Shown here: in pieces, positions 1 to 64,000 of the stretch
How positions within the stretch are numbered: position 1 is the stretch's first letter
How the letters are laid out: each line of letters begins with the position of its first letter
NCBI RefSeq assembly: GCF_900618535.1
Contig: NZ_UYJA01000004.1
Location: 496,001 to 560,000 of the forward strand
From: Pseudomonas bubulae
GTDB lineage: Bacteria; Pseudomonadota; Gammaproteobacteria; Pseudomonadales; Pseudomonadaceae
Length of the DNA stretch: 64,000 nucleotides
Direction: 5' to 3'
The notes under the pieces: model-generated
Seen by the model: only the letters and a program-made list of their open reading frames with translations
Told to the model about the DNA's origin: nothing
Database searches by the model: none
Translations under genes and position numbers: made by a program

Positions 1-193
1 TCGTGATGGTGATGTCGTCGCAATGGCCAGCCAGCGCTTCGTCGATGGAGTTGTCGACTACTTCGAACACCATGTGGTGCAGACCGCTGCCATCGTCAGT
101 ATCACCAATGTACATACCGGGACGTTTGCGTACGGCATCAAGGCCTTTCAGCACTTTAATGCTCGTTGAGTCGTACGTGTTTTCTTCGCTCAA
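1..193 (-). CDS. gyrB: DNA gyrase subunit B, N-terminal part (cut by window start)
   Basis: The 64 visible codons match the start of GyrB, the ATPase subunit of the type II topoisomerase that supercoils DNA: the N-terminal GHKL region with [20 protein letters not shown] and the ATP-binding helix [14 protein letters not shown]. The only start that fits the family N-terminus (SEENTYDS) is a TTG at 193-191, preceded about 8 bases upstream by GGGAG; no in-frame ATG is near. The gene lies 5 bases downstream of the recF stop, in the usual dnaA-dnaN-recF-gyrB order. The rest lies outside the window. Confidence 0.95.
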
Positions 194-198
194 TGCCT

Positions 199-1302
199 TC
201 ACTCCCGATGGTCGTGGGTCTGGGTGATACAGCCCTGTTCCACGTGGAACAGGGCAACTGGCGTTTCCGTCTGCCAGCCTTCCCTCAATAATTCGTGGTC
301 TACACAGGTAATGAATACCTGGCAGCGTAAGTCTTCCAACAAGCGACACAGTGCGTTGCGATGCTGCTCGTCCAGTTCGGACGGCAAGTCATCCACCAGA
401 TAAATACATTGGCCTCGCCGGGCCTGGCTGACCAAGTGCCCCTGAGCGATGCGCAGCGCGCAGACCACCAACTTCTGCTGCCCCCGCGACAAAATATCTG
501 CGGCGTTATTTGCACCCAGCTTAAGGCGCAAATCAGCACGTTGTGGCCCCGCCTGGGTATGCCCCATTTGCTGGTCCCGGTGGACAGACGCGGCGAGTAC
601 AGCACTCAGCTCACGGTCTTTATCCCAACCACGGTAATAGCTCAGCGTTAACCCCTGGAGATCCAGCAGCTCGCTCAGGGTCTGCTCAAAGACTGGTTTC
701 AAGGCTTTGATGTAGGCGCGGCGGTATTCATCAATTTCAGCACTGGCCAGGCACAGTTCCCGGTCCCAGGCCGCTTGTGAAACGGCGTCGAGTGTACCAT
801 GCCGCAGCCATGAGTTCCGCTGCCGCAGGGCCTTCTGTAGCCGCTGCCAGGTCGACATGAACCGCGGTTCAACATGGAACACGCCCCAGTCGAGAAATTG
901 CCTGCGGATCTTTGGGGCCCCTTCAAGAAGTCGGAAGCTGTCCGGGTTGATCAATTGCAGCGGAAGTATCTCGGCCAATTGCGCAGCACTGCGCGCATTC
1001 TGGCCGTCGATACGAATCTGGAACTCCCCCTGACGATCCCGCGAGACACCCAGTGCACTGTGTCCGCCTTCTGCCAGTTCTACCTGACCAAAAACTGTAC
1101 AGCTCTGCTGCTCATGCTGGATAACGGGGTTCAGCCGCACACTGCGAAACGACCGCGCCAACCCTAGCAGGTGGATAGCTTCCAGCACGCTGGTTTTGCC
1201 GCTGCCGTTGGCGCCGTACAGAATATTGATGCGGGGGGAGGGGGAGAAGGTCACCGGGTGCAGGTTACGCACCGCGGTGACTGTGACACGACTGAGGGAC
1301 AT
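199..1302 (-). CDS. recF: DNA replication/repair protein RecF
   Basis: RecF is an SMC-like ATPase that helps RecO/RecR load RecA at gapped DNA behind stalled forks. The 367 residues match the usual length. The Walker A motif GANGSGKTS is at residues 30-38, and the C-terminal ABC parts ([16 protein letters not shown] and the Walker B-like [11 protein letters not shown]) are present. ATG start at 1302. It follows dnaN by 21 bases and runs into gyrB with a 5-base gap, so it is probably cotranscribed from dnaA or dnaN. Its last codons (FHVEQ) contain a perfect parS palindrome, so the 3' end serves both protein and chromosome segregation. Confidence 0.97.
236..251. other. parS centromere site in the 3' end of recF
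   Basis: TGTTCCACGTGGAACA is a perfect 16-base palindrome, extended by flanking CCC/GGG to 22 bases (233-254). It matches the Pseudomonas parS core GTTCCACGTGGAAC bound by ParB, whose gene is at 14098-14970. It lies about 4 kb from oriC, as expected for origin-proximal parS sites, and codes for FHVE near the RecF C-terminus. Confidence 0.9.
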
Positions 1303-1323
1303 CTAGCGTGGGCTGTGCATAAG

Positions 1324-2427
1324 TTACAGGCGCATCGGCATGACAACGTAGGCCGAGTCGTCGTTGTCAGACTCCTGGACCAGGGCGCTGCTGTTGGAAT
1401 CCGACAGGATCAGACGCACTTGTTCAGTGGTCATGACGCCCAGTACGTCCAGCAGGTAGCTCACGTTGAAGCCGATCTCCAGGGAGCCGCCGTTGTAATC
1501 AACGCCAACTTCTTCTTCCGCTTCTTCCTGCTCCGGGTTATTGGCCTGGATCTTCAGCTGGCCATTGGCCAGTTGAAGGCGAATACCGCGGTACTTTTCG
1601 TTGGACAGGATCGCGGTACGACTGAACGCTTCACGCAGTGCCTGACGGTCACCGATCACCACCTTGTCACCGCCTTTAGGCAGAACGCGCTCGTAGTCCG
1701 GGAACTTGCCGTCTACCAGCTTGGAGGTAAAGGTGAACTCGCCGGTGGTCGCACGGATATGGTGTGCACCCAGAACGATGCTCACTTCGCCGTCTGGCTC
1801 GGTCAGCAGGCGCGCCAGCTCGAGGATACCCTTGCGCGGTACGATCACCTGGTGACGGTCTGGTTGGCCGATATCGGCTTTCATCGAGCACATGGCCAAA
1901 CGGTGACCGTCGGTAGCTACGGCACGGATGATCCCGGCCGACACTTCCAGCAGCATACCGTTGAGGTAGTAACGAACGTCCTGCTGGGCCATGGCAAAGC
2001 TGGTGCGCTCGATCAGACGACGCAACTTGCTCTGCTGCAGGCTGCAGGTCAGCGAACCCGGACCTTCTTCAACCGTCGGGAAATCGTTGGCTGGCAGGGT
2101 GGACAGGGTAAAGCGGCTACGGCCTGCCTTGACCACCAGTTTGTTGTCATCAAGTTTGATGTCGATCAGTGCATCGTTGGGCAGGCTTTTGCAGATATCC
2201 ATCAGCTTGCGCGCAGGCACGGTGATTTCGCCTGGCTCGGCCGGCTCTTCAAGTTGCACCCGACCGACCAGCTCGACTTCAAGGTCAGTACCGGTCAGCG
2301 ACAGTTGCTGGCCTTCGACAACCAACAGCACGTTGGACAATACCGGCAAGGTCTGGCGGCGTTCTACTACGCCGGCGACCAGTTGCAGGGGTTTCAACAG
2401 GGCTTCGCGTTGAATGGTGAAATGCAT
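1324..2427 (-). CDS. dnaN: DNA polymerase III beta subunit (sliding clamp)
   Basis: The 367-residue protein is DnaN, the ring-shaped dimer that tethers Pol III to DNA and recruits other clamp-binding proteins. The N-terminus MHFTIQREALLKPLQLVAGVVERRQTLPVLSN and the C-terminus YVVMPMRL are family hallmarks, and the length is standard for three clamp domains. ATG start at 2427. It lies 38 bases downstream of dnaA and is probably cotranscribed with it. A DnaA-box-like TGTGCATAA lies in the short gap to recF (1314-1322). Confidence 0.98.
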   Translation of the reverse strand: MHFTIQREALLKPLQLVAGVVERRQTLPVLSNVLLVVEGQQLSLTGTDLEVELVGRVQLEEPAEPGEITVPARKLMDICKSLPNDALIDIKLDDNKLVVKAGRSRFTLSTLPANDFPTVEEGPGSLTCSLQQSKLRRLIERTSFAMAQQDVRYYLNGMLLEVSAGIIRAVATDGHRLAMCSMKADIGQPDRHQVIVPRKGILELARLLTEPDGEVSIVLGAHHIRATTGEFTFTSKLVDGKFPDYERVLPKGGDKVVIGDRQALREAFSRTAILSNEKYRGIRLQLANGQLKIQANNPEQEEAEEEVGVDYNGGSLEIGFNVSYLLDVLGVMTTEQVRLILSDSNSSALVQESDNDDSAYVVMPMRL

Positions 2428-2465
2428 GGTCTAGTCCCTTGCCTTAATAAGCTGCGCTGGTGTCA

Positions 2466-3965
2466 TCAGGTTGTCAGAGTTCGCAGCAGGTTCTTGTAGT
2501 CCTCGCGGATGTCCGCGTCGGATTCCTTGAGTTCGTTGATCTTGCGGCATGCGTGCAAAACCGTGGTGTGATCGCGACCGCCAAACACATCGCCGATTTC
2601 CGGCAGGCTGTGGTTGGTCAGTTCCTTGGACAGTGCCATGGCGACCTGGCGTGGTCGCGCTACCGAGCGCGAACGGCGCTTGGACAACAAGTCCGAGATC
2701 TTGATCTTGTAGTACTCGGCCACGGTACGCTGGATGTTATCCACAGAGACGAGTTTGTCTTGCAGCGCCAGCAAGTCTTTTAGGGATTCGCGAATCAGCT
2801 CGATGGTGATGTCGCGGCCCATAAAGTGCGAGTGAGCGATAACGCGCTTGAGCGCGCCTTCGAGCTCACGCACGTTGGAGCGAATACGCTGGGCAATAAA
2901 GAAGGCTGCATCATGGGGCAGATCAACCTTGGCCTGATCGGCCTTCTTCATCAGGATCGCTACGCGGGTCTCTAGCTCCGGCGGCTCGACGGCAACCGTC
3001 AGTCCCCAGCCAAAGCGCGACTTCAGACGCTCTTCGAGGCCTTCGATTTCTTTCGGGTAACGGTCACTGGTCAGAATCACTTGCTGACCGCCTTCAAGCA
3101 GGGCGTTGAAGGTGTGGAAGAACTCTTCCTGGGACCGTTCCTTGCGCGCAAAGAATTGAATGTCATCGATAAGCAAGGCATCGACCGATCGGTAGAAGCG
3201 CTTGAACTCGTTGATGGCATTGAGCTGCAGGGCTTTAACCATATCAGCTACAAAACGCTCGGAATGCAGGTATACGACCTTGGCATTCGGGTTCTTCTTT
3301 AACAGGTGGTTACCCACCGCGTGCATCAAGTGAGTTTTACCCAGACCTACGCCGCCATAAAGGAAGAGCGGGTTGTAACCATGCTTGGGGTTATCCGCCA
3401 CTTGCCACGCCGCAGCGCGGGCCAGTTGGTTGGACTTGCCCTCGACGAAGTTTTCAAAGGTAAAGGTGCGGTTCAGGTAGCTGGTGTGCTTCAGGGCACC
3501 TTCAACCTGAACGGTGCGCTGTTCGGCGCGCACGGGTGCTTGCTGCGAGCTGGCGCCAGCCATCGGGTCGAAGCTGGCACGCGAAGGCTCTTCGCTGGCG
3601 GGCTCGGACTGCTTGGGCGCGGGTGCAGAGACTGCAGGCGCAGGCGCGCTCGGCGCCGGGGCTTGTTGAGAAGCCGATGCAGCCAAGGGCGCATTGGGGG
3701 CAGCACGAGGCGCCGAGCTGCGTTTGCTGCCTATTAACAAGGACAACGCTGGCGCCATGCCATTGCTGTGCTCATTCAACAGTTCAAGCAAACGGCTCAG
3801 GTATTTTTCGTTAACCCAGTCGAGAACGAATCGGTTGGGTGCATACACACGCAACTCGTCGCCTTCGGCTTCGACCTGTAGTGGACGGATCCAGGTGTTG
3901 AATTGCTGGGCAGGCAGCTCATCGCGCAAAAGCTCCACGCACTGCTGCCAAAGTTCCACTGACAC
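2466..3965 (-). CDS. dnaA: chromosomal replication initiator DnaA
   Basis: DnaA binds 9-mer boxes in oriC, forms an ATP-dependent filament and opens the AT-rich unwinding element. The 499 residues show domain I (1-80, [16 protein letters not shown]), a long Ala/Pro-rich linker (about 80-150), the AAA+ domain with Walker A GGVGLGKT at 204-211 and Walker B LLIDDIQF, and the C-terminal box-binding signature [15 protein letters not shown]. The start is GTG at 3965-3963, giving the family N-terminus [10 protein letters not shown] perfect DnaA box, TTATCCACA, lies inside the gene at 2737-2745. It is the first gene of the leftward dnaA-dnaN-recF-gyrB group. Confidence 0.98.
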
Positions 3966-4528
3966 GGATATCCCCTAAGTTGAAAGCCGGTGAGGCAAAA
4001 ACAGGCGCCATTGTAGCGACCGCCGCCCCACTTATCCACATGTAGCTGACCTGCATATAAGGCGTTGACAGGCTTTTTACTGTGAACAAAGCGACAAATG
4101 GTATGTGCATAAGGTCTGTGGATAAGCGGGCCTGAGCTCGTTGCACAAGTGGGGGTAAAACTCTGTGCATAACACGGCTGTGGATAAGTAGCCCTTTCAT
4201 GCACAGCTTTTCCGAGGGTGCAGCACAGGCAAAGCACCGCTTGTGGACAACCTTTCTGTTCTCTGAAAACCTTGCTCTACAAGGGCTGCATAGAGTTATC
4301 CACAGCAGAACGGCTCTATAAGAGTAGTAAGTTCTTTAAAAGAGCTTTAAATACTTCGTTTTTTTATTTCTATAGTTGGCAGGCACAAGACTGGTGCAAA
4401 ACGGCAAACATCTATTTAGCAGTAAACGTTGGTTGGAAATTGACCTATCGGCTTGCATTCTCTAGAATCGCCGGTCTCTTAAAACGGGGGCCATTCCGGC
4501 CCGTTGTGGACGAACCAGGTAGCACGAC
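3966..4528. other. oriC: oriC: DnaA-box cluster and AT-rich unwinding region
   Basis: This 563-base gap between dnaA and rpmH is the expected oriC position in Pseudomonas. Perfect DnaA boxes (TTATCCACA or its complement) are at 4032-4040, 4117-4125, 4179-4187 and 4296-4304. Near matches are TGTGCATAA at 4104-4112 and 4164-4172, and TGTGGACAA at 4242-4250. A strongly AT-rich stretch at about 4315-4380, including a run of seven T, follows the last box and is the likely unwinding element. Gene strands diverge here, with dnaA leftward and rpmH onward rightward. The right end also carries the rpmH promoter. Confidence 0.93.
4440..4468 (+). promoter_or_regulatory. sigma-70 promoter of rpmH-rnpA-yidD-yidC
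   Basis: TTGACC (4440-4445) and TAGAAT (4463-4468) are separated by exactly 17 bases, a near-consensus sigma-70 promoter. It lies about 60 bases upstream of the rpmH start and points right. A start site near 4475 is inferred from spacing. Confidence 0.75.
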
Positions 4529-4663
4529 ATGAAACGTACTTTCCAACCAAGCACTATCAAACGCGCCCGCACTCACGGTTTCCGTGCTCGCATGGCTACT
4601 AAAAACGGCCGTGCAGTCCTGTCGCGTCGCCGCGCCAAAGGCCGTGCACGTCTGGCAGTTTGA
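4529..4663 (+). CDS. rpmH: 50S ribosomal protein L34
   Basis: A 44-residue, strongly basic protein, [20 protein letters not shown] through to RARLAV, which is the complete and nearly invariant L34 of the large ribosomal subunit. ATG at 4529 with AGGT upstream (4517-4520), TGA at 4661. It is the first gene after oriC on the right and is followed after 10 bases by rnpA, the universal rpmH-rnpA pairing that couples ribosome and RNase P synthesis. Confidence 0.97.
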
Positions 4664-4673
4664 TAATCAGACA

Positions 4674-5081
4674 ATGGTGGTGAGTCAGGACTTCAGTCGG
4701 GAAAAGCGGTTACTCACTCCCCGACATTTCAAGGCAGTCTTTGACTCCCCCACCGGCAAGGTTCCGGGGAAAAATCTCCTGCTCCTTGCGCGTAGCAACG
4801 ATCTTGATCACCCCCGCCTGGGGTTAGTGATCGGGAAAAAGAGCGTAAAGCTCTCCGTTGAGCGCAATCGCCTTAAGCGTTTGATGCGTGAATCGTTTCG
4901 TCTCCACCAGGATTTACTGGTTGGTTGGGATATCGTTATCGTCGCGCGCAAAGGTTTGGGTGACGTAGAGAACCCCGAATTGATTCAGCATTTCGGCAAA
5001 CTCTGGAAGCGTCTGGCCCGTAACACGCCAGTTCCAGCGGTTAAAACCGAAACTGTAGGGGTAGGCAGTCCTGATGCGTAA
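4674..5081 (+). CDS. rnpA: ribonuclease P protein component
   Basis: RnpA is the small basic cofactor of the RNase P ribozyme, which trims tRNA 5' leaders. The 135-residue reading from ATG 4674 ([14 protein letters not shown]) contains the family signature [13 protein letters not shown]. The frame stays open upstream through rpmH, but starting there would overlap L34; ATG 4674 or GTG 4680 fits homologues. The last 8 bases overlap the start of yidD, suggesting translational coupling. Confidence 0.95.
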
Positions 5082-5307
5082 ACTGGCACTCGTTCCGATC
5101 CAGTTTTATCGTTATGCCATTAGTCCTTTGATGGCCAGCCACTGCCGTTTCTACCCCAGTTGTTCCTGCTACGCGTTGGAAGCCATCGAAAATCATGGCC
5201 TTCTGCGCGGCGGCTGGCTGACCTTTCGTCGTTTAGGTCGCTGTCACCCGTGGAATCCCGGTGGTTACGACCCGGTTCCACCTATCCCTACCTCCCGTTC
5301 TTCTTGA
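5074..5307 (+). CDS. yidD: membrane protein insertion efficiency factor YidD
   Basis: A 77-residue YidD (DUF37 family) protein with the conserved Cys-containing core [21 protein letters not shown] and the [15 protein letters not shown] motif. It is thought to sit at the inner face of the membrane near YidC and aid insertion. It overlaps rnpA by 8 bases and ends 13 bases before yidC, the standard rpmH-rnpA-yidD-yidC arrangement. Confidence 0.95.
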
Positions 5308-5320
5308 TGGCCGAGTAATC

Positions 5321-7003
5321 ATGGATATTAAACGCACGATCCTGATCGTCGCTCTCGCAGTCGTGTCCTACGTTATGGTTCTGAAATGGAACCAGGACTA
5401 CGGCCAAGCTGCCCTGCCGACTCAGAATGTTGCCGCCAGCACCACCGCACCGGCTTTGCCCGATACGGTTTCAGGTAACAACGTTGCAAACAGTGCCGAT
5501 GTACCCAGCGCCAATACCGATACCAGCACACCGACTGAAACCCCGGTGGCTGCAAGCAAAGACCTCATCCACGTAAAAACGGATGTTCTGGATATCGCGA
5601 TTGATCCACAGGGTGGTGATATTGCCCAGCTGCGTCTGCCGCTTTATCCACGTCGCCAGGATCACCCGGATGTTCCTTTCCAGTTGTTCGATAACGGCAA
5701 CGAACGCACCTATCTGGCCCAAAGTGGCCTGACAGGCGTTGATGGCCCGGACGCCCGTCCGTCAGGTCGTCCTGTTTTCAGCACCGAGAAAAAGACCTAC
5801 GAACTGGCCCCAGGTCAGGATCAACTGGTTGTTGATCTGAAATTCAGCGAAAACGGCATCAACTACATCAAACGCTTCACGCTCAAGCGTGGTTTGTACG
5901 ATGTACAAGTCAGCTATCTGATTGATAACGAGAGCGGCAAGCCGTGGAACGGCAACCTGTTCGCGCAATTGAAGCGTGATGCCAGCTCCGATCCTTCTTC
6001 CAGCACCGCCACCGGTACTGCGACTTACCTGGGCGCTGCCCTGTGGACAAGTGCAGAGCCGTACAAAAAAGTGTCGATGAAAGATATCGACAAGGCTCAG
6101 CTGAAAGAAACCGTACAAGGCGGCTGGGTTGCCTGGTTGCAGCACTACTTTGTGACCGCGTGGATCCCTCAGAAAGGCGATAACAACGTCGTTCAGACCC
6201 GCAAAGACAACCAAGGCAACTACATCATCGGTTTCACTGGCCCAACATTGACTGTTGAGCCGGGCAAAACCGCTGAAACCAGCGCTACGTTGTATGCCGG
6301 TCCGAAAAGCCAGGGTGTACTCAAAGAGTTGTCCCCAGGCCTGGAACTGACGGTTGACTACGGCATCCTGTGGTTCATTGCCCAGCCTATCTTCTGGCTG
6401 CTGCAACATATCCACAGCCTGGTCGGTAACTGGGGCTGGTCGATCATCTTCCTGACCATGCTGATCAAAGGGATCTTCTTCCCTCTGTCGGCCGCCAGCT
6501 ACAAGTCGATGGCCCGCATGCGCGCTGTGGCACCAAAACTGGCCGCTCTGAAAGAGCAGTTCGGTGATGACCGCCAGAAAATGTCGCAAGCGATGATGGA
6601 GCTGTACAAGAAAGAGAAGATCAATCCACTGGGCGGCTGCTTGCCGATTCTGGTGCAGATGCCGGTCTTCCTGTCCTTGTACTGGGTACTTCTGGAAAGT
6701 GTTGAAATGCGCCAGGCGCCGTTCATGCTCTGGATTACCGACCTGTCGATCAAAGACCCGTTCTTCATTCTGCCGATCATCATGGGCGCAACCATGTTCA
6801 TCCAGCAGCGTCTGAACCCGACTCCGCCGGATCCGATGCAGGCCAAGGTGATGAAGCTGATGCCAATCATCTTCACCTTCTTCTTCCTGTGGTTCCCGGC
6901 TGGTCTGGTGCTGTACTGGGTTGTGAACAACTGCCTGTCCATCGCTCAACAGTGGTACATCACGCGTAAAGTCGAAGCGGCTACCAAAAAAGTCGCTGAG
7001 TAA
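5321..7003 (+). CDS. yidC: membrane protein insertase YidC
   Basis: YidC inserts and folds inner-membrane proteins, alone or with SecYEG; its clients include the F0 subunits encoded downstream here. The 560-residue form from ATG 5321 ([20 protein letters not shown]) has an N-terminal signal-anchor helix, a Thr/Ala/Pro-rich linker, a large periplasmic domain (about 90-340) and the conserved C-terminal five-helix insertase core, starting near [14 protein letters not shown] and containing [20 protein letters not shown]. The frame is open 20 codons upstream, but those overlap yidD. A terminator hairpin follows at 7026-7050. Confidence 0.97.
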
Positions 7004-7025
7004 CTTACTCTGATACGCACCACTC

Positions 7026-7050
7026 AAAACGCCCCCTAGTGGGGCGTTTT
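7026..7050 (+). terminator. rho-independent terminator after yidC
   Basis: A perfect 10-base stem AAAACGCCCC / GGGGCGTTTT with loop CTAGT lies 22 bases after the yidC stop. The 3' arm ends in TTTT, and the symmetric stem also gives A-rich sequence on the other strand. It separates yidC from mnmE. Confidence 0.85.
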
Positions 7051-7083
7051 GCTATCCGTCACTTTTGTTTTGAGGCCTGTTTT

Positions 7084-8451
7084 ATGAGTGTTCCGGCAGA
7101 GACTATTGCTGCAGTAGCGACCGCCCAAGGCCGAGGTGGTGTGGGGATCGTACGTATTTCCGGCCCACTCGCCCGTGTTGCGGCCAAAGCGTTCAGCGAA
7201 CGCGAACTAAAACCGCGCTATGCCCATTACGGCCCTTTTTACGGCGACAACCGCGAAGTGCTGGATGAAGGCATAGCACTCTACTTCCCCGGGCCCAACT
7301 CCTTTACCGGCGAAGATGTCCTTGAACTGCAGGGCCACGGCGGTCCGATTGTTCTGGATATGCTGCTGCAGCGCTGCATCCAGTTGGGCTGCCGTTTGGC
7401 CCGTCCGGGGGAGTTCAGCGAGCGGGCCTTTTTGAATGACAAGCTCGACCTGGCCCAGGCCGAGGCGATTGCCGACCTGATCGAGGCAAGTTCTGCACAG
7501 GCTGCGCGTAACGCATTACGTTCCTTGCAGGGTGCTTTCTCTCAACGTGTGCATAACTTGACCGAGCAATTGATCGGTTTGCGTATCTATGTCGAAGCAG
7601 CGATTGATTTCCCGGAAGAAGAAATCGACTTCCTCGCCGATGGCCATGTGCTCGGTATGCTCGACAAGGTTCGTGAAGAGTTATCCACCGTACAGCGCGA
7701 AGCCGGCCAGGGTGCTTTGCTGCGCGACGGCATGACCGTGGTGATTGCCGGGCGGCCCAATGCTGGAAAATCGAGCCTGCTCAATGCCCTCGCCGGGCGT
7801 GAAGCGGCGATCGTGACCGAAATCGCGGGTACTACCCGTGATGTGTTACGCGAACATATCCACATCGATGGCATGCCATTGCACGTTGTCGACACCGCAG
7901 GTCTGCGCGACACCGATGACCAGGTTGAGAAAATTGGCGTGCAGCGCGCACTCAAGGCCATTGGTGAAGCTGATAGGGTATTGCTGGTGGTTGATGCCAC
8001 GGCACCGGAAGCTGATGACCCGTTTGCCCTGTGGCCAGAGTTTCTTGAACAACGCCCGGATCCGGCGAAGGTGACCTTGATCCGCAACAAGGCGGATCTA
8101 AGCGGTGAGAATGTAGCCCTTGAAGTCAGTGAAGATGGCCATGTCACCATCAGCCTGAGTGCCAGATCTACAGAGGGCCTGGACCTGCTGCGGGAACACC
8201 TCAAGGCCTGCATGGGCTATGAGCAGACCTCGGAGAGCAGCTTCAGCGCACGCCGCCGCCATCTGGAGGCATTGCAGCACGCCAGCAAGGCACTTGAGCA
8301 TGGCAGGGCACAACTGACTCTGGCGGGCGCCGGGGAGCTATTGGCCGAGGATTTGCGCCAGGCACAGCATTCCCTTGGCGAAATTACCGGGGCATTCAGT
8401 TCGGATGACCTGCTGGGACGGATCTTCTCCAGCTTCTGTATCGGTAAATGA
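7084..8451 (+). CDS. mnmE: tRNA uridine-34 modification GTPase MnmE
   Basis: MnmE (TrmE) works with MnmG to place the carboxymethylaminomethyl group on wobble uridine 34. The 455 residues from ATG 7084 ([19 protein letters not shown]) show the N-terminal tetrahydrofolate-binding domain, a G domain with Walker [10 protein letters not shown] at 223-231 and [10 protein letters not shown], and the C-terminal catalytic motif CIGK at the very end. Its partner mnmG is 2.3 kb downstream, but an ABC-F gene and a DnaA-box region lie between them. Confidence 0.97.
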
Positions 8452-8456
8452 CCCTC

Positions 8457-8504
8457 GTAGCAGCTGCCGTAGGAACGCAGCCTCGTTCCTACGGCAGCTG
8501 CTAC
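8457..8504. repeat. perfect 20-base inverted repeat after mnmE
   Basis: Arms 8457-8476 and 8485-8504 are exact reverse complements (20 bases, core CAGCTGCCGTAGGAAC) around an 8-base loop, starting 5 bases after the mnmE stop. This looks like a REP-type extragenic palindrome that may also terminate or protect mnmE mRNA; there is no T tract. A perfect DnaA box follows at 8507-8515. Confidence 0.8.
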
Positions 8505-8623
8505 AGTTATCCACATTCACACGAGGTATTAGTCCGATGCGCCATTGATGCCGCCGCGATGCTTGCGGCCAGTTCTTGATTCCCCTGCAACAGGGGGTAG
8601 ATCTGTGCATCTCTGGAGTGCGT

Positions 8624-10240
8624 ATGGCTCACGTTACCTCTGTAACGCTGCAAGGCGTTTCTTATCATCTGCCCGATGGCAGTTCCCTGTTTTCAGATAT
8701 TGATCTGCATCTCGACCAGCGCCGCACCGGCCTGGTAGGGCGCAATGGTGTGGGCAAGAGCATATTGGCGCGCATCATGGCAGGGGATCTCTTGCCCTCA
8801 ACCGGCCACTGCATCCGTAATGGCACGGTGTATTACCTGACGCAGCACGTCAGCCATGACCCCAATCACACCCTTGCCGAGCTTGCTGGCGTGCAACCAG
8901 TCATTAGCGCCCTTGAGCGAATAGAGCGGGGCAGCAGCGCCCAAGCGGACTTTGACTGTGTGGGCGAACGCTGGAATTTCCGCCAGCAACTGCTCGATCA
9001 GCTAAGCCGCAACAAGCTTGCACACCTGACCCTTTCGACTCCTGCATCAGCGCTCAGCGGTGGCGAAGCCATGCGCGTGGCTCTGCTGGGCGCCTTTTTG
9101 TCGAAAGCCGATCTGTTGATCCTGGATGAGCCCACCAATCATTTGGATCACCAGCATCGACTTGCCCTGCATGAACAGTTGCAGCAGTGGCCAGAAGGAT
9201 TACTTGTTATCAGCCATGATCGCGCCTTGCTGGAAAATATGGAGCGCATCGTTGAGCTGTCACCACAGGGCCTCACCAGTTACGGCGGCGGTTACTCGTT
9301 TTATGCACAGGCCAAAACCGGGCAACTGCAAGCGGCGCAACAACAGCTGGCGGCATACCGGCTGGAGCGCAAGCGTCAGGAACAGACCCTGCGTGAGCAA
9401 AGGGAAAGTCTTGAGCGCAAACAATCCCGTGGCCGGAAACAGGCCGCTGACGCCAATCAGGCGAAGATTTTGCTGGGCCGGCAAAAGGAGCGCAGCCAGG
9501 CCAGCAGCGGTAAGTTGCGGGTACAGCAGGATGCGGCTCGCGAGCAATTATCTGTGCAGGTCCGTCAGGCTGCGAATCAGGTAGAAGAGCAGCAGGCCAT
9601 CTTTATCTCTGCGCCGCAGCCTTGCTCTGGCTCGCCGGCTCAAATTGCCGAGTTGATAGAGGCCCGCCTGCCTTATGGGGCGCAACAACTGCGCAGGATC
9701 AATCTTGCCGTTACGCGAGGCCAGCGCATTGCCTTGACCGGCCCGAACGGCTGCGGCAAGTCGACCTTGCTCAAGGTATTGGCCGGGCAACTAACGGTTG
9801 TTTCCGGTCAGGCCAGGACCCAGGTCACCAGCACTTACCTCGACCAGCACCTGGGCGTTTTGGAACCGGCTCGGTCAGTTCTTGAGCAGTTGCAGTCACT
9901 TAACCGGCAACTGAGTGAAGGAGAATTACGTACCCGGCTGGCGCAATTGGGCCTCAATGCCGATCGTATCAACCTGCCATCCCATCGGCTCAGTGGCGGT
10001 GAACGCTTGAAAGCGGCGATGGCCTGCGTGTTTTATACACAATCCCCACCACAGCTGTTACTGCTCGATGAACCGGCCAATCACCTGGATCTGCCTTCCG
10101 TTCAAGCCCTGGAAAGCATGCTCAAGCATTACCCGGGCACTCTGATCGTTACCTCACACGATGATGTGTTTCTGGCCGCAATCGGAATTACCCACAGGCT
10201 CATGGCCTCACCCACAGGCTGGCTGCTTTGCCCCGTCTAA
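8624..10240 (+). CDS. ABC-F family ATPase (two ABC domains, no membrane part)
   Basis: A 538-residue soluble protein with two ABC cassettes: Walker A GRNGVGKS at 39-46 with signature LSGGE 144-148 and LILDEPTNHLD, then Walker A GPNGCGKST at 373-381 with LSGGE and LLLDEPANHLD. A charged helical linker (about 225-325) joins them, as in ABC-F translation factors (EttA/Uup/YheS and antibiotic-protection types) that act at the ribosomal E site. ATG 8624 is chosen because GGAG lies 6 bases upstream (8614-8617). The subfamily and role cannot be told from sequence. It separates mnmE from mnmG, which are near neighbours in other pseudomonads. Confidence 0.85.
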   Translation: MAHVTSVTLQGVSYHLPDGSSLFSDIDLHLDQRRTGLVGRNGVGKSILARIMAGDLLPSTGHCIRNGTVYYLTQHVSHDPNHTLAELAGVQPVISALERIERGSSAQADFDCVGERWNFRQQLLDQLSRNKLAHLTLSTPASALSGGEAMRVALLGAFLSKADLLILDEPTNHLDHQHRLALHEQLQQWPEGLLVISHDRALLENMERIVELSPQGLTSYGGGYSFYAQAKTGQLQAAQQQLAAYRLERKRQEQTLREQRESLERKQSRGRKQAADANQAKILLGRQKERSQASSGKLRVQQDAAREQLSVQVRQAANQVEEQQAIFISAPQPCSGSPAQIAELIEARLPYGAQQLRRINLAVTRGQRIALTGPNGCGKSTLLKVLAGQLTVVSGQARTQVTSTYLDQHLGVLEPARSVLEQLQSLNRQLSEGELRTRLAQLGLNADRINLPSHRLSGGERLKAAMACVFYTQSPPQLLLLDEPANHLDLPSVQALESMLKHYPGTLIVTSHDDVFLAAIGITHRLMASPTGWLLCPV

Positions 10241-10744
10241 CGGGGCTGTTGGCTACCGTTTATCACATTAATCATTGACCGAACGTCCGACCGCTTGCCG
10301 GATTGCACCTTCAAGCGTTTTTCGGCTGCCTGTTTATTGGCTCGAAAGCACCCAAACACGGGAATAAGCCCTGTGCATAACTGGCCCTCAGGTCAGTGGG
10401 TAAGTAGGTCTGAAAACTGAAGATAACCACCCCTGTGGATAAGCACCTGTTTTACCCACAGGCTTAAAGCACTTATCCCAACCCCTCATTAGTGCATAAC
10501 CACAGACTTTTGATCCTCTGTACAGTACGTAAAATATAGCCTGTAGCAATCTATCCACAGAAAGGTGCCTCAGTAGAAATAGACATAAAAACAAAGCTTT
10601 ATAAATTTCTTCTCTATTTATTTATCTATCTTGCCCTTATCCACAGCTGGTTAAATTTTGTGCAAAGGGTTCTTTAAGAAGGGCGAAGTCCCTATACTTC
10701 GCGGTCTATCCAAAAAACCCCTAGTAACAGGCACGAGGTGCGTG
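10241..10744. other. DnaA-box-rich, AT-rich gap upstream of mnmG (origin-like)
   Basis: This 504-base gap holds no convincing gene. Perfect DnaA boxes are at 10434-10442 (TGTGGATAA) and 10637-10645 (TTATCCACA). Near matches are TGTGCATAA at 10372-10380, TTACCCACA at 10452-10460 and CTATCCACA at 10551-10559. An AT-rich stretch runs from about 10576 to 10634. The layout resembles oriC at 3966-4528, and in Escherichia coli oriC itself lies beside gidA/mnmG. Activity as an origin, DnaA reservoir or DnaA-controlled mnmG promoter is inference. Confidence 0.6.
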
Positions 10745-12637
10745 GTGAATTTCCCTTCCCGTTTTGCAGTGATCGTCATCGGCGGCGGTCACGCCGGAAC
10801 CGAGGCTGCACTTGCTTCAGCACGTATGGGTGTGAAAACCCTGCTGTTGACCCACAACGTGGAAACCCTCGGGCAAATGAGCTGCAATCCTGCAATTGGC
10901 GGGATTGGTAAAAGCCATCTGGTTAAAGAAATCGATGCCCTTGGCGGCGCGATGGCGATAGCCACCGATAAAGGCGGTATTCAGTTCCGCGTACTCAACG
11001 GACGCAAAGGCCCGGCAGTACGGGCGACCCGTGCACAGGCCGACCGCATCCTGTACAAGGCCGCCGTACGCGAAATCCTGGAAAACCAGCCCAACCTGTG
11101 GATATTTCAACAGGCCGCTGATGACCTGATCGTTGAACAGGATCAAGTCCGTGGCGTAGTGACCCAGATGGGCCTGCGTTTTATGGCTGATGCCGTGGTT
11201 CTGACCACAGGCACTTTCCTCGGTGGACTTATCCACATCGGCATGCAGAATTACTCGGGCGGTCGGGCCGGTGATCCACCTTCGATTGCCCTGGCACACC
11301 GTCTGCGTGAACTGCCCCTGCGAGTCGGTCGCCTGAAAACCGGGACGCCACCGCGTATCGATGGCCGTTCTGTGGATTTCTCGGTAATGACCGAGCAACC
11401 GGGTGATACACCGATTCCTGTCATGTCGTTCATGGGCAACAAGGAACAGCACCCGGCCCAGGTCAGCTGCTGGATTACCCATACCAACGCCCGCACTCAC
11501 GAAATCATTGCCTCCAACCTTGATCGTTCGCCGATGTATTCAGGCGTGATCGAAGGTATTGGCCCGCGTTACTGCCCGTCGATCGAAGACAAGATCCATC
11601 GCTTTGCCGACAAGGAAAGCCATCAGGTCTTTATCGAGCCGGAAGGTTTGACCACACACGAGCTGTACCCGAACGGGATTTCCACCTCCTTGCCGTTCGA
11701 CGTGCAAATCCAGATCGTGCAATCGATTCGCGGTATGGAAAACGCCCATATCGTGCGCCCGGGCTATGCCATCGAGTACGATTACTTCGATCCACGCGAC
11801 CTGAAGTACAGCCTCGAAACCAAGGTGATTGGCGGCTTGTTCTTTGCCGGGCAAATCAACGGCACCACCGGTTACGAAGAAGCCGGCGCCCAGGGTTTGC
11901 TGGCTGGCGCCAACGCGGCATTGCTCGCACAGGGCAAGGAAAGCTGGTGCCCGCGCCGGGATGAGGCGTACATCGGCGTATTGGTCGACGACCTGATTAC
12001 CCTGGGTACTCAAGAACCGTACCGGATGTTCACTTCCCGCGCCGAATACCGCCTGATCCTGCGCGAAGACAACGCCGACATGCGCTTGACTGAAAAAGGC
12101 CGCGAACTGGGCCTGGTCGACGACGCTCGTTGGGCGGCTTTCTGCACCAAGCGCGAAAGCATCGCGCAGGAAGAACAACGCCTCAAAAGTACCTGGGTTC
12201 GTCCGGGTACCGAGCAGGGTGATGCCATTGCTGCCAAGTTCGGCACACCGCTGACCCATGAATACAATTTGCTCAACCTGCTGACCCGCCCCGAAATTGA
12301 TTACGCCGGCCTGGTTGAAGTGACCGGGCAGGGGGCAGAAGACCCGCTGGTTGCCGAGCAGGTTGAGATCAAAACCAAGTACGCCGGTTATATCGATCGT
12401 CAACAAGACGAAATTGCCCGTCTGCGTGCCAGTGAAAATACCAAGCTGCCTGTGGATATCGATTACACGACCATCTCCGGTCTGTCGAAAGAGATTCAGA
12501 GCAAGTTGGGCGCAACACGTCCCGAGACCCTGGGCCAGGCTTCGCGTATCCCGGGTGTGACCCCTGCGGCAATTTCCCTGTTGATGATTCACCTGAAAAA
12601 GCGCGGCGCTGGCCGCACGTTGGAGCAAAACGCTTGA
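10745..12637 (+). CDS. mnmG: tRNA uridine-34 modification enzyme MnmG (GidA)
   Basis: MnmG is the FAD-dependent partner of MnmE. The dinucleotide-binding motif [12 protein letters not shown] lies near the N-terminus ([15 protein letters not shown]), followed by the signatures [20 protein letters not shown] and [15 protein letters not shown] 10745 is preferred over the adjacent GTG 10742 because GAGG at 10735-10738 then has proper spacing; this gives 630 residues, the usual Pseudomonas length. A perfect DnaA box is inside the gene at 11229-11237. The stop overlaps the TTG start of rsmG by 4 bases. Confidence 0.97.
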
Positions 12638-13278
12638 GTTCGCTGGTAACCGCACAACACGCCGAAGAGTTATCCACAGGTGCACGCCAGCTGGGCGTCG
12701 CACTGACCGAGCATCAGCATCAGCAATTGCTGGGTTATCTGGCCCTGTTGATCAAATGGAACAAGGCCTACAACCTCACGGCTGTGCGTAACCCGGACGA
12801 GATGGTGTCGCGTCATTTGCTCGACAGTCTGAGCGTGATGCCCTTCATCGAAAATGGCCGTTGGCTGGATGTGGGCAGTGGCGGCGGCATGCCGGGTATT
12901 CCCCTGGCGATCCTGTTTCCCGAGTCGCAAGTGACCTGCCTGGACAGCAACGGCAAGAAAACCCGTTTCCTGACCCAGGTAAAACTCGAGCTGAAGCTGG
13001 ATAACCTGCAAGTTATCCACAGTCGCGTCGAAGAATTCCAGCCTGAGCAGCCTTTCAACGGAATTGTTTCCAGGGCTTTCAGCAGCATGGAGAACTTCAG
13101 CAACTGGACGCGCCACCTTGGCAACAGCGAAACCCGCTGGTTGGCAATGAAGGGCGTTCATCCGGCCGATGAGCTGGTAGCATTGCCGTCTGATTTTCGT
13201 CTCGATGGCGAACACGCCTTGACCGTTCCGGGTTGCCAAGGCCAACGCCATCTGCTGATACTGCGCCGCACGGCATGA
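12634..13278 (+). CDS. rsmG: 16S rRNA (guanine-527-N7) methyltransferase RsmG
   Basis: RsmG (GidB) methylates G527 of 16S rRNA using S-adenosylmethionine. The 214 residues show the Rossmann SAM motif [16 protein letters not shown] and the family segment [27 protein letters not shown]. The start is TTG 12634, overlapping the mnmG stop as TTGA, so translation is probably coupled. Two perfect DnaA boxes fall within the coding sequence (12670-12678 and 13013-13021). Confidence 0.95.
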
Positions 13279-13296
13279 TTGGGAACGCAAGCAAGA

Positions 13297-14088
13297 ATGG
13301 CTAAGGTATTCGCAATAGCGAACCAAAAAGGTGGTGTGGGTAAAACCACCACCTGTATCAACCTCGCAGCATCGCTGGTCGCGACCAAGCGCCGCGTGCT
13401 GCTCATTGACCTTGATCCACAGGGCAACGCCACCATGGGTAGCGGTGTGGATAAACACGGTCTTGAGAATTCGGTCTACGACCTGTTGATCGGTGAATGC
13501 GACCTGGCCCAGGCCATGCACATCTCCGAGCACGGTGGTTACCAGTTGCTTCCCGCCAACCGCGATTTGACCGCGGCTGAAGTCGTGCTGCTCGAAATGC
13601 AGATGAAGGAAAGCCGTCTGCGTACAGCGCTGGCCCCGGTTCGCGAAAGCTACGATTACATCCTGATCGATTGCCCGCCGTCGTTGTCGATGCTGACCTT
13701 GAATGCCCTGGTGGCGGCCGATGGGGTGATTATCCCCATGCAGTGCGAGTACTTTGCACTCGAAGGCCTGAGCGACCTTGTGGATAACATCAAGCGCATC
13801 GCCGAGCTGCTCAATCCGAACCTGAAGATCGAAGGCCTGCTGCGCACCATGTACGACCCGCGCCTGAGCCTGATGAACGATGTTTCGGCGCAGCTCAAGG
13901 AACACTTCGGCGAGCAGCTCTACGACACCGTGATTCCGCGCAACATCCGCCTGGCCGAAGCGCCAAGCTATGGCATGCCAGCGCTGGCGTATGACAAAAA
14001 TTCCCGTGGCGCGATTGCTTACCTTGCCCTGGCGGGCGAGCTGGTTCGTCGTCAACGTCGTTCTACCCGCACGCCTCAGCCAACTTAA
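13297..14088 (+). CDS. parA: chromosome partitioning ATPase ParA (Soj)
   Basis: ParA binds DNA non-specifically in its ATP state and moves ParB-parS complexes. The 263 residues from ATG 13297 begin MAKVFAIANQKGGVGKTT, with the deviant Walker A KGGVGKT at 11-17, plus DLDPQGNAT and the Walker B-like YILIDCPPSL. It is 18 bases after rsmG and 9 bases before parB. Perfect DnaA boxes occur in the gene at 13446-13454 and 13779-13787. Its sites of action are the parS sequences at 236-251 and 43755-43768. Confidence 0.97.
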   Translation: MAKVFAIANQKGGVGKTTTCINLAASLVATKRRVLLIDLDPQGNATMGSGVDKHGLENSVYDLLIGECDLAQAMHISEHGGYQLLPANRDLTAAEVVLLEMQMKESRLRTALAPVRESYDYILIDCPPSLSMLTLNALVAADGVIIPMQCEYFALEGLSDLVDNIKRIAELLNPNLKIEGLLRTMYDPRLSLMNDVSAQLKEHFGEQLYDTVIPRNIRLAEAPSYGMPALAYDKNSRGAIAYLALAGELVRRQRRSTRTPQPT

Positions 14089-14097
14089 GGAATTTCC

Positions 14098-14970
14098 ATG
14101 GCCGTCAAGAAACGAGGTCTCGGACGCGGACTGGATGCACTCCTGAGTGGTCCTACGGTCAGCTCGCTGGAAGAGCAAGCGGTCAAGGTTGATCAAAGCG
14201 AACTGCAGCACCTGCCCCTGGACCTGATCCAGCGCGGCAAGTACCAGCCTCGTCGCGACATGGATCCGCAGGCGCTTGAAGAACTGGCCAGCTCGATCCG
14301 CACCCAGGGCGTGATGCAACCGATCGTGGTGCGCCCGATCGAAGGTAACCGCTTTGAGATCATCGCCGGTGAACGTCGCTGGCGCGCCAGCCAACAGGCT
14401 GGCAAGGACACGATCCCGGCGATGGTCAAAGACGTGCCGGACGAAACCGCCATTGCGATGGCGTTGATCGAGAACATTCAGCGTGAAGACCTCAATCCGA
14501 TCGAGGAAGCTGTCGCCTTGCAGCGTTTGCAGCAAGAGTTCCAGCTGACTCAACAGCAAGTCGCCGACGCTGTGGGTAAGTCCCGGGTGTCTGTGGCTAA
14601 CTTGTTGCGATTGATTTCGTTACCGGAAGTGATCAAGACCATGCTGTCCCACGGTGACCTGGAAATGGGTCATGCGCGGGCATTGCTCGGTTTGCCTGAT
14701 GCTCAGCAGGTTGAAGGGGCGCGACACGTTGTCGCACGAGGCCTGACGGTACGTCAGACTGAAGCCCTGGTTCGCCAGTGGTTGAGTGGTAAACAGGAAC
14801 CCGCGGAACCGGTTAAAACCGATCCGGACATTGCCAGACTCGAACAGCGTCTGGCTGAGCGGCTGGGCTCTGCGGTGCAGATCCGCCACGGAAAGAAGGG
14901 AAAAGGCCAGTTAGTGATTGGTTACAATTCCCTGGATGAGCTGCAAGGAGTGCTTGCTCACATCCGCTGA
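14098..14970 (+). CDS. parB: chromosome partitioning protein ParB (Spo0J)
   Basis: ParB is the parS-binding CTPase clamp that spreads from parS, loads SMC and stimulates ParA. The 290 residues show the N-terminal ParA-contact region MAVKKRGLGRGLDALLSG, the CTP-binding box GERRWRAS, IENIQREDLNPIEEA, a helix-turn-helix (LTQQQVADAVGKSRVSVANLLRL) and a C-terminal dimerisation domain. It follows parA in an operon. The gap after it holds the atp promoter. Confidence 0.97.
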   Translation: MAVKKRGLGRGLDALLSGPTVSSLEEQAVKVDQSELQHLPLDLIQRGKYQPRRDMDPQALEELASSIRTQGVMQPIVVRPIEGNRFEIIAGERRWRASQQAGKDTIPAMVKDVPDETAIAMALIENIQREDLNPIEEAVALQRLQQEFQLTQQQVADAVGKSRVSVANLLRLISLPEVIKTMLSHGDLEMGHARALLGLPDAQQVEGARHVVARGLTVRQTEALVRQWLSGKQEPAEPVKTDPDIARLEQRLAERLGSAVQIRHGKKGKGQLVIGYNSLDELQGVLAHIR

Positions 14971-15015
14971 AACAATTCCTCATGTAGCGCGCAGTCGGAA
15001 ATCACTACCTGACAG

Positions 15016-15044
15016 TTGAATAGGGGCTTCGTCGCCCCTATACT
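15016..15044 (+). promoter_or_regulatory. sigma-70 promoter of the atp operon, with a palindromic spacer
   Basis: TTGAAT (15016-15021) and TATACT (15039-15044) are spaced by 17 bases, a good sigma-70 promoter about 75 bases before atpI. The spacer carries the inverted repeat TAGGGGC (15021-15027) / GCCCCTA (15034-15040), whose arms touch both promoter boxes, a geometry typical of an operator. Confidence 0.7.
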
Positions 15045-15118
15045 CTGCGCGCATTTTGTCGGCACAAATTATGCCAAGTTTTCTGTTTTTGGTAGCCGAC
15101 CTTTGAGGAGCAGTTGTG

Positions 15119-16412
<1,294 letters not shown>

Positions 16413-16437
16413 GATCCGCTTCGGCGAATCTGGTGCT

Positions 16438-16459
16438 CCTCTCACCTTCGGGTGAGAGG
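16438..16459 (+). other. UUCG-capped hairpin between atpB and atpE
   Basis: CCTCTCACC (16438-16446) pairs perfectly with GGTGAGAGG (16451-16459) around the tetraloop TTCG. No T tract follows, so it looks like an mRNA stability or processing element rather than a terminator. It lies 76 bases before atpE, the most highly needed subunit gene. Confidence 0.7.
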
Positions 16460-16519
16460 GCGTCGCAAAATGATTTTGTTTTACCGCTTTAATCTAAAAA
16501 CCTAAACCATACGACGTAA

Positions 16520-16792
<273 letters not shown>

Positions 16793-16849
16793 TCACTCGA
16801 ATTTTCGAGTTGATTAGAGTGATGGACAACGAACGAGCGAGGTGTTGGC

Positions 16850-17320
16850 GTGAACATTAATGCAACCCTGATTGGCCAGTCCGTTGCGTTCTTCATTTTT
16901 GTACTGTTTTGCATGAAGTTCGTGTGGCCTCCGGTCATCGCGGCATTGCAAGAACGTCAGAAGAAGATTGCGGCTGGACTGGACGCTGCTAACCGAGCAG
17001 CTCGCGACCTGGAGTTGGCCCAAGATAAAGCGGGTCAACAACTGCGCGAAGCTAAGGCTCAAGCAGCTGAAATCATTGAGCAAGCCAAGAAACGCGGTAC
17101 TCAGATCGTAGACGAAGCCCGTGAACAGGCTCGCGTTGAAGCTGACCGTGTGAAGGCTCAGGCTCAGGCCGAGATCGAACAGGAACTGAACAGCGTCAAA
17201 GACGCCCTGCGTGCCCAACTGGGTACCCTGGCTGTTGAAGGCGCAGAGAAGATCCTGGGTGCCACAATCGATCAAAACGCGCACGCGGAGCTGGTTACTA
17301 AACTGGCTGCTGAAATTTAA
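16850..17320 (+). CDS. atpF: F0F1 ATP synthase subunit b
   Basis: Subunit b is the peripheral stalk. The 156 residues have one N-terminal membrane helix (about 5-27, [20 protein letters not shown]) and a long charged coiled coil. The start is GTG 16850 with GCGAGGTG upstream. The gap from atpE holds a small inverted repeat ACTCGAA/TTCGAGT (16795-16810). It lies 12 bases before atpH. Confidence 0.96.
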
Positions 17321-17332
17321 GCGAGGGCGATC

Positions 17333-17869
17333 ATGGCAGAATTGACCACGTTGGCCCGACCTTACGCTAAGGCAGCCTTCGAGCACGCCCAGGCCCACCA
17401 GCAACTGGCCTCTTGGTCAGCCATGCTCGGCCTGGCTGCAGCAGTGTCGCAAGACGACACTATGCAGCGCGTGCTCAAGGCCCCGCGACTGACGAGCGCA
17501 GAAAAGGCCGCCACGTTTATTGACGTGTGCGGCGACAAGTTCACTGTAGAAGCACAGAACTTCATCAACGTCGTTGCCGAAAACGACCGTCTCCCGCTGT
17601 TGCCGGAGATCGCCGCTCTGTTTGACCTGTACAAGGCCGAACAAGAGAAGTCGGTAGACGTTGAAGTCACCAGTGCTTTTGCATTGAACCAAGAACAGCA
17701 AGACAAACTCGCCAAGGTTCTCAGTGCACGACTCGACCGGGAAGTGCGCCTGCAAGTTGCGGAGGATGCCAGCCTTATAGGTGGTGTCATCATCCGCGCC
17801 GGCGACCTGGTTATCGATGGCTCGGTTCGCGGGAAACTCGCAAGCCTTGCCGAAGCATTGAAATCTTGA
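17333..17869 (+). CDS. atpH: F0F1 ATP synthase subunit delta
   Basis: Delta (OSCP) links the b stalk to the top of the alpha3beta3 hexamer. The 178 residues match the family: an N-terminal helical domain ([19 protein letters not shown]) and the C-terminal signature [25 protein letters not shown] 17333, 21 bases before atpA. Confidence 0.97.
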
Positions 17870-17890
17870 GTTTGAAGGGGCAGCAGAGCA

Positions 17891-19435
17891 ATGCAGCAAC
17901 TCAATCCTTCCGAAATAAGTGAAATTATCAAGGGCCGCATCGAAAAACTCGATGTGACCTCCCAAGCCCGTAACGAAGGCACTGTCGTCAGCGTATCTGA
18001 CGGTATTGTGCGGATTCACGGTCTGGCCGACGTAATGTACGGCGAGATGATCGAGTTTCCGGGCAGCGTCTTCGGTATGGCTCTCAACCTCGAGCAAGAC
18101 TCTGTAGGTGCCGTAGTACTGGGCGCATACACGACTCTGGCTGAAGGCATGAGCGCCAAGTGCACTGGCCGTATCCTGGAAGTTCCGGTTGGTAAGGAAC
18201 TGCTGGGTCGCGTTGTCGACGCACTGGGTAACCCAGTTGATGGCAAAGGTCCACTGGGCAACACCGAGACTGATGCAGTCGAGAAAGTTGCTCCAGGCGT
18301 GATCTGGCGTAAGTCGGTAGACCAGCCTGTACAGACTGGCTACAAGGCTGTCGATGCCATGATCCCTGTCGGCCGTGGCCAGCGTGAGCTGATCATCGGT
18401 GACCGTCAGATCGGTAAAACCGCTCTGGCGATCGACGCGATCATCAACCAGAAGAACAGCGGCATTTTCTGTGTATACGTAGCGATCGGTCAGAAGCAAT
18501 CGACCATCGCCAACGTGGTTCGCAAGCTGGAAGAAAACGGCGCGCTGGCTAACACCATCGTCGTTGCTGCCAGTGCTTCCGAATCCGCAGCGCTGCAGTT
18601 CCTGGCACCGTACTCCGGTTGCACCATGGGCGAATACTTCCGCGACCGCGGTGAAGACGCGCTGATCGTTTATGACGATCTGTCCAAGCAAGCAGTGGCT
18701 TACCGCCAGATTTCCCTGCTGCTGCGCCGTCCACCAGGCCGTGAAGCTTACCCAGGCGACGTGTTCTATCTCCACTCCCGTCTTCTGGAGCGCGCATCCC
18801 GCGTATCCGAAGAATACGTAGAGAAGTTCACCAACGGCGCAGTGACCGGCAAAACCGGTTCCCTGACCGCACTGCCGATCATCGAAACCCAGGCTGGCGA
18901 CGTTTCCGCGTTCGTTCCGACCAACGTGATTTCCATCACCGACGGTCAGATCTTCCTGGAATCGGCCATGTTCAACTCCGGGATCCGTCCTGCAGTGAAC
19001 GCCGGTGTTTCGGTATCCCGTGTGGGTGGTGCCGCTCAGACCAAGATCATCAAGAAGCTGTCCGGTGGTATCCGTACCGCTCTGGCTCAGTACCGTGAAC
19101 TGGCAGCATTTGCCCAGTTCGCTTCTGACCTGGACGAAGCGACCCGTAAGCAACTTGAGCATGGTCAGCGCGTTACCGAGCTGATGAAGCAGAAGCAATA
19201 CGCACCAATGTCGATCGCTGACATGGCGCTGTCGCTGTATGCCGCTGAGCGTGGGTTCCTGACTGACGTCGAAATCACCAAGGTCGGTAGCTTTGAACAA
19301 GCGCTGATTGCTTACTTCAACCGCGATCACGCCGAGCTTATGGCGAAGATCAACGTTAAAGGTGACTTCAATGACGAAATCGACGCTGGCATCAAAGCCG
19401 GTATCGAGAAGTTCAAGGCCACCCAAACCTGGTAA
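17891..19435 (+). CDS. atpA: F0F1 ATP synthase subunit alpha
   Basis: Alpha forms the non-catalytic nucleotide sites of F1. The 514 residues have the beta-barrel N-domain, Walker A GDRQIGKT at 170-177 and the alpha/beta signature [14 protein letters not shown]. Standard length and an ATG start. A GCAA-loop hairpin follows the stop (19441-19464). Confidence 0.98.
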
Positions 19436-19440
19436 GCCGC

Positions 19441-19464
19441 AGCGGGAGCCGCAAGGCTCCCGCT
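19441..19464 (+). other. GCAA-capped hairpin between atpA and atpG
   Basis: AGCGGGAGCC (19441-19450) pairs perfectly with GGCTCCCGCT (19455-19464) around GCAA, a GNRA tetraloop. No U run follows and the operon continues, so an mRNA stabiliser, cleavage boundary or attenuator is more likely than a terminator. Confidence 0.7.
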
Positions 19465-19485
19465 TGCTAACCTGATAGGTGTTAC

Positions 19486-20346
19486 ATGGCAGGCGCAAAA
19501 GAGATTCGCAGTAAGATTGCGAGCATCAAAAGCACGCAAAAGATTACCAGCGCCATGGAAAAAGTGGCGGTCAGCAAAATGCGCAAGGCACAAATGCGCA
19601 TGGCTGCTAGCCGTCCTTATGCGGAGCGTATCCGCCAGGTTATTGGGCATTTGGCCAACGCCAACCCGGAATACCGCCACCCGTTCATGATCGACCGCGA
19701 AGTTAAGCGTGTGGGTTATGTGGTTGTGAGCAGTGACCGTGGTTTGTGCGGTGGTTTGAATACCAACCTGTTCAAGGCTTTGGTCAAGGACATGGCGGTA
19801 AACCGTGAAAACGGCGTCGAGATTGATCTGTGCGTGGTCGGCAGCAAAGGTGCGGCATTTTTCCGTAACTTCGGCGGTAACGTCGTCGCTGCTATCAGCC
19901 ATCTGGGTGAAGAACCGTCGATCAATGATTTGATCGGCAGCGTTAAGGTGATGCTGGATGCTTACCTGGAAGGCCGTATTGACCGCCTGTCCGTGGTATC
20001 CAACAAGTTCATCAACACCATGACGCAACAGCCTACTGTGGAGCAATTGATTCCACTGGTGGCGACCCCGGATCAAGAACTCAAGCACCACTGGGACTAT
20101 CTCTACGAACCGGATGCCAAAGAGCTGCTAGACGGCTTGATGGTGCGTTACGTGGAGTCGCAGGTGTACCAGGCGGTGGTCGAGAACAGTGCAGCTGAAC
20201 AAGCTGCGCGGATGATCGCAATGAAGAACGCCACTGATAACGCCGGTGACTTGATCAGCGATTTGCAGCTGATCTACAACAAGGCGCGTCAGGCTGCGAT
20301 CACCCAAGAGATCTCGGAAATCGTCGGCGGCGCTGCCGCGGTTTAA
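19486..20346 (+). CDS. atpG: F0F1 ATP synthase subunit gamma
   Basis: Gamma is the rotating central shaft. The 286 residues start [20 protein letters not shown] and end with the family helix [22 protein letters not shown]; both coiled-coil ends are conserved. ATG 19486 has TAGGTG upstream. It lies 27 bases before atpD. Confidence 0.98.
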
Positions 20347-21753
<1,407 letters not shown>

Positions 21754-21757
21754 TTCC

Positions 21758-21777
21758 AGCGCCCGGCAACGGGCGCT
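21758..21777 (+). other. GCAA-capped hairpin between atpD and atpC
   Basis: AGCGCCCG (21758-21765) pairs perfectly with CGGGCGCT (21770-21777) around GCAA, 4 bases after the atpD stop and 20 before atpC. It has the same design as the hairpin after atpA, with no U tract. Confidence 0.7.
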
Positions 21778-21797
21778 AATCAGGTTGAGGCAATCAG

Positions 21798-22229
21798 ATG
21801 GCTAATATGATGACAGTCCATTGCGATATCGTCAGTGCGGAAGGAGAAATCTTTTCCGGTCAGGTCGAGATGGTGATTGCGCACGGCAGCCTGGGTGATC
21901 TTGGTATCGCTCTGGGTCACGCTCCGCTGATCACTGAACTCAAGCCGGGTCCGATCCGCCTGATCAAGCTGGGCGGGGAATCGGAGGTGTTTTACATCTC
22001 CGGTGGTTACCTCGAGGTTCAGCCGAACATGGTCAAGGTTCTTGCCGACACCGTGCAACGTGCTGCCGACCTGGATGAAGCCTCCGCTCAGGAAGCCGTA
22101 AAGGCTGCCGAGAAGGCACTGAACGAAAAAGGCGCAGATTTCGATTACGGGTCTGCTGCTGCACGTCTGGCCGAAGCCGCAGCTCAGCTGCGCACCGTCC
22201 AGCAAATCCGCAAGAAGTTTGGCGGCTAA
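21798..22229 (+). CDS. atpC: F0F1 ATP synthase subunit epsilon
   Basis: Epsilon binds gamma and inhibits ATP hydrolysis. The 143 residues have the N-terminal beta sandwich ([39 protein letters not shown]) and the C-terminal helical hairpin with [20 protein letters not shown]. It is the last gene of the operon, followed by a terminator 27 bases on. Confidence 0.97.
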
Positions 22230-22256
22230 GCCTCCTGTCTTATTGTGTGATTGATT

Positions 22257-22290
22257 AAAAAGGGTAGCCTCGGCTACCCTTTTTCTTTTT
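22257..22290 (+). terminator. rho-independent terminator of the atp operon
   Basis: AAAAAGGGTAGCC and GGCTACCCTTTTT form a strong stem (22257-22284, tight loop), with more T-rich sequence to 22290. It ends the atp transcript before glmU. Confidence 0.9.
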
Positions 22291-22344
22291 CCGCGAAATA
22301 CTTTTTGGTCGCAACCGCTGACCACCCAGGATTGGTAGCCAGTC

Positions 22345-23712
22345 ATGTCTCTCGATATCGTTATTCTCGCCGCAGGTCAGGGCACCCGCATGCGTTCTGC
22401 CCTGCCCAAGGTTCTGCACCCCGTGGCAGGCAACTCCATGCTTGGCCATGTTATCCACAGCGCTCGTCAGCTTGAACCGACCCGCATCCACGTCGTCATT
22501 GGTCACGGAGCCGAACTGGTGCGTGAACGCCTGGCTGCTGATGACCTGAACTTTGTGCTGCAAGACAAGCAACTGGGTACCGGCCATGCCGTGGCTCAGG
22601 CACTACCATTTCTGACCGCAGAAAACGTGTTGATCCTGTACGGCGATGTACCGCTGATCGAGGTCGAGACCCTGCAACGTCTGCTCAAGCAAGTTGGCCC
22701 CGAGCAACTGGGCCTGCTGACCGTCAACCTGGCCGACCCGACTGGTTATGGTCGTATCGTGCGTGATGCGGATGGCAAGGTGTGTGCGATTGTTGAGCAC
22801 AAGGACGCAACCGAAGCCGAACGTACAATTACCGAAGGCAACACCGGGATCCTCGCCTTGCCGACCCGTCGCCTGGCTGACTGGATGAGCCGTCTGTCGA
22901 ACAACAACGCACAGGGCGAATACTATCTGACCGACGTTATCGCCATGGCGGTTAGCGATGGTTTGGTCGTGGCCACCGAGCATGCCCTTGACCCGATGGA
23001 AGTGCAGGGCGCCAACGATCGTAAACAACTCAGTGAGCTGGAACGTCATTACCAGTTGCGCGAAGCCCGTCGCCTGATGGCCTTGGGTGTGACCTTGCGT
23101 GACCCGGCGCGTTTCGATGTGCGCGGTGAAGTCACCGTGGGTCGTGATGTGCTGATCGATATCAACGTGATTCTTGAAGGTCGCGTGGTTATTGAGGACG
23201 ACGTGGTCATCGGCCCGAATTGCGTAATCAAGGACAGCACCTTGCGCAAAGGTGTTGTGATCAAGGCCAATAGCCATCTCGACGGTGCCGTGATGGGCGA
23301 GAACAGTGATGCCGGTCCGTTCGCTCGTCTGCGCCCGGGCAGTGTGCTGGATGCCCGTGCCCATGTGGGTAACTTTGTCGAATTGAAAAACGCCCACTTG
23401 GGTGAAGACGCCAAATGCGGTCACCTGACTTATCTGGGCGATGCCGAGGTCGGCCCGCGCACCAATATCGGTGCTGGCACCATCACCTGCAACTACGATG
23501 GCGCCAACAAGTGGAAGACCGTGTTGGGCGCTGATGTATTTATTGGTTCGAACAACTCGTTGGTTGCACCTGTGGATATCTCCAACGGTGCTACCACTGC
23601 TGCAGGCTCGACCATCAATCAGGATGTTGCCGCGGAGCAACTGGCCGTTGGTCGTGCGCGCCAGCGCAATATTGATGGCTGGAAGCGTCCGGTCAAACAG
23701 CCAAAGCCTTGA
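22345..23712 (+). CDS. glmU: bifunctional GlmU: GlcN-1-P acetyltransferase / UDP-GlcNAc pyrophosphorylase
   Basis: GlmU makes UDP-N-acetylglucosamine for peptidoglycan and LPS in two steps. The 455 residues contain the N-terminal uridyltransferase with [17 protein letters not shown] (8-24) and YGDVPL, and the C-terminal left-handed beta-helix acetyltransferase (hexapeptide repeats from about 250, with [19 protein letters not shown] and the [10 protein letters not shown] loop). ATG 22345. A perfect DnaA box lies at 22451-22459. It sits between atpC and glmR/glmS, as in other pseudomonads. Confidence 0.97.
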
Positions 23713-23947
23713 TTTAAAGTTATCCACAGAAAGGCGATGATGATTTAAGGTTATTAACAAGTCATCCTATAACTGTTTTAAATCAATGAGTTACCTAAAG
23801 CCTTATTCACGCCCTGTGGATAAGGCTTTGTTTTTTGCGGGCCTAAATAAGCGTTTTGGCCAATGAACACAGGCCCATATCGACTTATTCACAGAAAATA
23901 GCCCACAACATTTTCTTGACGAAGGTTTCGAGATACGGTTTCATTGC

Positions 23948-23970
23948 TTTCGTTATCTTTCGAAACGAAA
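23948..23970. promoter_or_regulatory. candidate DeoR-type operator upstream of glmR
   Basis: TTTCGTT (23948-23954) and AACGAAA (23964-23970) form a 7-base inverted repeat 12 bases before the glmR start, with further TTTCG units at 23958-23962 and at about 23927. TTTCG/CGAAA repeats are typical of DeoR-family operators, so autoregulation by the downstream protein is inferred. The rest of the 269-base glmU-glmR gap holds DnaA boxes at 23720-23728 and 23815-23823 and a near match at 23885-23893. Confidence 0.5.
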
Positions 23971-23981
23971 CTTAAGCCGTT

Positions 23982-24749
23982 ATGTCCAAACGTAATACGC
24001 CACAACGCAGACACAACATCCTGGCCATGCTTGCCGAGCAGGGCGAAGTCAGTGTGGATGAACTGGCCAAGCGCTTCGAAACCTCTGAGGTTACGATTCG
24101 CAAGGATCTGGCTGCACTCGAAAGTAACGGGCTTTTATTGCGTCGTTATGGCGGCGCGATCACCATGCCGCAAGAACTGGTCAGTGATGTCCCTCAGCCA
24201 GTTTCTCTTTATAAGCAAGCCATTGCCCGTGCAGCGGTTGGTCTGATTAAAGAGCATGCGCGCATCATCATCGACAGCGGCAGCACCACGGCCTCGATGA
24301 TTCCACAACTGGGCCTGCAACCTGGCCTGGTAGTGATGACCAACTCCCTGCACGTCGCCAATGCACTCAGTGAACTGGAACATGAGCCTGTATTGCTGAT
24401 GACCGGGGGCACCTGGGATCCGCACTCCGAGTCCTTTCAGGGACAGGTTGCCGAACAGGTGTTGCGCTCATACGACTTCGATCAACTGTTCATCGGTGCT
24501 GACGGCATAGACCTGCAGCGCGGCACGACAACTTTTAACGAGTTGTTGGGTCTGAGCCGGGTCATGGCTGACGTCGCGCGTGAAGTGATCGTGATGGTCG
24601 AGTCGGACAAGATTGGTCGAAAAATACCCAACCTGGAACTGCCCTGGAGCAGCGTCCATACCCTTATTACCGATGATCGCCTGCCCCTTGAGGCACGCGA
24701 ACAGATTCAGGCCCGGGGCATAACATTGTTATGCGCGGCCCTAAGCTAG
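23982..24749 (+). CDS. glmR: DeoR-family transcriptional regulator GlmR
   Basis: A 255-residue DeoR-type regulator. The N-terminal winged helix-turn-helix is at about 6-60 (RRHNILAMLAEQGEVSVDELAKRFETSEVTIRKDL). The C-terminal sugar-phosphate sensor domain shows IDSGSTT and LFIGADGID. It lies 9 bases before glmS, the conserved GlmR position in Pseudomonas, where it affects amino-sugar and cell-wall metabolism. Its effector is probably a phosphosugar. A TTTCG-type inverted repeat just upstream suggests autoregulation. Confidence 0.9.
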   Translation: MSKRNTPQRRHNILAMLAEQGEVSVDELAKRFETSEVTIRKDLAALESNGLLLRRYGGAITMPQELVSDVPQPVSLYKQAIARAAVGLIKEHARIIIDSGSTTASMIPQLGLQPGLVVMTNSLHVANALSELEHEPVLLMTGGTWDPHSESFQGQVAEQVLRSYDFDQLFIGADGIDLQRGTTTFNELLGLSRVMADVAREVIVMVESDKIGRKIPNLELPWSSVHTLITDDRLPLEAREQIQARGITLLCAALS

Positions 24750-24758
24750 GAGAACTTT

Positions 24759-26594
24759 ATGTGTGGAATCGTTGGCGCAGTCGCTGAACGTAATATCACG
24801 GCCATTCTGCTGGAAGGCCTGAAACGTCTTGAATACCGTGGTTACGACAGCGCAGGTGTGGCTGTTTTCACCAACAACGGCACCCTGGAACGCATGCGCC
24901 GCAACGGCAAAGTGGCCGAGCTGGAACAAGCTCTGGCCGGTGAGCCATTGGCCGGTCGTCTGGGCATTGCCCATACCCGTTGGGCCACCCACGGTGCGCC
25001 GTGCGAGCGTAACGCTCACCCGCATTTCTCCGGTTCCGATCTGGCTGTTGTACATAACGGCATCATCGAAAACCATGAAGCCCTGCGTGAGCAGCTCAAA
25101 GGCTTGGGCTATGTGTTTACCTCGGACACTGACACCGAAGTCATTGCCCACCTGCTAAACCACAAACTCAAAGATCACAGCGACCTGACCGAGGCCCTCA
25201 AGGCCACCGTTAAAGAGTTGCACGGTGCCTACGGCCTGGCTGTGATCAGCGCCAAGCAACCGGATCGTCTGGTTGCAGCCCGCAGCGGCAGCCCGCTGGT
25301 GATTGGCCTGGGCCTGGGTGAAAACTTCCTGGCCTCCGACCAATTGGCACTGCGTCAGGTCACTGACCGTTTCATGTACCTGGAAGAAGGCGATATCGCT
25401 GAAATCCGTCGTGACAGCGTGCAGATCTGGGACGTAAACGGTCAGAGCGTTCAACGCGAAGCCGTGCAATACAGCGATGGCGCCGAAGCGGCCGACAAGG
25501 GCGAGTATCGCCACTACATGCTCAAGGAAATCCACGAGCAACCAGCAGTAGTTCAACGCACCCTGGAAAATCGCCTGGGTGCTGACCATGTACTGGTTCA
25601 AGCTTTCGGTCCACAAGCGAAGGAATTGTTCGCCAAGGTTCGCAATGTTCAGATCGTCGCCTGTGGTACCAGCTACCACGCCGGCATGGTTGCCCGTTAC
25701 TGGCTCGAAAGCCTGGCAGGCATTCCGTGCCAGGTTGAAGTGGCCAGCGAGTTCCGCTACCGAAAAGTTGTGGTGCAACCGGACACCCTGTTTGTTTCGA
25801 TCTCGCAATCGGGCGAAACCGCTGACACCCTGGCAGCACTGCGCAATGCAAAAGAATTGGGCTTCCTCGGTAGCCTGGCGATTTGCAACGTAGGTATCAG
25901 CTCGCTGGTTCGTGAGTCTGATCTGACGCTGCTAACCCAAGCAGGTCGCGAAATCGGTGTGGCTTCCACCAAGGCATTTACCACCCAGCTGGTAGGCCTG
26001 TTGCTGCTGACCCTGTCTCTGGGCCAGGTGCGCGGCACCCTGGAAGAGGGCGTTGAAGCACAGCTGGTAGAAGAACTGCGTCGTTTACCAGCGCGTCTGG
26101 GCGAAGCCCTGGCGATGGATTCGGTGGTTGAAAAAGTGGCTGAATTGTTTGCCGATAAACATCACACCCTGTTCCTGGGCCGTGGCGCTCAGTTCCCGGT
26201 GGCAATGGAAGGCGCACTCAAGCTCAAGGAAATTTCGTACATCCACGCTGAAGCGTACCCGGCGGGCGAGTTGAAGCACGGCCCTCTGGCACTTGTGGAT
26301 AACGATATGCCGGTAGTGACCGTTGCTCCGAACAATGAGCTGTTGGAGAAACTTAAATCCAACCTGCAAGAAGTTCGTGCCCGCGGTGGCGAGCTGATTG
26401 TGTTTGCTGATGAACAAGCCGGTATGAGCAACGGCGAAGGCACCCATGTGATCAACATGCCGCATATCCACGATGTGCTGGCGCCGATCCTCTACACCAT
26501 CCCGCTGCAATTGCTGTCGTACTACGTTGCCGTGCTCAAAGGCACTGACGTGGACCAGCCGCGTAACCTGGCTAAATCCGTGACTGTGGAATAA
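24759..26594 (+). CDS. glmS: glucosamine-6-phosphate synthase (isomerizing)
   Basis: GlmS converts fructose-6-phosphate and glutamine to glucosamine-6-phosphate, the first step to UDP-GlcNAc. The 611 residues show the class II glutamine amidotransferase with nucleophile Cys2 (MCGIVGAVA), HTRWATHG and two SIS domains ([17 protein letters not shown]), ending in [14 protein letters not shown] 24759 follows AGGAGAA. A perfect DnaA box falls at 26294-26302. Probably cotranscribed with glmR. Confidence 0.98.
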
Positions 26595-26650
26595 ATCACA
26601 GCTGCGGCACTACTCAGTGGTGGTTTTAGAGAATTAAAACTGTCGCGAAT

Positions 26651-26677
26651 GAAGGGAGCCACTTACGGGCTCCCTTC
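26651..26677 (+). terminator. terminator hairpin after glmS
   Basis: GAAGGGAGCC (26651-26660) and GGCTCCCTTC (26668-26677) form a perfect 10-base stem with a 7-base loop. It lies between convergent glmS and the GNAT-Rnk gene. The T tract is weak. Confidence 0.65.
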
Positions 26678-26732
26678 TTCGACAGATCCCCTTCTTCCAG
26701 GTTGCTTGACCAACACTGAGGGAAACACTCAA

Positions 26733-27644
26733 TTACAGGTGGAAATGGCCCGCAGCCTCTGGCTGGTAAAGCACTTTCCTGATCTCAATTCGGCGGGTCC
26801 GATCAGAAATTCGCCAGTCAATGGCGTCCCCCTCCTGATAGCCCAAAATGGCGGCGCCAATGTCGGAATACACGGAATGCTTCCCTGCGTTGCTGTCCGC
26901 GTCTTCCGGGTAGACCAGGGCCACTTCGATCTCTTCGTCGTCCAGTTGCACTAAAGCCCTGGAGTTCATCGTGACGACATTGCCCGCCACCTGCTGCGGC
27001 TTGACGACAATGGCTCGTTCAAGCTCATGTTCGAGCTCAACAACCGTCGGACCTTGCTCCAGAGCGATTAGACTCTCGAGCCTGGCCTTGTCGATTTCAG
27101 TGATGTAGATCCTGGTGGAGTCGCCAACGGTACCTTCGCGCAAGAGCTGGAGATAGCGCCCCGCTGCCATGGAAAATGACTTCAATGTGGGCGTTTCGCT
27201 TTCAAGCACAAAGCCGCTGCGCAGAAAGGCTTTTACCGAGCGCGTGTTGTCCGGGTGGATCTTGGCGATGAGCTTCTTGGCCCGCATGTCGAGGAAGGCC
27301 AGTTTCATGCCTTCGCGGATCGTGCGGGCGCCAAGGTTTCGGCCCCATTTGTCGCTGTCTCCAATGACCAGGACTATCTCGCAATTTGAGCCGGTCTTGA
27401 TCAGACGGACAAAGCCTACCGGGGCGTCATGCCGGTCATAAGCCATGAAGAATCGGCCACCCTGGTTGAACAGATGGGTCAGGATTGGCAATTGGGTTCT
27501 ATCAATGGCTTGCTCGATGGAGCGGGAGACATGACGTGAATCGCTCAGATAACAGGTGACGCGCTCATCTTCCAACCAATCCATCAACGTCAACGCATGC
27601 GCCCGAGTAACTTCCGGGCACAGCGAAATGAAAGGCTTGTTCAT
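26733..27644 (-). CDS. GNAT acetyltransferase fused to a Rnk/GreA-type C-terminal domain
   Basis: A 303-residue two-domain protein. Residues 1-160 form a GNAT fold with the acetyl-CoA loop region IGDSDKWGRNLGARTI and later HPDNTRSVKAFLRSGF. Residues 175-303 match Rnk (nucleoside diphosphate kinase regulator, related to the GreA/GreB C-terminus), with VALVYPEDADSNAGKHSVYS and ILGYQEGDAIDW. Rnk proteins contact RNA polymerase near the secondary channel; the acetyl acceptor is unknown. ATG 27644 is preferred; the frame extends 17 codons upstream to another ATG at 27695. The fusion is known in Pseudomonas annotations but not functionally defined. Confidence 0.8.
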   Translation of the reverse strand: MNKPFISLCPEVTRAHALTLMDWLEDERVTCYLSDSRHVSRSIEQAIDRTQLPILTHLFNQGGRFFMAYDRHDAPVGFVRLIKTGSNCEIVLVIGDSDKWGRNLGARTIREGMKLAFLDMRAKKLIAKIHPDNTRSVKAFLRSGFVLESETPTLKSFSMAAGRYLQLLREGTVGDSTRIYITEIDKARLESLIALEQGPTVVELEHELERAIVVKPQQVAGNVVTMNSRALVQLDDEEIEVALVYPEDADSNAGKHSVYSDIGAAILGYQEGDAIDWRISDRTRRIEIRKVLYQPEAAGHFHL

Positions 27645-27882
27645 CTTCACCACACTTATTTTCAAGGGATGAAAGCCCTTCATGGCTACGGCCATGACGG
27701 TTCTTTCGGCAACCGGCTATTTTAAGACATAACGCAAGTAATGCCGAATGGTCGGGAGAGTTCGGGGATATCTTCGTTTTACCCTTTGATCCGACCCAGA
27801 GCCTCGCCGCAAGCAGCGCCAGCAAATGTACGTGTATGTCTTGTGGTTTCAGGGTTGTGGATAACTTCAGCAAGGAGCTGGC

Positions 27883-28797
27883 ATGCTTTACACCAATGCG
27901 CTGAAACAATTGGATATGCAGGATATTTCGATCGTCTTGCTGTTGATCGAAAATCGCAGCGCCAAGCGTGTGGCAGAAATGTTGAATCTCAGCCAATCAA
28001 GCATCAGTTACAGCCTGAAAAAACTCCGCCACTGTTTCGACGACAAACTCTTCGAGAACACCGACGGCGCCATGCAACCCACGGCACGGGTGCTGGCGAT
28101 CAAGCCCTATCTGCAAAACATCCTGCAGTGCATCAATCAGTGCGCCAAGGAAGGAGCAGGGCAGGGCACCGCGCTGCGTCAGTGGAATATCACTGCCCCG
28201 GAATATTTTGAAATTCTCATGTTGCCTGCAGTGTTGCAGCAGGTGCGTTCAACCGGGCGCAACTGGGCGTTGAGTGTGAGCCGCCTGGGCCAGGATTTGC
28301 CCATCAGTGAGTTATTGGCTTCTGACACCGACGTTTGCTTTGGCTTCGGCCCGGGCTATCACCAACGGCATCCGTTGCTGGGCTATCGCAGCCTTACTGA
28401 AGATTCTTTTGTGTGCCTGTCCAGCGTGGCAAAACATCAGGCTAAATCTTTTTTGGATATTGATGAGTTTTGTGACGCGCCGCACATATTTCCAACGCCG
28501 TGGCTGTCGGAAAAAAACATGGTGGATGGCTGGCTGGAAAAACAGTCGCGGCGTAGAAGTATTTTTACCCGGGCCAACTCCTATCACGCCGGGGTCAATG
28601 TTTTATTGGCGGTGCCGGCACTGATCGTGATCCCGAAAAAAATAGTGGCGACGTTGAATGTGCCGCCAAACATTAAAGTTCTCCAACCGCCGCCCGGTTT
28701 TCCGACTTTCACTCTGGACATGATCTGGAGCCGTGAACGAACCATCCACAGCGACTTTCATGAGCTGGAAGGGTTGATCGAAAAAATAAAAAAATAA
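27883..28797 (+). CDS. LysR-family transcriptional regulator
   Basis: A 304-residue LysR-type regulator. The N-terminal helix-turn-helix (about 15-65) contains SAKRVAEMLNLSQSSISYSLKKLR, followed by a substrate-binding domain of usual length. ATG 27883 has AAGGAG upstream. It lies about 100 bases upstream of, and parallel to, the hydrolase gene at 28902, which it may control. LysR genes are more often divergent from their targets, so this is tentative. A DnaA box lies in the upstream gap (27856-27864). Confidence 0.85.
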   Translation: MLYTNALKQLDMQDISIVLLLIENRSAKRVAEMLNLSQSSISYSLKKLRHCFDDKLFENTDGAMQPTARVLAIKPYLQNILQCINQCAKEGAGQGTALRQWNITAPEYFEILMLPAVLQQVRSTGRNWALSVSRLGQDLPISELLASDTDVCFGFGPGYHQRHPLLGYRSLTEDSFVCLSSVAKHQAKSFLDIDEFCDAPHIFPTPWLSEKNMVDGWLEKQSRRRSIFTRANSYHAGVNVLLAVPALIVIPKKIVATLNVPPNIKVLQPPPGFPTFTLDMIWSRERTIHSDFHELEGLIEKIKK

Positions 28798-28901
28798 ATT
28801 TCAGGTGCGCAAAATCGCCTGCGGGTGCTGGTGTGCGCTATACATTCCCACTGCTTATCCCGCAGGGTAGGGCACGGCCATGAACTGAAAAGGAATTTTC
28901 G

Positions 28902-30236
28902 ATGATCAAGCAATTTATCAAACCCGCCCGCACCGGTGCGGTTTTTCTAGTGACTTGCCTGGCGGCTTCCATCGCCTGTGCCAGCGATAAAACCAGTTAC
29001 CCGGACGCCGCTGCCAGCGACCCGGCGAAGCTGGGCTGGATGGTCGGTGCACCGCCCCCGCCGGATCGCATCGTGCGCTTTGCCGACGGCAGTTATTTCC
29101 AGTTTCCCGCCATGCGCTGGAGTGTTTCCAACTTCCGTCAATTGATGCCTACCACCAATGTCTCCCGTGGCCTGGGTGCGCCCGTGCTGCTGGCCAGAGC
29201 CTTGCGCACGGATATCGACGCCTTGACCTTCGTGCCACTGGGCAGCAAGGAGCCGATGACCTGGGAACAGTCGCTGGCGGCGAACTACACCGACGGCATT
29301 GTGGTGCTGCACCGCGGCAAAATTGTTTATGAGCGTTACTTTGGTGTGCTGACCCCCGAAGGCCAGCACGGCGCCATGTCGATGACCAAGTCCGTGGTGG
29401 GTACTATGGGCGCGATGCTGGTGGCTGATGGCACGTTGGATGCCAATAAAAAAATTGCTGAGTATGTCCCCGAGCTGGCCAAGTCGGCCTTTGGCAACGC
29501 CACCCTGCGCCAGGTGCTGGACATGACCACGGGGCTTAAATACAGCGAAGATTATGCCGACCCCAATGCTGAAGTCTGGAAGCATGCACAGGCCGGTAAC
29601 CCGCTACCCAAACCCAAGGACTACACCGGCCCGCAAAGCTATATGGAATATTTGCAGACGGTCGAGCCGGAGGGGGAGCACGGCGAGGCCTTCGCTTATA
29701 AAACCGTGAACACCGATGTGCTGGGCTGGGTCATTGCACGAGTGACAGGGCGTAACGTTGCGCAATTGCTCTCGGAAAAAATCTGGCAGCGCATTGGCGC
29801 TGAACAATCGGCCTATTTCACCGTGGATTCAATCGGTACCCCGTTTGCGGGGGGTGGTTTGAATACAGGGCTACGGGACATGGCCCGCTTTGGAGAAATG
29901 ATCCGTAACAATGGTCAGTATCTCGGCAAGCAAATCGTACCCAAGGCGGTTGTCGATGACATTCGTGGTGGCGGCGATAAAGCGGCCTTTGCCAAAGCCG
30001 GTTATGACTTGCTTAAGGGCGCCAGCTATCGCGACATGTGGTGGGTGACGCACAACGCGGATGGTGCCTTTATGGCGCGCGGTGTTTACGGTCAGCGCAC
30101 CTACATTGACCCGAAAGCCGAAATGGTTATTGTGCGTTATGCCTCCAACCCGGTTGCCAGCAACTCGGCTAACGATCCGGTGACTATTCCTGCATTTGAA
30201 GCCCTGGCCAAACAGTTGATGACTCACCCGGACTGA
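28902..30236 (+). CDS. exported serine hydrolase, beta-lactamase/NylB-like family
   Basis: A 444-residue protein with an N-terminal signal peptide (about 1-27, ending ASIACAS) and a class C beta-lactamase/esterase fold. The catalytic SxxK is SMTK at 160-163, and the second motif region is FAYKTVNTDVLGW. The arrangement resembles 6-aminohexanoate-dimer hydrolase (NylB) relatives, which act as esterases or amidases rather than true beta-lactamases. The substrate is unknown. AAAAGGAA precedes ATG 28902, and a terminator follows. Likely periplasmic. Confidence 0.8.
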   Translation: MIKQFIKPARTGAVFLVTCLAASIACASDKTSYPDAAASDPAKLGWMVGAPPPPDRIVRFADGSYFQFPAMRWSVSNFRQLMPTTNVSRGLGAPVLLARALRTDIDALTFVPLGSKEPMTWEQSLAANYTDGIVVLHRGKIVYERYFGVLTPEGQHGAMSMTKSVVGTMGAMLVADGTLDANKKIAEYVPELAKSAFGNATLRQVLDMTTGLKYSEDYADPNAEVWKHAQAGNPLPKPKDYTGPQSYMEYLQTVEPEGEHGEAFAYKTVNTDVLGWVIARVTGRNVAQLLSEKIWQRIGAEQSAYFTVDSIGTPFAGGGLNTGLRDMARFGEMIRNNGQYLGKQIVPKAVVDDIRGGGDKAAFAKAGYDLLKGASYRDMWWVTHNADGAFMARGVYGQRTYIDPKAEMVIVRYASNPVASNSANDPVTIPAFEALAKQLMTHPD

Positions 30237-30281
30237 TAGCGCCAAAAAACGCTGGGAGTCGTGCTTGACCGGCTCCCATAG

Positions 30282-30299
30282 CGGCGTTTCGCCGTTTTT
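30282..30299 (+). terminator. terminator after the serine hydrolase gene
   Basis: CGGCG (30282-30286), loop TTT, CGCCG (30290-30294), then TTTTT, located 46 bases after the stop. Confidence 0.7.
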
Positions 30300-30386
30300 A
30301 AACCAAGATGAAGAATCCGTAAGCTCGACAAAAGTTTCATCATTTCTGCGATATCGTAACTAGATATTTCATAAGTGAGTGTTTCC

Positions 30387-32321
30387 ATGCGTGTCGATTT
30401 AGAGGCAGAGGAGGGCCGGCTCGAGTCTTTGCCTCGTTTCCAAAGCGCCAGCGCACAGGCTCGTCAGCTCTATCTACTGGGGGTAGTGCTGGCAGTCCTG
30501 GCGTTGCTGGCGTGGGTGCTGGCATTTTTTATAGGTCTGTTTTCATCGGAATCGCTGTGGCCGGTGCTGCTGGGCAATAACGCAGCAGCCATGCTGGTGC
30601 TGGCCGCAGGCGTTCAATCGGCTTACTGGGTGGCGGATTGGCGCAATGACGCACTCAACCCCGCACCACAGGTGGCTGAGGTCGCGCCCGACGAACAGTT
30701 GCGTGGCATTGAACGTTTTAACCAGCGGATTGATGCCGGGGCAAAACAGGTGCTGGCCACCATCGGCGCGCCCGTTTTGTGGCTGGCAGGCGTGAGCGGT
30801 GTCGCCTGGTGGAGCGTCCAGCACACCTGGAACCTGGCTTTACCCGGTTTGGCTCTGGGAACCTGGGGCAGTGTCGCGGCTGGCATTGCGGTGCTGTGCG
30901 CGTTTGCACTGTTAGTGTTCGAACGTTTCCTGGCGCAGCAACACCCTGGCCAATGGCCGGAGGCGCGTTTGCTGGCACCGTTGGTTCGCGTGCCCATCCT
31001 CACTTTGCTCCTGAGCGCCGTGTGCCTGATTTTCAGCAGCGACGATGCGGTGTGGCCTGCCCGCCTCGCGGTGCTGACCGGGTTGCTACCTGCTGCCGTG
31101 GCTATTGAGCTGATTCTGAGGGCGCTGGCTGCACTGTTCATCCCGCGCCGCGACAAACTAGAACCGCGCATGATCGGGCAAAGCTTTGTCGCTGGTATGT
31201 TGCGTTGGCCGCCTCAGCCATTGCTGACGCTGCAGAGCGAATTGCATAACCGGTTCGGCATCGACCTGCGCCAAATCTGGGCTTTTACCTTTATGCGCAA
31301 AGCGTTTTTCCCGGTGCTGGCGGTGGTTGCTGCTGTCGGCTGGGTGCTGAGCGGTGTGAGTGAAATCCCGCTGCAAGGTCGAGGGATTTATGAGCGCTTT
31401 GGTGAGCCGGTTGAAGTGTTGGGCCCGGGTTTGCACGTGGGCCTGCCATGGCCTTTTGGGCGAGTCCTGGCGGTGGAAAACGGTGTGGTACATGAGTTGG
31501 CCACTAGCACGGAATCGACTGTCGATCCGCTACTCACGCCTGCCGATGGTTTACCACCGCTTACCGCCAATCGCCTGTGGGATGCCACCCATGTGAATGA
31601 CAAGTCCCAGGTGATTGCCAGCGACAGTGGCGACAAACAGGGCTTTCAGATCGTCAATATGGACGTGCGTTTTGTCTATCGCATTGGCCTGAGCGACCAC
31701 GCCGCCATTGCCGCCACTTATCACAGTGCTGATGTACCGACGCTGATTCGCACTACCGCCAGCCGCATTCTGGTACACGACTTTGCCTCTCGGACGCTTG
31801 ATGGTGTGCTCGGTGAGCAGCGCAGTGCGCTGGCCGATGATATAGGCCACGCCGTGCAGGCTGATCTGGATGGCCTGGACAGCGGGGTGGAAATTCTTGC
31901 CACCGTGGTTGAAGCCATCCACCCACCTGCCGGGGCCGCCAATGCCTATCACGGTGTGCAGGCAGCACAGATCAGCGCGCAGGCCCTGATTGCCCGCGAA
32001 CGGGGCGCGGCCAGTGAACAAGCCAATGTGGCGCAATTGCAGGCCAGCGTCGCCCTGGATCAAGCCCATGCGCTGGCGCGTGAAATAAATGCCACCGCAC
32101 TGACAGCTGATCTGCGCTTTGGCGCCGAGCAAAAAGCCTACGCCAGTGCCGGTCATGCGTTCCTTTTGGAACAGTACCTGAGCCAGTTAAGCCAGGGGCT
32201 GAACAATGCCCGATTGCTGATCCTCGACCATCGCCTTGGGGGCAGCAGTGCGCCGACCCTCGACCTGCGTTCTTTCACACTGCCGGCCGATCCTGTCGCG
32301 CCGCGTAAAGCTGCTCAGTAA
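30387..32321 (+). CDS. SPFH/HflK-like protein with an N-terminal multi-helix membrane module
   Basis: A 644-residue membrane protein. About seven hydrophobic segments (roughly 28-52, 57-82, 125-145, 152-178, 196-216, 224-252 and 306-324) precede an SPFH (stomatin/prohibitin/HflK-C) domain that begins near 325 (GRGIYERFGEPVEVLGPGLHVGLPWPFG) and continues to an Ala-rich coiled coil (about 525-620). Plain HflK has one membrane helix, so the extra module is a distinct architecture. ATG 30387 is chosen; GTG 30375 is possible. First gene of a four-gene operon; its TAA is part of the AAGGAG site of the next gene. Automatic annotation usually says protease modulator HflK; partners and role are unknown. 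Confidence 0.75.
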   Translation: MRVDLEAEEGRLESLPRFQSASAQARQLYLLGVVLAVLALLAWVLAFFIGLFSSESLWPVLLGNNAAAMLVLAAGVQSAYWVADWRNDALNPAPQVAEVAPDEQLRGIERFNQRIDAGAKQVLATIGAPVLWLAGVSGVAWWSVQHTWNLALPGLALGTWGSVAAGIAVLCAFALLVFERFLAQQHPGQWPEARLLAPLVRVPILTLLLSAVCLIFSSDDAVWPARLAVLTGLLPAAVAIELILRALAALFIPRRDKLEPRMIGQSFVAGMLRWPPQPLLTLQSELHNRFGIDLRQIWAFTFMRKAFFPVLAVVAAVGWVLSGVSEIPLQGRGIYERFGEPVEVLGPGLHVGLPWPFGRVLAVENGVVHELATSTESTVDPLLTPADGLPPLTANRLWDATHVNDKSQVIASDSGDKQGFQIVNMDVRFVYRIGLSDHAAIAATYHSADVPTLIRTTASRILVHDFASRTLDGVLGEQRSALADDIGHAVQADLDGLDSGVEILATVVEAIHPPAGAANAYHGVQAAQISAQALIARERGAASEQANVAQLQASVALDQAHALAREINATALTADLRFGAEQKAYASAGHAFLLEQYLSQLSQGLNNARLLILDHRLGGSSAPTLDLRSFTLPADPVAPRKAAQ

Positions 32322-32332
32322 GGAGTCTTCTC

Positions 32333-33346
32333 TTGTCTCAATCCCACGATCACAGCAGCCATCATCATGGCTGTTCCCACCACGGCCATCACCATCATGA
32401 CGATACCCTTGAGCCAAGCCCCTTCCCGTGGCGACGCATGGGCTGGGCGGCATTGCTGGTGCTGTTTGCCATCGCCGCGGCGAGCCTGGTGCAAGTACGT
32501 TCCGGCGAAGCCACGGTAATTACCCGCTTTGGCAACCCGGCCCGGGTGCTGCTGGAGCCCGGTCTGGGCTGGCGCTGGCCGGCGCCATTTGAAGTCAGCG
32601 TGCCGGTGGATCTGCGTTTGCGCACCACCTCCAGCGGCCTGCAGGACGTGGGCACTCGCGATGGTCTGCGGATTATTGTGCAGGCCTATGTGGCCTGGCA
32701 GGTGCAGCCCGATGCCGAGAATGTGCAGCGCTTTATGCGCGCCGTACAAAATCAGCCTGACGAAGCGGCGCGGCAGATCCGTACATTTGTGGGGTCGGCA
32801 CTGGAAACGACGGCTGCCAGTTTTGATCTTTCAAGCCTGGTGAACACCGATGCCAGCCAGGTCAAAATTGCCGACTTTGAAGCGCAATTGCGTCAGCAGA
32901 TCGAACAGCAATTGCTCAACACCTATGGTGTGCGTGTGCTGCAAGTGGGCGTGGAGCGCCTGACTTTGCCATCGGTCACGCTCACGGCGACGGTTGACCG
33001 CATGCGTGCCGAGCGCGAAACCATCGCCACGGAGCGCACCGCCGCAGGCAAGCGCGAAGCGGCGCAAATCCGCTCCGCTGCCGAACGCGATGCGCGCATC
33101 CTGCAGGCCGATGCGAGCATCAAGGCCGCGGATATCGAAGCGCAGTCGCGGGTAGAAGCCGCGCAGATTTATGGTCGTGCCTATGCCAGTTCGCCCGCGC
33201 TGTACAACGAACTGCGCGCGCTCGATACGCTGGGAACAATGGTTAATCCCGGCACAAAAATTATTTTGCGCACCGATGCCGCACCCTTCCGGGTACTGGT
33301 CGATGGCCCGCCGAAGCTGGATGCCAAGGCTGGATCGCAGCCATGA
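32333..33346 (+). CDS. SPFH/HflK-like protein with a His-rich N-terminal tail
   Basis: A 337-residue protein starting at TTG 32333, supported by TAAGGAG 8 bases upstream. The first 24 residues (SHDHSSHHHGCSHHGHHHH region) hold 11 His and one Cys, a likely metal-binding tail. One membrane helix follows at 37-54, then an SPFH domain (SGEATVITRFGNPARVLLEPG) and an Arg/Ala/Glu-rich coiled coil (ATERTAAGKREAAQIRSAAER, about 225-290). With HflK topology the tail would be cytoplasmic and the SPFH domain periplasmic. It overlaps the next gene by 4 bases. A metal link is inferred from the tail and the P1B ATPase two genes on. Confidence 0.78.
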   Translation: MSQSHDHSSHHHGCSHHGHHHHDDTLEPSPFPWRRMGWAALLVLFAIAAASLVQVRSGEATVITRFGNPARVLLEPGLGWRWPAPFEVSVPVDLRLRTTSSGLQDVGTRDGLRIIVQAYVAWQVQPDAENVQRFMRAVQNQPDEAARQIRTFVGSALETTAASFDLSSLVNTDASQVKIADFEAQLRQQIEQQLLNTYGVRVLQVGVERLTLPSVTLTATVDRMRAERETIATERTAAGKREAAQIRSAAERDARILQADASIKAADIEAQSRVEAAQIYGRAYASSPALYNELRALDTLGTMVNPGTKIILRTDAAPFRVLVDGPPKLDAKAGSQP

Positions 33347-34401
33347 GCCAGGCACCTGATGAAATCAAAGGTGTCAGCAGCCCATGGCAACAGGCGGGGC
33401 GACTGGCATTTTTGGGCCTGTACGCGGTGACTGTATTCGCGGCGGTTGCCTGGGGGTTTTCCAATGTGCGTCAGATCGATCCGCAAAATCGTGCCGTGGT
33501 ATTGCGCATGGGCGCGTTGGACCGTATCCAGAATGCCGGCTTGTTGTGGGCGTGGCCAAAGCCTTTCGAGCAAGTGGTGATCGTCCCCGCAGCAGACCGC
33601 GTGAGTGAACGCCGGATTGAAAATCTGCTGCGCTCGGATGTGGCGTTGCAGGCCGATCGAAAAGCTTCGTTCGCCACGCCGGTCAGCGATGCGCTGGCCG
33701 GTTCCGGGTATTTGCTGACCGGTGATGCTGGCGTGGTGCAACTGGATGTACGGGTGTTTTACAACGTCACCGAGCCCTATGCGTTTGTGCTGCAAGGTGA
33801 GCATGTACTGCCTGCGCTGGACCGGTTGGTGACACGTAGCGCCGTTGCGCTGAGCGCCGCCCGCGATCTGGACACGATTCTGGTGGCGCGCCCGGAACTG
33901 ATCGGCAGCGACAGCCAGGCAGCTGAACGCCGTGAGCGCCTGCGCGGTGATCTGGTGCAAGGCATCAACCAACAACTCGCATCCCTGAGTGCCACCGGGC
34001 AGGGTATTGGTTTGCAAGTGGTACGGGTGGATGTGCAATCGAGTTTGCCGGGCCCTGCGGTGAATGCCTTCAATGCGGTACTGACGGCCAGCCAGCATGC
34101 GGAGCAAGCGGTGGCTGCAGCGCGCAATGAAGCGGCCAAAGTCACCCAATCGGCCACCCAGCAGGCTGATCGCAGTGTCGAGCAGGCCCAGGCCCAGGCC
34201 AGCGAGCGTCTGGCCAAGGCTCAGGCAGATACGTCTACCATCATCAACCTGGCCAAGGTACAGCAGGCCGGCAATGACTCTGGCTTGATGTTGCGCCTGT
34301 ACCGCGAACGCATGCCCAGGATTCTGGGGCAGGCCGGTTCTGTCACCAGCGTCGATCCCAACGATGATTCCCGCCTGATTATTCAGGGAGCCGAACAATG
34401 A
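33343..34401 (+). CDS. SPFH/HflC-like membrane protein
   Basis: A 352-residue protein with one N-terminal membrane helix (about 20-40), an SPFH domain from about 43 (IDPQNRAVVLRMGALDRIQNAGLLWAWPKPFE) and a coiled coil rich in Ala/Gln/Glu (about 240-310). It has the layout of HflC and may form a hetero-oligomeric ring with the two preceding SPFH proteins. Its ATG overlaps the stop of the second gene (ATGA), and its own stop overlaps the P-type ATPase start the same way, so the order is fixed by translational coupling. It does not lie beside hfq-hflX-hflKC, so these are paralogues. Confidence 0.78.
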   Translation: MSQAPDEIKGVSSPWQQAGRLAFLGLYAVTVFAAVAWGFSNVRQIDPQNRAVVLRMGALDRIQNAGLLWAWPKPFEQVVIVPAADRVSERRIENLLRSDVALQADRKASFATPVSDALAGSGYLLTGDAGVVQLDVRVFYNVTEPYAFVLQGEHVLPALDRLVTRSAVALSAARDLDTILVARPELIGSDSQAAERRERLRGDLVQGINQQLASLSATGQGIGLQVVRVDVQSSLPGPAVNAFNAVLTASQHAEQAVAAARNEAAKVTQSATQQADRSVEQAQAQASERLAKAQADTSTIINLAKVQQAGNDSGLMLRLYRERMPRILGQAGSVTSVDPNDDSRLIIQGAEQ

Positions 34402-36308
34402 ATGCGTCTGCCACTCAACCCGCCGTGAGCCTGTTGACGGGTCCCGAACAACGTCGCGCAGCGCGCCAACTGACACTGGCCATGCTGGCGCTGGGCTTGT
34501 TGGGTTTAGGGCTGGTATGGCGCTGGCTGATGCCCGCGCAAATCGGCGTCAGTCAGTTGCTGCTGGGTTTTGCTTCAATATTGGTGGCCGTGCCGGTCAT
34601 GCGTTCGGCCTGGTACAGCCTGCGCTACCCGAGCTTGCACGGGATCACCGACCAGTTAATTGCCTTGGCCATGCTCGGCGCCTGGGCCACCGGCGATTTG
34701 CTGACGGCGGCTTTGCTGCCGATCATCATGATTTTTGGCCATGTGCTGGAAGAGCGCAGTGTGATTGGCTCCCAGGAAGCGATCCATGCCCTGGGCAAAC
34801 TGACCCGCAGCCAGGCGCGTTTATTTCAGGCTGACGGCAGTTTGCTGGAAGTCGACAACGCCACCCTTAAAAGCGGCGATCAGGTAGAGGTGCGCGCTGG
34901 AGATCGGGTGCCCGCCGATGGTCTGGTACTGGCAGGGCAGGCCAGCCTGGATACGGCCTCTATTACCGGTGAGTCAGTGCCGCTGGAAGTCGGTAGCGGC
35001 ATGCCGGTCTTTGGTGGGGCCATCAACCTCGATGGTTTACTGCGGGTACAGGTTACCCGCACCGGTGAAGAATCGACATTAGGTAAAGTCATCGCCCTGA
35101 TGCAAAGCGCCGAGCGCGCCAAGCCGCCGATCACCCGTTTGCTTGAACGCTATGCTGGCAGTTATATGGTGTTGGTGTTGATGATTGCAGCAGTGACCTG
35201 GTTTATCACCAACGATGCCCAGGCCATGCTGGCAGTGCTCGTGGCTGCGTGCCCTTGTGCGCTGGTGTTGTCGGCACCGGCGACGGCGATTGCCGGGATT
35301 GCCGTGGCGGCGCGCCACGGGATCTTGATCCGTAGTTCGGCGTTTCTGGAAGAGCTGGCAGACCTCAGCTCATTGGTTGTGGATAAAACCGGCACCCTGA
35401 CCTACGGCACTTTGCGCCTGCAAGCGATCGAAACCGATGTGCTGCACGAGCAACCGCTGCTGCAACTGGCCGCCAGTTTGGGCGCCGCCAGCAGCCACCC
35501 GGTGAGCCGGGCGCTGGCCGGGTTGGTGAGCCACGAGCAGATGCTCACCCTCAATGATGTGCGCGAGCGACAAGGGTTGGGCATTGTGGCCAGCACCGGG
35601 CAGGGTGAAGCAGCGTTGGGCCGTCCTGAATTGTTCAGTCAATTGAACATCACCACCAGTGCCGTGCCTGACCACGATGGCCCCATTGCCGGGCTTTCCC
35701 TCAATGGCAATTTCCTGGGCTGGATGTTGCTGGCAGATAGCGTAAAACCCGAAGCCCGACAGGCGTTAAGTGAATTACGTGAACTGGGGCTTGGGCGCCA
35801 GGTGCTGCTGACCGGCGACCGCCAGAGCGTGGCCGAGCATTTGGCGCACACTGTGGGCATCAACGAAGTTCAGGCGCAGGCACTGCCCGAAGACAAGCTC
35901 GAACGTGTGCTGAGTGAAATCGGCAACGGCTTTCGGCCTATGGTGGTGGGCGATGGTATCAACGATTCGCTGGCGCTCAAGGCCGGTGTGGTGGGGGTTG
36001 CCATGGGCGCCGGTGGCGCGGATATCGCGCTGGCGTCATCGGATATCGTGTTGATCGGCAGCGATTTGCGTCGGCTGGGCACCTGCGTGCGCCTGAGCCG
36101 TGAGTGCCGGCATACTTTGCAGGTCAATGTGATCATCGGCCTGGGCTGGACCCTGGCGATTGTCGCGGCGGCGGCGTTTGGCTGGCTGGGGGCCGCCGGC
36201 GCGATGATCGCCGCGGTGTTGCATAACCTCAGCACATTGCTGGTGCTGGGCAATGCCGGGCGTTTGCTGCGGTTTCATGAACCCCTGCAGCCGTTGAAGT
36301 TGGCTTGA
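34398..36308 (+). CDS. P1B-type heavy-metal-translocating ATPase without a soluble metal-binding domain
   Basis: A 636-residue P-type ATPase. TGES lies at 190-193, the membrane metal-site motif CPC at 285-287 (VAACPCALVLSAPATAIAG), the phosphorylation site DKTGTLT with Asp329, the P1B hallmark HP at 367-368 (SSHPVSRAL) and GDGINDS. No N-terminal HMA or Cys/His-rich domain is present; the protein starts directly at the first helices (about 23-45). The last helix reads AVLHNLSTLLVLGNAGRLL, not a classic Cu, Zn or Co signature, so the metal is undetermined. It overlaps the HflC-like gene by 4 bases. A His-rich tail is supplied by the second operon protein. Confidence 0.85.
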   Translation: MNASATQPAVSLLTGPEQRRAARQLTLAMLALGLLGLGLVWRWLMPAQIGVSQLLLGFASILVAVPVMRSAWYSLRYPSLHGITDQLIALAMLGAWATGDLLTAALLPIIMIFGHVLEERSVIGSQEAIHALGKLTRSQARLFQADGSLLEVDNATLKSGDQVEVRAGDRVPADGLVLAGQASLDTASITGESVPLEVGSGMPVFGGAINLDGLLRVQVTRTGEESTLGKVIALMQSAERAKPPITRLLERYAGSYMVLVLMIAAVTWFITNDAQAMLAVLVAACPCALVLSAPATAIAGIAVAARHGILIRSSAFLEELADLSSLVVDKTGTLTYGTLRLQAIETDVLHEQPLLQLAASLGAASSHPVSRALAGLVSHEQMLTLNDVRERQGLGIVASTGQGEAALGRPELFSQLNITTSAVPDHDGPIAGLSLNGNFLGWMLLADSVKPEARQALSELRELGLGRQVLLTGDRQSVAEHLAHTVGINEVQAQALPEDKLERVLSEIGNGFRPMVVGDGINDSLALKAGVVGVAMGAGGADIALASSDIVLIGSDLRRLGTCVRLSRECRHTLQVNVIIGLGWTLAIVAAAAFGWLGAAGAMIAAVLHNLSTLLVLGNAGRLLRFHEPLQPLKLA

Positions 36309-36427
36309 AAGTGATTCGGATAAACGGTCGCGCCCGCTCTAGCGTCGACCTCCTGTCCGCGAAGCTGACAGTTTTCGTTATTCGTCTAACCTATAGTTTT
36401 GATATCTGAAATGAAGGAGGATTACAG

Positions 36428-37612
36428 ATGCTCGCGCAACTTCCACCGGCCTTACAGAAACTTCAACTTCCATTACGCCTGAGGCTGTGGGACGGGCACG
36501 AGTTCAATTTCGGCCCGACGCCCAGCGTCACGATCGTGGTCAAGGACCCGACCCTGGTGGCTCAATTTACCCACCCCAGCCTCGACTTGCTGGGCAGTGC
36601 CTTCGTTGAGGGTCGGCTTGAACTGGAAGGCTCTATCAGCGAAGCGATTCGGGTATGCGATGAGTTGAGCCAGGCGCTGGTAGATGATGATGACTACGCC
36701 CCGCCACCCCGGGTTTATCACGACAAGGCGACTGACGCCGAGTCCATCTCTTATCACTACGACCTGTCCAATGACTTCTACCAGCTGTGGCTTGATCGCG
36801 ACATGGCGTATTCCTGTGGTTATTTTGAAACCGGGGAAGAGAGTCTGGACGAAGCCCAGCAAGCCAAGTTTCGTCTGTTATGCCGCAAGCTGCGACTCAA
36901 GCCCGGCGAATACTTGCTGGATGTTGGCTGCGGTTGGGGCGGGCTGGCGCGGTTTGCCGCACGCGAATATGGGGTCAAGGTATTCGGGATTACCCTCAGC
37001 AAGGAACAACTCAAACTTGCCCGTGAGCGCGTCAACGCTGAAGGTCTGCAAGACAAGGTTGATCTGCAACTGCTCGATTATCGCGATCTGCCGCAGGATG
37101 GCCGGTTCGACAAAATCGTCAGCGTCGGGATGTTTGAACACGTCGGGCACGCCAACCTGCGCGAATACTGCGAAATTCTCTCCAGAGCGGTGCGCGAAGG
37201 CGGGTTGGTGATGAACCACGGGATCACTTCCAAGCACACCGATGGCCGCCAGGTTGGTCGGGGTGCAGGGGATTTTATCGATCGTTATGTGTTCCCCAAT
37301 GGCGAGTTGCCGCATCTGTCGATGATGACTGCCGAAATCAGCGAGGCCGGGTTGGAAGTGGTCGATGTTGAAAGTTTGCGCCTGCACTACGCGCGTACGC
37401 TGGAGCATTGGAGCCAGCGCCTGGAGCAAAAACTGGATGCTGCCGCCAAGCAGGTACCGGAGCAGGCCCTGCGGATCTGGCGTTTGTATCTGGCCGGTTG
37501 TGCCTACGCCTTTGCCCATGGCTGGATCAACATCGACCAGATTCTGGCGACCAAACCCCATGCCGATGGCTCGTTGGAGTTACCACCGACCAGGGCGGAT
37601 ATTTACCGCTGA
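36428..37612 (+). CDS. cfa: cyclopropane-fatty-acyl-phospholipid synthase family protein
   Basis: A 394-residue SAM-dependent enzyme that adds a methylene bridge to unsaturated acyl chains of membrane phospholipids. It shows SISYHYDLSNDFYQLWLD, the SAM motif LDVGCGWGG (164-172), and FEHVGHANL with MNHGITS, all CFA synthase signatures. ATG 36428 has AAGGAGGA upstream, a strong ribosome site. CTATAGT at about 36391-36397 could be a stationary-phase type -10. It converges with the next gene, overlapping 10 bases at the 3' ends. Confidence 0.92.
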   Translation: MLAQLPPALQKLQLPLRLRLWDGHEFNFGPTPSVTIVVKDPTLVAQFTHPSLDLLGSAFVEGRLELEGSISEAIRVCDELSQALVDDDDYAPPPRVYHDKATDAESISYHYDLSNDFYQLWLDRDMAYSCGYFETGEESLDEAQQAKFRLLCRKLRLKPGEYLLDVGCGWGGLARFAAREYGVKVFGITLSKEQLKLARERVNAEGLQDKVDLQLLDYRDLPQDGRFDKIVSVGMFEHVGHANLREYCEILSRAVREGGLVMNHGITSKHTDGRQVGRGAGDFIDRYVFPNGELPHLSMMTAEISEAGLEVVDVESLRLHYARTLEHWSQRLEQKLDAAAKQVPEQALRIWRLYLAGCAYAFAHGWINIDQILATKPHADGSLELPPTRADIYR

Positions 37613-38088
37613 GCGTGGGTTTCCCAGGTGATGGGTTGCGGGTCTTGTATCAGGTTTCTGTCCAGGACGAAGCGCCCATTCTGGAGCCCGATATTTTGAT
37701 CAACCTTGGCCAGGGCTTTTTGCTCAAACGTCAGTGAGCTTTTGTTGAAAACAAGGTCGTGGCGGGCAACATTGCCGCCCCAGTCCGGTGAGGGGAGGGA
37801 GATATAACTGATGCGGTATTGGTCGTCAGTAAAATCTCCCTCCACTACATACACGCCGTAATGGTTCTCTCCCGGGGAGATGATTTTGTAGAGGCCATTG
37901 TCGTAGTAGTACAGCACTGCTTCTTCAAAGGGCTTTTCGCTATACATCTTCTTGTAGTGCAGCCGGTGGATAAACGTTGGCTGGCCCACTTCTACGTTGA
38001 TAAGCGGCGGGGTGTGAGGGGTGTCTTTGGTCTGAGCTGAAGCAAGCGTGCTGATAGTGAAGAGCACACCCATTAACGAGAATCTCAT
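37603..38088 (-). CDS. small exported protein of unknown function
   Basis: A 161-residue protein with a signal peptide (MRFSLMGVLFTISTLASAQT, cleavage near 18) and no lipobox, so probably periplasmic. The rest is soluble and rich in Tyr/Asp (YYYDNGLYKIISPGENHYGVY). No family was recognised. ATG 38088 has AAGGA about 9 bases upstream. It lies downstream of cls behind a terminator and converges with cfa. Confidence 0.65.
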   Translation of the reverse strand: MRFSLMGVLFTISTLASAQTKDTPHTPPLINVEVGQPTFIHRLHYKKMYSEKPFEEAVLYYYDNGLYKIISPGENHYGVYVVEGDFTDDQYRISYISLPSPDWGGNVARHDLVFNKSSLTFEQKALAKVDQNIGLQNGRFVLDRNLIQDPQPITWETHAQR

Positions 38089-38102
38089 TATTTTTATTCC
38101 TT

Positions 38103-38140
38103 AAACTGAACGGCCCGGGTTATTCCGGGCCATTCAGTTT
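38103..38140 (-). terminator. strong terminator hairpin downstream of cls
   Basis: AAACTGAA-C-GGCCCGG (38103-38118) faces CCGGGCC-A-TTCAGTTT (38125-38140): a 15-pair stem with one mismatch and a 6-base loop. Read on the minus strand it follows cls and ends in GTTT. It separates cls from the exported-protein gene. Confidence 0.8.
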
Positions 38141-38198
38141 ATGGAATCCTGCTTGACGCTTTTGCCTGCCCTGAGTAATTCAGATCCGTCCTACACAG

Positions 38199-39638
38199 CT
38201 ATAAAACCGGTGAAACCAGTCTGGCTATTCGCATGCCCAGTTGCTGCAAACGGTGTGTGGCTTTGATATCGGCATCAGTGATTTCACGGGCCAGTGCGAA
38301 GTCATCAAGCAGCATATGCTCGACTTGCCTGGCGAAGTCTTGGTCGACGGTCAGCAGCATGACTTCAAAGTTGAGACGGAACGAGCGGTTGTCCATATTG
38401 GCGCTGCCAATGGCGCTGATCTCGTCATCGACCAGTACTACTTTTTGATGCACAAAACCGGGCTGGTAACGGAAGATCCGTACGCCTGCGCGTACTGCCT
38501 CGAAGGCATACAGGCTGGATGCGGCGTACACGACTTTGTGGTCCGGGCGTGAAGGTATCAGGATGCGTACATCCACGCCGCGCAGCACGGCGAGCCTGAG
38601 CGCGGAAAACACCGCTTCGTCAGGTACAAAGTAAGGGCTGGTAATCCACACCCGTTGATTGGCGGCATGGATAGCTTCAACGAAAAACAGCGAACAGGTT
38701 TCGTATGGATCTGCCGGGCCGCTGGCCAGGAACTGGCAGAGCACGCCACCGTCCGGGTAGCTTTGTGGCAGGATCAGGGGCGGCAGTTTGCGTGCGGCCC
38801 AGAACCAGTCCTCGGCAAACGACTCCTGCAGGCAGGCCACAACAGGGCCGGTGACTTCCACATGGGTATCGCGCCACGGCGACAGCGGGGGCTTGGCACC
38901 CAGATACTCATCGCCAACGTTATGGCCGCCGACAAAACCGCGCACGCCATCCACGACCACCACTTTGCGATGGTTACGGAAGTTGACCTGGAAACGACTG
39001 ATCCAGCCGCCACGAGTGGCAAACGCATAAGTTTGCACGCCACCTGCGCGCAGGGTCTCGGCATAAACTTTTGGCAAGGCATGGCTGCCAATACTGTCAT
39101 ACAGCAGATGCACCGCGACCCCTTGCGCGGCTTTTTCGAGCAGCAGTGCATGCAGTTTCATGCCCAGGTCATCGTCGTGGATGATAAAAAACTGCACCAG
39201 CACCACTTCTCTGGCTGAGCGAATGGCATCGAAAATGGCGTCAAATGTCGCCGTGCCATTGATCAACAGGCGCACGCTGTTGTTGGCCAGGCATGGCATG
39301 CGACCCAGTCTGGGCATTGCGCGCAGCGAGGCGTAGGCTTTTGAGCTGCGTGCGGCCAGTGCTTCTTCGACCCATGGGCGCCAGCTCAGATGGGTGATGG
39401 CTTCACGCATTTCCTGGTTGGCATCGCGACGGGCTCGAATGTAATCGTCAAAAGTACTACGGCCAAAGATCAGATACGGGATCAGGGTGAAGTAAGGAAT
39501 AAAGAACAGCGACATAGCCCAGGCAATCGAGCCCTGCGCAGTCCTGACCGTCAGCACTGCATGCACGGCGGCAATCAGGCCTAAGCTGTGGATTAATAAA
39601 ATCAGATAACCAAGTACGTGCGGGCCTAGATAATCCAT
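38199..39638 (-). CDS. cls: cardiolipin synthase (phospholipase D family)
   Basis: A 479-residue inner-membrane enzyme that condenses two phosphatidylglycerols to cardiolipin. Two N-terminal helices (about 8-30 and 38-58) are followed by two PLD HKD motifs: HRKVVVVD (His223, Lys225, Asp230) and HQKVVLVD (His397, Lys399, Asp404), each followed by a G-G/S-x-N sequence. The length fits ClsA. ATG 39638. It is divergent from the DUF3617 gene across 134 bases. Confidence 0.93.
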
Positions 39639-39772
39639 GCGTATCCTTACTCCAAAATGTCTAATGCCAGTACTAACAGACCATGATCTGTTATGAATGT
39701 CCTATTTGTTTGCGGGCGCAACACTTGCCCTTTTTTGACGTCTAACGCTGACAATCGCGTAGGAGTTGCTTG

Positions 39773-40291
39773 ATGAATGTTCGTCTGCTTGGGCTGTTCA
39801 TGGCCTGTGGTTTGTCGATTCCTGTGGCTCAGGCCCAGATGCTGCAACCGGGGCTTTGGGAACTCAGCTCCAGCAATATGCAGGTAGATGGCCAACAGCT
39901 GCCTGAACTGCAGGTAATGTTAGGCCAATTACAGAATATGCTGACCCCGGAACAAAAAGCCCAACTGGAAAGCCAGGGGCTGACCATGGCGGGCAAAGGT
40001 GTGCGGGTGTGCCTGACGCCCGAGCAAGTGAAGTCAGACAATATTCCGCTGACTGACCCCAAGTCTGGGTGTAACCAGCAGATCACTGAGCGTAGTGGAA
40101 ATCAGTGGAAGTTTCGCTTTAGTTGTCCAAAAGCCCAGGGCGCAGGTGTGGCAACGTTTGCCAGTGATCGAGAGTTCACCACCCAAGTAAATGGCACCTT
40201 CAATGCGACCGGGATACAGCAGAAGGGCAGCATGGATACCCGTGCTGTCTGGTTGGGAAAAAACTGTGGAACCGTCAAACCACGTACTTGA
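39773..40291 (+). CDS. DUF3617 domain exported protein
   Basis: A 172-residue protein with a signal peptide (MNVRLLGLFMACGLSIPVAQAQ) followed by the DUF3617 pattern: LQPGLWELSSS, a central KGVRVCLTPEQV and the C-terminal GTFNATGIQQKGSM region. Periplasmic, with no known function. ATG 39773 has AGGAG upstream. Its stop directly abuts the stop of the gamma-carbonic anhydrase gene on the other strand. Confidence 0.85.
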   Translation: MNVRLLGLFMACGLSIPVAQAQMLQPGLWELSSSNMQVDGQQLPELQVMLGQLQNMLTPEQKAQLESQGLTMAGKGVRVCLTPEQVKSDNIPLTDPKSGCNQQITERSGNQWKFRFSCPKAQGAGVATFASDREFTTQVNGTFNATGIQQKGSMDTRAVWLGKNCGTVKPRT

Positions 40292-40852
40292 TCAGAACTC
40301 GTTTTGCAGCGCTTTATAGCCGCGCACCAAATCCACATTGGTGCGCGCTACATCTTCTGAAAACTCCGATGCGCTAACACTCACTGGCGCAAATTGGCTC
40401 AGGTCCGTGTTTGGTCCGATTCGGGTCGTGGACGGCACATAGAAGTTATCCGGCAGGTCGCGGCCATCCACGACCGAGTTATGCCGCACCACACAGCCAT
40501 CACCCAACTCGCAATTGAACAGCACACTGTTGAAACCGATAAATACCCTATCGCCAACACGGCATGGCCCGTGAACGATGGAACGATGTGCTATCGAAGT
40601 GTTTTCACCAATGATGACCGCCGCGCCGGACTTTGAGTGAATGACCACGCCGTCCTGAATATTTGAATTAGCGCCGATGCTGATCGGTTGCATGCCGCCG
40701 TCCTTGTCGACTTCATCGGCGCGGATCACGGCGTACGGTCCGACAAATACGTTTTCGCCGATCACTACTTTGCCGCAAATGATGGCCGTTCTGTCGACAT
40801 AGGCGGACTCGGCGATTTGTGGCAAGTCGCCTGATGGATTTTTTCGGATCAT
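40292..40852 (-). CDS. gamma-class carbonic anhydrase-like protein (zinc-starvation island)
   Basis: A 186-residue left-handed beta-helix protein of the gamma-carbonic anhydrase family. Candidate metal ligands are His72, His89 and His94, with the 17/5 spacing known for Cam-type enzymes, and IQDGVVIHS and FIGFNSVLFNC repeats are visible. Gamma enzymes can use Fe or Co in place of Zn, so a Zur-controlled copy may back up zinc-dependent carbonic anhydrases. Its ATG overlaps the znuA-like stop by 4 bases, making it the last gene of the folE2 operon. Pseudomonas aeruginosa has a related gene next to folE2. Confidence 0.85.
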   Translation of the reverse strand: MIRKNPSGDLPQIAESAYVDRTAIICGKVVIGENVFVGPYAVIRADEVDKDGGMQPISIGANSNIQDGVVIHSKSGAAVIIGENTSIAHRSIVHGPCRVGDRVFIGFNSVLFNCELGDGCVVRHNSVVDGRDLPDNFYVPSTTRIGPNTDLSQFAPVSVSASEFSEDVARTNVDLVRGYKALQNEF

Positions 40853-41739
40853 GGTGTGCTCAATGCGTTGTGCAGGGTGGTGAGGTTGTATTCGAAAAGG
40901 CCAAGAAAAGTGCTGGCCGGACCTTCACTGGCCAGGGCATCGGAGTACAGCGTGCCACCAATCTGTGCGCCACTTTCATCGGCAATCTGCTGCAACAGAC
41001 GCGAGTCTTTAATGTTCTCCATAAATACGGCCCTCACCTTGTCGGCCCGTATCTGACGAATCAGCGAAGCGACTTCAGCGGCCGAAGGTTCGCGCTCAGT
41101 GGACAAACCCTGTGGTGCCATAAAGTCGATGCCATAGGCCTGGCCCAGATAGCCGAAGGCATCATGGGAGGTCACGATACGGCGATTGCCGGCGGGCAGG
41201 TTGCCCAGCTCTGTTATGGCCTCGGCTTGCAGTCGATCCAGCTTTTTCAGATAAGCCGCAAGGTTGCGGTTGTAGTACGCCTCATCGGCCGGGTCGGCCT
41301 TGATCAGCGCTTGAGTGATGTTGTTCACATACAGTTTTGCGTTTGTCAGGTTGTGCCAGGCGTGAGGGTCGGGGATGGTTTCGCCGTCTTCCTCCATCGT
41401 GTGAGCAGCCACTCCTTTGCTGGCAGTCACGATAGCCCCCGGGGTTTCGGTACTGCTCACCAGGCGATCAAGCCAGGGCTCGAACCCCAGGCCATTTTTG
41501 ATAATGATCTTGGCATTGAGCAGTGCCTTGGCATCGTCCGGGGTGGGCTCATAGGTATGTGCATCCTCATCAGGGCCGACCAGCGCGCTGACGTGCACAT
41601 GTTGGCCGCCGATTGCCCGGGTCATGTCGCCGAGAATGCTGAAGCTGGCAACGACAGGTATTTTCGGTGTCTGAGCCGCGACGCCAAGGGACAAGCCCAT
41701 CGCCACGCACATACTGAATATCATGGTTAGAGCACGCAT
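40849..41739 (-). CDS. znuA: zinc ABC transporter substrate-binding protein (ZnuA-like)
   Basis: A 296-residue cluster A-I (ZnuA/TroA family) periplasmic metal receptor with signal peptide 1-22. Likely ligands are His61 (DEDAHTYEPTPDDA), the His in DPHAWHNL, the His in SHDAFGYLG and the Asp in LYSDAL. A three-His/one-Asp set favours Zn(II). It lacks the long His/Asp-rich loop of classical ZnuA. ATG 41739 gives the proper signal peptide; an extended frame reaches into znuB. Fourth gene of the folE2-znuC-znuB-znuA-carbonic anhydrase operon. Confidence 0.88.
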   Translation of the reverse strand: MRALTMIFSMCVAMGLSLGVAAQTPKIPVVASFSILGDMTRAIGGQHVHVSALVGPDEDAHTYEPTPDDAKALLNAKIIIKNGLGFEPWLDRLVSSTETPGAIVTASKGVAAHTMEEDGETIPDPHAWHNLTNAKLYVNNITQALIKADPADEAYYNRNLAAYLKKLDRLQAEAITELGNLPAGNRRIVTSHDAFGYLGQAYGIDFMAPQGLSTEREPSAAEVASLIRQIRADKVRAVFMENIKDSRLLQQIADESGAQIGGTLYSDALASEGPASTFLGLFEYNLTTLHNALSTP

Positions 41740-41750
41740 CGTGTTGCACC

Positions 41751-42617
41751 TCATCGGGATGACAGCAAAGGCGGTCGGCGCAGCAAACCGTGTACCGGAC
41801 CAAAAATGACAGACAACGCATAGCTGCAACCCGCTATCAGTACGATGGCCGGGCCGCTGGGCAGTGAGTAATAAAACGACAGTAAAAGGCCCAGCCAAAC
41901 CGAAACGCAGCCAATCGCAGCCGAGATCAGGATCAGCACAGGCAGTCGACGGCTCCAGAAGCGCGAGGCAATAGCCGGCAACATCATCAGGCCAACCACC
42001 ATCAGTGCGCCGATAGCCTGAAAGCCGATCACCAGATTCAACACCACCAATGTCAGGAATAGCCCGTGAGCCAATGGCCCCAGCCGACTGACACTGCGAA
42101 GGAATAGAGGATCCAGGGTGTCGAGCAACAATGGGCGGTAGATGGCTGCCATCAGCAGCATGCTGAAGCCGGTTACCCAGAGCATGCCTGTGAGCGTCTG
42201 GCTGTCGACGGCCAAGGCTGAACCAAACAACAGATGGAGCAGATCAAGACGTTTACCGGCGATGCCAAGGATCAATATGCCGCTGGCCAATGAGATCGGG
42301 TAAATCGCCGCGAGGCTGGCATCTTCACGCAAGCCGGTGCGCCGAGTGATCCAGGCTGACACTCCGGCCATGCTCAAACCCGCCCCCAACCCCCCCAATG
42401 TCAAAGCAGGCAGGCTCAGCCCGGCAAACCAAAACCCCAGCGCAGCTCCGGGGAGAATGCCGTGTGCGACTGCATCACCAATCAAACTCATGCGCCGCAA
42501 GATCAAAAAAACGCCCAGGGGTGCCGTGCTACATGCCAGTACCAGACCGCCAAATAAGGCACGGCGCATAAAGACAAATTCCTGGAACGGTTGCCATAAC
42601 TGGCTGACGATAACCAT
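41751..42617 (-). CDS. znuB: zinc ABC transporter permease (ZnuB-like)
   Basis: A 288-residue ABC-3 family permease with about eight hydrophobic segments and the conserved FLILRRMSLIGDAVAHGILPG near the N-terminus and GALMVVGLMMLPAIAS later. It forms the inner-membrane channel for the metal delivered by the ZnuA-like protein. Its ATG shares a base with the znuC-like stop (TGATG), so the two are translationally coupled. Confidence 0.9.
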   Translation of the reverse strand: MVIVSQLWQPFQEFVFMRRALFGGLVLACSTAPLGVFLILRRMSLIGDAVAHGILPGAALGFWFAGLSLPALTLGGLGAGLSMAGVSAWITRRTGLREDASLAAIYPISLASGILILGIAGKRLDLLHLLFGSALAVDSQTLTGMLWVTGFSMLLMAAIYRPLLLDTLDPLFLRSVSRLGPLAHGLFLTLVVLNLVIGFQAIGALMVVGLMMLPAIASRFWSRRLPVLILISAAIGCVSVWLGLLLSFYYSLPSGPAIVLIAGCSYALSVIFGPVHGLLRRPPLLSSR

Positions 42618-43276
42618 CAGGCGACCTGCGGCGGGTTGATCAGTTGCTCGGTCGGCGCCAGTAAGTTGCCGCTGCTTTTAATCAATAATGTTTGGGGGAT
42701 ATGTTTGCGAACGGCGTTAAGGTCATGGCACACAACCAGCAACGTTCGGCCTTCGGTTTGCCATCTCTGGATATGTTGCCAGAGCAGTTCTTGCCCCAGT
42801 TCATCGAGAGCTGCATGGGGTTCATCCAGTAGCAACACCGAGGCATCGGCAAGGCATAAGCGGGCCAGAAGCGAGCGTTGCAATTCGCCGCCCGACAGGG
42901 CCATAAGCGGTCGGTGTTCCAGGCCGTCTAAATGCCAGTCTGCCAAGACAGCGTTCAACCGGTCGTTTCGTTGTTGGGCCGTTTGCTTCTTGCCCCAAAA
43001 TCCCGCAGCCACCAACTCTTGCAAACTGATGGGGAATTGCCGATCCATAAATTGTTGTTGAGGCATAAAGGCCACGTTGCCTTGGCGTGGAACATCCAGC
43101 ACAACTTTTCCCGAGAGCGGCTTTTGCAGCCCCGCAATCACTTTGAGCAAACTGCTTTTGCCGCAACCATTGGCACCTATTACGGCTGTGAGGCTGCCTT
43201 TGACCAAGTTCATATTTAGTGCTGGGGTGAGGGGCTGACCTGGAACGCCCCAAGTCAGATGCTGACAACCGATCAT
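42617..43276 (-). CDS. znuC: zinc ABC transporter ATP-binding protein (ZnuC-like)
   Basis: A 219-residue ABC ATPase: Walker A GANGCGKSS at 34-42, signature LSGGELQRSLLARL, Walker B VLLLDEPHAALD and HD switch (VVCHDLNAV). ATG 43276 shares a base with the folE2 stop (TGATG), with GGGAGG just upstream. It energises the ZnuA/ZnuB-like importer encoded downstream. Confidence 0.9.
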   Translation of the reverse strand: MIGCQHLTWGVPGQPLTPALNMNLVKGSLTAVIGANGCGKSSLLKVIAGLQKPLSGKVVLDVPRQGNVAFMPQQQFMDRQFPISLQELVAAGFWGKKQTAQQRNDRLNAVLADWHLDGLEHRPLMALSGGELQRSLLARLCLADASVLLLDEPHAALDELGQELLWQHIQRWQTEGRTLLVVCHDLNAVRKHIPQTLLIKSSGNLLAPTEQLINPPQVA

Positions 43277-44169
43277 CACGCCTCCCAATTCCAAAAGCTT
43301 TCGGCCACGGCGTCATGGCTGTGCAAACTTTCTGCGTGAACAACTTTAAGTTTGAACGCCTCCACGCCAGAAGTTTTCTGCAACACCGTGTTGAGCCTTC
43401 GGGCAGCGTCTTCGCAGAACATCAAGTTTTGACCGTTGGCCAGTGCGAAGGCTTGTTCGTCGGCGCGTTTTACCGCTGTTTGAACGGCAGTCCCTAATGC
43501 GCCTTCGGCGTTATTGATGATTGTTTCCAGAGGCAGTTGTGGGAACTGATGTCCCAAACGAATCGTTAGATGTGCAGTGCTTCGCTGGCTGTGTGGTGTG
43601 GCTACGATACCTTTTGAACTACCGAGCCAAGCAAGAACATCTGCGTGTTGCAGTGATGTGTTGGCGAAATCATCGATGAATTGTCGCTGTATTAATTGCC
43701 GTGCGAGCGCCGCTGAGCAGGGGCATGTGGAGGAGTAGCTCACGAGAATTTTTAGTTCCACGTGGAACATTCCGTTTTTCAAACTCGCTTCAATGCTTGT
43801 TGGATAGCTTTTCCAGCCTGCCAATGGGCTGACTAAGGCCGGGCGTTTGAGCAGTACATCGCTGTGAATTCGCACATAGGCTTTGTTCGATAAACCTTCG
43901 TGGCTGTCGAGAAAGCACTGCAATAGTTGCCTGAGCAGGGCCGGCGTAAGGTTTTCCGTTTCCAGCTGATCCAACGCCAGATACAGGCGAGACATGTGTA
44001 TGCCCCGTGCAGTTGCGTCTACGAGATTGACGCCGGCATCTATTTTCGCGCTGAGGCGTTGGCCGTTGATTAATACCGGGGAAGCAATGCCGCACATACC
44101 GACCCATTCAAGCGCTATTGCTTGCTGGGATGACTGCGCGGCGATATCTGGCAAAGTCAGCGCATTCAT
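43276..44169 (-). CDS. folE2: GTP cyclohydrolase FolE2 (zinc-independent)
   Basis: A 297-residue GCYH-IB (COG1469) enzyme that converts GTP to dihydroneopterin triphosphate for folate synthesis, replacing zinc-dependent FolE when zinc is scarce. The STCPCSAALARQ segment holds the conserved catalytic Cys149, and NAEGALGTAVQTAVKRADEQAFA is typical. ATG 44169 is 33 bases from the perfect Zur-box palindrome at 44202-44214. First gene of the leftward five-gene zinc operon. Residues 135-138 (FHVE) are encoded by a perfect parS site. Confidence 0.93.
   Translation of the reverse strand: MNALTLPDIAAQSSQQAIALEWVGMCGIASPVLINGQRLSAKIDAGVNLVDATARGIHMSRLYLALDQLETENLTPALLRQLLQCFLDSHEGLSNKAYVRIHSDVLLKRPALVSPLAGWKSYPTSIEASLKNGMFHVELKILVSYSSTCPCSAALARQLIQRQFIDDFANTSLQHADVLAWLGSSKGIVATPHSQRSTAHLTIRLGHQFPQLPLETIINNAEGALGTAVQTAVKRADEQAFALANGQNLMFCEDAARRLNTVLQKTSGVEAFKLKVVHAESLHSHDAVAESFWNWEA
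43755..43768. other. parS centromere site inside folE2
   Basis: GTTCCACGTGGAAC is a perfect 14-base palindrome identical to the core of the recF-linked site at 237-250. It lies about 39.5 kb from oriC and codes for FHVE in FolE2, as the first site does in RecF. Chance occurrence of this 14-mer in 64 kb is very unlikely. Confidence 0.88.
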
Positions 44170-44201
44170 AAAGTGAGATCCGTCGCAGAGTGTTTTGACA
44201 T

Positions 44202-44214
44202 GTTATATTATAAC
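44202..44214. promoter_or_regulatory. Zur box between folE2 and the amidase gene
   Basis: GTTATATTATAAC is a perfect palindrome fitting the gammaproteobacterial Zur pattern GTTATANNATAAC. It lies 33 bases before folE2 (leftward) and 83 bases before the amidase ATG (rightward), so one site may repress both divergent units when zinc is plentiful. The zur gene is not in the window. Confidence 0.85.
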
Positions 44215-44296
44215 TATAAAGTCGACGATGCTTTTTTGCTGGGGCATACACACAGCAATCTTGAGTACGGATGCTCCCTTATCTGCGGTACAGGCC

Positions 44297-45508
44297 ATGC
44301 ACAGACGTCAACTGCTCAACTGGCTGCTTGCCAGTTCCGTATTCACATTGCCGCTGGGAATTTCAGCTGCCCAAATTCAGCACGCCAGGCTATGGCGCAC
44401 CGGGAATACCCTGCGTCTGGTTCTGGATCTGAGTGGGCCGGTGCAGTACAAAACCTTCTCATTAACGGCTCCCGATCGGCTGATTATTGATGTGAGTGGT
44501 GCCAGCCTGAAGGGGGATTTCAGTGAGTTGGTACTGGCCAATACGGGCCTGCGTTCGATTCGCTCCGGGCATTACGGCCAGGGTGATACGCGCATCGTGC
44601 TGGACCTGGATGAGCCGGTTCAGCTCAGCAGTTTTCTGCTGTCACCCCAGGGCGGGCAAGGTCACAGACTGGTGCTAGACCTGGCCAAAAGTGCGGTCCC
44701 CCAACTGAGTGTGGCAGCGGCAACGCCAAGCAACGCACACCCCAAACGCGACATTATTGTGGTGATTGACCCCGGGCACGGGGGTAAGGATCCGGGTGCG
44801 ACGAGCGCCAAAGGCCATCGTGAAAAGGATGTTGTTTTGTCCATCGCCCAGCTGTTGGCCAGGCGGCTCAAGCGTGAAAAAGGCTTTGATGCACGGCTGG
44901 TGCGCAATGATGATTTCTTTGTCCCCCTGCGCAAGCGGGTAGAAGTCGCCCACAAGCACAATGCAGACCTTTTTATTTCGGTGCATGCAGACGCCGCGCC
45001 GCGCCTTACGGCGTCTGGAGCGTCGGTGTACGCGCTCTCGGAGGGTGGTGCCACATCGGCCACGGCGCGGTATATGGCACAGCGTGAAAATGGTGTGGAT
45101 TTGCTCGGTGCCACCCGCCTTTTGAACCTCAAAGACAAAGATCCGATGCTCGCAGGTGTGATCCTCGATATGTCCATGAATGCCACCATCGCGGCCAGTT
45201 TGCAGTTGGGCAATACCATTCTGGGTAGCCTTTCGGGCATCACCTCACTGCATCAAAAACGCGTGGAACAGGCAGGTTTTGCCGTGCTCAAGTCGCCGGA
45301 TATTCCGTCGATTCTGGTAGAGACGGGCTTTATGTCCAACCCCCGCGACAGCGAGCGCTTGATCACCGCGCGTCATCAACAGGCGGTAGCCGAGGGTTTA
45401 TTTAACGGATTAATCGCTTATTTTCAGAAAAATCCGCCCGCCAGCAGCCATATGGCGTGGGTTAACGAACAGAAAAACAGTACGTTCGTCACTTCAGGGT
45501 TGTCTTAA
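44297..45508 (+). CDS. N-acetylmuramoyl-L-alanine amidase, Tat-exported (AmiA/AmiC type)
   Basis: A 403-residue cell-wall amidase that cleaves the stem peptide from MurNAc. ATG 44297 gives a twin-arginine signal peptide (RRQLLNWLLASSVFTLPL) ending near 25, as in AmiA/AmiC. An AMIN domain (about 26-135) is followed by Amidase_3 with zinc ligands His161 (DPGHGGKDPG), Glu176 (REKDVV) and His230 (SVHADA). The frame is open from TTG 44195, but that would run through the Zur box. It is the paralogue linked to folE2 in the zinc island; dedicated zinc-starvation amidases are known there in Pseudomonas aeruginosa. Confidence 0.9.
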   Translation: MHRRQLLNWLLASSVFTLPLGISAAQIQHARLWRTGNTLRLVLDLSGPVQYKTFSLTAPDRLIIDVSGASLKGDFSELVLANTGLRSIRSGHYGQGDTRIVLDLDEPVQLSSFLLSPQGGQGHRLVLDLAKSAVPQLSVAAATPSNAHPKRDIIVVIDPGHGGKDPGATSAKGHREKDVVLSIAQLLARRLKREKGFDARLVRNDDFFVPLRKRVEVAHKHNADLFISVHADAAPRLTASGASVYALSEGGATSATARYMAQRENGVDLLGATRLLNLKDKDPMLAGVILDMSMNATIAASLQLGNTILGSLSGITSLHQKRVEQAGFAVLKSPDIPSILVETGFMSNPRDSERLITARHQQAVAEGLFNGLIAYFQKNPPASSHMAWVNEQKNSTFVTSGLS

Positions 45509-45515
45509 ATGTATT

Positions 45516-45528
45516 GTTATAATGTATC
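45516..45528. promoter_or_regulatory. imperfect Zur-like box upstream of the COG0523 operon
   Basis: GTTATAATGTATC matches the Zur pattern GTTATANNATAAC at 9 of 11 fixed positions and is flanked by AAATG and CATTT. It lies 74 bases before the first COG0523 gene. Binding is inferred. Confidence 0.55.
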
Positions 45529-45601
45529 ATTTGTTGATCCGGTATCGGATTGACTGCCAAGCGGGCGTTTTGACCTGCAGCCCTGATGAGGAAATATCCA
45601 G

Positions 45602-46810
45602 ATGTCGAATCGTCTTCCTGTAACTGTTCTCTCAGGCTTTTTAGGTGCAGGTAAAAGCACGCTGCTCAATTATATTTTGCGCAACCGCGACAACTTGCGC
45701 GTGGCCGTGATCGTTAACGATATGAGCGAAATAAATATTGATGGCGGTGAAGTACAGCGCGATGTGACCTTGAACCGGGCTGAAGAAAAACTGGTCGAAA
45801 TGAGCAACGGCTGCATCTGTTGCACCCTGCGTGAAGACTTGCTTGAAGAGGTCAGCGCACTGGCCAGGGAGGGTCGATTTGATTATTTATTGATCGAGTC
45901 GACCGGTATTTCAGAACCGCTGCCTGTGGCAGAAACTTTTACGTTTCGTGATGAATCAGGACAAAGCCTGGCCGATATTGCCCGCCTGGATACGATGGTT
46001 ACAGTGGTCGACGGGCTGAATTTTCTTCAGGATTATCAAGCCGCAGAGAGCCTGGATTCACGGGGTGAAACCCTTGGAGAATCAGACGAACGGTCAATTA
46101 CTGATTTATTGATCGAACAAGTTGAGTTCGCTGACGTCATTTTAATCAGCAAAATTGATTTAATAAGTTCCGACGAACGGCAAGAATTAATGGCCATTCT
46201 GCAACGCCTCAACGCTCAGGCCGAAATAATGCCTATGGTCATGGGTGAAATTGCGCTGCATAAAATTCTCGATACCGGCCGGTTTGACTTTGACCGTGCG
46301 GCGCAGGCACCGGGCTGGTTGCAAGAGTTACGCGGTGAGCATGTGCCCGAAACCGAAGAGTACGGCATCGCCTCCAGTGCCTATCGTGCGCGCCGGCCTT
46401 TTCATCCCGAACGTTTTTTCAATTTTATCGAGCGGCCCTGGACCAATGGCAAACTGCTGCGCTCCAAAGGTTTTTTCTGGCTGGCCAGTAAATTTCAGGA
46501 GGCGGGCAGTTGGTCTCAGGCTGGCGGTCTGATGCGCTATGGGTTTGCCGGTCGCTGGTGGCGCTTTGTGCCCCGCGACCAATGGCCGCAGGAGCCGCAA
46601 GCCAAGGCAGAAATATTGCAAAAATGGCTGCCGGATACAGGAGATTGCCGCCAGGAATTGGTGTTTATCGGTCAGCACATCGACTTCGCCCGGCTGACGG
46701 CTGAACTCGATGCCTGTTTGCTCAACGATGCTGAAATGGCCTTGGGCGAAGCGAGCTGGAAATTGCTGAGCGATCCTTTTGGCGACTGGTGTGAAGAGGT
46801 GGCTGCATGA
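45602..46810 (+). CDS. zigA: COG0523 GTPase metallochaperone (ZigA-like)
   Basis: A 402-residue COG0523 (CobW-like) GTPase: Walker [10 protein letters not shown] at 12-20, the metal-binding CxCC motif GCICCTLR (Cys71, Cys73, Cys74), IESTGISEP as Walker B region, and a C-terminal CobW_C domain ([17 protein letters not shown]). The N-terminal NDMSEINID fits the ZigA subgroup, which moves zinc to client enzymes during zinc shortage. A Zur-like box lies upstream. Its stop overlaps the DUF1826 start (ATGA). Confidence 0.88.
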
Positions 46811-47460
46811 AGAATGCATTTGCCTTTACCGCTCAGCCGTTGATCGATCAGGTTCGTGGGCAGACGCCTGAAATCATGACCCGAATTCTGGATGAAGACG
46901 TCAACCTGGCGATCTGGCAGCGTCAGTTACCTGTGCATATCGTCGATTTCGGGGCTTTATTGCTTTCGCTGGACGAGCCATTGGCTGACGCCATCGTGAT
47001 AGATATGCCCAACGAAAAGGCTCACCCCATCCTGACAGGCCTGGCTGCCAGGTTTAATGATCTGGAAGGCTATGCAGGCTTTATTGCAGACGTTTCCTGG
47101 CTGGTGAGTGCCTACGCGTGCCTGTTGGGCGCAAAACGCATTGGGCTGCGTCTCAGGGCCCTGGATAAAGCCATGTGCCCCCGGTTTCATGTGGACCATG
47201 TACCTGTACGTCTTATTACCACTTATGCAGGGATTGGTAGCCAGTGGCTGCAGGAAGGCGTAATGGAGCGTCGTCAGTTAGGGCAGGTGCAGGCCGAACC
47301 CGCCCGTGCAGAGTTGATTCAGCAAATAAACGCCGGTGAAGTTGCCTTGCTCAAGGGGGAGAAGTGGCAGGGTAACGAGGGAGCGGGGTTGATCCATCGT
47401 TCGCCGGCACTGGCACCGGGCGAGCGCAGGCTGATTTTGACCCTCGATTGGCTGGCCTGA
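46807..47460 (+). CDS. DUF1826 protein, possible 2OG-Fe(II) oxygenase-like fold
   Basis: A 217-residue DUF1826 family protein, regularly linked to COG0523 GTPases. It has [19 protein letters not shown] with His128-x-Asp130, His197 (GLIHRSP) and Arg207/208 before LILTLDW, a layout like the HxD...H...R centre of 2-oxoglutarate/Fe(II) oxygenases. That functional reading is inference. It overlaps the preceding gene by 4 bases and lies 39 bases before the second COG0523 gene. Confidence 0.75.
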
Positions 47461-47499
47461 GGCATATTGCTTGCTTCAATCCGTACAGAAGCTGGCCTC

Positions 47500-48474
47500 A
47501 TGTTGCAAAACATACCTACCCACGTGATTGCCGGGCCGCTTGGCGCCGGCAAAACCAGTCTGATTCAGCATCTGATGGCACACAAACCGCCACACGAACG
47601 CTGGGCGGTGCTGGTCAATGAGTTCGGTCAGATCGGCCTGGATGCGGCCCTGATGAGCCAGGGAAGCGATGACATTGCTATCACCGAAGTGGCGGGTGGC
47701 TGTGTGTGCTGCGTCAATGGCGCGCCTTTTCAGATCGGTTTGAGTCGCCTTTTGCGCAAGTCTATGCCCGATCGCCTGTTTATCGAGCCTTCCGGTTTAG
47801 GCCATCCCGCACAGATTCTAAAGCAGCTCGGTGAAGCGCCCTGGCTGGGGGTTTTGGTCCTCCAGCCGTGCGTCATGGTGCTCGATGCGCAAGCGATGGC
47901 TCAGGGCAAACCTTTGCCAAAAACCCAGCAAGAGGCCCTGAAAAGTGCCGGTTTACTGGTCATGAATAAATCTAATAGTGTCCCAAATGAGCAACGTGAG
48001 CAGATTGCATGCAGCCTGCCAAAGTGCCCTGTTTTATGGGTCGAGCATGGCCGCATCCCTTTTAATACGCTGCCTGTAGCCCATATGAATATCGCTCATG
48101 CTGTGGATAACTCATTGATTTATAAGGATTTTAATCATATTGGCAGTGTGTTTTCCGACCCACGTACGCCGTTGGTGATGACTCAGCATCAGCCCGAAGG
48201 ATGGAGCGCAGGTTGGCGCTGGCACCCCTCTCGGCAATTTGACCTGGATCTGTTGCAACAGTGGCTCGAAAGCCTGGATTGGCAGCGTGCAAAGCTGGTT
48301 ATTCATGGTTCGGCGGGCTGGTTTTCGAACAATTCTGTGGATAACTCGATCGCGCAATGGAGATCGAGTGAGTGGCGCAAGGATTCACGCCTCGAATTGA
48401 TTTTTGCTCAGCCCCAGGATCTGGATTTGCTTTGCTCGGGGCTGGAAAGTTGTCTACTCAAGGAGGTTTTTTAG
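47500..48474 (+). CDS. second COG0523 GTPase metallochaperone
   Basis: A 324-residue COG0523 protein with Walker A GPLGAGKTS at 12-20, NEFGQIGLD, the CxCC motif GGCVCC (Cys68, Cys70, Cys71), FIEPSGLGHP and a shorter C-terminal domain than its neighbour. ATG 47500 is chosen; TTG 47467 would add 11 residues before the usual N-terminus. NEFG rather than NDMSE puts it in a different subgroup from the first. Perfect DnaA boxes fall in the gene at 48102-48110 and 48336-48344. Confidence 0.85.
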   Translation: MLQNIPTHVIAGPLGAGKTSLIQHLMAHKPPHERWAVLVNEFGQIGLDAALMSQGSDDIAITEVAGGCVCCVNGAPFQIGLSRLLRKSMPDRLFIEPSGLGHPAQILKQLGEAPWLGVLVLQPCVMVLDAQAMAQGKPLPKTQQEALKSAGLLVMNKSNSVPNEQREQIACSLPKCPVLWVEHGRIPFNTLPVAHMNIAHAVDNSLIYKDFNHIGSVFSDPRTPLVMTQHQPEGWSAGWRWHPSRQFDLDLLQQWLESLDWQRAKLVIHGSAGWFSNNSVDNSIAQWRSSEWRKDSRLELIFAQPQDLDLLCSGLESCLLKEVF

Positions 48475-48495
48475 GTAGCAGGCCCGTGTTGCGAG

Positions 48496-48597
48496 GCACA
48501 AAACCCAGGGTTTTAGCGGGTTCTGTGCTGGTAAAATTGTCCTACAACTTGAAGTGTGCGCAGGAGATTTGCACCGTTAAAACCTCACGGAGGTTTC
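48496..48597. terminator. two hairpins between convergent COG0523 and DUF3301 genes
   Basis: 48496-48506 pairs with 48519-48529 (11 pairs, one mismatch), and AAACCTC (48581-48587) pairs with GAGGTTT (48591-48597) around ACG. They probably end transcripts from both sides. A perfect DnaA box follows at 48631-48639. Confidence 0.5.
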
Positions 48598-48673
48598 TAT
48601 CTCAATGGTTTTAGCGAGGTTGCGCGGAAAGTTATCCACAGGCGCCCGGCATGCAGGCGCTGAAAGGCAGGGC

Positions 48674-49075
48674 TCAGTGGCGGGTCTTGCTGTGTTCCTG
48701 ACGCCACTGGCTGAGTTCGATCACCTGAGCGCTGGGAATGACACTTGGCTCGGCTTCGGTCTGGAACGGGTAGGGCGGCAGCTCGATTTTTACGCTGTGG
48801 GCGCCGAACTGGGTGATGGTTCCGGTATGACGCTGATCACCGGTCACCGTGAATTCAAAGTTATACACACGGGCCAGGCGTTTATGGCCGTTGGCGTCGG
48901 GGATCAGACCGATTTTTTTAAGCGCCACGTTTTCATCGAGCAGTTCGATATCGAGGTTTTTGCAGTGTTGCTTGACCCGCTCCAGCGCCCGCTCGCGCAG
49001 CCCGTGGTTGTGCCACAGCCAGGCAGCGCCTGCAGCCAGCAGCATGAGGACGAACATATTTCCCAGGGTCAGCAT
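48674..49075 (-). CDS. DUF3301 small membrane-anchored protein
   Basis: A 133-residue protein with one N-terminal hydrophobic segment (about 4-20) and a soluble domain with the DUF3301 pattern [20 protein letters not shown] and [10 protein letters not shown]. The function is not known. ATG 49075. It is divergent from pdxY across about 113 bases. Confidence 0.8.
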
Positions 49076-49188
49076 TACATGTGCTCCAACAGATTGTGCT
49101 CAGCTTAACTGCGTCTTCAACCTGTCGTACAGGCCGCGTTTGGTCGCATACTGCGTGGCTTGAATCCACCCGTAGTCTGGAATCCGGC

Positions 49189-50061
49189 ATGAAACGTACA
49201 CCTCATTTACTCGCCATCCAATCCCACGTGGTTTTCGGCCATGCCGGCAACAGCGCAGCGGTTTTTCCCATGCAGCGCGTCGGGGTGAATGTCTGGCCTC
49301 TGAACACGGTGCAATTCTCCAATCACACTCAGTATGGCCAGTGGACGGGGGAAGTGTTGGCTCCCGAGCAAATTCCTTCGCTGGTCGACGGAATCGCCGC
49401 CATCGGCGAGCTGGGCAGCTGTGATGCGGTCTTGTCCGGTTACCTGGGCAGTGCGGCGCAGGGGCGGGCCATTTTAAGCGGGGTGGCGCGTATCAAGGCT
49501 GTTAATCCCCATGCACTGTACCTGTGCGACCCGGTAATGGGGCACCCGGAGAAAGGTTGTATCGTGCCTCAGGAAGTCAGTGACTTTCTGCTTGAAGAAG
49601 CTGCCGCTATGGCCGATTTTTTGTGCCCCAACCAGCTCGAACTGGACAGTTTTTGCGGCCGTCATCCGCAATCGTTGTTTGACTGCCTGGCCATGGCCCG
49701 CAGCTTGCTGGCCCGCGGCCCGAAAGCGGTGCTGGTGAAGCATTTGTCGTATCCGGGCAAACCGCCTGAAAGTTTCGAGATGCTGCTGGTCACGGCAGAG
49801 GGCAACTGGCACTTGCGTCGGCCGCTGCTTGCCTTCCCGCGCCAGCCAGTGGGCGTAGGCGACCTGACCTCAGGTTTGTTCCTGGCGAGAGTGCTGCTGG
49901 GCGACAGCCTGGTGGCTGCGTTTGAATTTACCGCTGCGGCGGTGCATGAGGTGTTGCTGGAAACCCAGGCCTGCACCAGCTATGAATTGCAGCTGGTACG
50001 GGCCCAGGACCGCATTGCCCATCCGCGTGTGCGGTTTGAGGCAGTGCCGATCAGTTTGTAA
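49189..50061 (+). CDS. pdxY: pyridoxal kinase PdxY
   Basis: PdxY phosphorylates pyridoxal in the vitamin B6 salvage pathway. The 290 residues from ATG 49189 ([20 protein letters not shown]) carry the kinase motifs YLCDPVMGH and [11 protein letters not shown] (ATP site and catalytic Asp). The 36 further codons upstream in frame do not resemble the family. Half of a REP-type repeat (TGTGGGAGCGGGCTT at about 50080-50094) lies in the 30-base gap after it. Confidence 0.93.
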
Positions 50062-50091
50062 GCAAACTGAACAAAACCTGTGGGAGCGGGC

Positions 50092-50577
50092 TTACAGTGT
50101 TTCGTCTTTTAGCTCGCGGTAGCGCTGCTCCAGCTCCTGACGGATCTGGCGGCGTTGCTTGCCCTGGATAAAGCGGCGCTTGTCTTCGCTGTTCACTGGC
50201 TGCAACGGAGGAACAGCGGCCGGCTTACGGTCGTCGTCCACGGCTACCATGGTGAAGAAGCAGCTGTTGGTGTGGCGCACCGAGCGCTCGCGGATATTTT
50301 CGGTAACGACCTTGATGCCAACTTCCATCGAGGTGTTGCCGGTGTAGTTGACCGAGGCGAGGAAGGTCACCAGTTCACCGACATGAATCGGCTCGCGAAA
50401 AATCACCTGATCCACCGACAAGGTGACCACATACCGCCCCGCATAGCGGCTGGCGCAGGCATAGGCGACTTCATCGAGGTACTTGAGCAGGGTTCCGCCG
50501 TGAACATTGCCAGAAAAATTGGCCATGTCCGGGGTCATCAAGACCGTCATCGACAGTTGGGAGTTTCCGGGTTCCAT
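50092..50577 (-). CDS. acyl-CoA thioesterase (hotdog fold)
   Basis: A 161-residue hotdog-fold enzyme of the YciA/BACH type, hydrolysing acyl-CoA. The active-site region is GNVHGGTLLKYLDEVAYACA, followed by VTLSVDQVIFREPIHVGELV and the C-terminal SCFFTMVAVDDD. The acyl specificity is unclear. ATG 50577. It converges on pdxY. Confidence 0.9.
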   Translation of the reverse strand: MEPGNSQLSMTVLMTPDMANFSGNVHGGTLLKYLDEVAYACASRYAGRYVVTLSVDQVIFREPIHVGELVTFLASVNYTGNTSMEVGIKVVTENIRERSVRHTNSCFFTMVAVDDDRKPAAVPPLQPVNSEDKRRFIQGKQRRQIRQELEQRYRELKDETL

Positions 50578-50864
50578 AGCAGCAGGCTCGTGGTTGTGTT
50601 GCAGCAGTGAAATGGGTATCTCTGTGGATACTTGTCGATTTTTGAAACAGTGATTAACGGGACGCTGCCGTGTTGGCTGCCGTCACGCTTATCTCTATCT
50701 GTTTCCATATATTGCACCGCCTTTCTGTCGCAAGTCGCGGTGTTAACCTGCAAAAGTCCGTTAGTCGGATACTTCCTACATTTTAAACAGTCGATACGCG
50801 CGGCCTGACAGGCTGTGTCTGTCGTCATGTTGCCTGGTGAATATCAAACAAGGAGTGCCACGCC

Positions 50865-52625
50865 ATGCATGCCATCAGTTTTATTCAGGATCTGGCAGTC
50901 ATCATGCTGGTCGCAGGTGTGGTGACGATTCTTTTCCACAGGTTCAAACAGCCGGTGGTACTGGGCTATATCGTTGCAGGTTTTATTATCGGCCCGCACA
51001 CCCCGCCGTTTGGCCTGATTCACGATGAAGAAACGATCAAAACCCTGGCTGAGCTGGGGGTGATCTTTTTGATGTTCTGTCTGGGGCTGGAGTTCAGCCT
51101 GCGCAAGTTGTTCAAGGTCGGGGCCACAGCCTTTATCGCAGCGTTTATGGAAATCACGCTGATGATCTGGATTGGTTATGAAATTGGCCGCTGGTTCGAC
51201 TGGAACACCATGGATTCGCTGTTTCTGGGCGCCATCCTGGCCATTTCATCTACCACCATCATCGTCAAGGCCCTCAACGACCTCAAGATGAAAAACGAGC
51301 GCTTTGCCCAGCTGATTTTTGGCGTGCTGATCGTTGAAGATATTTTGGGTATCGGGATTATTGCGCTGCTGTCGAGCATTGCGGTCAGCGGCAGCGTCAG
51401 CCCCGAAGAGGTTTTTTCGACCGTCGGTAAATTGTCATTGTTTATGATCGTGGCGTTGGTTATCGGCATTTTGCTGGTGCCGCGTGTGCTGGCGTATGTA
51501 GCCCGATTCGAAAGCAATGAAATGCTGCTGATCACTGTGCTGGGCCTGTGTTTTGGCTTTTGCCTGCTGGTGGTCAAGCTGGAATACAGCATGGTGCTCG
51601 GGGCGTTTTTGATCGGTGCAATCATGGCCGAGTCGCGTCAGTTACTGAAAATCGAGCGCCTGATTGAACCGGTGCGTGATTTGTTCAGTGCAATATTCTT
51701 TGTCGCCATCGGGTTGATGCTCGACCCGGCCATCCTGCTGGAGTACGCGCTGCCAATTGTGGTGATCACTATCGCCGTGGTGCTGGGCAAGATGCTCTCC
51801 TGCGGGCTGGGGGCGTTTATCGCAGGCAATGATGGACGTACCTCGCTGCGAGTTGGAATGGGGCTTTCGCAGATTGGGGAGTTTTCTTTCATTATCGCGG
51901 CGCTGGGTATGACATTGCAGGTCACCAGCAGCTTCCTGTACCCCGTAGCAGTGGCCGTCTCCGTATTGACCACCCTGATGACCCCTTACCTGATTCGCGC
52001 CGCAGACCCGCTCTCGCTCAAGCTGGCACAGGTGGTGCCTGGTCGCTTGTCACGGGTGTTGGGGTTATATGGCGAATGGCTGCGCAGTATTCAGCCACAG
52101 GGCGAAGGGGCGTTGTTGGCGGCCATGATTCGCAAGATCTTGCTGCAAGTTGGGGTCAATCTGGCCCTGGTCATCGCTATTTTCTTTGCCGGCGGTTATT
52201 TCGCACCGCGCATCGGCCGTTATTTGCAGGGCTGGATTCTGGAGCCGAGCTGGCAAAAAGGGATGATCTGGGGGGCTGCTTTGCTGCTGTCGTTGCCGTT
52301 CCTGATTGCGGCGTATCGCAAGCTCAAGGCGCTTTCGATGCTACTGGCCGAGATGGGGGTCAAGCCGGAAATGGCAGGGCGCCATACGCAGCGCGTGCGC
52401 CGGGTGATCTCGGAAGTCATCCCGATTCTGTCGTTGCTGGTGATTTTTCTGCTGCTGTCGGCCTTGTCGGCAAGCATCCTGCCCACCAACGAGTTGCTGA
52501 TGGTGATTGCGGTGGTGGCGGCGGGGGTTGCGGCGCTGTTGTGGCGCTGGTTTATCCGGATTCACACGCGCATGCAGGTTGCACTGCTGGAAACGCTGGA
52601 TAACCACAAGGAGGGGGGGCACTGA
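50865..52625 (+). CDS. CPA2-family cation:proton antiporter (Kef-type, no RCK domain)
   Basis: A 586-residue membrane protein with about 13 helices. The N-terminal 380 residues form a Na+/H+-exchanger-type transporter (GLEFSLRKL, ISSTTIIVKAL, LIVEDILGIG, GMGLSQIGEFSFI). The C-terminal 200 residues add two or three helices (about 425-450, 465-485 and 515-560) in place of the TrkA/RCK domain of KefB/KefC. Likely substrates are K+ or Na+. ATG 50865 has AAGGAG upstream. No gene was recognised in the 287-base gap before it. Confidence 0.88.
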   Translation: MHAISFIQDLAVIMLVAGVVTILFHRFKQPVVLGYIVAGFIIGPHTPPFGLIHDEETIKTLAELGVIFLMFCLGLEFSLRKLFKVGATAFIAAFMEITLMIWIGYEIGRWFDWNTMDSLFLGAILAISSTTIIVKALNDLKMKNERFAQLIFGVLIVEDILGIGIIALLSSIAVSGSVSPEEVFSTVGKLSLFMIVALVIGILLVPRVLAYVARFESNEMLLITVLGLCFGFCLLVVKLEYSMVLGAFLIGAIMAESRQLLKIERLIEPVRDLFSAIFFVAIGLMLDPAILLEYALPIVVITIAVVLGKMLSCGLGAFIAGNDGRTSLRVGMGLSQIGEFSFIIAALGMTLQVTSSFLYPVAVAVSVLTTLMTPYLIRAADPLSLKLAQVVPGRLSRVLGLYGEWLRSIQPQGEGALLAAMIRKILLQVGVNLALVIAIFFAGGYFAPRIGRYLQGWILEPSWQKGMIWGAALLLSLPFLIAAYRKLKALSMLLAEMGVKPEMAGRHTQRVRRVISEVIPILSLLVIFLLLSALSASILPTNELLMVIAVVAAGVAALLWRWFIRIHTRMQVALLETLDNHKEGGH

Positions 52626-52670
52626 CAGCCCGCTGACCAATGGCTGGAAAGCGGGGATGCCCGGGGGCTG

Positions 52671-52705
52671 TTGATGTTTCGTTGTGGCTCACAACGAAAC
52701 GTCAA
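52671..52705. terminator. bidirectional terminator between antiporter and SMI1/KNR4 genes
   Basis: 52671-52685 pairs with 52691-52705 (15 pairs, one mismatch; core GTTTCGTTGT/ACAACGAAAC) around GGCTC, between convergent genes. Confidence 0.7.
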
Positions 52706-52720
52706 CCAACCCTGGAGGTA

Positions 52721-53128
52721 TCAGCTTTCCAGCCAGACGTCGCGCGCCCAGTGCCAGACCGATTCCCAGGTTTCTTCAGTGACGAGTTCTTCTTCGCCGG
52801 ACCACAGCACCACGGTGCCGTCTTCTTCCACGCAGTAGTAGTCGTCGCCGTCCTGGCAAATAGGGATCAGGCTGCGATCAACGCCAGCATCCCAGGCATT
52901 TGCCGCCACTTCCGGCAGGTAGGTGTGTGATTGTGGGTCGGTCACTGTGACCGGCTCCAGGCTGCCATACACCACGTCACTGACGGTCAGCAGAAATTCT
53001 CTGAAGACAAATGGAATATCGATGAACAGCTGCTCTTCGATTTCCACCAACTGGTCTTCTTCAGGCAGTTCCAGGGGAACCGGTACAGGCTCGTTTTTTT
53101 CGCGTAGCTCTTCAATAATCTCTTCCAC
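52721..53128 (-). CDS. SMI1/KNR4 (SUKH) domain protein
   Basis: A 135-residue acidic protein of the SMI1/KNR4 superfamily, with LVEIEEQLFIDIPFVFREFL, ICQDGDDYYCVEEDGTVVLW and WESVWHWARDVWLES. SUKH proteins include toxin-immunity proteins, but this single copy without a nearby toxin looks like a housekeeping member. GTG 53128 with GAGG upstream is chosen: it gives MEEIIEELREKNEPVP. The frame continues upstream to 53359, but that part is antisense to the Tim44-domain gene. Confidence 0.8.
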   Translation of the reverse strand: MEEIIEELREKNEPVPVPLELPEEDQLVEIEEQLFIDIPFVFREFLLTVSDVVYGSLEPVTVTDPQSHTYLPEVAANAWDAGVDRSLIPICQDGDDYYCVEEDGTVVLWSGEEELVTEETWESVWHWARDVWLES

Positions 53129-53208
53129 GACCTCATCCTCATGCTCTATGGCGCGGTTTATATGACGCGCTTTATACAGTAGCTCGTTATAAGTGCAATC
53201 GTGAAATG

Positions 53209-53236
53209 CAAAGCCCCGGACAAGTCCGGGGCTTTG
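53209..53236 (-). terminator. terminator of the Tim44-domain gene
   Basis: CAAAGCCCCGGAC (53209-53221) and GTCCGGGGCTTTG (53224-53236) form a perfect 13-base stem downstream of the stop at 53262 on the minus strand. Confidence 0.8.
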
Positions 53237-53261
53237 GTAAACGCATGTGTAACTCGCAGGG

Positions 53262-54107
53262 TTAGCCGTTCTGGCGGATACCTGCCACCAGCCAAGGCTG
53301 GTTTTCGCCTTGCTGACGTTCCATGTTCCAGCTTTCGCTGAAGGCTTCGCCCTGGTCAAAGCGCGAGTTTTTCGACACGCCGCTGAAGGTCAGGGTTGCA
53401 ATGGTTTTGTCTGCGCGATCGTCCAGGCCGTCCAGTTGCACGGTCAGGTTGTCGATGTAGGTGGACTGGAAGCCATCACCCAGCTCAGCGCGTTCACGCT
53501 TGAGGAAGTCGAGCATCTGCGGGGTCACGAACTCGGCGATCTTGTCCATTTCGTTGGCATCCCAGTGCTGTTGCAGGGACTGGAAATGGTTGCGCGCGGC
53601 TTCCAGGAAGTTTTGCTCGTTAAACCAGGCTGGAGCGTTGATCACCGGACGTGCTGCAGGGGCAGCCGAACCACCGAAGATCGAAGCAGCAGGCTTGGCG
53701 TCGAACGCTTCGCGTTGCATGGGTGCGTGGCCAGCAGGGGCCATCATGTCAGCTTGTTTGCGACGACGGGCCGCGATAAAGCGGAAGATCAGGAAGGCGA
53801 TAACCGCCATGATCAGGATGTCGAAGAACTGCATGCCCTGGAAGCCGCCGCCCATGAACATGGACGCCAGCAGGCCACCGGCAGCGAGGCCGGCCAGAGG
53901 GCCGAGCCAGCGCGAAGCACCGCCGGCCTTGGCTGCGGCGCCTGCGGCACCGGCAGCCGCCGGGGCTGCAGCTGGAGCAGCTTGACGCGTTTGGTGGCTA
54001 GGCGCTGCACCCGCGCTTTTGCCGCCACCGAAGCGCTTGGCGTTCGCGTCGATGCTCATCGTCAAGCCGATGCACAACGCCATGGCGATGCTAAGAAAAC
54101 GTTTCAT
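53262..54107 (-). CDS. Tim44-like domain membrane protein
   Basis: A 281-residue protein with a signal peptide or anchor (MKRFLSIAMALCIGLTMSID), a Gly/Ala-rich stretch (about 27-75), two hydrophobic segments (about 65-85 and 92-115) and a C-terminal Tim44-like domain (about 150-281) with NFLEAARNHFQSLQQHWDANEMDKIAEFVTPQMLDFLKRE. Bacterial members are membrane-associated and of unknown role. ATG 54107; a longer in-frame start at 54149 precedes the signal peptide and is unlikely. Confidence 0.8.
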   Translation of the reverse strand: MKRFLSIAMALCIGLTMSIDANAKRFGGGKSAGAAPSHQTRQAAPAAAPAAAGAAGAAAKAGGASRWLGPLAGLAAGGLLASMFMGGGFQGMQFFDILIMAVIAFLIFRFIAARRRKQADMMAPAGHAPMQREAFDAKPAASIFGGSAAPAARPVINAPAWFNEQNFLEAARNHFQSLQQHWDANEMDKIAEFVTPQMLDFLKRERAELGDGFQSTYIDNLTVQLDGLDDRADKTIATLTFSGVSKNSRFDQGEAFSESWNMERQQGENQPWLVAGIRQNG

Positions 54108-54237
54108 AAGGGGTTCCCATTTGTGGATATCACGCGCGCCATGTTGCACAGATGAGTTGTGACTGGCTAGCGGTGAAGTGTTTCGGGCTTTTGCTTATTT
54201 GTTTGTAGGGCTAGGATTTATTTTGCGTAGGAGAACA

Positions 54238-54327
54238 TGTGGGAGCGAGCCTGCTCGCGAAAGCGGTGTATCAGCCAACAATAATATTGACTGATGCGCT
54301 CTCTTCGCGAGCAGGCTCGCTCCCACA
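54238..54327. repeat. REP-type inverted pair
   Basis: 54238-54261 (TGTGGGAGCGAGCCTGCTCG core) and 54304-54327 are exact 24-base reverse complements around a 42-base spacer. The GTGGGAGC...GCTCGCGA sequence is a common Pseudomonas repetitive extragenic palindrome. A related pair is at 59325-59411 and a half copy at about 50080. It lies in the gap between the Tim44-domain gene and uvrD. Confidence 0.88.
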
Positions 54328-54370
54328 GCGGTTTGCCTTACCTTATTCCCGCCAAGCTGTCGGGTTGCTG

Positions 54371-56554
54371 TCAGACCGCCTCAAGTTTGGCGTAGCCCAT
54401 CATCAGCCATTTGCTGCCTTCGCTGAAGTTGACCTGTACCCGTGCCTGGGCACCTGCACCCTCGAAATTGAGGATGACGCCTTCGCCGAAGACCGCATGC
54501 TTGACCATCTGGCCGAGTTTGAATTCGGTTTCGGGAATCTCCGAACCACCAAACAGGGTGCTGGCGCTCTGCTTTTGACCGCCGCCGAAAGGACGACTGA
54601 CACTGTTGGATAGTCGGACTTCCTGGATCAGACCCTTTGGTACTTCGCGTACGAAGCGTGAAACCTTATTGTAGGTTTCGCTGCCGTACAGGCGTCGGGT
54701 TTCTGCGTAGGTCATCACCAGGTTTTGCATGGCGCGGGTAATGCCTACGTAGGCCAGGCGTCGTTCCTCTTCGAGGCGACCGGGCTCTTCCAGGCTCATT
54801 TTGTGCGGGAACAGGCCTTCTTCCATGCCTACCAGGAACACGTACGGGAACTCCAGGCCTTTGGCGCTGTGCAGCGTCATCAGCTGAATACCGTCTTCAT
54901 GCTCTTCGGCCTGGGTATCGCCAGCCTCCAGTGAGGCATGCCCGAGGAAGGCGGCCAATGGCGACAGCTCTTCGTCTTCGTCATTGTTCTCAAAGTTGCG
55001 TGCTGCGCTGACCAGCTCCTCAAGGTTTTCTACCCGGGCCTGGCCTTTTTCGCCTTTTTCCGCCTGATGGTAGGCAATCAGCCCGCTTTGCTCGATCACG
55101 GTTTGCGTCATCAGATGCAGAGGCATGTCCATGACTTTTGCCGCGAGGTTTTCGATCAGTTCCATAAAGCCGGCAATGGCACCCGAAGCACGGCCCGGCA
55201 GGGCTTTATTGGCGATCAGCTGGCGCATTGCTTCCCACATCGACACGTCGCTGTGACGTGCGTGTTCGCGAATGGCTTCGACGGTTTTTTCGCCAATGCC
55301 GCGGGCAGGTACGTTAATCACCCGCTCCAGCGCCGCATCATTGCCGCGACCTTCGAGCAGGCGCATATAGGCCATGGCATTTTTGATTTCCGCGCGTTCG
55401 AAGAAGCGCTGGCCACCATAGATGCGGTAAGGGATGCGCTCGCGCAGCAAGGCTTCTTCAAGCACCCGCGACTGGGCGTTGGAACGGTACAAGATGGCGA
55501 TATCGCTATGGGCGATGCCGGTTTTCAGAGCGCTTTCGATGGTTTCAACCACGTAGCGCGCTTCGTCATGTTCGTTGAACGCGGCGTACAGATTGATGGC
55601 TTCGCCTTCGCCGCCGTCAGTCCACAGCTCTTTGCCCATGCGCCCGGTGTTGTTGGCAATCAGGGCATTGGCCGCTTTGAGGATGCCCGCCGTGGAGCGG
55701 TAATTTTGCTCCAGACGAATGGTCTCGGCATCCGGGAAGTCGGTTGAGTACTGATAGATGTTTTCGATTTTTGCGCCGCGCCAGCCGTAGATCGACTGGT
55801 CGTCATCACCGACCACCATCAGGCTGTCGCCGCCCTGGGCCAGCAACCGCAGCCAGGCATATTGCACGGCGTTGGTATCCTGGAATTCGTCTACCAGGAT
55901 GTGCCGGAAGCGTTTCTGGTAATGCGCCAGCAAGCCCGGGTTGTCGCGCCACAAATCAAGGGCACGCAGCAGCAGCTCGGAAAAATCGATCACACCGGCG
56001 CGTTGGCACGCGACCTCATAGGCCTCGTAAATATTGCGCATGGTGGCCAGGAACAAGTCGCCGCTGGCCTGGATATGTTTGGGGCGAAGGCCTTCGTCTT
56101 TTTGACCGTTGATAAACCACTGGGCCTGACGTACGGGCCAGCGCTGTTCATCCAGCCCCAGCTCACGGATCACACGCTTGACCAGGCGTTGCTGGTCGTC
56201 GCTGTCGAGGATCTGGAATGTCTGGCTAAGGCCGGCTTCTTGCCAGTGAGCCCGCAGCAGACGGTGAGCCAGGCCGTGGAAGGTGCCGACCCACATGCCT
56301 GCCGGGTTGATACCCATCAACTGCTCGATGCGGTGGCGCATCTCGGCAGCGGCCTTGTTGGTGAACGTCACCGACAGCACAGAGTGCGGGGACGCGTTTT
56401 CGACCTGGATCAGCCAGGCGATACGGTGCACCAGCACACGGGTTTTGCCGGAACCAGCGCCGGCCAGGACCAACTGACGCCCGACACTGGCCGTGACGGC
56501 CTGACGTTGGGCATCGTTGAGAGAATTTAACAAGAGAGAGAGATCATCGCGCAT
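54371..56554 (-). CDS. uvrD: DNA helicase II UvrD
   Basis: UvrD is a 3'-5' helicase for nucleotide excision and mismatch repair. The 727 residues contain Walker A AGAGSGKT at 31-38 (motif I), VVGDDDQSIYGWRGA (motif III region), LEQNYRST (IV), TLHSAKGLEFPYVFLVGMEEGLFPH (V) and VGITRA (VI). The C-terminal LGQMVKHAVFGEGVILNFEG tail is typical of UvrD rather than Rep. ATG 56554. It is divergent from the GGDEF/EAL gene, its conserved neighbour in Pseudomonas. Confidence 0.95.
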   Translation of the reverse strand: MRDDLSLLLNSLNDAQRQAVTASVGRQLVLAGAGSGKTRVLVHRIAWLIQVENASPHSVLSVTFTNKAAAEMRHRIEQLMGINPAGMWVGTFHGLAHRLLRAHWQEAGLSQTFQILDSDDQQRLVKRVIRELGLDEQRWPVRQAQWFINGQKDEGLRPKHIQASGDLFLATMRNIYEAYEVACQRAGVIDFSELLLRALDLWRDNPGLLAHYQKRFRHILVDEFQDTNAVQYAWLRLLAQGGDSLMVVGDDDQSIYGWRGAKIENIYQYSTDFPDAETIRLEQNYRSTAGILKAANALIANNTGRMGKELWTDGGEGEAINLYAAFNEHDEARYVVETIESALKTGIAHSDIAILYRSNAQSRVLEEALLRERIPYRIYGGQRFFERAEIKNAMAYMRLLEGRGNDAALERVINVPARGIGEKTVEAIREHARHSDVSMWEAMRQLIANKALPGRASGAIAGFMELIENLAAKVMDMPLHLMTQTVIEQSGLIAYHQAEKGEKGQARVENLEELVSAARNFENNDEDEELSPLAAFLGHASLEAGDTQAEEHEDGIQLMTLHSAKGLEFPYVFLVGMEEGLFPHKMSLEEPGRLEEERRLAYVGITRAMQNLVMTYAETRRLYGSETYNKVSRFVREVPKGLIQEVRLSNSVSRPFGGGQKQSASTLFGGSEIPETEFKLGQMVKHAVFGEGVILNFEGAGAQARVQVNFSEGSKWLMMGYAKLEAV

Positions 56555-56747
56555 CGGAGCATTTTAGGGGCTGTTGGTGTTTCATTGCTAGCTGCGTGGC
56601 CGCCTTGGGCCGAGCGGTCAAAAAGCCGGACAATAAACGTGCCTAGCTGATTTCATCCATTTAATAGCGCCTGTGCGTTTGGTCACGGGCATTGCTTGTG
56701 TATGCTCGGGCGACTTTTTGGCTCATCTACTGATAAGAATTTCGCCG

Positions 56748-58283
56748 ATGGTTCAGAGTTTAAATTCGCCGGGTATTTTTTTCGGCATAGGCATCGGTTT
56801 TTTCCTGCTGGCGGGCGGTCTGGGATGGCAGGTCAAGCGGATCAGGCAACGGCGCATGGTGCGCCGCTTGCGGCATCAAGGTTTGCGCGAAGATTTGCAG
56901 CAAGCGAATGTCCGTAGTGAGCAACTCAATACCGAGCTTGCCTATGAGGTCGAGCAACGCCGTTTGAGCGAAGCGCGGGTGCGCCACCTGACCCGTTTTG
57001 ATGAGCTGACCGGGCTGGCCAACCGCCTTCTGTTCAAGGAACGCCTGGAGGAGGCTAGCCAGCGTGTACGCCAGGGCTCGTGCAACCTGACGTTGCTGCA
57101 CATCAATCTCGATCGTTTCAAATTGCTCAATGACAATTTCGGGCATGAGCTGGCGGACCATGTGCTGCAAAAAATGGCCGAACGCATCACCAAGGCCTTG
57201 CCTGAGGCCGACACCATTGCGCGCCTGTCGGGTGATGAATTTGCAGTGCTGTTTGATGCCTATAACAGCCTGACCAGCCTGGCGCGGGTCGCGACCCGGC
57301 TGCTGGACAAGCTCGGTCGGCCGCTGGTGGTGGATGGCCATGAGCTGGTCATCAGTGTGTCAATGGGCATCAGCATGTTGCCCGACAGCGCGCGCGATAT
57401 TGCCAGCCTGGTCCATCAGGGCAACAAGGCCATGCAGCAGGCCAAGCACCTGGGCGGTGGCAGGTTTCAGTTCTACAGTGACAGCCTGCATGGCAGCTCC
57501 CTTGAACGGCTGCAGCTGGAAAACCAACTGCGCAAAGCCATTAGCGAACGCCAGCTCAACGTGTTCTATCAACCCAAGCTGTGCCTGGCCACAGGGCGTC
57601 TGCACGCCGCCGAAGCGTTGGTGCGCTGGGATCACCCGCAACTGGGTAATGTGCCGCCAGGCAACTTTATTGTCCTTGCCGAAGAGACCGGCCTGATCAG
57701 CGCCATCGGTGAATTTGTACTGCGCGAAGCCTGCCGGCAAGCGTGTGAATGGCAACGAGCAGGGCTGGCGCCAATACGGGTATCGGTGAACTTGTCGGGG
57801 CATCAGTTGCGCCAGGGCAAGCTGGTCAGCCTGGTGCGCCAGGTACTTGAAGAAACCGGGCTGGCGCCGCACTGCCTGGAACTGGAACTGACAGAAAGCC
57901 AGTTGCTCGACAATGTTGAATACGTCATCGCTACCTTCCAGCAATTGCATGAACTGGGGGTGAAGCTGGCAATCGATGATTTTGGCACCGGCTATTCATC
58001 GCTCAGTTACCTCAAGCGATTTGCGGTGGATTACGTAAAAATCGATAAAACGTTTATTCACGGCGTGGGTCGTTGCAGCGAAGACGAGGCCATCACCCTC
58101 GCAATTATTGCCATGGCCCACAGTCTGGGCCTTAAAGTGGTGGCAGAAGGCGTTGAAAACGAGGCGCAGCTGGCATTTCTCAAGACTCGCCAGTGCGACG
58201 AAGTGCAGGGCTATTTGATCAGTCGTCCGATAAACGCAGTGCAATTCAGCGATTTACTGCGTAACGGTGTAGTGGTCTTGTAG
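56748..58283 (+). CDS. GGDEF-EAL protein, probable c-di-GMP phosphodiesterase
   Basis: A 511-residue protein: one N-terminal hydrophobic helix (about 9-27), a coiled coil (35-80), a GGDEF domain with degenerate SGDEF (161-165) and no RxxD inhibitory site, then an EAL domain (about 255-505). The EAL domain has its main catalytic parts: EAL at 289-291, VNLSGHQL, ELTES, DDFGTGYSSLSYL, VKIDKTF, VAEGVE and EVQGYLISRP. It is thus likely a phosphodiesterase with an allosteric or weak cyclase domain. ATG 56748; 25 in-frame codons upstream do not fit. Confidence 0.85.
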   Translation: MVQSLNSPGIFFGIGIGFFLLAGGLGWQVKRIRQRRMVRRLRHQGLREDLQQANVRSEQLNTELAYEVEQRRLSEARVRHLTRFDELTGLANRLLFKERLEEASQRVRQGSCNLTLLHINLDRFKLLNDNFGHELADHVLQKMAERITKALPEADTIARLSGDEFAVLFDAYNSLTSLARVATRLLDKLGRPLVVDGHELVISVSMGISMLPDSARDIASLVHQGNKAMQQAKHLGGGRFQFYSDSLHGSSLERLQLENQLRKAISERQLNVFYQPKLCLATGRLHAAEALVRWDHPQLGNVPPGNFIVLAEETGLISAIGEFVLREACRQACEWQRAGLAPIRVSVNLSGHQLRQGKLVSLVRQVLEETGLAPHCLELELTESQLLDNVEYVIATFQQLHELGVKLAIDDFGTGYSSLSYLKRFAVDYVKIDKTFIHGVGRCSEDEAITLAIIAMAHSLGLKVVAEGVENEAQLAFLKTRQCDEVQGYLISRPINAVQFSDLLRNGVVVL

Positions 58284-58373
58284 TGCCAAAAAGGGCTACA
58301 TGGCCCTCAAGCGGCTTGAATCAAGGGAGATAACTGGATAGTTGATGGCGTATTGGCTGGGCAGAAAACGAAT

Positions 58374-58394
58374 TCTTGTAGTATAACTACAAGA
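58374..58394. promoter_or_regulatory. HexR-type operator upstream of the RpiR-family gene
   Basis: TCTTGTAGT (58374-58382) and ACTACAAGA (58386-58394) form a perfect 9-base inverted repeat around ATA. The core TGTAGTATAACTACA has the TGTART-NNN-AYTACA shape of known HexR sites. It lies 47 bases before the gene, suggesting autoregulation. Confidence 0.65.
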
Positions 58395-58440
58395 TTGCTA
58401 CATCCCCGGCGCCCGCCGCTTACAGACCGAGTCCTGCCCT

Positions 58441-59307
58441 TTGAACCTGCTGCAACATATTGCCCAGTCACGCCACCTGTTACGTAAATCGGAACTCAAG
58501 GTCGCCGATCACGTGCTGCTTGATCCTGCGGCTGTAATGCACAGTTCCATGGCCGACCTTGCCCACAGTGTCGGAATCAGCGAGCCGACCATCGTGCGTT
58601 TTTGCCGGGCGATAGGCTGTTCCGGGTTTCAGGACCTGAAACTCAAGCTGGCGCAAAGCCTGGCGGCCGGTGCCAGTTTTGGTCAGTTCGCGATCCATGA
58701 AGACGATTCGGTAGCGGACTACAGCCTGAAAATTTTCGACACCACGCTGCATACCTTGATGGACGTGCGCGAGAAGCTCGATCCGATAGCGCTGCAGCGT
58801 GCCGTGACAGCCATGTCGCAAGCGCAGCGTGTCGAGTTTTATGGGTTTGGTGCCTCGGGCGCGGTTGCGGCGGATGCCCAGCACAAGTTTTTCCGTCTGT
58901 TGCTGACCGCGGCGGCCTATTCCGACCCGCATATGCAAGCGATGTCGGCCGTGACCTTGAAGCCTACCGACGTGGCGATCTGCATTTCCCAGTCGGGCCG
59001 TTCCAAAGACTTGCTGATCACCGCCAACCTGGTGCGTGAAAGCGGCGCGACCCTGATTACCTTGTGCCCGAGCCAGACGCCGCTGGCGGAGCTGGCAACC
59101 GTCAATCTGGCGATCGATGTGCATGAAGACACCGAAATCTATACCCCGCTGACCTCGCGTATTGCCCACCTGGTAGTGATTGACGTGTTGGCAATGGGTG
59201 TTGCCATGGCCCGAGGCCCGAGCCTGGTCAACCACCTCAAGAGCGTCAAGCGCAGCCTGCGCAGCTTGCGTCTGTCGCCTAAATCACTGAAAAGCCACGA
59301 AGATTAA
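58441..59307 (+). CDS. RpiR-family regulator, HexR-like
   Basis: A 288-residue RpiR-type regulator. Residues 1-77 are the helix-turn-helix domain (MADLAHSVGISEPTIVRFCRAIGCSGFQDLKLKLAQSL in outline) and about 120-260 a SIS sugar-phosphate domain (GFGASGAVAADAQHKF, ISQSGRSKDLL). HexR itself senses KDPG and controls central carbon genes. This gene lies in the pyc region, as the Pseudomonas aeruginosa paralogue does, not beside zwf. The start is TTG 58441, which gives the family N-terminus MNLLQHIAQS. A REP-type pair follows. Confidence 0.85.
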   Translation: MNLLQHIAQSRHLLRKSELKVADHVLLDPAAVMHSSMADLAHSVGISEPTIVRFCRAIGCSGFQDLKLKLAQSLAAGASFGQFAIHEDDSVADYSLKIFDTTLHTLMDVREKLDPIALQRAVTAMSQAQRVEFYGFGASGAVAADAQHKFFRLLLTAAAYSDPHMQAMSAVTLKPTDVAICISQSGRSKDLLITANLVRESGATLITLCPSQTPLAELATVNLAIDVHEDTEIYTPLTSRIAHLVVIDVLAMGVAMARGPSLVNHLKSVKRSLRSLRLSPKSLKSHED

Positions 59308-59324
59308 AAGCGCACAACATCTTC

Positions 59325-59411
59325 TGTGGGAGCGGGCTTGCTCGCGATAGGGAATGCCGCCGTGTGACAGACACACCGCAGCGCCTGAATCGCGAGCAGG
59401 CCCGCTCCCAC
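59325..59411. repeat. REP-type inverted pair
   Basis: 59326-59348 (GTGGGAGCGGGCTTGCTCGC core) pairs with 59389-59411 with one mismatch around a 40-base spacer. Same family as 54238-54327. It lies 18 bases after the HexR-like gene and may stabilise or end its mRNA. Confidence 0.85.
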
Positions 59412-59516
59412 GCAGAGCTCACATTCAGCGTTCATCCCCCTGTCATCCCACCTTCGCCAAGTCGTCATAAACAAGGTGCATCGTAAAGCTCCCGTACACG
59501 CCTTGGGAGACTCGAA

Positions 59517-59729
59517 ATGGCTCAGCCTTACGAAGAACGCAATAGCGCCGTCAAAACCCGCCGTCAGCAAGAAGACCAGCGCCGCATGGCCTTCCGTCGC
59601 GCGATTGAAGACCATACGAGCCAGCGCCAACTGCGTCTGGAAACCTCTGATTACCCTGACCTGGGGTCGATCAACTACTGGCAGTCTGCGTCGGCAAGTG
59701 ACCGTCGAAGCGCTCAACCAACGCGCTGA
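59517..59729 (+). CDS. small basic conserved protein
   Basis: A 70-residue charged protein, MAQPYEERNSAVKTRRQQED then a helix RRMAFRRAIEDHTSQRQLR and a PDLGSINYWQ segment. It has no membrane segment or signal. A good GGGAGA site sits 7 bases upstream of ATG 59517, supporting a real gene. It resembles small Pseudomonas proteins annotated as PA3496-type, an uncertain match. The last 59 bases overlap the 3' end of the pycR-like gene on the other strand. Confidence 0.6.
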   Translation: MAQPYEERNSAVKTRRQQEDQRRMAFRRAIEDHTSQRQLRLETSDYPDLGSINYWQSASASDRRSAQPTR

Positions 59730-60633
59730 TTTGCAGGCGCTCACTGCGAATAAACCCCAGAAATGCATGCGCCACCGGTGACAGGCGCTTGGCCTTGGCC
59801 TGCACCACGCACCAGCTGCGATACAGCGGCAACTCCTCGACCGGCAGTTCGCACAGCAGGCCGGTCGCCAGCTCCAGGTTGACGGCGTGGCGGGTCAATA
59901 ACGCCACGCCCAACCCGGCTACCGCGCACTCGCGCTGCGACTCGTTGGACGACACTTCCAGCGTCTGATTGAAGTGAACGCGCTTTTCCTTGAAATACTC
60001 CTCACACGCCATGCGCGTGCCCGAACCCTGCTCGCGCATCAGCAAGGTATAAGGCTCCAGATCCTGCAAATGCAGCGGACCCCGGTTGCACAACGGATGA
60101 TCAGCGGGAGCCACGGCCACAATCGGGTTGTTCAGAAACGGCAAGAATTCCAGGCCCATGTCCTGGGGCACCATCGACATGATCACCAGATCATCGCGGT
60201 TATCTGACAGCCGACGAACGGCCTGCGCCCGGTTGACCACCGTCAGTTGCAAATTGACTTCCGGATGCTGGCGCTTGAAGGCCGCAAACAGATGCGGCAC
60301 AAAATATTTCGCGCTCGACTCTACGGCCAGTTTCAACTGGCCTTGCAATGACCCGAGCATGTCGGAAAGTTGCATGTCGAGGTTTTCCAGCCGGCCGAAA
60401 ATATCCCGACTGGCCAACTGAAGCGCTTCAGCGGCTTCGGTCATGTACAGCTTTTTGCCGACGTACTCGAACAATGGTTGGCCAACCAGCTCTTCAAGCT
60501 GACGAATTTGTAGACTTACGGCGGGTTGCGTCAGCGACATTTCTTCTGCTGCGCGGCTGTAAGAACGCAAATCACAGACTTCGTTAAACACCTGTAATTG
60601 GCGAAAAGTGATACGCATCAATGACTTACGCAT
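59671..60633 (-). CDS. pycR: LysR-family regulator PycR
   Basis: A 320-residue LysR regulator with helix-turn-helix LRSYSRAAEEMSLTQPAVSLQIRQLEELVG (about 22-52) and a substrate-binding domain (from about 95). It is divergent from pycA across 190 bases, the position of PycR, which affects pyruvate carboxylase and virulence-related lipid metabolism in Pseudomonas aeruginosa. ATG 60633 is used; the ATG five codons on (60618) is an alternative, and neither has a clear ribosome site. A 16-base palindrome in the gap could be its operator. Confidence 0.88.
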   Translation of the reverse strand: MRKSLMRITFRQLQVFNEVCDLRSYSRAAEEMSLTQPAVSLQIRQLEELVGQPLFEYVGKKLYMTEAAEALQLASRDIFGRLENLDMQLSDMLGSLQGQLKLAVESSAKYFVPHLFAAFKRQHPEVNLQLTVVNRAQAVRRLSDNRDDLVIMSMVPQDMGLEFLPFLNNPIVAVAPADHPLCNRGPLHLQDLEPYTLLMREQGSGTRMACEEYFKEKRVHFNQTLEVSSNESQRECAVAGLGVALLTRHAVNLELATGLLCELPVEELPLYRSWCVVQAKAKRLSPVAHAFLGFIRSERLQISALVERFDGHLPTQTASS

Positions 60634-60670
60634 TTTTATAAAATTATCCGAAGCGACAAGTGATCTGACT

Positions 60671-60686
60671 ATAAGTTATTACTTAT
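60671..60686. promoter_or_regulatory. palindrome in the pycR-pycA gap
   Basis: ATAAGTTATTACTTAT: arms ATAAGT and ACTTAT around TATT, 38 bases upstream of the pycR start. Candidate PycR operator by position; binding is unproven. Confidence 0.4.
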
Positions 60687-60823
60687 GCACGACCCAAGAA
60701 TTATTGATTTTTGTTTATCACTGCGTGGGTCTAGTGTGACGACACAACGGTTCAGACACATTTGGACACGTGCCGACCTGGTCTAGCAGGTCGTTTGTTC
60801 CATGGGCTTTAGGGAAAATCCAA

Positions 60824-62239
60824 GTGATAAAAAAGATCCTGATCGCCAACCGCGGAGAAATCGCCGTCCGCATCGTGCGTGCCTGCGCCGAGATGGGGAT
60901 TCGCTCTGTAGCGGTCTATTCCGAAGCTGATCGGCATGCCTTGCACGTCAAGCGCGCCGACGAAGCACACAATATCGGCGAAGACCCGCTGGCCGGTTAT
61001 TTGAATCCGCGCAAGCTGGTGAATCTGGCGGTTGAAACCGGTTGTGATGCTCTGCATCCCGGTTACGGTTTTTTGTCAGAAAACGCTGAGTTGGCTGATA
61101 TCTGCGCCGAGCGCGGGATCAAGTTCATCGGTCCGGCCGCTGAAGTCATTCGCCGTATGGGCGACAAGACTGAAGCGCGTCGCAGCATGATCAAGGCCGG
61201 TGTGCCGGTCACACCGGGCACTGAAGGCAACGTTGCCGACATCCACGAAGCCTTGATTGAAGGCGAACGCATTGGCTACCCGGTGATGCTCAAGGCCACC
61301 TCGGGTGGTGGCGGTCGCGGCATTCGTCGCTGCAACAGCCGTGAAGAACTCGAGCAAGCCTTCCCGCGGGTGATCTCGGAAGCGACCAAGGCCTTTGGTT
61401 CGGCCGAAGTGTTCCTCGAAAAATGCATCGTCAACCCCAAGCATATCGAAGCGCAAATTCTCGGCGACAGCTTTGGCAACGTGGTGCATCTGTTTGAGCG
61501 CGACTGCTCGATCCAGCGTCGCAACCAAAAGCTGATCGAAATCGCCCCAAGCCCGCAGCTGACCCCGGAACAGCGCGCCTATATCGGCGACCTGTCTGTG
61601 CGCGCAGCCAAGGCCGTGGGTTACGAGAACGCCGGTACCGTGGAGTTCCTGCTCGCCGAGGGCGAGGTGTACTTCATGGAGATGAACACTCGGGTGCAGG
61701 TGGAGCACACCATCACCGAAGAAATTACCGGCATCGACATTGTTCGTGAACAGATTCGTATCGCCTCTGGCCTGCCGCTCTCGATCAAGCAGGAAGACGT
61801 GCAGCATCGCGGCTTTGCCCTGCAGTTCCGGATCAACGCCGAAGACCCGAAAAACAACTTCCTGCCCAGTTTCGGCAAGATCACCCGTTACTACGCGCCC
61901 GGCGGCCCCGGTGTACGTACCGACACGGCGATCTACACCGGCTATACCATCCCGCCGTATTACGACTCCATGTGTCTGAAACTGGTGGTGTGGGCCCTGA
62001 CCTGGGAAGAAGCGATGGACCGTGGTTTGCGCGCCCTCGACGACATGCGTCTGCAAGGGGTCAAAACCACCGCCGCGTATTACCAGGAAATCCTGCGTAA
62101 CCCGGAATTCCGTAGTGGCCAGTTCAACACCAGCTTCGTAGAAAGCCACCCTGAGCTGACCAACTACTCGATCAAGCGCAAACCCGAAGAGTTGGCCCTG
62201 GCCATCGCTGCCGCCATCGCCGCCCACGCAGGCCTGTGA
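60824..62239 (+). CDS. pycA: pyruvate carboxylase subunit A (biotin carboxylase)
   Basis: PycA carboxylates biotin with bicarbonate and ATP, the first half-reaction of pyruvate to oxaloacetate. The 471 residues from GTG 60824 (MIKKILIANRGEIAVRIVRACAEMG) contain the ATP-grasp glycine loop KATSGGGGRGIRR, the MNTRVQVEHT EITG signature region and a C-terminal biotin carboxylase domain. AGGGA at 60811-60815 supports the GTG; 18 in-frame codons upstream are not family-like. It lies 11 bases before pycB. Two-subunit pyruvate carboxylase is typical of Pseudomonas. Confidence 0.95.
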   Translation: MIKKILIANRGEIAVRIVRACAEMGIRSVAVYSEADRHALHVKRADEAHNIGEDPLAGYLNPRKLVNLAVETGCDALHPGYGFLSENAELADICAERGIKFIGPAAEVIRRMGDKTEARRSMIKAGVPVTPGTEGNVADIHEALIEGERIGYPVMLKATSGGGGRGIRRCNSREELEQAFPRVISEATKAFGSAEVFLEKCIVNPKHIEAQILGDSFGNVVHLFERDCSIQRRNQKLIEIAPSPQLTPEQRAYIGDLSVRAAKAVGYENAGTVEFLLAEGEVYFMEMNTRVQVEHTITEEITGIDIVREQIRIASGLPLSIKQEDVQHRGFALQFRINAEDPKNNFLPSFGKITRYYAPGGPGVRTDTAIYTGYTIPPYYDSMCLKLVVWALTWEEAMDRGLRALDDMRLQGVKTTAAYYQEILRNPEFRSGQFNTSFVESHPELTNYSIKRKPEELALAIAAAIAAHAGL

Positions 62240-62250
62240 GGAAAAGAATA

Positions 62251-64000
62251 ATGAGCAAGAAGATTTTCGTAACTGACACCATCCTGCGTGACGCCCACCA
62301 GTCGCTGCTGGCCACCCGCATGCGCACTGAAGACATGCTGCCGATCTGCGACAAGCTCGACAAAGTCGGCTACTGGTCCCTGGAAGTCTGGGGCGGCGCG
62401 ACCTTTGATGCCTGCGTGCGTTTCCTCAAGGAAGATCCGTGGGAGCGTCTGCGCCAACTGCGTGCCGCCTTGCCCAACACGCGTCTGCAAATGTTGCTGC
62501 GCGGCCAGAACCTGCTGGGCTATCGCCATTACAGCGACGACGTGGTCAAAGCCTTCGTCGCCAAAGCAGCAGTCAACGGCATCGACGTGTTCCGCATCTT
62601 CGACGCCATGAACGACGTGCGTAACCTGCGTGTGGCCATCGAGGCGGTCAAAGCTGCCGGCAAGCATGCCCAAGGCACCATCGCCTATACCACCAGTCCG
62701 GTACATACCACCGAGGCGTTTGTGGCGCAGGCCAAGCAGATGGAAGCCATGGGCTGCGACTCGGTCGCCATCAAAGACATGGCTGGCCTGCTGACGCCGT
62801 ACGCCACGGGTGAACTGGTCAAGGCGCTGAAAGCCGAAATCACTCTGCCGATCTTTATTCACTCCCATGACACCGCCGGTCTGGCTGCCATGTGCCAGCT
62901 CAAGGCTATCGAGAATGGCGCAGACCACATTGATACCGCGATCTCCAGCTTCGCGTGGGGCACCAGCCACCCGGGCACCGAGTCGATGGTTGCCGCGCTC
63001 AAAGGCAGTGAATACGACACCGGTCTCGATCTGTCGCTGTTGCAGGAAATCGGCATGTACTTCTACGCAGTGCGTAAGAAGTATCACCAGTTTGAAAGCG
63101 AATTCACCGCTGTAGATACCCGTGTTCAGGTTAACCAGGTCCCGGGCGGGATGATTTCCAACCTTGCCAACCAGCTCAAAGAGCAGGGTGCGCTGAACCG
63201 CATGAGCGAAGTGCTGGCCGAAATCCCGCGTGTGCGTGAAGACCTCGGTTACCCGCCGCTGGTGACACCAACGTCGCAAATTGTGGGTACTCAGGCATTC
63301 TTCAACGTATTGGCGGGTGAGCGTTACAAAACCATCACCAACGAAGTGAAGCTCTACCTGCAAGGCGGCTACGGCAAGGCGCCGGGCGTGGTCAACGAGC
63401 AACTGCGTCGTCAGGCCATTGGCAACGAAGAGCTGATCGACGTACGCCCTGCGGACCTGCTAAAGCCCGAAATGGTCAAGCTGCGTGCTGAAATTGGTGC
63501 CCTGGCCCAGTCGGAAGAAGACGTACTGACCTTCGCCATGTTCCCGGATATCGGTCGCAAGTTCCTTGAGGAGCGCGCTGCAGGCACTCTGACCCCAGAA
63601 GTGCTGCTGCCTATCCCTGAGGCTGGCGGTGTCACCAAGGCGAGCGGTGAGGGCGTGCCGACCGAGTTCGTGATCGACGTGCACGGTGAGAGCTATCGCG
63701 TTGACATAACCGGTGTGGGCGTCAAGGCTGAAGGCAAGCGTCACTTCTACCTGTCCATCGATGGCATGCCGGAAGAGGTGGTGTTCGAACCCCTCAACGA
63801 ATTTGTTGGTGGCACCTCAAGCAAGCGCAAGCAGGCCAGCGAGCCAGGCCATGTGAGCACGGCAATGCCGGGCAATATCGTTGATGTACTGGTCGCTGTA
63901 GGCGATGTGGTCAAGGCGGGTCAGTCGGTACTGATCACCGAAGCGATGAAAATGGAAACTGAAGTCCAGGCCGGCATCGCAGGCAAAATCGTCACCATCC
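62251..64000 (+). CDS. pycB: pyruvate carboxylase subunit B (oxaloacetate decarboxylase alpha-like), cut at window end
   Basis: PycB moves the carboxyl group from biotin to pyruvate. The 583 visible residues start MSKKIFVTDTILRDAHQSLL, with the DxxLRDAHQS metal/substrate motif of the carboxyltransferase TIM barrel, VAIKDMAGLLTP and HSHDTAGL, then the conserved PYC_OADA domain. The biotinyl domain is visible with Lys567 in EAMKMET. About 20 residues should be missing beyond the window. AGGAAAAG precedes ATG 62251. Partner of pycA. Confidence 0.95.
   Translation, partial: MSKKIFVTDTILRDAHQSLLATRMRTEDMLPICDKLDKVGYWSLEVWGGATFDACVRFLKEDPWERLRQLRAALPNTRLQMLLRGQNLLGYRHYSDDVVKAFVAKAAVNGIDVFRIFDAMNDVRNLRVAIEAVKAAGKHAQGTIAYTTSPVHTTEAFVAQAKQMEAMGCDSVAIKDMAGLLTPYATGELVKALKAEITLPIFIHSHDTAGLAAMCQLKAIENGADHIDTAISSFAWGTSHPGTESMVAALKGSEYDTGLDLSLLQEIGMYFYAVRKKYHQFESEFTAVDTRVQVNQVPGGMISNLANQLKEQGALNRMSEVLAEIPRVREDLGYPPLVTPTSQIVGTQAFFNVLAGERYKTITNEVKLYLQGGYGKAPGVVNEQLRRQAIGNEELIDVRPADLLKPEMVKLRAEIGALAQSEEDVLTFAMFPDIGRKFLEERAAGTLTPEVLLPIPEAGGVTKASGEGVPTEFVIDVHGESYRVDITGVGVKAEGKRHFYLSIDGMPEEVVFEPLNEFVGGTSSKRKQASEPGHVSTAMPGNIVDVLVAVGDVVKAGQSVLITEAMKMETEVQAGIAGKIVTI

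Follow-up and report, generated by a model that had tools for sequence, protein, structure and literature searches.

In the genome of Pseudomonas bubulae a gene for a P1B metal ATPase stands at the end of a row of three genes for membrane proteins of the SPFH family. What have proteins of the kind that form large membrane rings to do with a metal pump, and in which direction does this pump move its metal? Both questions were followed up computationally in the window (by which we mean the whole stretch of 64,000 nucleotides that was analysed), in the rest of the genome, in other bacteria and in the literature.

Layout of the operon

The four genes run in one direction (Table 1), and what the sequence-only reading of this DNA had described, an 11-base gap, a stop codon inside a ribosome site and two overlaps, was reproduced together with its coordinates. 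The stop codon of gene 1 (32319-32321) lies within TAAGGAG, 11 bases ahead of the TTG of gene 2, and genes 2/3 as well as genes 3/4 overlap by ATGA. For F1, the product of gene 1, the start at 30387 was preferred to the GTG at 30375 since the Pseudomonas relatives keep the N-terminus MRVDL/MQVDL. Promoter and terminator signals above shuffles were not found in 30200-36500. The His-rich N-terminus of F2 and the six-helix domain ahead of the SPFH part of F1 were missing from the sequence-only reading.

Table 1. Features of the operon, in positions of the window
Feature	Positions	Strand	Remarks
Degenerate Zur-type box GCGATATCGTAAC	30348-30360	+	26 bases upstream of the gene 1 ATG; relatives have GTTATATCGTAAC there
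Gene 1 (F1), HflK-like SPFH protein; extra membrane domain at the N-terminus	30387-32321	+	644 aa; position of PA2439
Six-helix N-terminal domain of F1, predicted CDF-like fold	30438-31151	+	residues 18-255
SPFH/Band_7 domain of F1	31374-32009	+	residues 330-541; fold match to HflK, prohibitin, erlin and QmcA
Gene 2 (F2), HflC-like SPFH protein	32333-33346	+	337 aa, TTG start; position of PA2438
His-rich N-terminal tail of F2	32333-32404	+	11 His ahead of the membrane helix
Gene 3 (F3), HflK-like SPFH protein	33343-34401	+	352 aa; position of PA2437
Gene 4, P1B metal ATPase, HmtA type	34398-36308	+	636 aa; position of PA2435
CPC motif, sixth transmembrane helix of the ATPase	35250-35258	+	invariant in 12 aligned members
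DKTGT phosphorylation site of the ATPase	35382-35396	+	invariant in 12 aligned members
HNLST motif, last transmembrane helix of the ATPase	36222-36236	+	HEGST at the equivalent place in 7qbz

The ATPase

The product of gene 4 contains the Pfam domains E1-E2_ATPase and Hydrolase and scores above cut-off with the heavy-metal P1B profiles TIGR01525 (516.9 bits) and TIGR01512 (489.8 bits). It has neither a His-rich tail nor an N-terminal CxxC domain. ATPases of the Burkholderia type carry HNVGT in place of HNLST. Three further CPC-type ATPases (L002-L004) are encoded in the genome, two of which (L003 and L004) have a CxxC in the first 200 residues; the paralog L005, in which no CPx motif was read, was left out of this comparison.

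With the ATPase of P. aeruginosa PA7, the comparison strain, the window ATPase shares 80% identity. At the PA7 locus (L097 = L091) the order is F1-F2-F3-extra ORF-ATPase, the extra ORF being at the place of PA2436; the gene order of PAO1 was taken from the literature (PMC11761036, PMC4542158). Judged by sequence and gene order, the window operon is the Pseudomonas hmtA operon (PA2439-38-37-[36]-35), not a new metal exporter, and its ATPase is the ortholog of HmtA, in the same place in that order. Import of Zn and Cu has been reported for HmtA (PA2435), the primary paper being Lewinson 2009. According to a review, overexpression of HmtA raises cellular Zn and Cu; the same review calls the import direction unusual and in need of confirmation (PMC10393844).

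Conservation of the four-gene unit

In three genome sets (148, 299 and 199 genomes), in which per genome the 4 to 8 top candidates of a first look were scored, gene 1 and the ATPase were found in identical genomes (19/148, 9/299 and 1/199), and there was no case of a full-length gene 1 apart from the ATPase. Among 101 loci, which lean to Pseudomonas because the best 80 of 437 loci are all titled Pseudomonas, and two of which (L091 and L097) are one genome, the gene order is kept in 100; the sole exception (L124) is a contig of 3,283 bases on which only gene 1 was found. It is also kept in 11/11 further loci from another gammaproteobacterial family. A genome search with the ATPase only gave 13 positive genomes, in all of which the SPFH trio adjoins the ATPase, one of them (L095) with an in-frame stop in gene 2. 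On plasmids, gene 1 and the ATPase have their matches in the same 10 records, and the annotated gene order is kept on four, from Rhizobium, Burkholderia, Paraburkholderia and Klebsiella. The unit is thus found in alpha-, beta- and gamma-proteobacteria, in chromosomal as well as plasmid records, and five two-member clades are common to all four gene trees.

The sequence-only reading had asked that the gene order be looked for outside close relatives, and there it was found, with matching presence and absence, similar gene trees and an order kept on distant chromosomes and plasmids; since this order reaches well beyond close relatives, the objection foreseen at the time, that it might be confined to them, falls away. 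The data support joint inheritance of the pump gene with the three SPFH genes. Their joint travel across distant bacteria suggests that scaffold and pump are one machine, and we infer that the two are physically coupled.

Zinc regulation and neighbourhood

The box ahead of gene 1, GCGATATCGTAAC, has a single exact occurrence in the window. It scores 11.1, as against 15.0-20.8 for 14 distinct boxes of relatives, and ranks 5 of 127,976 window positions. A mismatch-free Zur-type box was present in 93 of 106 upstream regions of relatives (many rows being close relatives) versus 0.1% of shuffles, and, with a slightly wider pattern, in 9/11 loci of the other gammaproteobacterial family. In the genome of P. 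bubulae itself the pattern GTTATANNNTAAC showed no excess over the reversed control (1+3 vs 3+3).

The operon lies 4 kb ahead of zinc-starvation genes. Downstream follow genes for an Azt-like metal ABC transporter, FolE2, ZigA, a carbonic anhydrase-like protein and an amidase, and a perfect Zur-type palindrome; the Paraburkholderia unit has a metal ABC transporter and a PCu(A)C copper chaperone in its vicinity. In a znuA mutant of P. aeruginosa PA2434, 2435 and 2437-2439 were up, and the putative Zur site was weak (E 0.11) (PMC4542158). The PA2439 promoter was shifted by Zur in vitro; hmtA mRNA was low, and added Zn did not repress it (PMC8531726). Upon Zn depletion HmtA and its HflC/HflK-like neighbours were up, significantly only in part (PMC11761036). 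On Zur control of the P. aeruginosa hmtA operon the review PMC10393844 disagrees.

The SPFH trio

The three proteins all exceed the gathering score of Pfam Band_7 (cut-off 23.6), F1 with 72.2, F2 with 106.5 and F3 with 62.8 bits, and all stay below the equivalog cut-offs, F1 (57.4 bits) and F3 (98.4 bits) for HflK (TIGR01933, cut-off 159.4) and F2 (88.8 bits) for HflC (TIGR01932, cut-off 134.4). The best PDB relatives of F2 are HflC chains. Elsewhere in the genome an HflC above cut-off (283.3 bits with its neighbours) is encoded next to another Band_7 protein (C5:174-176 kb), which we take to be HflK from the likeness of its N-terminus. That the trio substitutes for an absent HflK/HflC is ruled out by this pair.

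The N-terminal part of F1 (residues 1-261) gave an AF2 model with a pLDDT of 90.6 and a pTM of 0.85. When this model was searched with VIA-align, the first 17 rows were CDF transporters (17/17), at the top 8f6k_B with Z 13.9 and an rmsd of 3.6 over 196 aligned residues; with Foldseek the best E was 0.037 and the TM-scores were about 0.4. Cation_efflux (PF01545) was not listed for the F1 N-terminus of the window protein, nor was it among the 25 of 36 families listed for 28 members, and hhalign of the F1 N-terminus with 9 CDF proteins gave a probability of 0.2%. CDFs carry an HxxxD metal site in helix 5; the predicted helix 191-215 (helix 5) of the window F1 contains no His or Asp. New is a prediction from modelling, namely that the N-terminal domain of F1 folds like the zinc transporters YiiP/ZnT, without support at the sequence level.

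The His-rich tails

With a threshold of 4 His, and with starts chosen by script and the first 35-40 residues taken as tail in some loci lacking the anchor motif, the census of 117 loci (L124, which holds gene 1 only, was left out) gave a tail on F2 only in 89, on F2 and the ATPase in 25, on the ATPase only in 2 and on neither in 1. In the last, L229, F2 has 1 His and the ATPase 3 His and 2 Cys. The F2 tail is therefore found in 114/117 loci, and the remaining three have a His/Cys-rich tail on the ATPase. This conserved His-rich tail of F2, with the ATPase tail in the three loci that lack it, is new. Both tails occur together in 25/117 loci and are therefore not simply interchangeable. His-rich ATPase tails are found in the P. 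aeruginosa group, in Rhizobium and in some relatives of P. syringae. A shift of the tail from F2 onto the ATPase that would be peculiar to the Klebsiella plasmid locus was rejected, many other ATPases being tailed too.

As a control, HflC gave 15 rows from 18 loci, a weak control, most rows starting within other SPFH proteins; the only ones among them that look like clear HflC N-termini (L193 and L194) have 0 His each. No His occurs among the first 60 residues of the genome's own HflK-like protein. The sequence WRR before the helix of F2 and the orientation of HflC-type proteins place the tail of F2 probably on the cytosolic side.

Proposed function and alternatives

The operon is probably an hmtA-type import operon for Zn (and Cu) that belongs to the zinc-starvation response and whose pump works inside an SPFH assembly. 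F1, F2 and F3 would assemble into a ring or a vault like that of HflK/HflC, with the domes in the periplasm and the membrane helices around HmtA, and contact with the pump would be made, within the membrane, by the six-helix domain of F1. The pump would import Zn2+ (or Cu) from the periplasm, and the many cytosolic His-rich tails of F2 may accept the imported metal, pass it on or sense it; in some lineages tails of the ATPase may do so too, or instead of those of F2. The tails could stand in for the metal-binding domain absent from this ATPase.

F1-F3 are most like HflK/HflC, zinc regulates the operon in P. aeruginosa, and an HflC above cut-off and an HflK-like gene stand elsewhere in the genome; the trio might be an HflK/HflC of zinc starvation whose task is to modulate the zinc protease FtsH or to protect membrane proteins, with hmtA in the same operon only because both are needed at low zinc. 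We think this unlikely in view of bit scores that all remain below the HflK/HflC cut-offs, of a gene 1 never found apart from the ATPase in three genome sets, of a trio that adjoins the ATPase in 13/13 genomes and of His-rich tails on F2 or on the ATPase. The co-occurrence and gene-order data would equally fit a trio that aids the making or the stability of HmtA, as a chaperone or by protection from proteolysis, outside the transport path, and flotillin microdomains of S. aureus are reported to stabilise unfolded proteins (PMC11222466); the conserved tail of F2 and the six-helix domain of F1 would then be left unexplained, and we hold this explanation to be quite improbable. An SPFH cage around a metal exporter, as the sequence-only reading had it, agrees with the usual direction of P1B ATPases and with NCBIfam, which puts the protein in a cadmium/heavy-metal subfamily, and is nevertheless very improbable, given that the ortholog HmtA is described as an importer and goes up in P. 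aeruginosa when zinc is scarce, that the neighbourhood is one of zinc starvation and that the genome has three other CPC-type ATPases, two with CxxC.

The import operon with its pump inside an SPFH assembly can be drawn further, into a 'metal-import vault': the SPFH trio would provide a periplasmic dome and a floor of degenerate CDF-like domains round the P1B ATPase, a pump of an exporter family would thereby be made to import, and a ring of cytosolic His-tails would receive the metal. In this full form we consider the proposal unlikely.

Earlier work on the trio

In a table of locus tags PA2439/38/37 correspond to PA14_33070/33080/33110 (PMC9431628), and the latter have been named PaFlo5-PaFlo6-PaFlo7, deleted, and proposed to have spread horizontally; the deletion of PaFlo5-7 had slight phenotypes only, in the conditions tested (PMC13086221). 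In the main text of that paper 'ATPase' and 'P-type' are absent, 'zinc' occurs once, and no link to HmtA was found; 'ATPase' and 'transporter' are also absent from the main text of an SPFH survey (PMC2636767). The statement of the sequence-only reading that such a pairing had not been functionally described has to be narrowed: the pairing appears in RNA-seq and proteome tables on zinc, and the trio was deleted as PaFlo5-7, but among the matches listed there was no paper with a joint test of scaffold and pump, though one may exist outside them.

Implications

HmtA comes from an exporter family, and for its import direction the review asks for confirmation (PMC10393844). If the trio belongs to the machine, most of the subunits were missing when HmtA was studied, the PaFlo5-7 mutant might owe its weak phenotypes to tests without zinc limitation, and SPFH cages gain a client besides FtsH, one that is genetically simple. 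Should the vault reading be true, F1 would represent a new protein architecture, in which a zinc-transporter fold is joined to an SPFH domain. A primary metal pump with an SPFH cage for an obligate subunit would then stand for a new class of transporter complex, mobile between bacteria on plasmids.

Comparison with known systems

The trio resembles the HflK/HflC of the FtsH-HflKC complex, its best solved relatives, in that the SPFH domain is flanked by a membrane helix in front and a long helix behind. It differs in having three subunits rather than two, in its scores below the equivalog cut-offs, in the His-rich tail of F2, in the six extra helices of F1 and in the neighbouring ATPase. With the CDF zinc transporters (YiiP, ZnT1, ZnT3, ZnT7 and SLC30A10) the N-terminus of F1 shares the predicted six-helix fold; unlike them it has no profile match and no His/Asp in the predicted helix 5. 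The closest solved sequence relatives of the window ATPase are 7qbz/7qc0 ('cadmium translocating P-type ATPase'), which we take to be P1B-4, and 4umv, a zinc-transporting ATPase; in contrast to 7qbz, the window ATPase has CPC (SPC in 7qbz) in the sixth helix and HNLST (HEGST) in the last. PaFlo5-PaFlo6-PaFlo7 are the same three SPFH genes as F1-F3. The P. aeruginosa HmtA operon PA2434-PA2439 differs from that of the window, where gene 3 is followed by the ATPase without a PA2436-type gene in between, the ATPase has no His-rich tail of its own and the Zur box is degenerate; the two are alike in gene order, in the ATPase (80% identity, PA7), in the upstream Zur-type box and in the His-rich tail of F2.

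Organization of the operon

The layout and spacing read from the sequence alone were confirmed: the four genes lie on the + strand, genes 1 and 2 are separated by 11 bases with the stop codon of gene 1 within TAAGGAG, and the two later junctions are ATGA overlaps. The start codon of gene 2 is TTG in the window, and a script picked TTG for 98 of 106 loci as well; this widely kept start codon may hold down translation of gene 2 relative to its neighbours. A Band_7 (SPFH) domain was found in genes 1, 2 and 3, and gene 4 encodes a P1B heavy-metal ATPase. The closest NCBIfam likeness is to HflK (genes 1 and 3) and HflC (gene 2), all three scoring below the equivalog cut-offs; their domain makes the three SPFH proteins, and by the cut-offs they are not HflK/HflC. 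Six Band_7 matches occur in the host genome (5.03 Mb), namely the trio, an adjacent pair elsewhere, one member of which is HflC above the cut-off, and one further match. Among 23 operons compared, P. psychrophila HA-4 (L168) has the nearest one, with 82, 95, 89 and 89% for genes 1 to 4.

Coordinates of the operon, the Zur-type boxes and the zinc-starvation cluster in the window
Feature	Position	Arm of cluster	Remark
Zur-type box GCGATATCGTAAC	30348-30360		in front of operon; degenerate
Four-gene operon	30387-36308		+ strand
Zinc-starvation cluster	40292-48474		two arms
Carbonic anhydrase-like protein	within 40292-48474	one	
Metal ABC transporter	within 40292-48474	one	nearest AztC/AztB/AztA, all below cut-offs
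FolE2	within 40292-48474	one	above cut-off
Zur-type palindrome GTTATATTATAAC	44202-44214		perfect; between the two arms
AmiC/AmiA-like amidase	within 40292-48474	other	below cut-off
ZigA	within 40292-48474	other	above cut-off
Unnamed protein	within 40292-48474	other	
Second CobW-like protein	within 40292-48474	other	below cut-off

Co-occurrence and conservation of the four genes

Full-length gene 1 was present in 19 of 148 genomes of the family set and in 9 of 299 genomes of the phylum set, which overlaps the family set, and the ATPase (cut-offs E 1e-120 or 1e-100) occurred in the same 19 and the same 9 genomes. In both sets gene 1 matches with E above 1e-15, which were other SPFH proteins or short stretches, were left uncounted, and the weakest ATPase ortholog scored 866.9 bits, with none between this value and the cut-off. 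In the family of genome G250, probably Rhizobiaceae to judge by its grouping with Rhizobium in the protein trees, gene 1 was found in 1 of 199 genomes and the ATPase in the same one; in a plasmid collection both were found in the same 10 of 72,556 records. The ATPase of a gammaproteobacterial family (f13), probably Enterobacteriaceae because of a near match to the Klebsiella copy, is present in 13 of 295 genomes and adjoins the trio in all 13.

The conserved order that the sequence-only reading had named as support was found: the genes lie on one strand as 1-2-3-4 in 100 of 101 loci (mostly Pseudomonas, including the best 80 of 437) and in all 11 further loci, those of f13. Gene content, the four-gene unit and orthology are demonstrated. 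The coupling of an SPFH scaffold to the pump put forward in that reading is supported at the genome level, by co-occurrence and order; the physical complex we infer.

The flanks vary. Among the 101 loci a cfa-like gene (86) and a cls-like gene (82) are kept downstream, the upstream hydrolase gene of the window is present in 1, and 15 have none of the 14 window flank proteins, 12 of these (L086-L097) being classed as other genera and three (L112, L124, L164) lying on short or cut contigs. Matching order occurs on annotated plasmids of Rhizobium tumorigenes, Klebsiella aerogenes, Paraburkholderia sprentiae and Burkholderia ubonensis; an R. lusitanum plasmid locus carries no annotation. Plasmid loci have different neighbours again, so that only the four-gene set is common to them all. 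The plasmids from K. aerogenes (pYD-K10_1, L182) and B. ubonensis (pMSMB2035, L184) are typed as conjugative, and on pMSMB2035 transposase genes lie on both sides of the unit.

All four protein trees (23 rows per protein; deeper forks often weak, some long branches uncertain) contain the pairs L094 with L180 (Rhizobium-type), L183 with L184 (Burkholderia-type), L086 with L090, the window with L168, and L098 with L128. In L095 (genome G339) gene 2 is interrupted by an in-frame stop about 160 residues in, so the copy is either broken or misassembled. The N-terminal membrane domain of gene 1 also gave two short matches that contain an in-frame stop (G106:C1:4791931-4792290 and G119:C1:2749077-2749343), possibly remnants of lost operons, or chance.

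Zur-type boxes

Relatives carry a palindromic box close to GTTATATCGTAAC upstream of gene 1. The pattern GTTATANNNTWWC matched 106 upstream regions with no mismatch in 93, one in 7, two in 3 and three in 3 (0.1% without mismatch in mononucleotide shuffles, 20 per region); since many rows are close relatives, and L091 and L097 are one genome, the independent cases are far fewer than 106. A second family has the box in 9 of 11 loci by a slightly wider pattern, and the plasmid loci of R. tumorigenes, Paraburkholderia, B. ubonensis and Klebsiella match poorly, with two or three mismatches.

The window box has two changes in its left half relative to L168, which carries GTTATATCGTAAC, and scores 11.1 against 15.0-20.8 for 14 distinct relatives' boxes, ranking 5 of 127,976 positions in the whole window. 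The pattern GTTATANNNTAAC is no commoner than its reversed control in the whole host genome, so that a single box match proves little. Judged from the degenerate left half-site, intact in P. psychrophila, zinc control may be weakened in the window strain. FolE2, AmiA and a gamma-carbonic anhydrase are named in the Zur regulon of P. aeruginosa (PMC9431628); the cluster downstream of the operon encodes FolE2, an AmiC/AmiA-like amidase and a carbonic anhydrase-like protein.

Histidine-rich tails and the N-terminal domain of gene 1

The gene 2 protein has a His-rich stretch (threshold 4 His) at its N-terminus, ahead of the membrane helix, in 114 of 117 loci. The exceptions L182, L228 and L229, close relatives of one another, have ATPases that open with MSHQCSHGHVHIHP, MSHQCSHGHIHP (counted from an upstream start used as the alternative) and MSQQCCHGHMHP; L235 combines a short gene 2 tail (4 His) with a long ATPase tail (10 His). 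Both tails are present in 25 of the 117 loci and the gene 2 tail alone in 89, including the window, whose ATPase is without a metal-binding domain of its own; summed, the tails contain at least 4 His in all 117. The membrane orientation of HflC is known, and because of it and of the arginines preceding the gene 2 helix the tail would lie in the cytosol, where it could receive, store or sense imported metal.

Residues 1-261 of the gene 1 protein, modelled alone (28 sequences), form six main membrane-type helices (pLDDT 90.6, pTM 0.85). In VIA-align against solved structures the top 17 rows (Z 13.9 to 8.9) were all zinc transporters of the cation diffusion facilitator (CDF) family (YiiP, ZnT1, ZnT3, ZnT7, SLC30A10), the best being 8f6k_B (rmsd 3.6, 196 residues) and the first unrelated row having Z 8.5, in a method that comes with the warning that Z near 13-14 can arise between helical models of no known relationship. 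For this part the CDF family also came out of the model of the whole protein (pTM 0.45). Foldseek returned E-values of 0.037 or worse with TM-scores near 0.4, the hhalign probability for nine CDF proteins was 0.2%, Cation_efflux was absent among the matches listed for 28 members (25 of 36 families), and predicted helix 5 contains no His or Asp. The domain could be either a CDF domain that has degenerated or a fold that only resembles one.

Kinship with the hmtA operon of Pseudomonas aeruginosa

P. aeruginosa PA7 (L097) carries a matching operon, in which gene 1 does not differ from the L091 copy (genome G126, the row used as query) and the ATPase is 80% identical to that of the window. It differs by about 650 extra bases between gene 3 and the ATPase, an insert also present in five other rows (six in total, one genome counted twice), which in the four read (L097, L087, L089, L092) holds an ORF of 150-175 residues whose hydrophobic N-terminus resembles a signal peptide; L086, L090 and the window have no such ORF. 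In operons of the P. aeruginosa group this ORF sits at the PA2436 position. Gene order and extra ORF of PA7 fit PA2439-PA2438-PA2437-PA2436-PA2435, PA2435 being HmtA.

In a znuA mutant PA2434, 2435, 2437, 2438 and 2439 were reported up 6.5-, 5.6-, 14.4-, 10.6- and 9.0-fold, the accompanying putative Zur site being weak at E 0.11 (PMC4542158). Zinc depletion is described as raising the PA2435 and PA2437-2439 proteins, significantly only in part (PMC11761036), and PA2437-2439 are assigned to the Zur regulon (PMC9431628). Purified Zur shifted the PA2439 promoter, with a complete shift only when zinc was present (PMC8531726); Zur binding in P. aeruginosa is reported, with one contrary statement in the literature.

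Import and a zinc response are reported for P. aeruginosa (PMC10393844, PMC8456098, PMC4542158, PMC11761036). With HmtA described there as a Zn/Cu importer (PMC10393844, PMC8456098), the proposal of a metal-export complex caged by SPFH proteins finds no support. The best-supported reading, which we hold with moderate confidence, is that HmtA would import zinc (copper) within an SPFH assembly; we infer where each part sits and what the tails do.

The pairing of SPFH proteins and ATPase, taken in the sequence-only reading to be functionally undescribed, is present in published gene tables; what stands is that no paper among the matches listed considers the pump together with its scaffold as a single system. 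PA2439/38/37 are PA14_33070/33080/33110 (PMC9431628), named PaFlo5-7 in PMC13086221, which finds the trio in a small set of species from different classes and already suggests horizontal transfer. Its joint deletion had slight effects, with biofilm down about 20%; the discussion has the deletion attenuating Galleria virulence, the abstract calls SPFH proteins not essential for virulence, and zinc is named once in the main text. The window operon belongs to the hmtA operon family, and its host is a relative of P. psychrophila within Pseudomonas.
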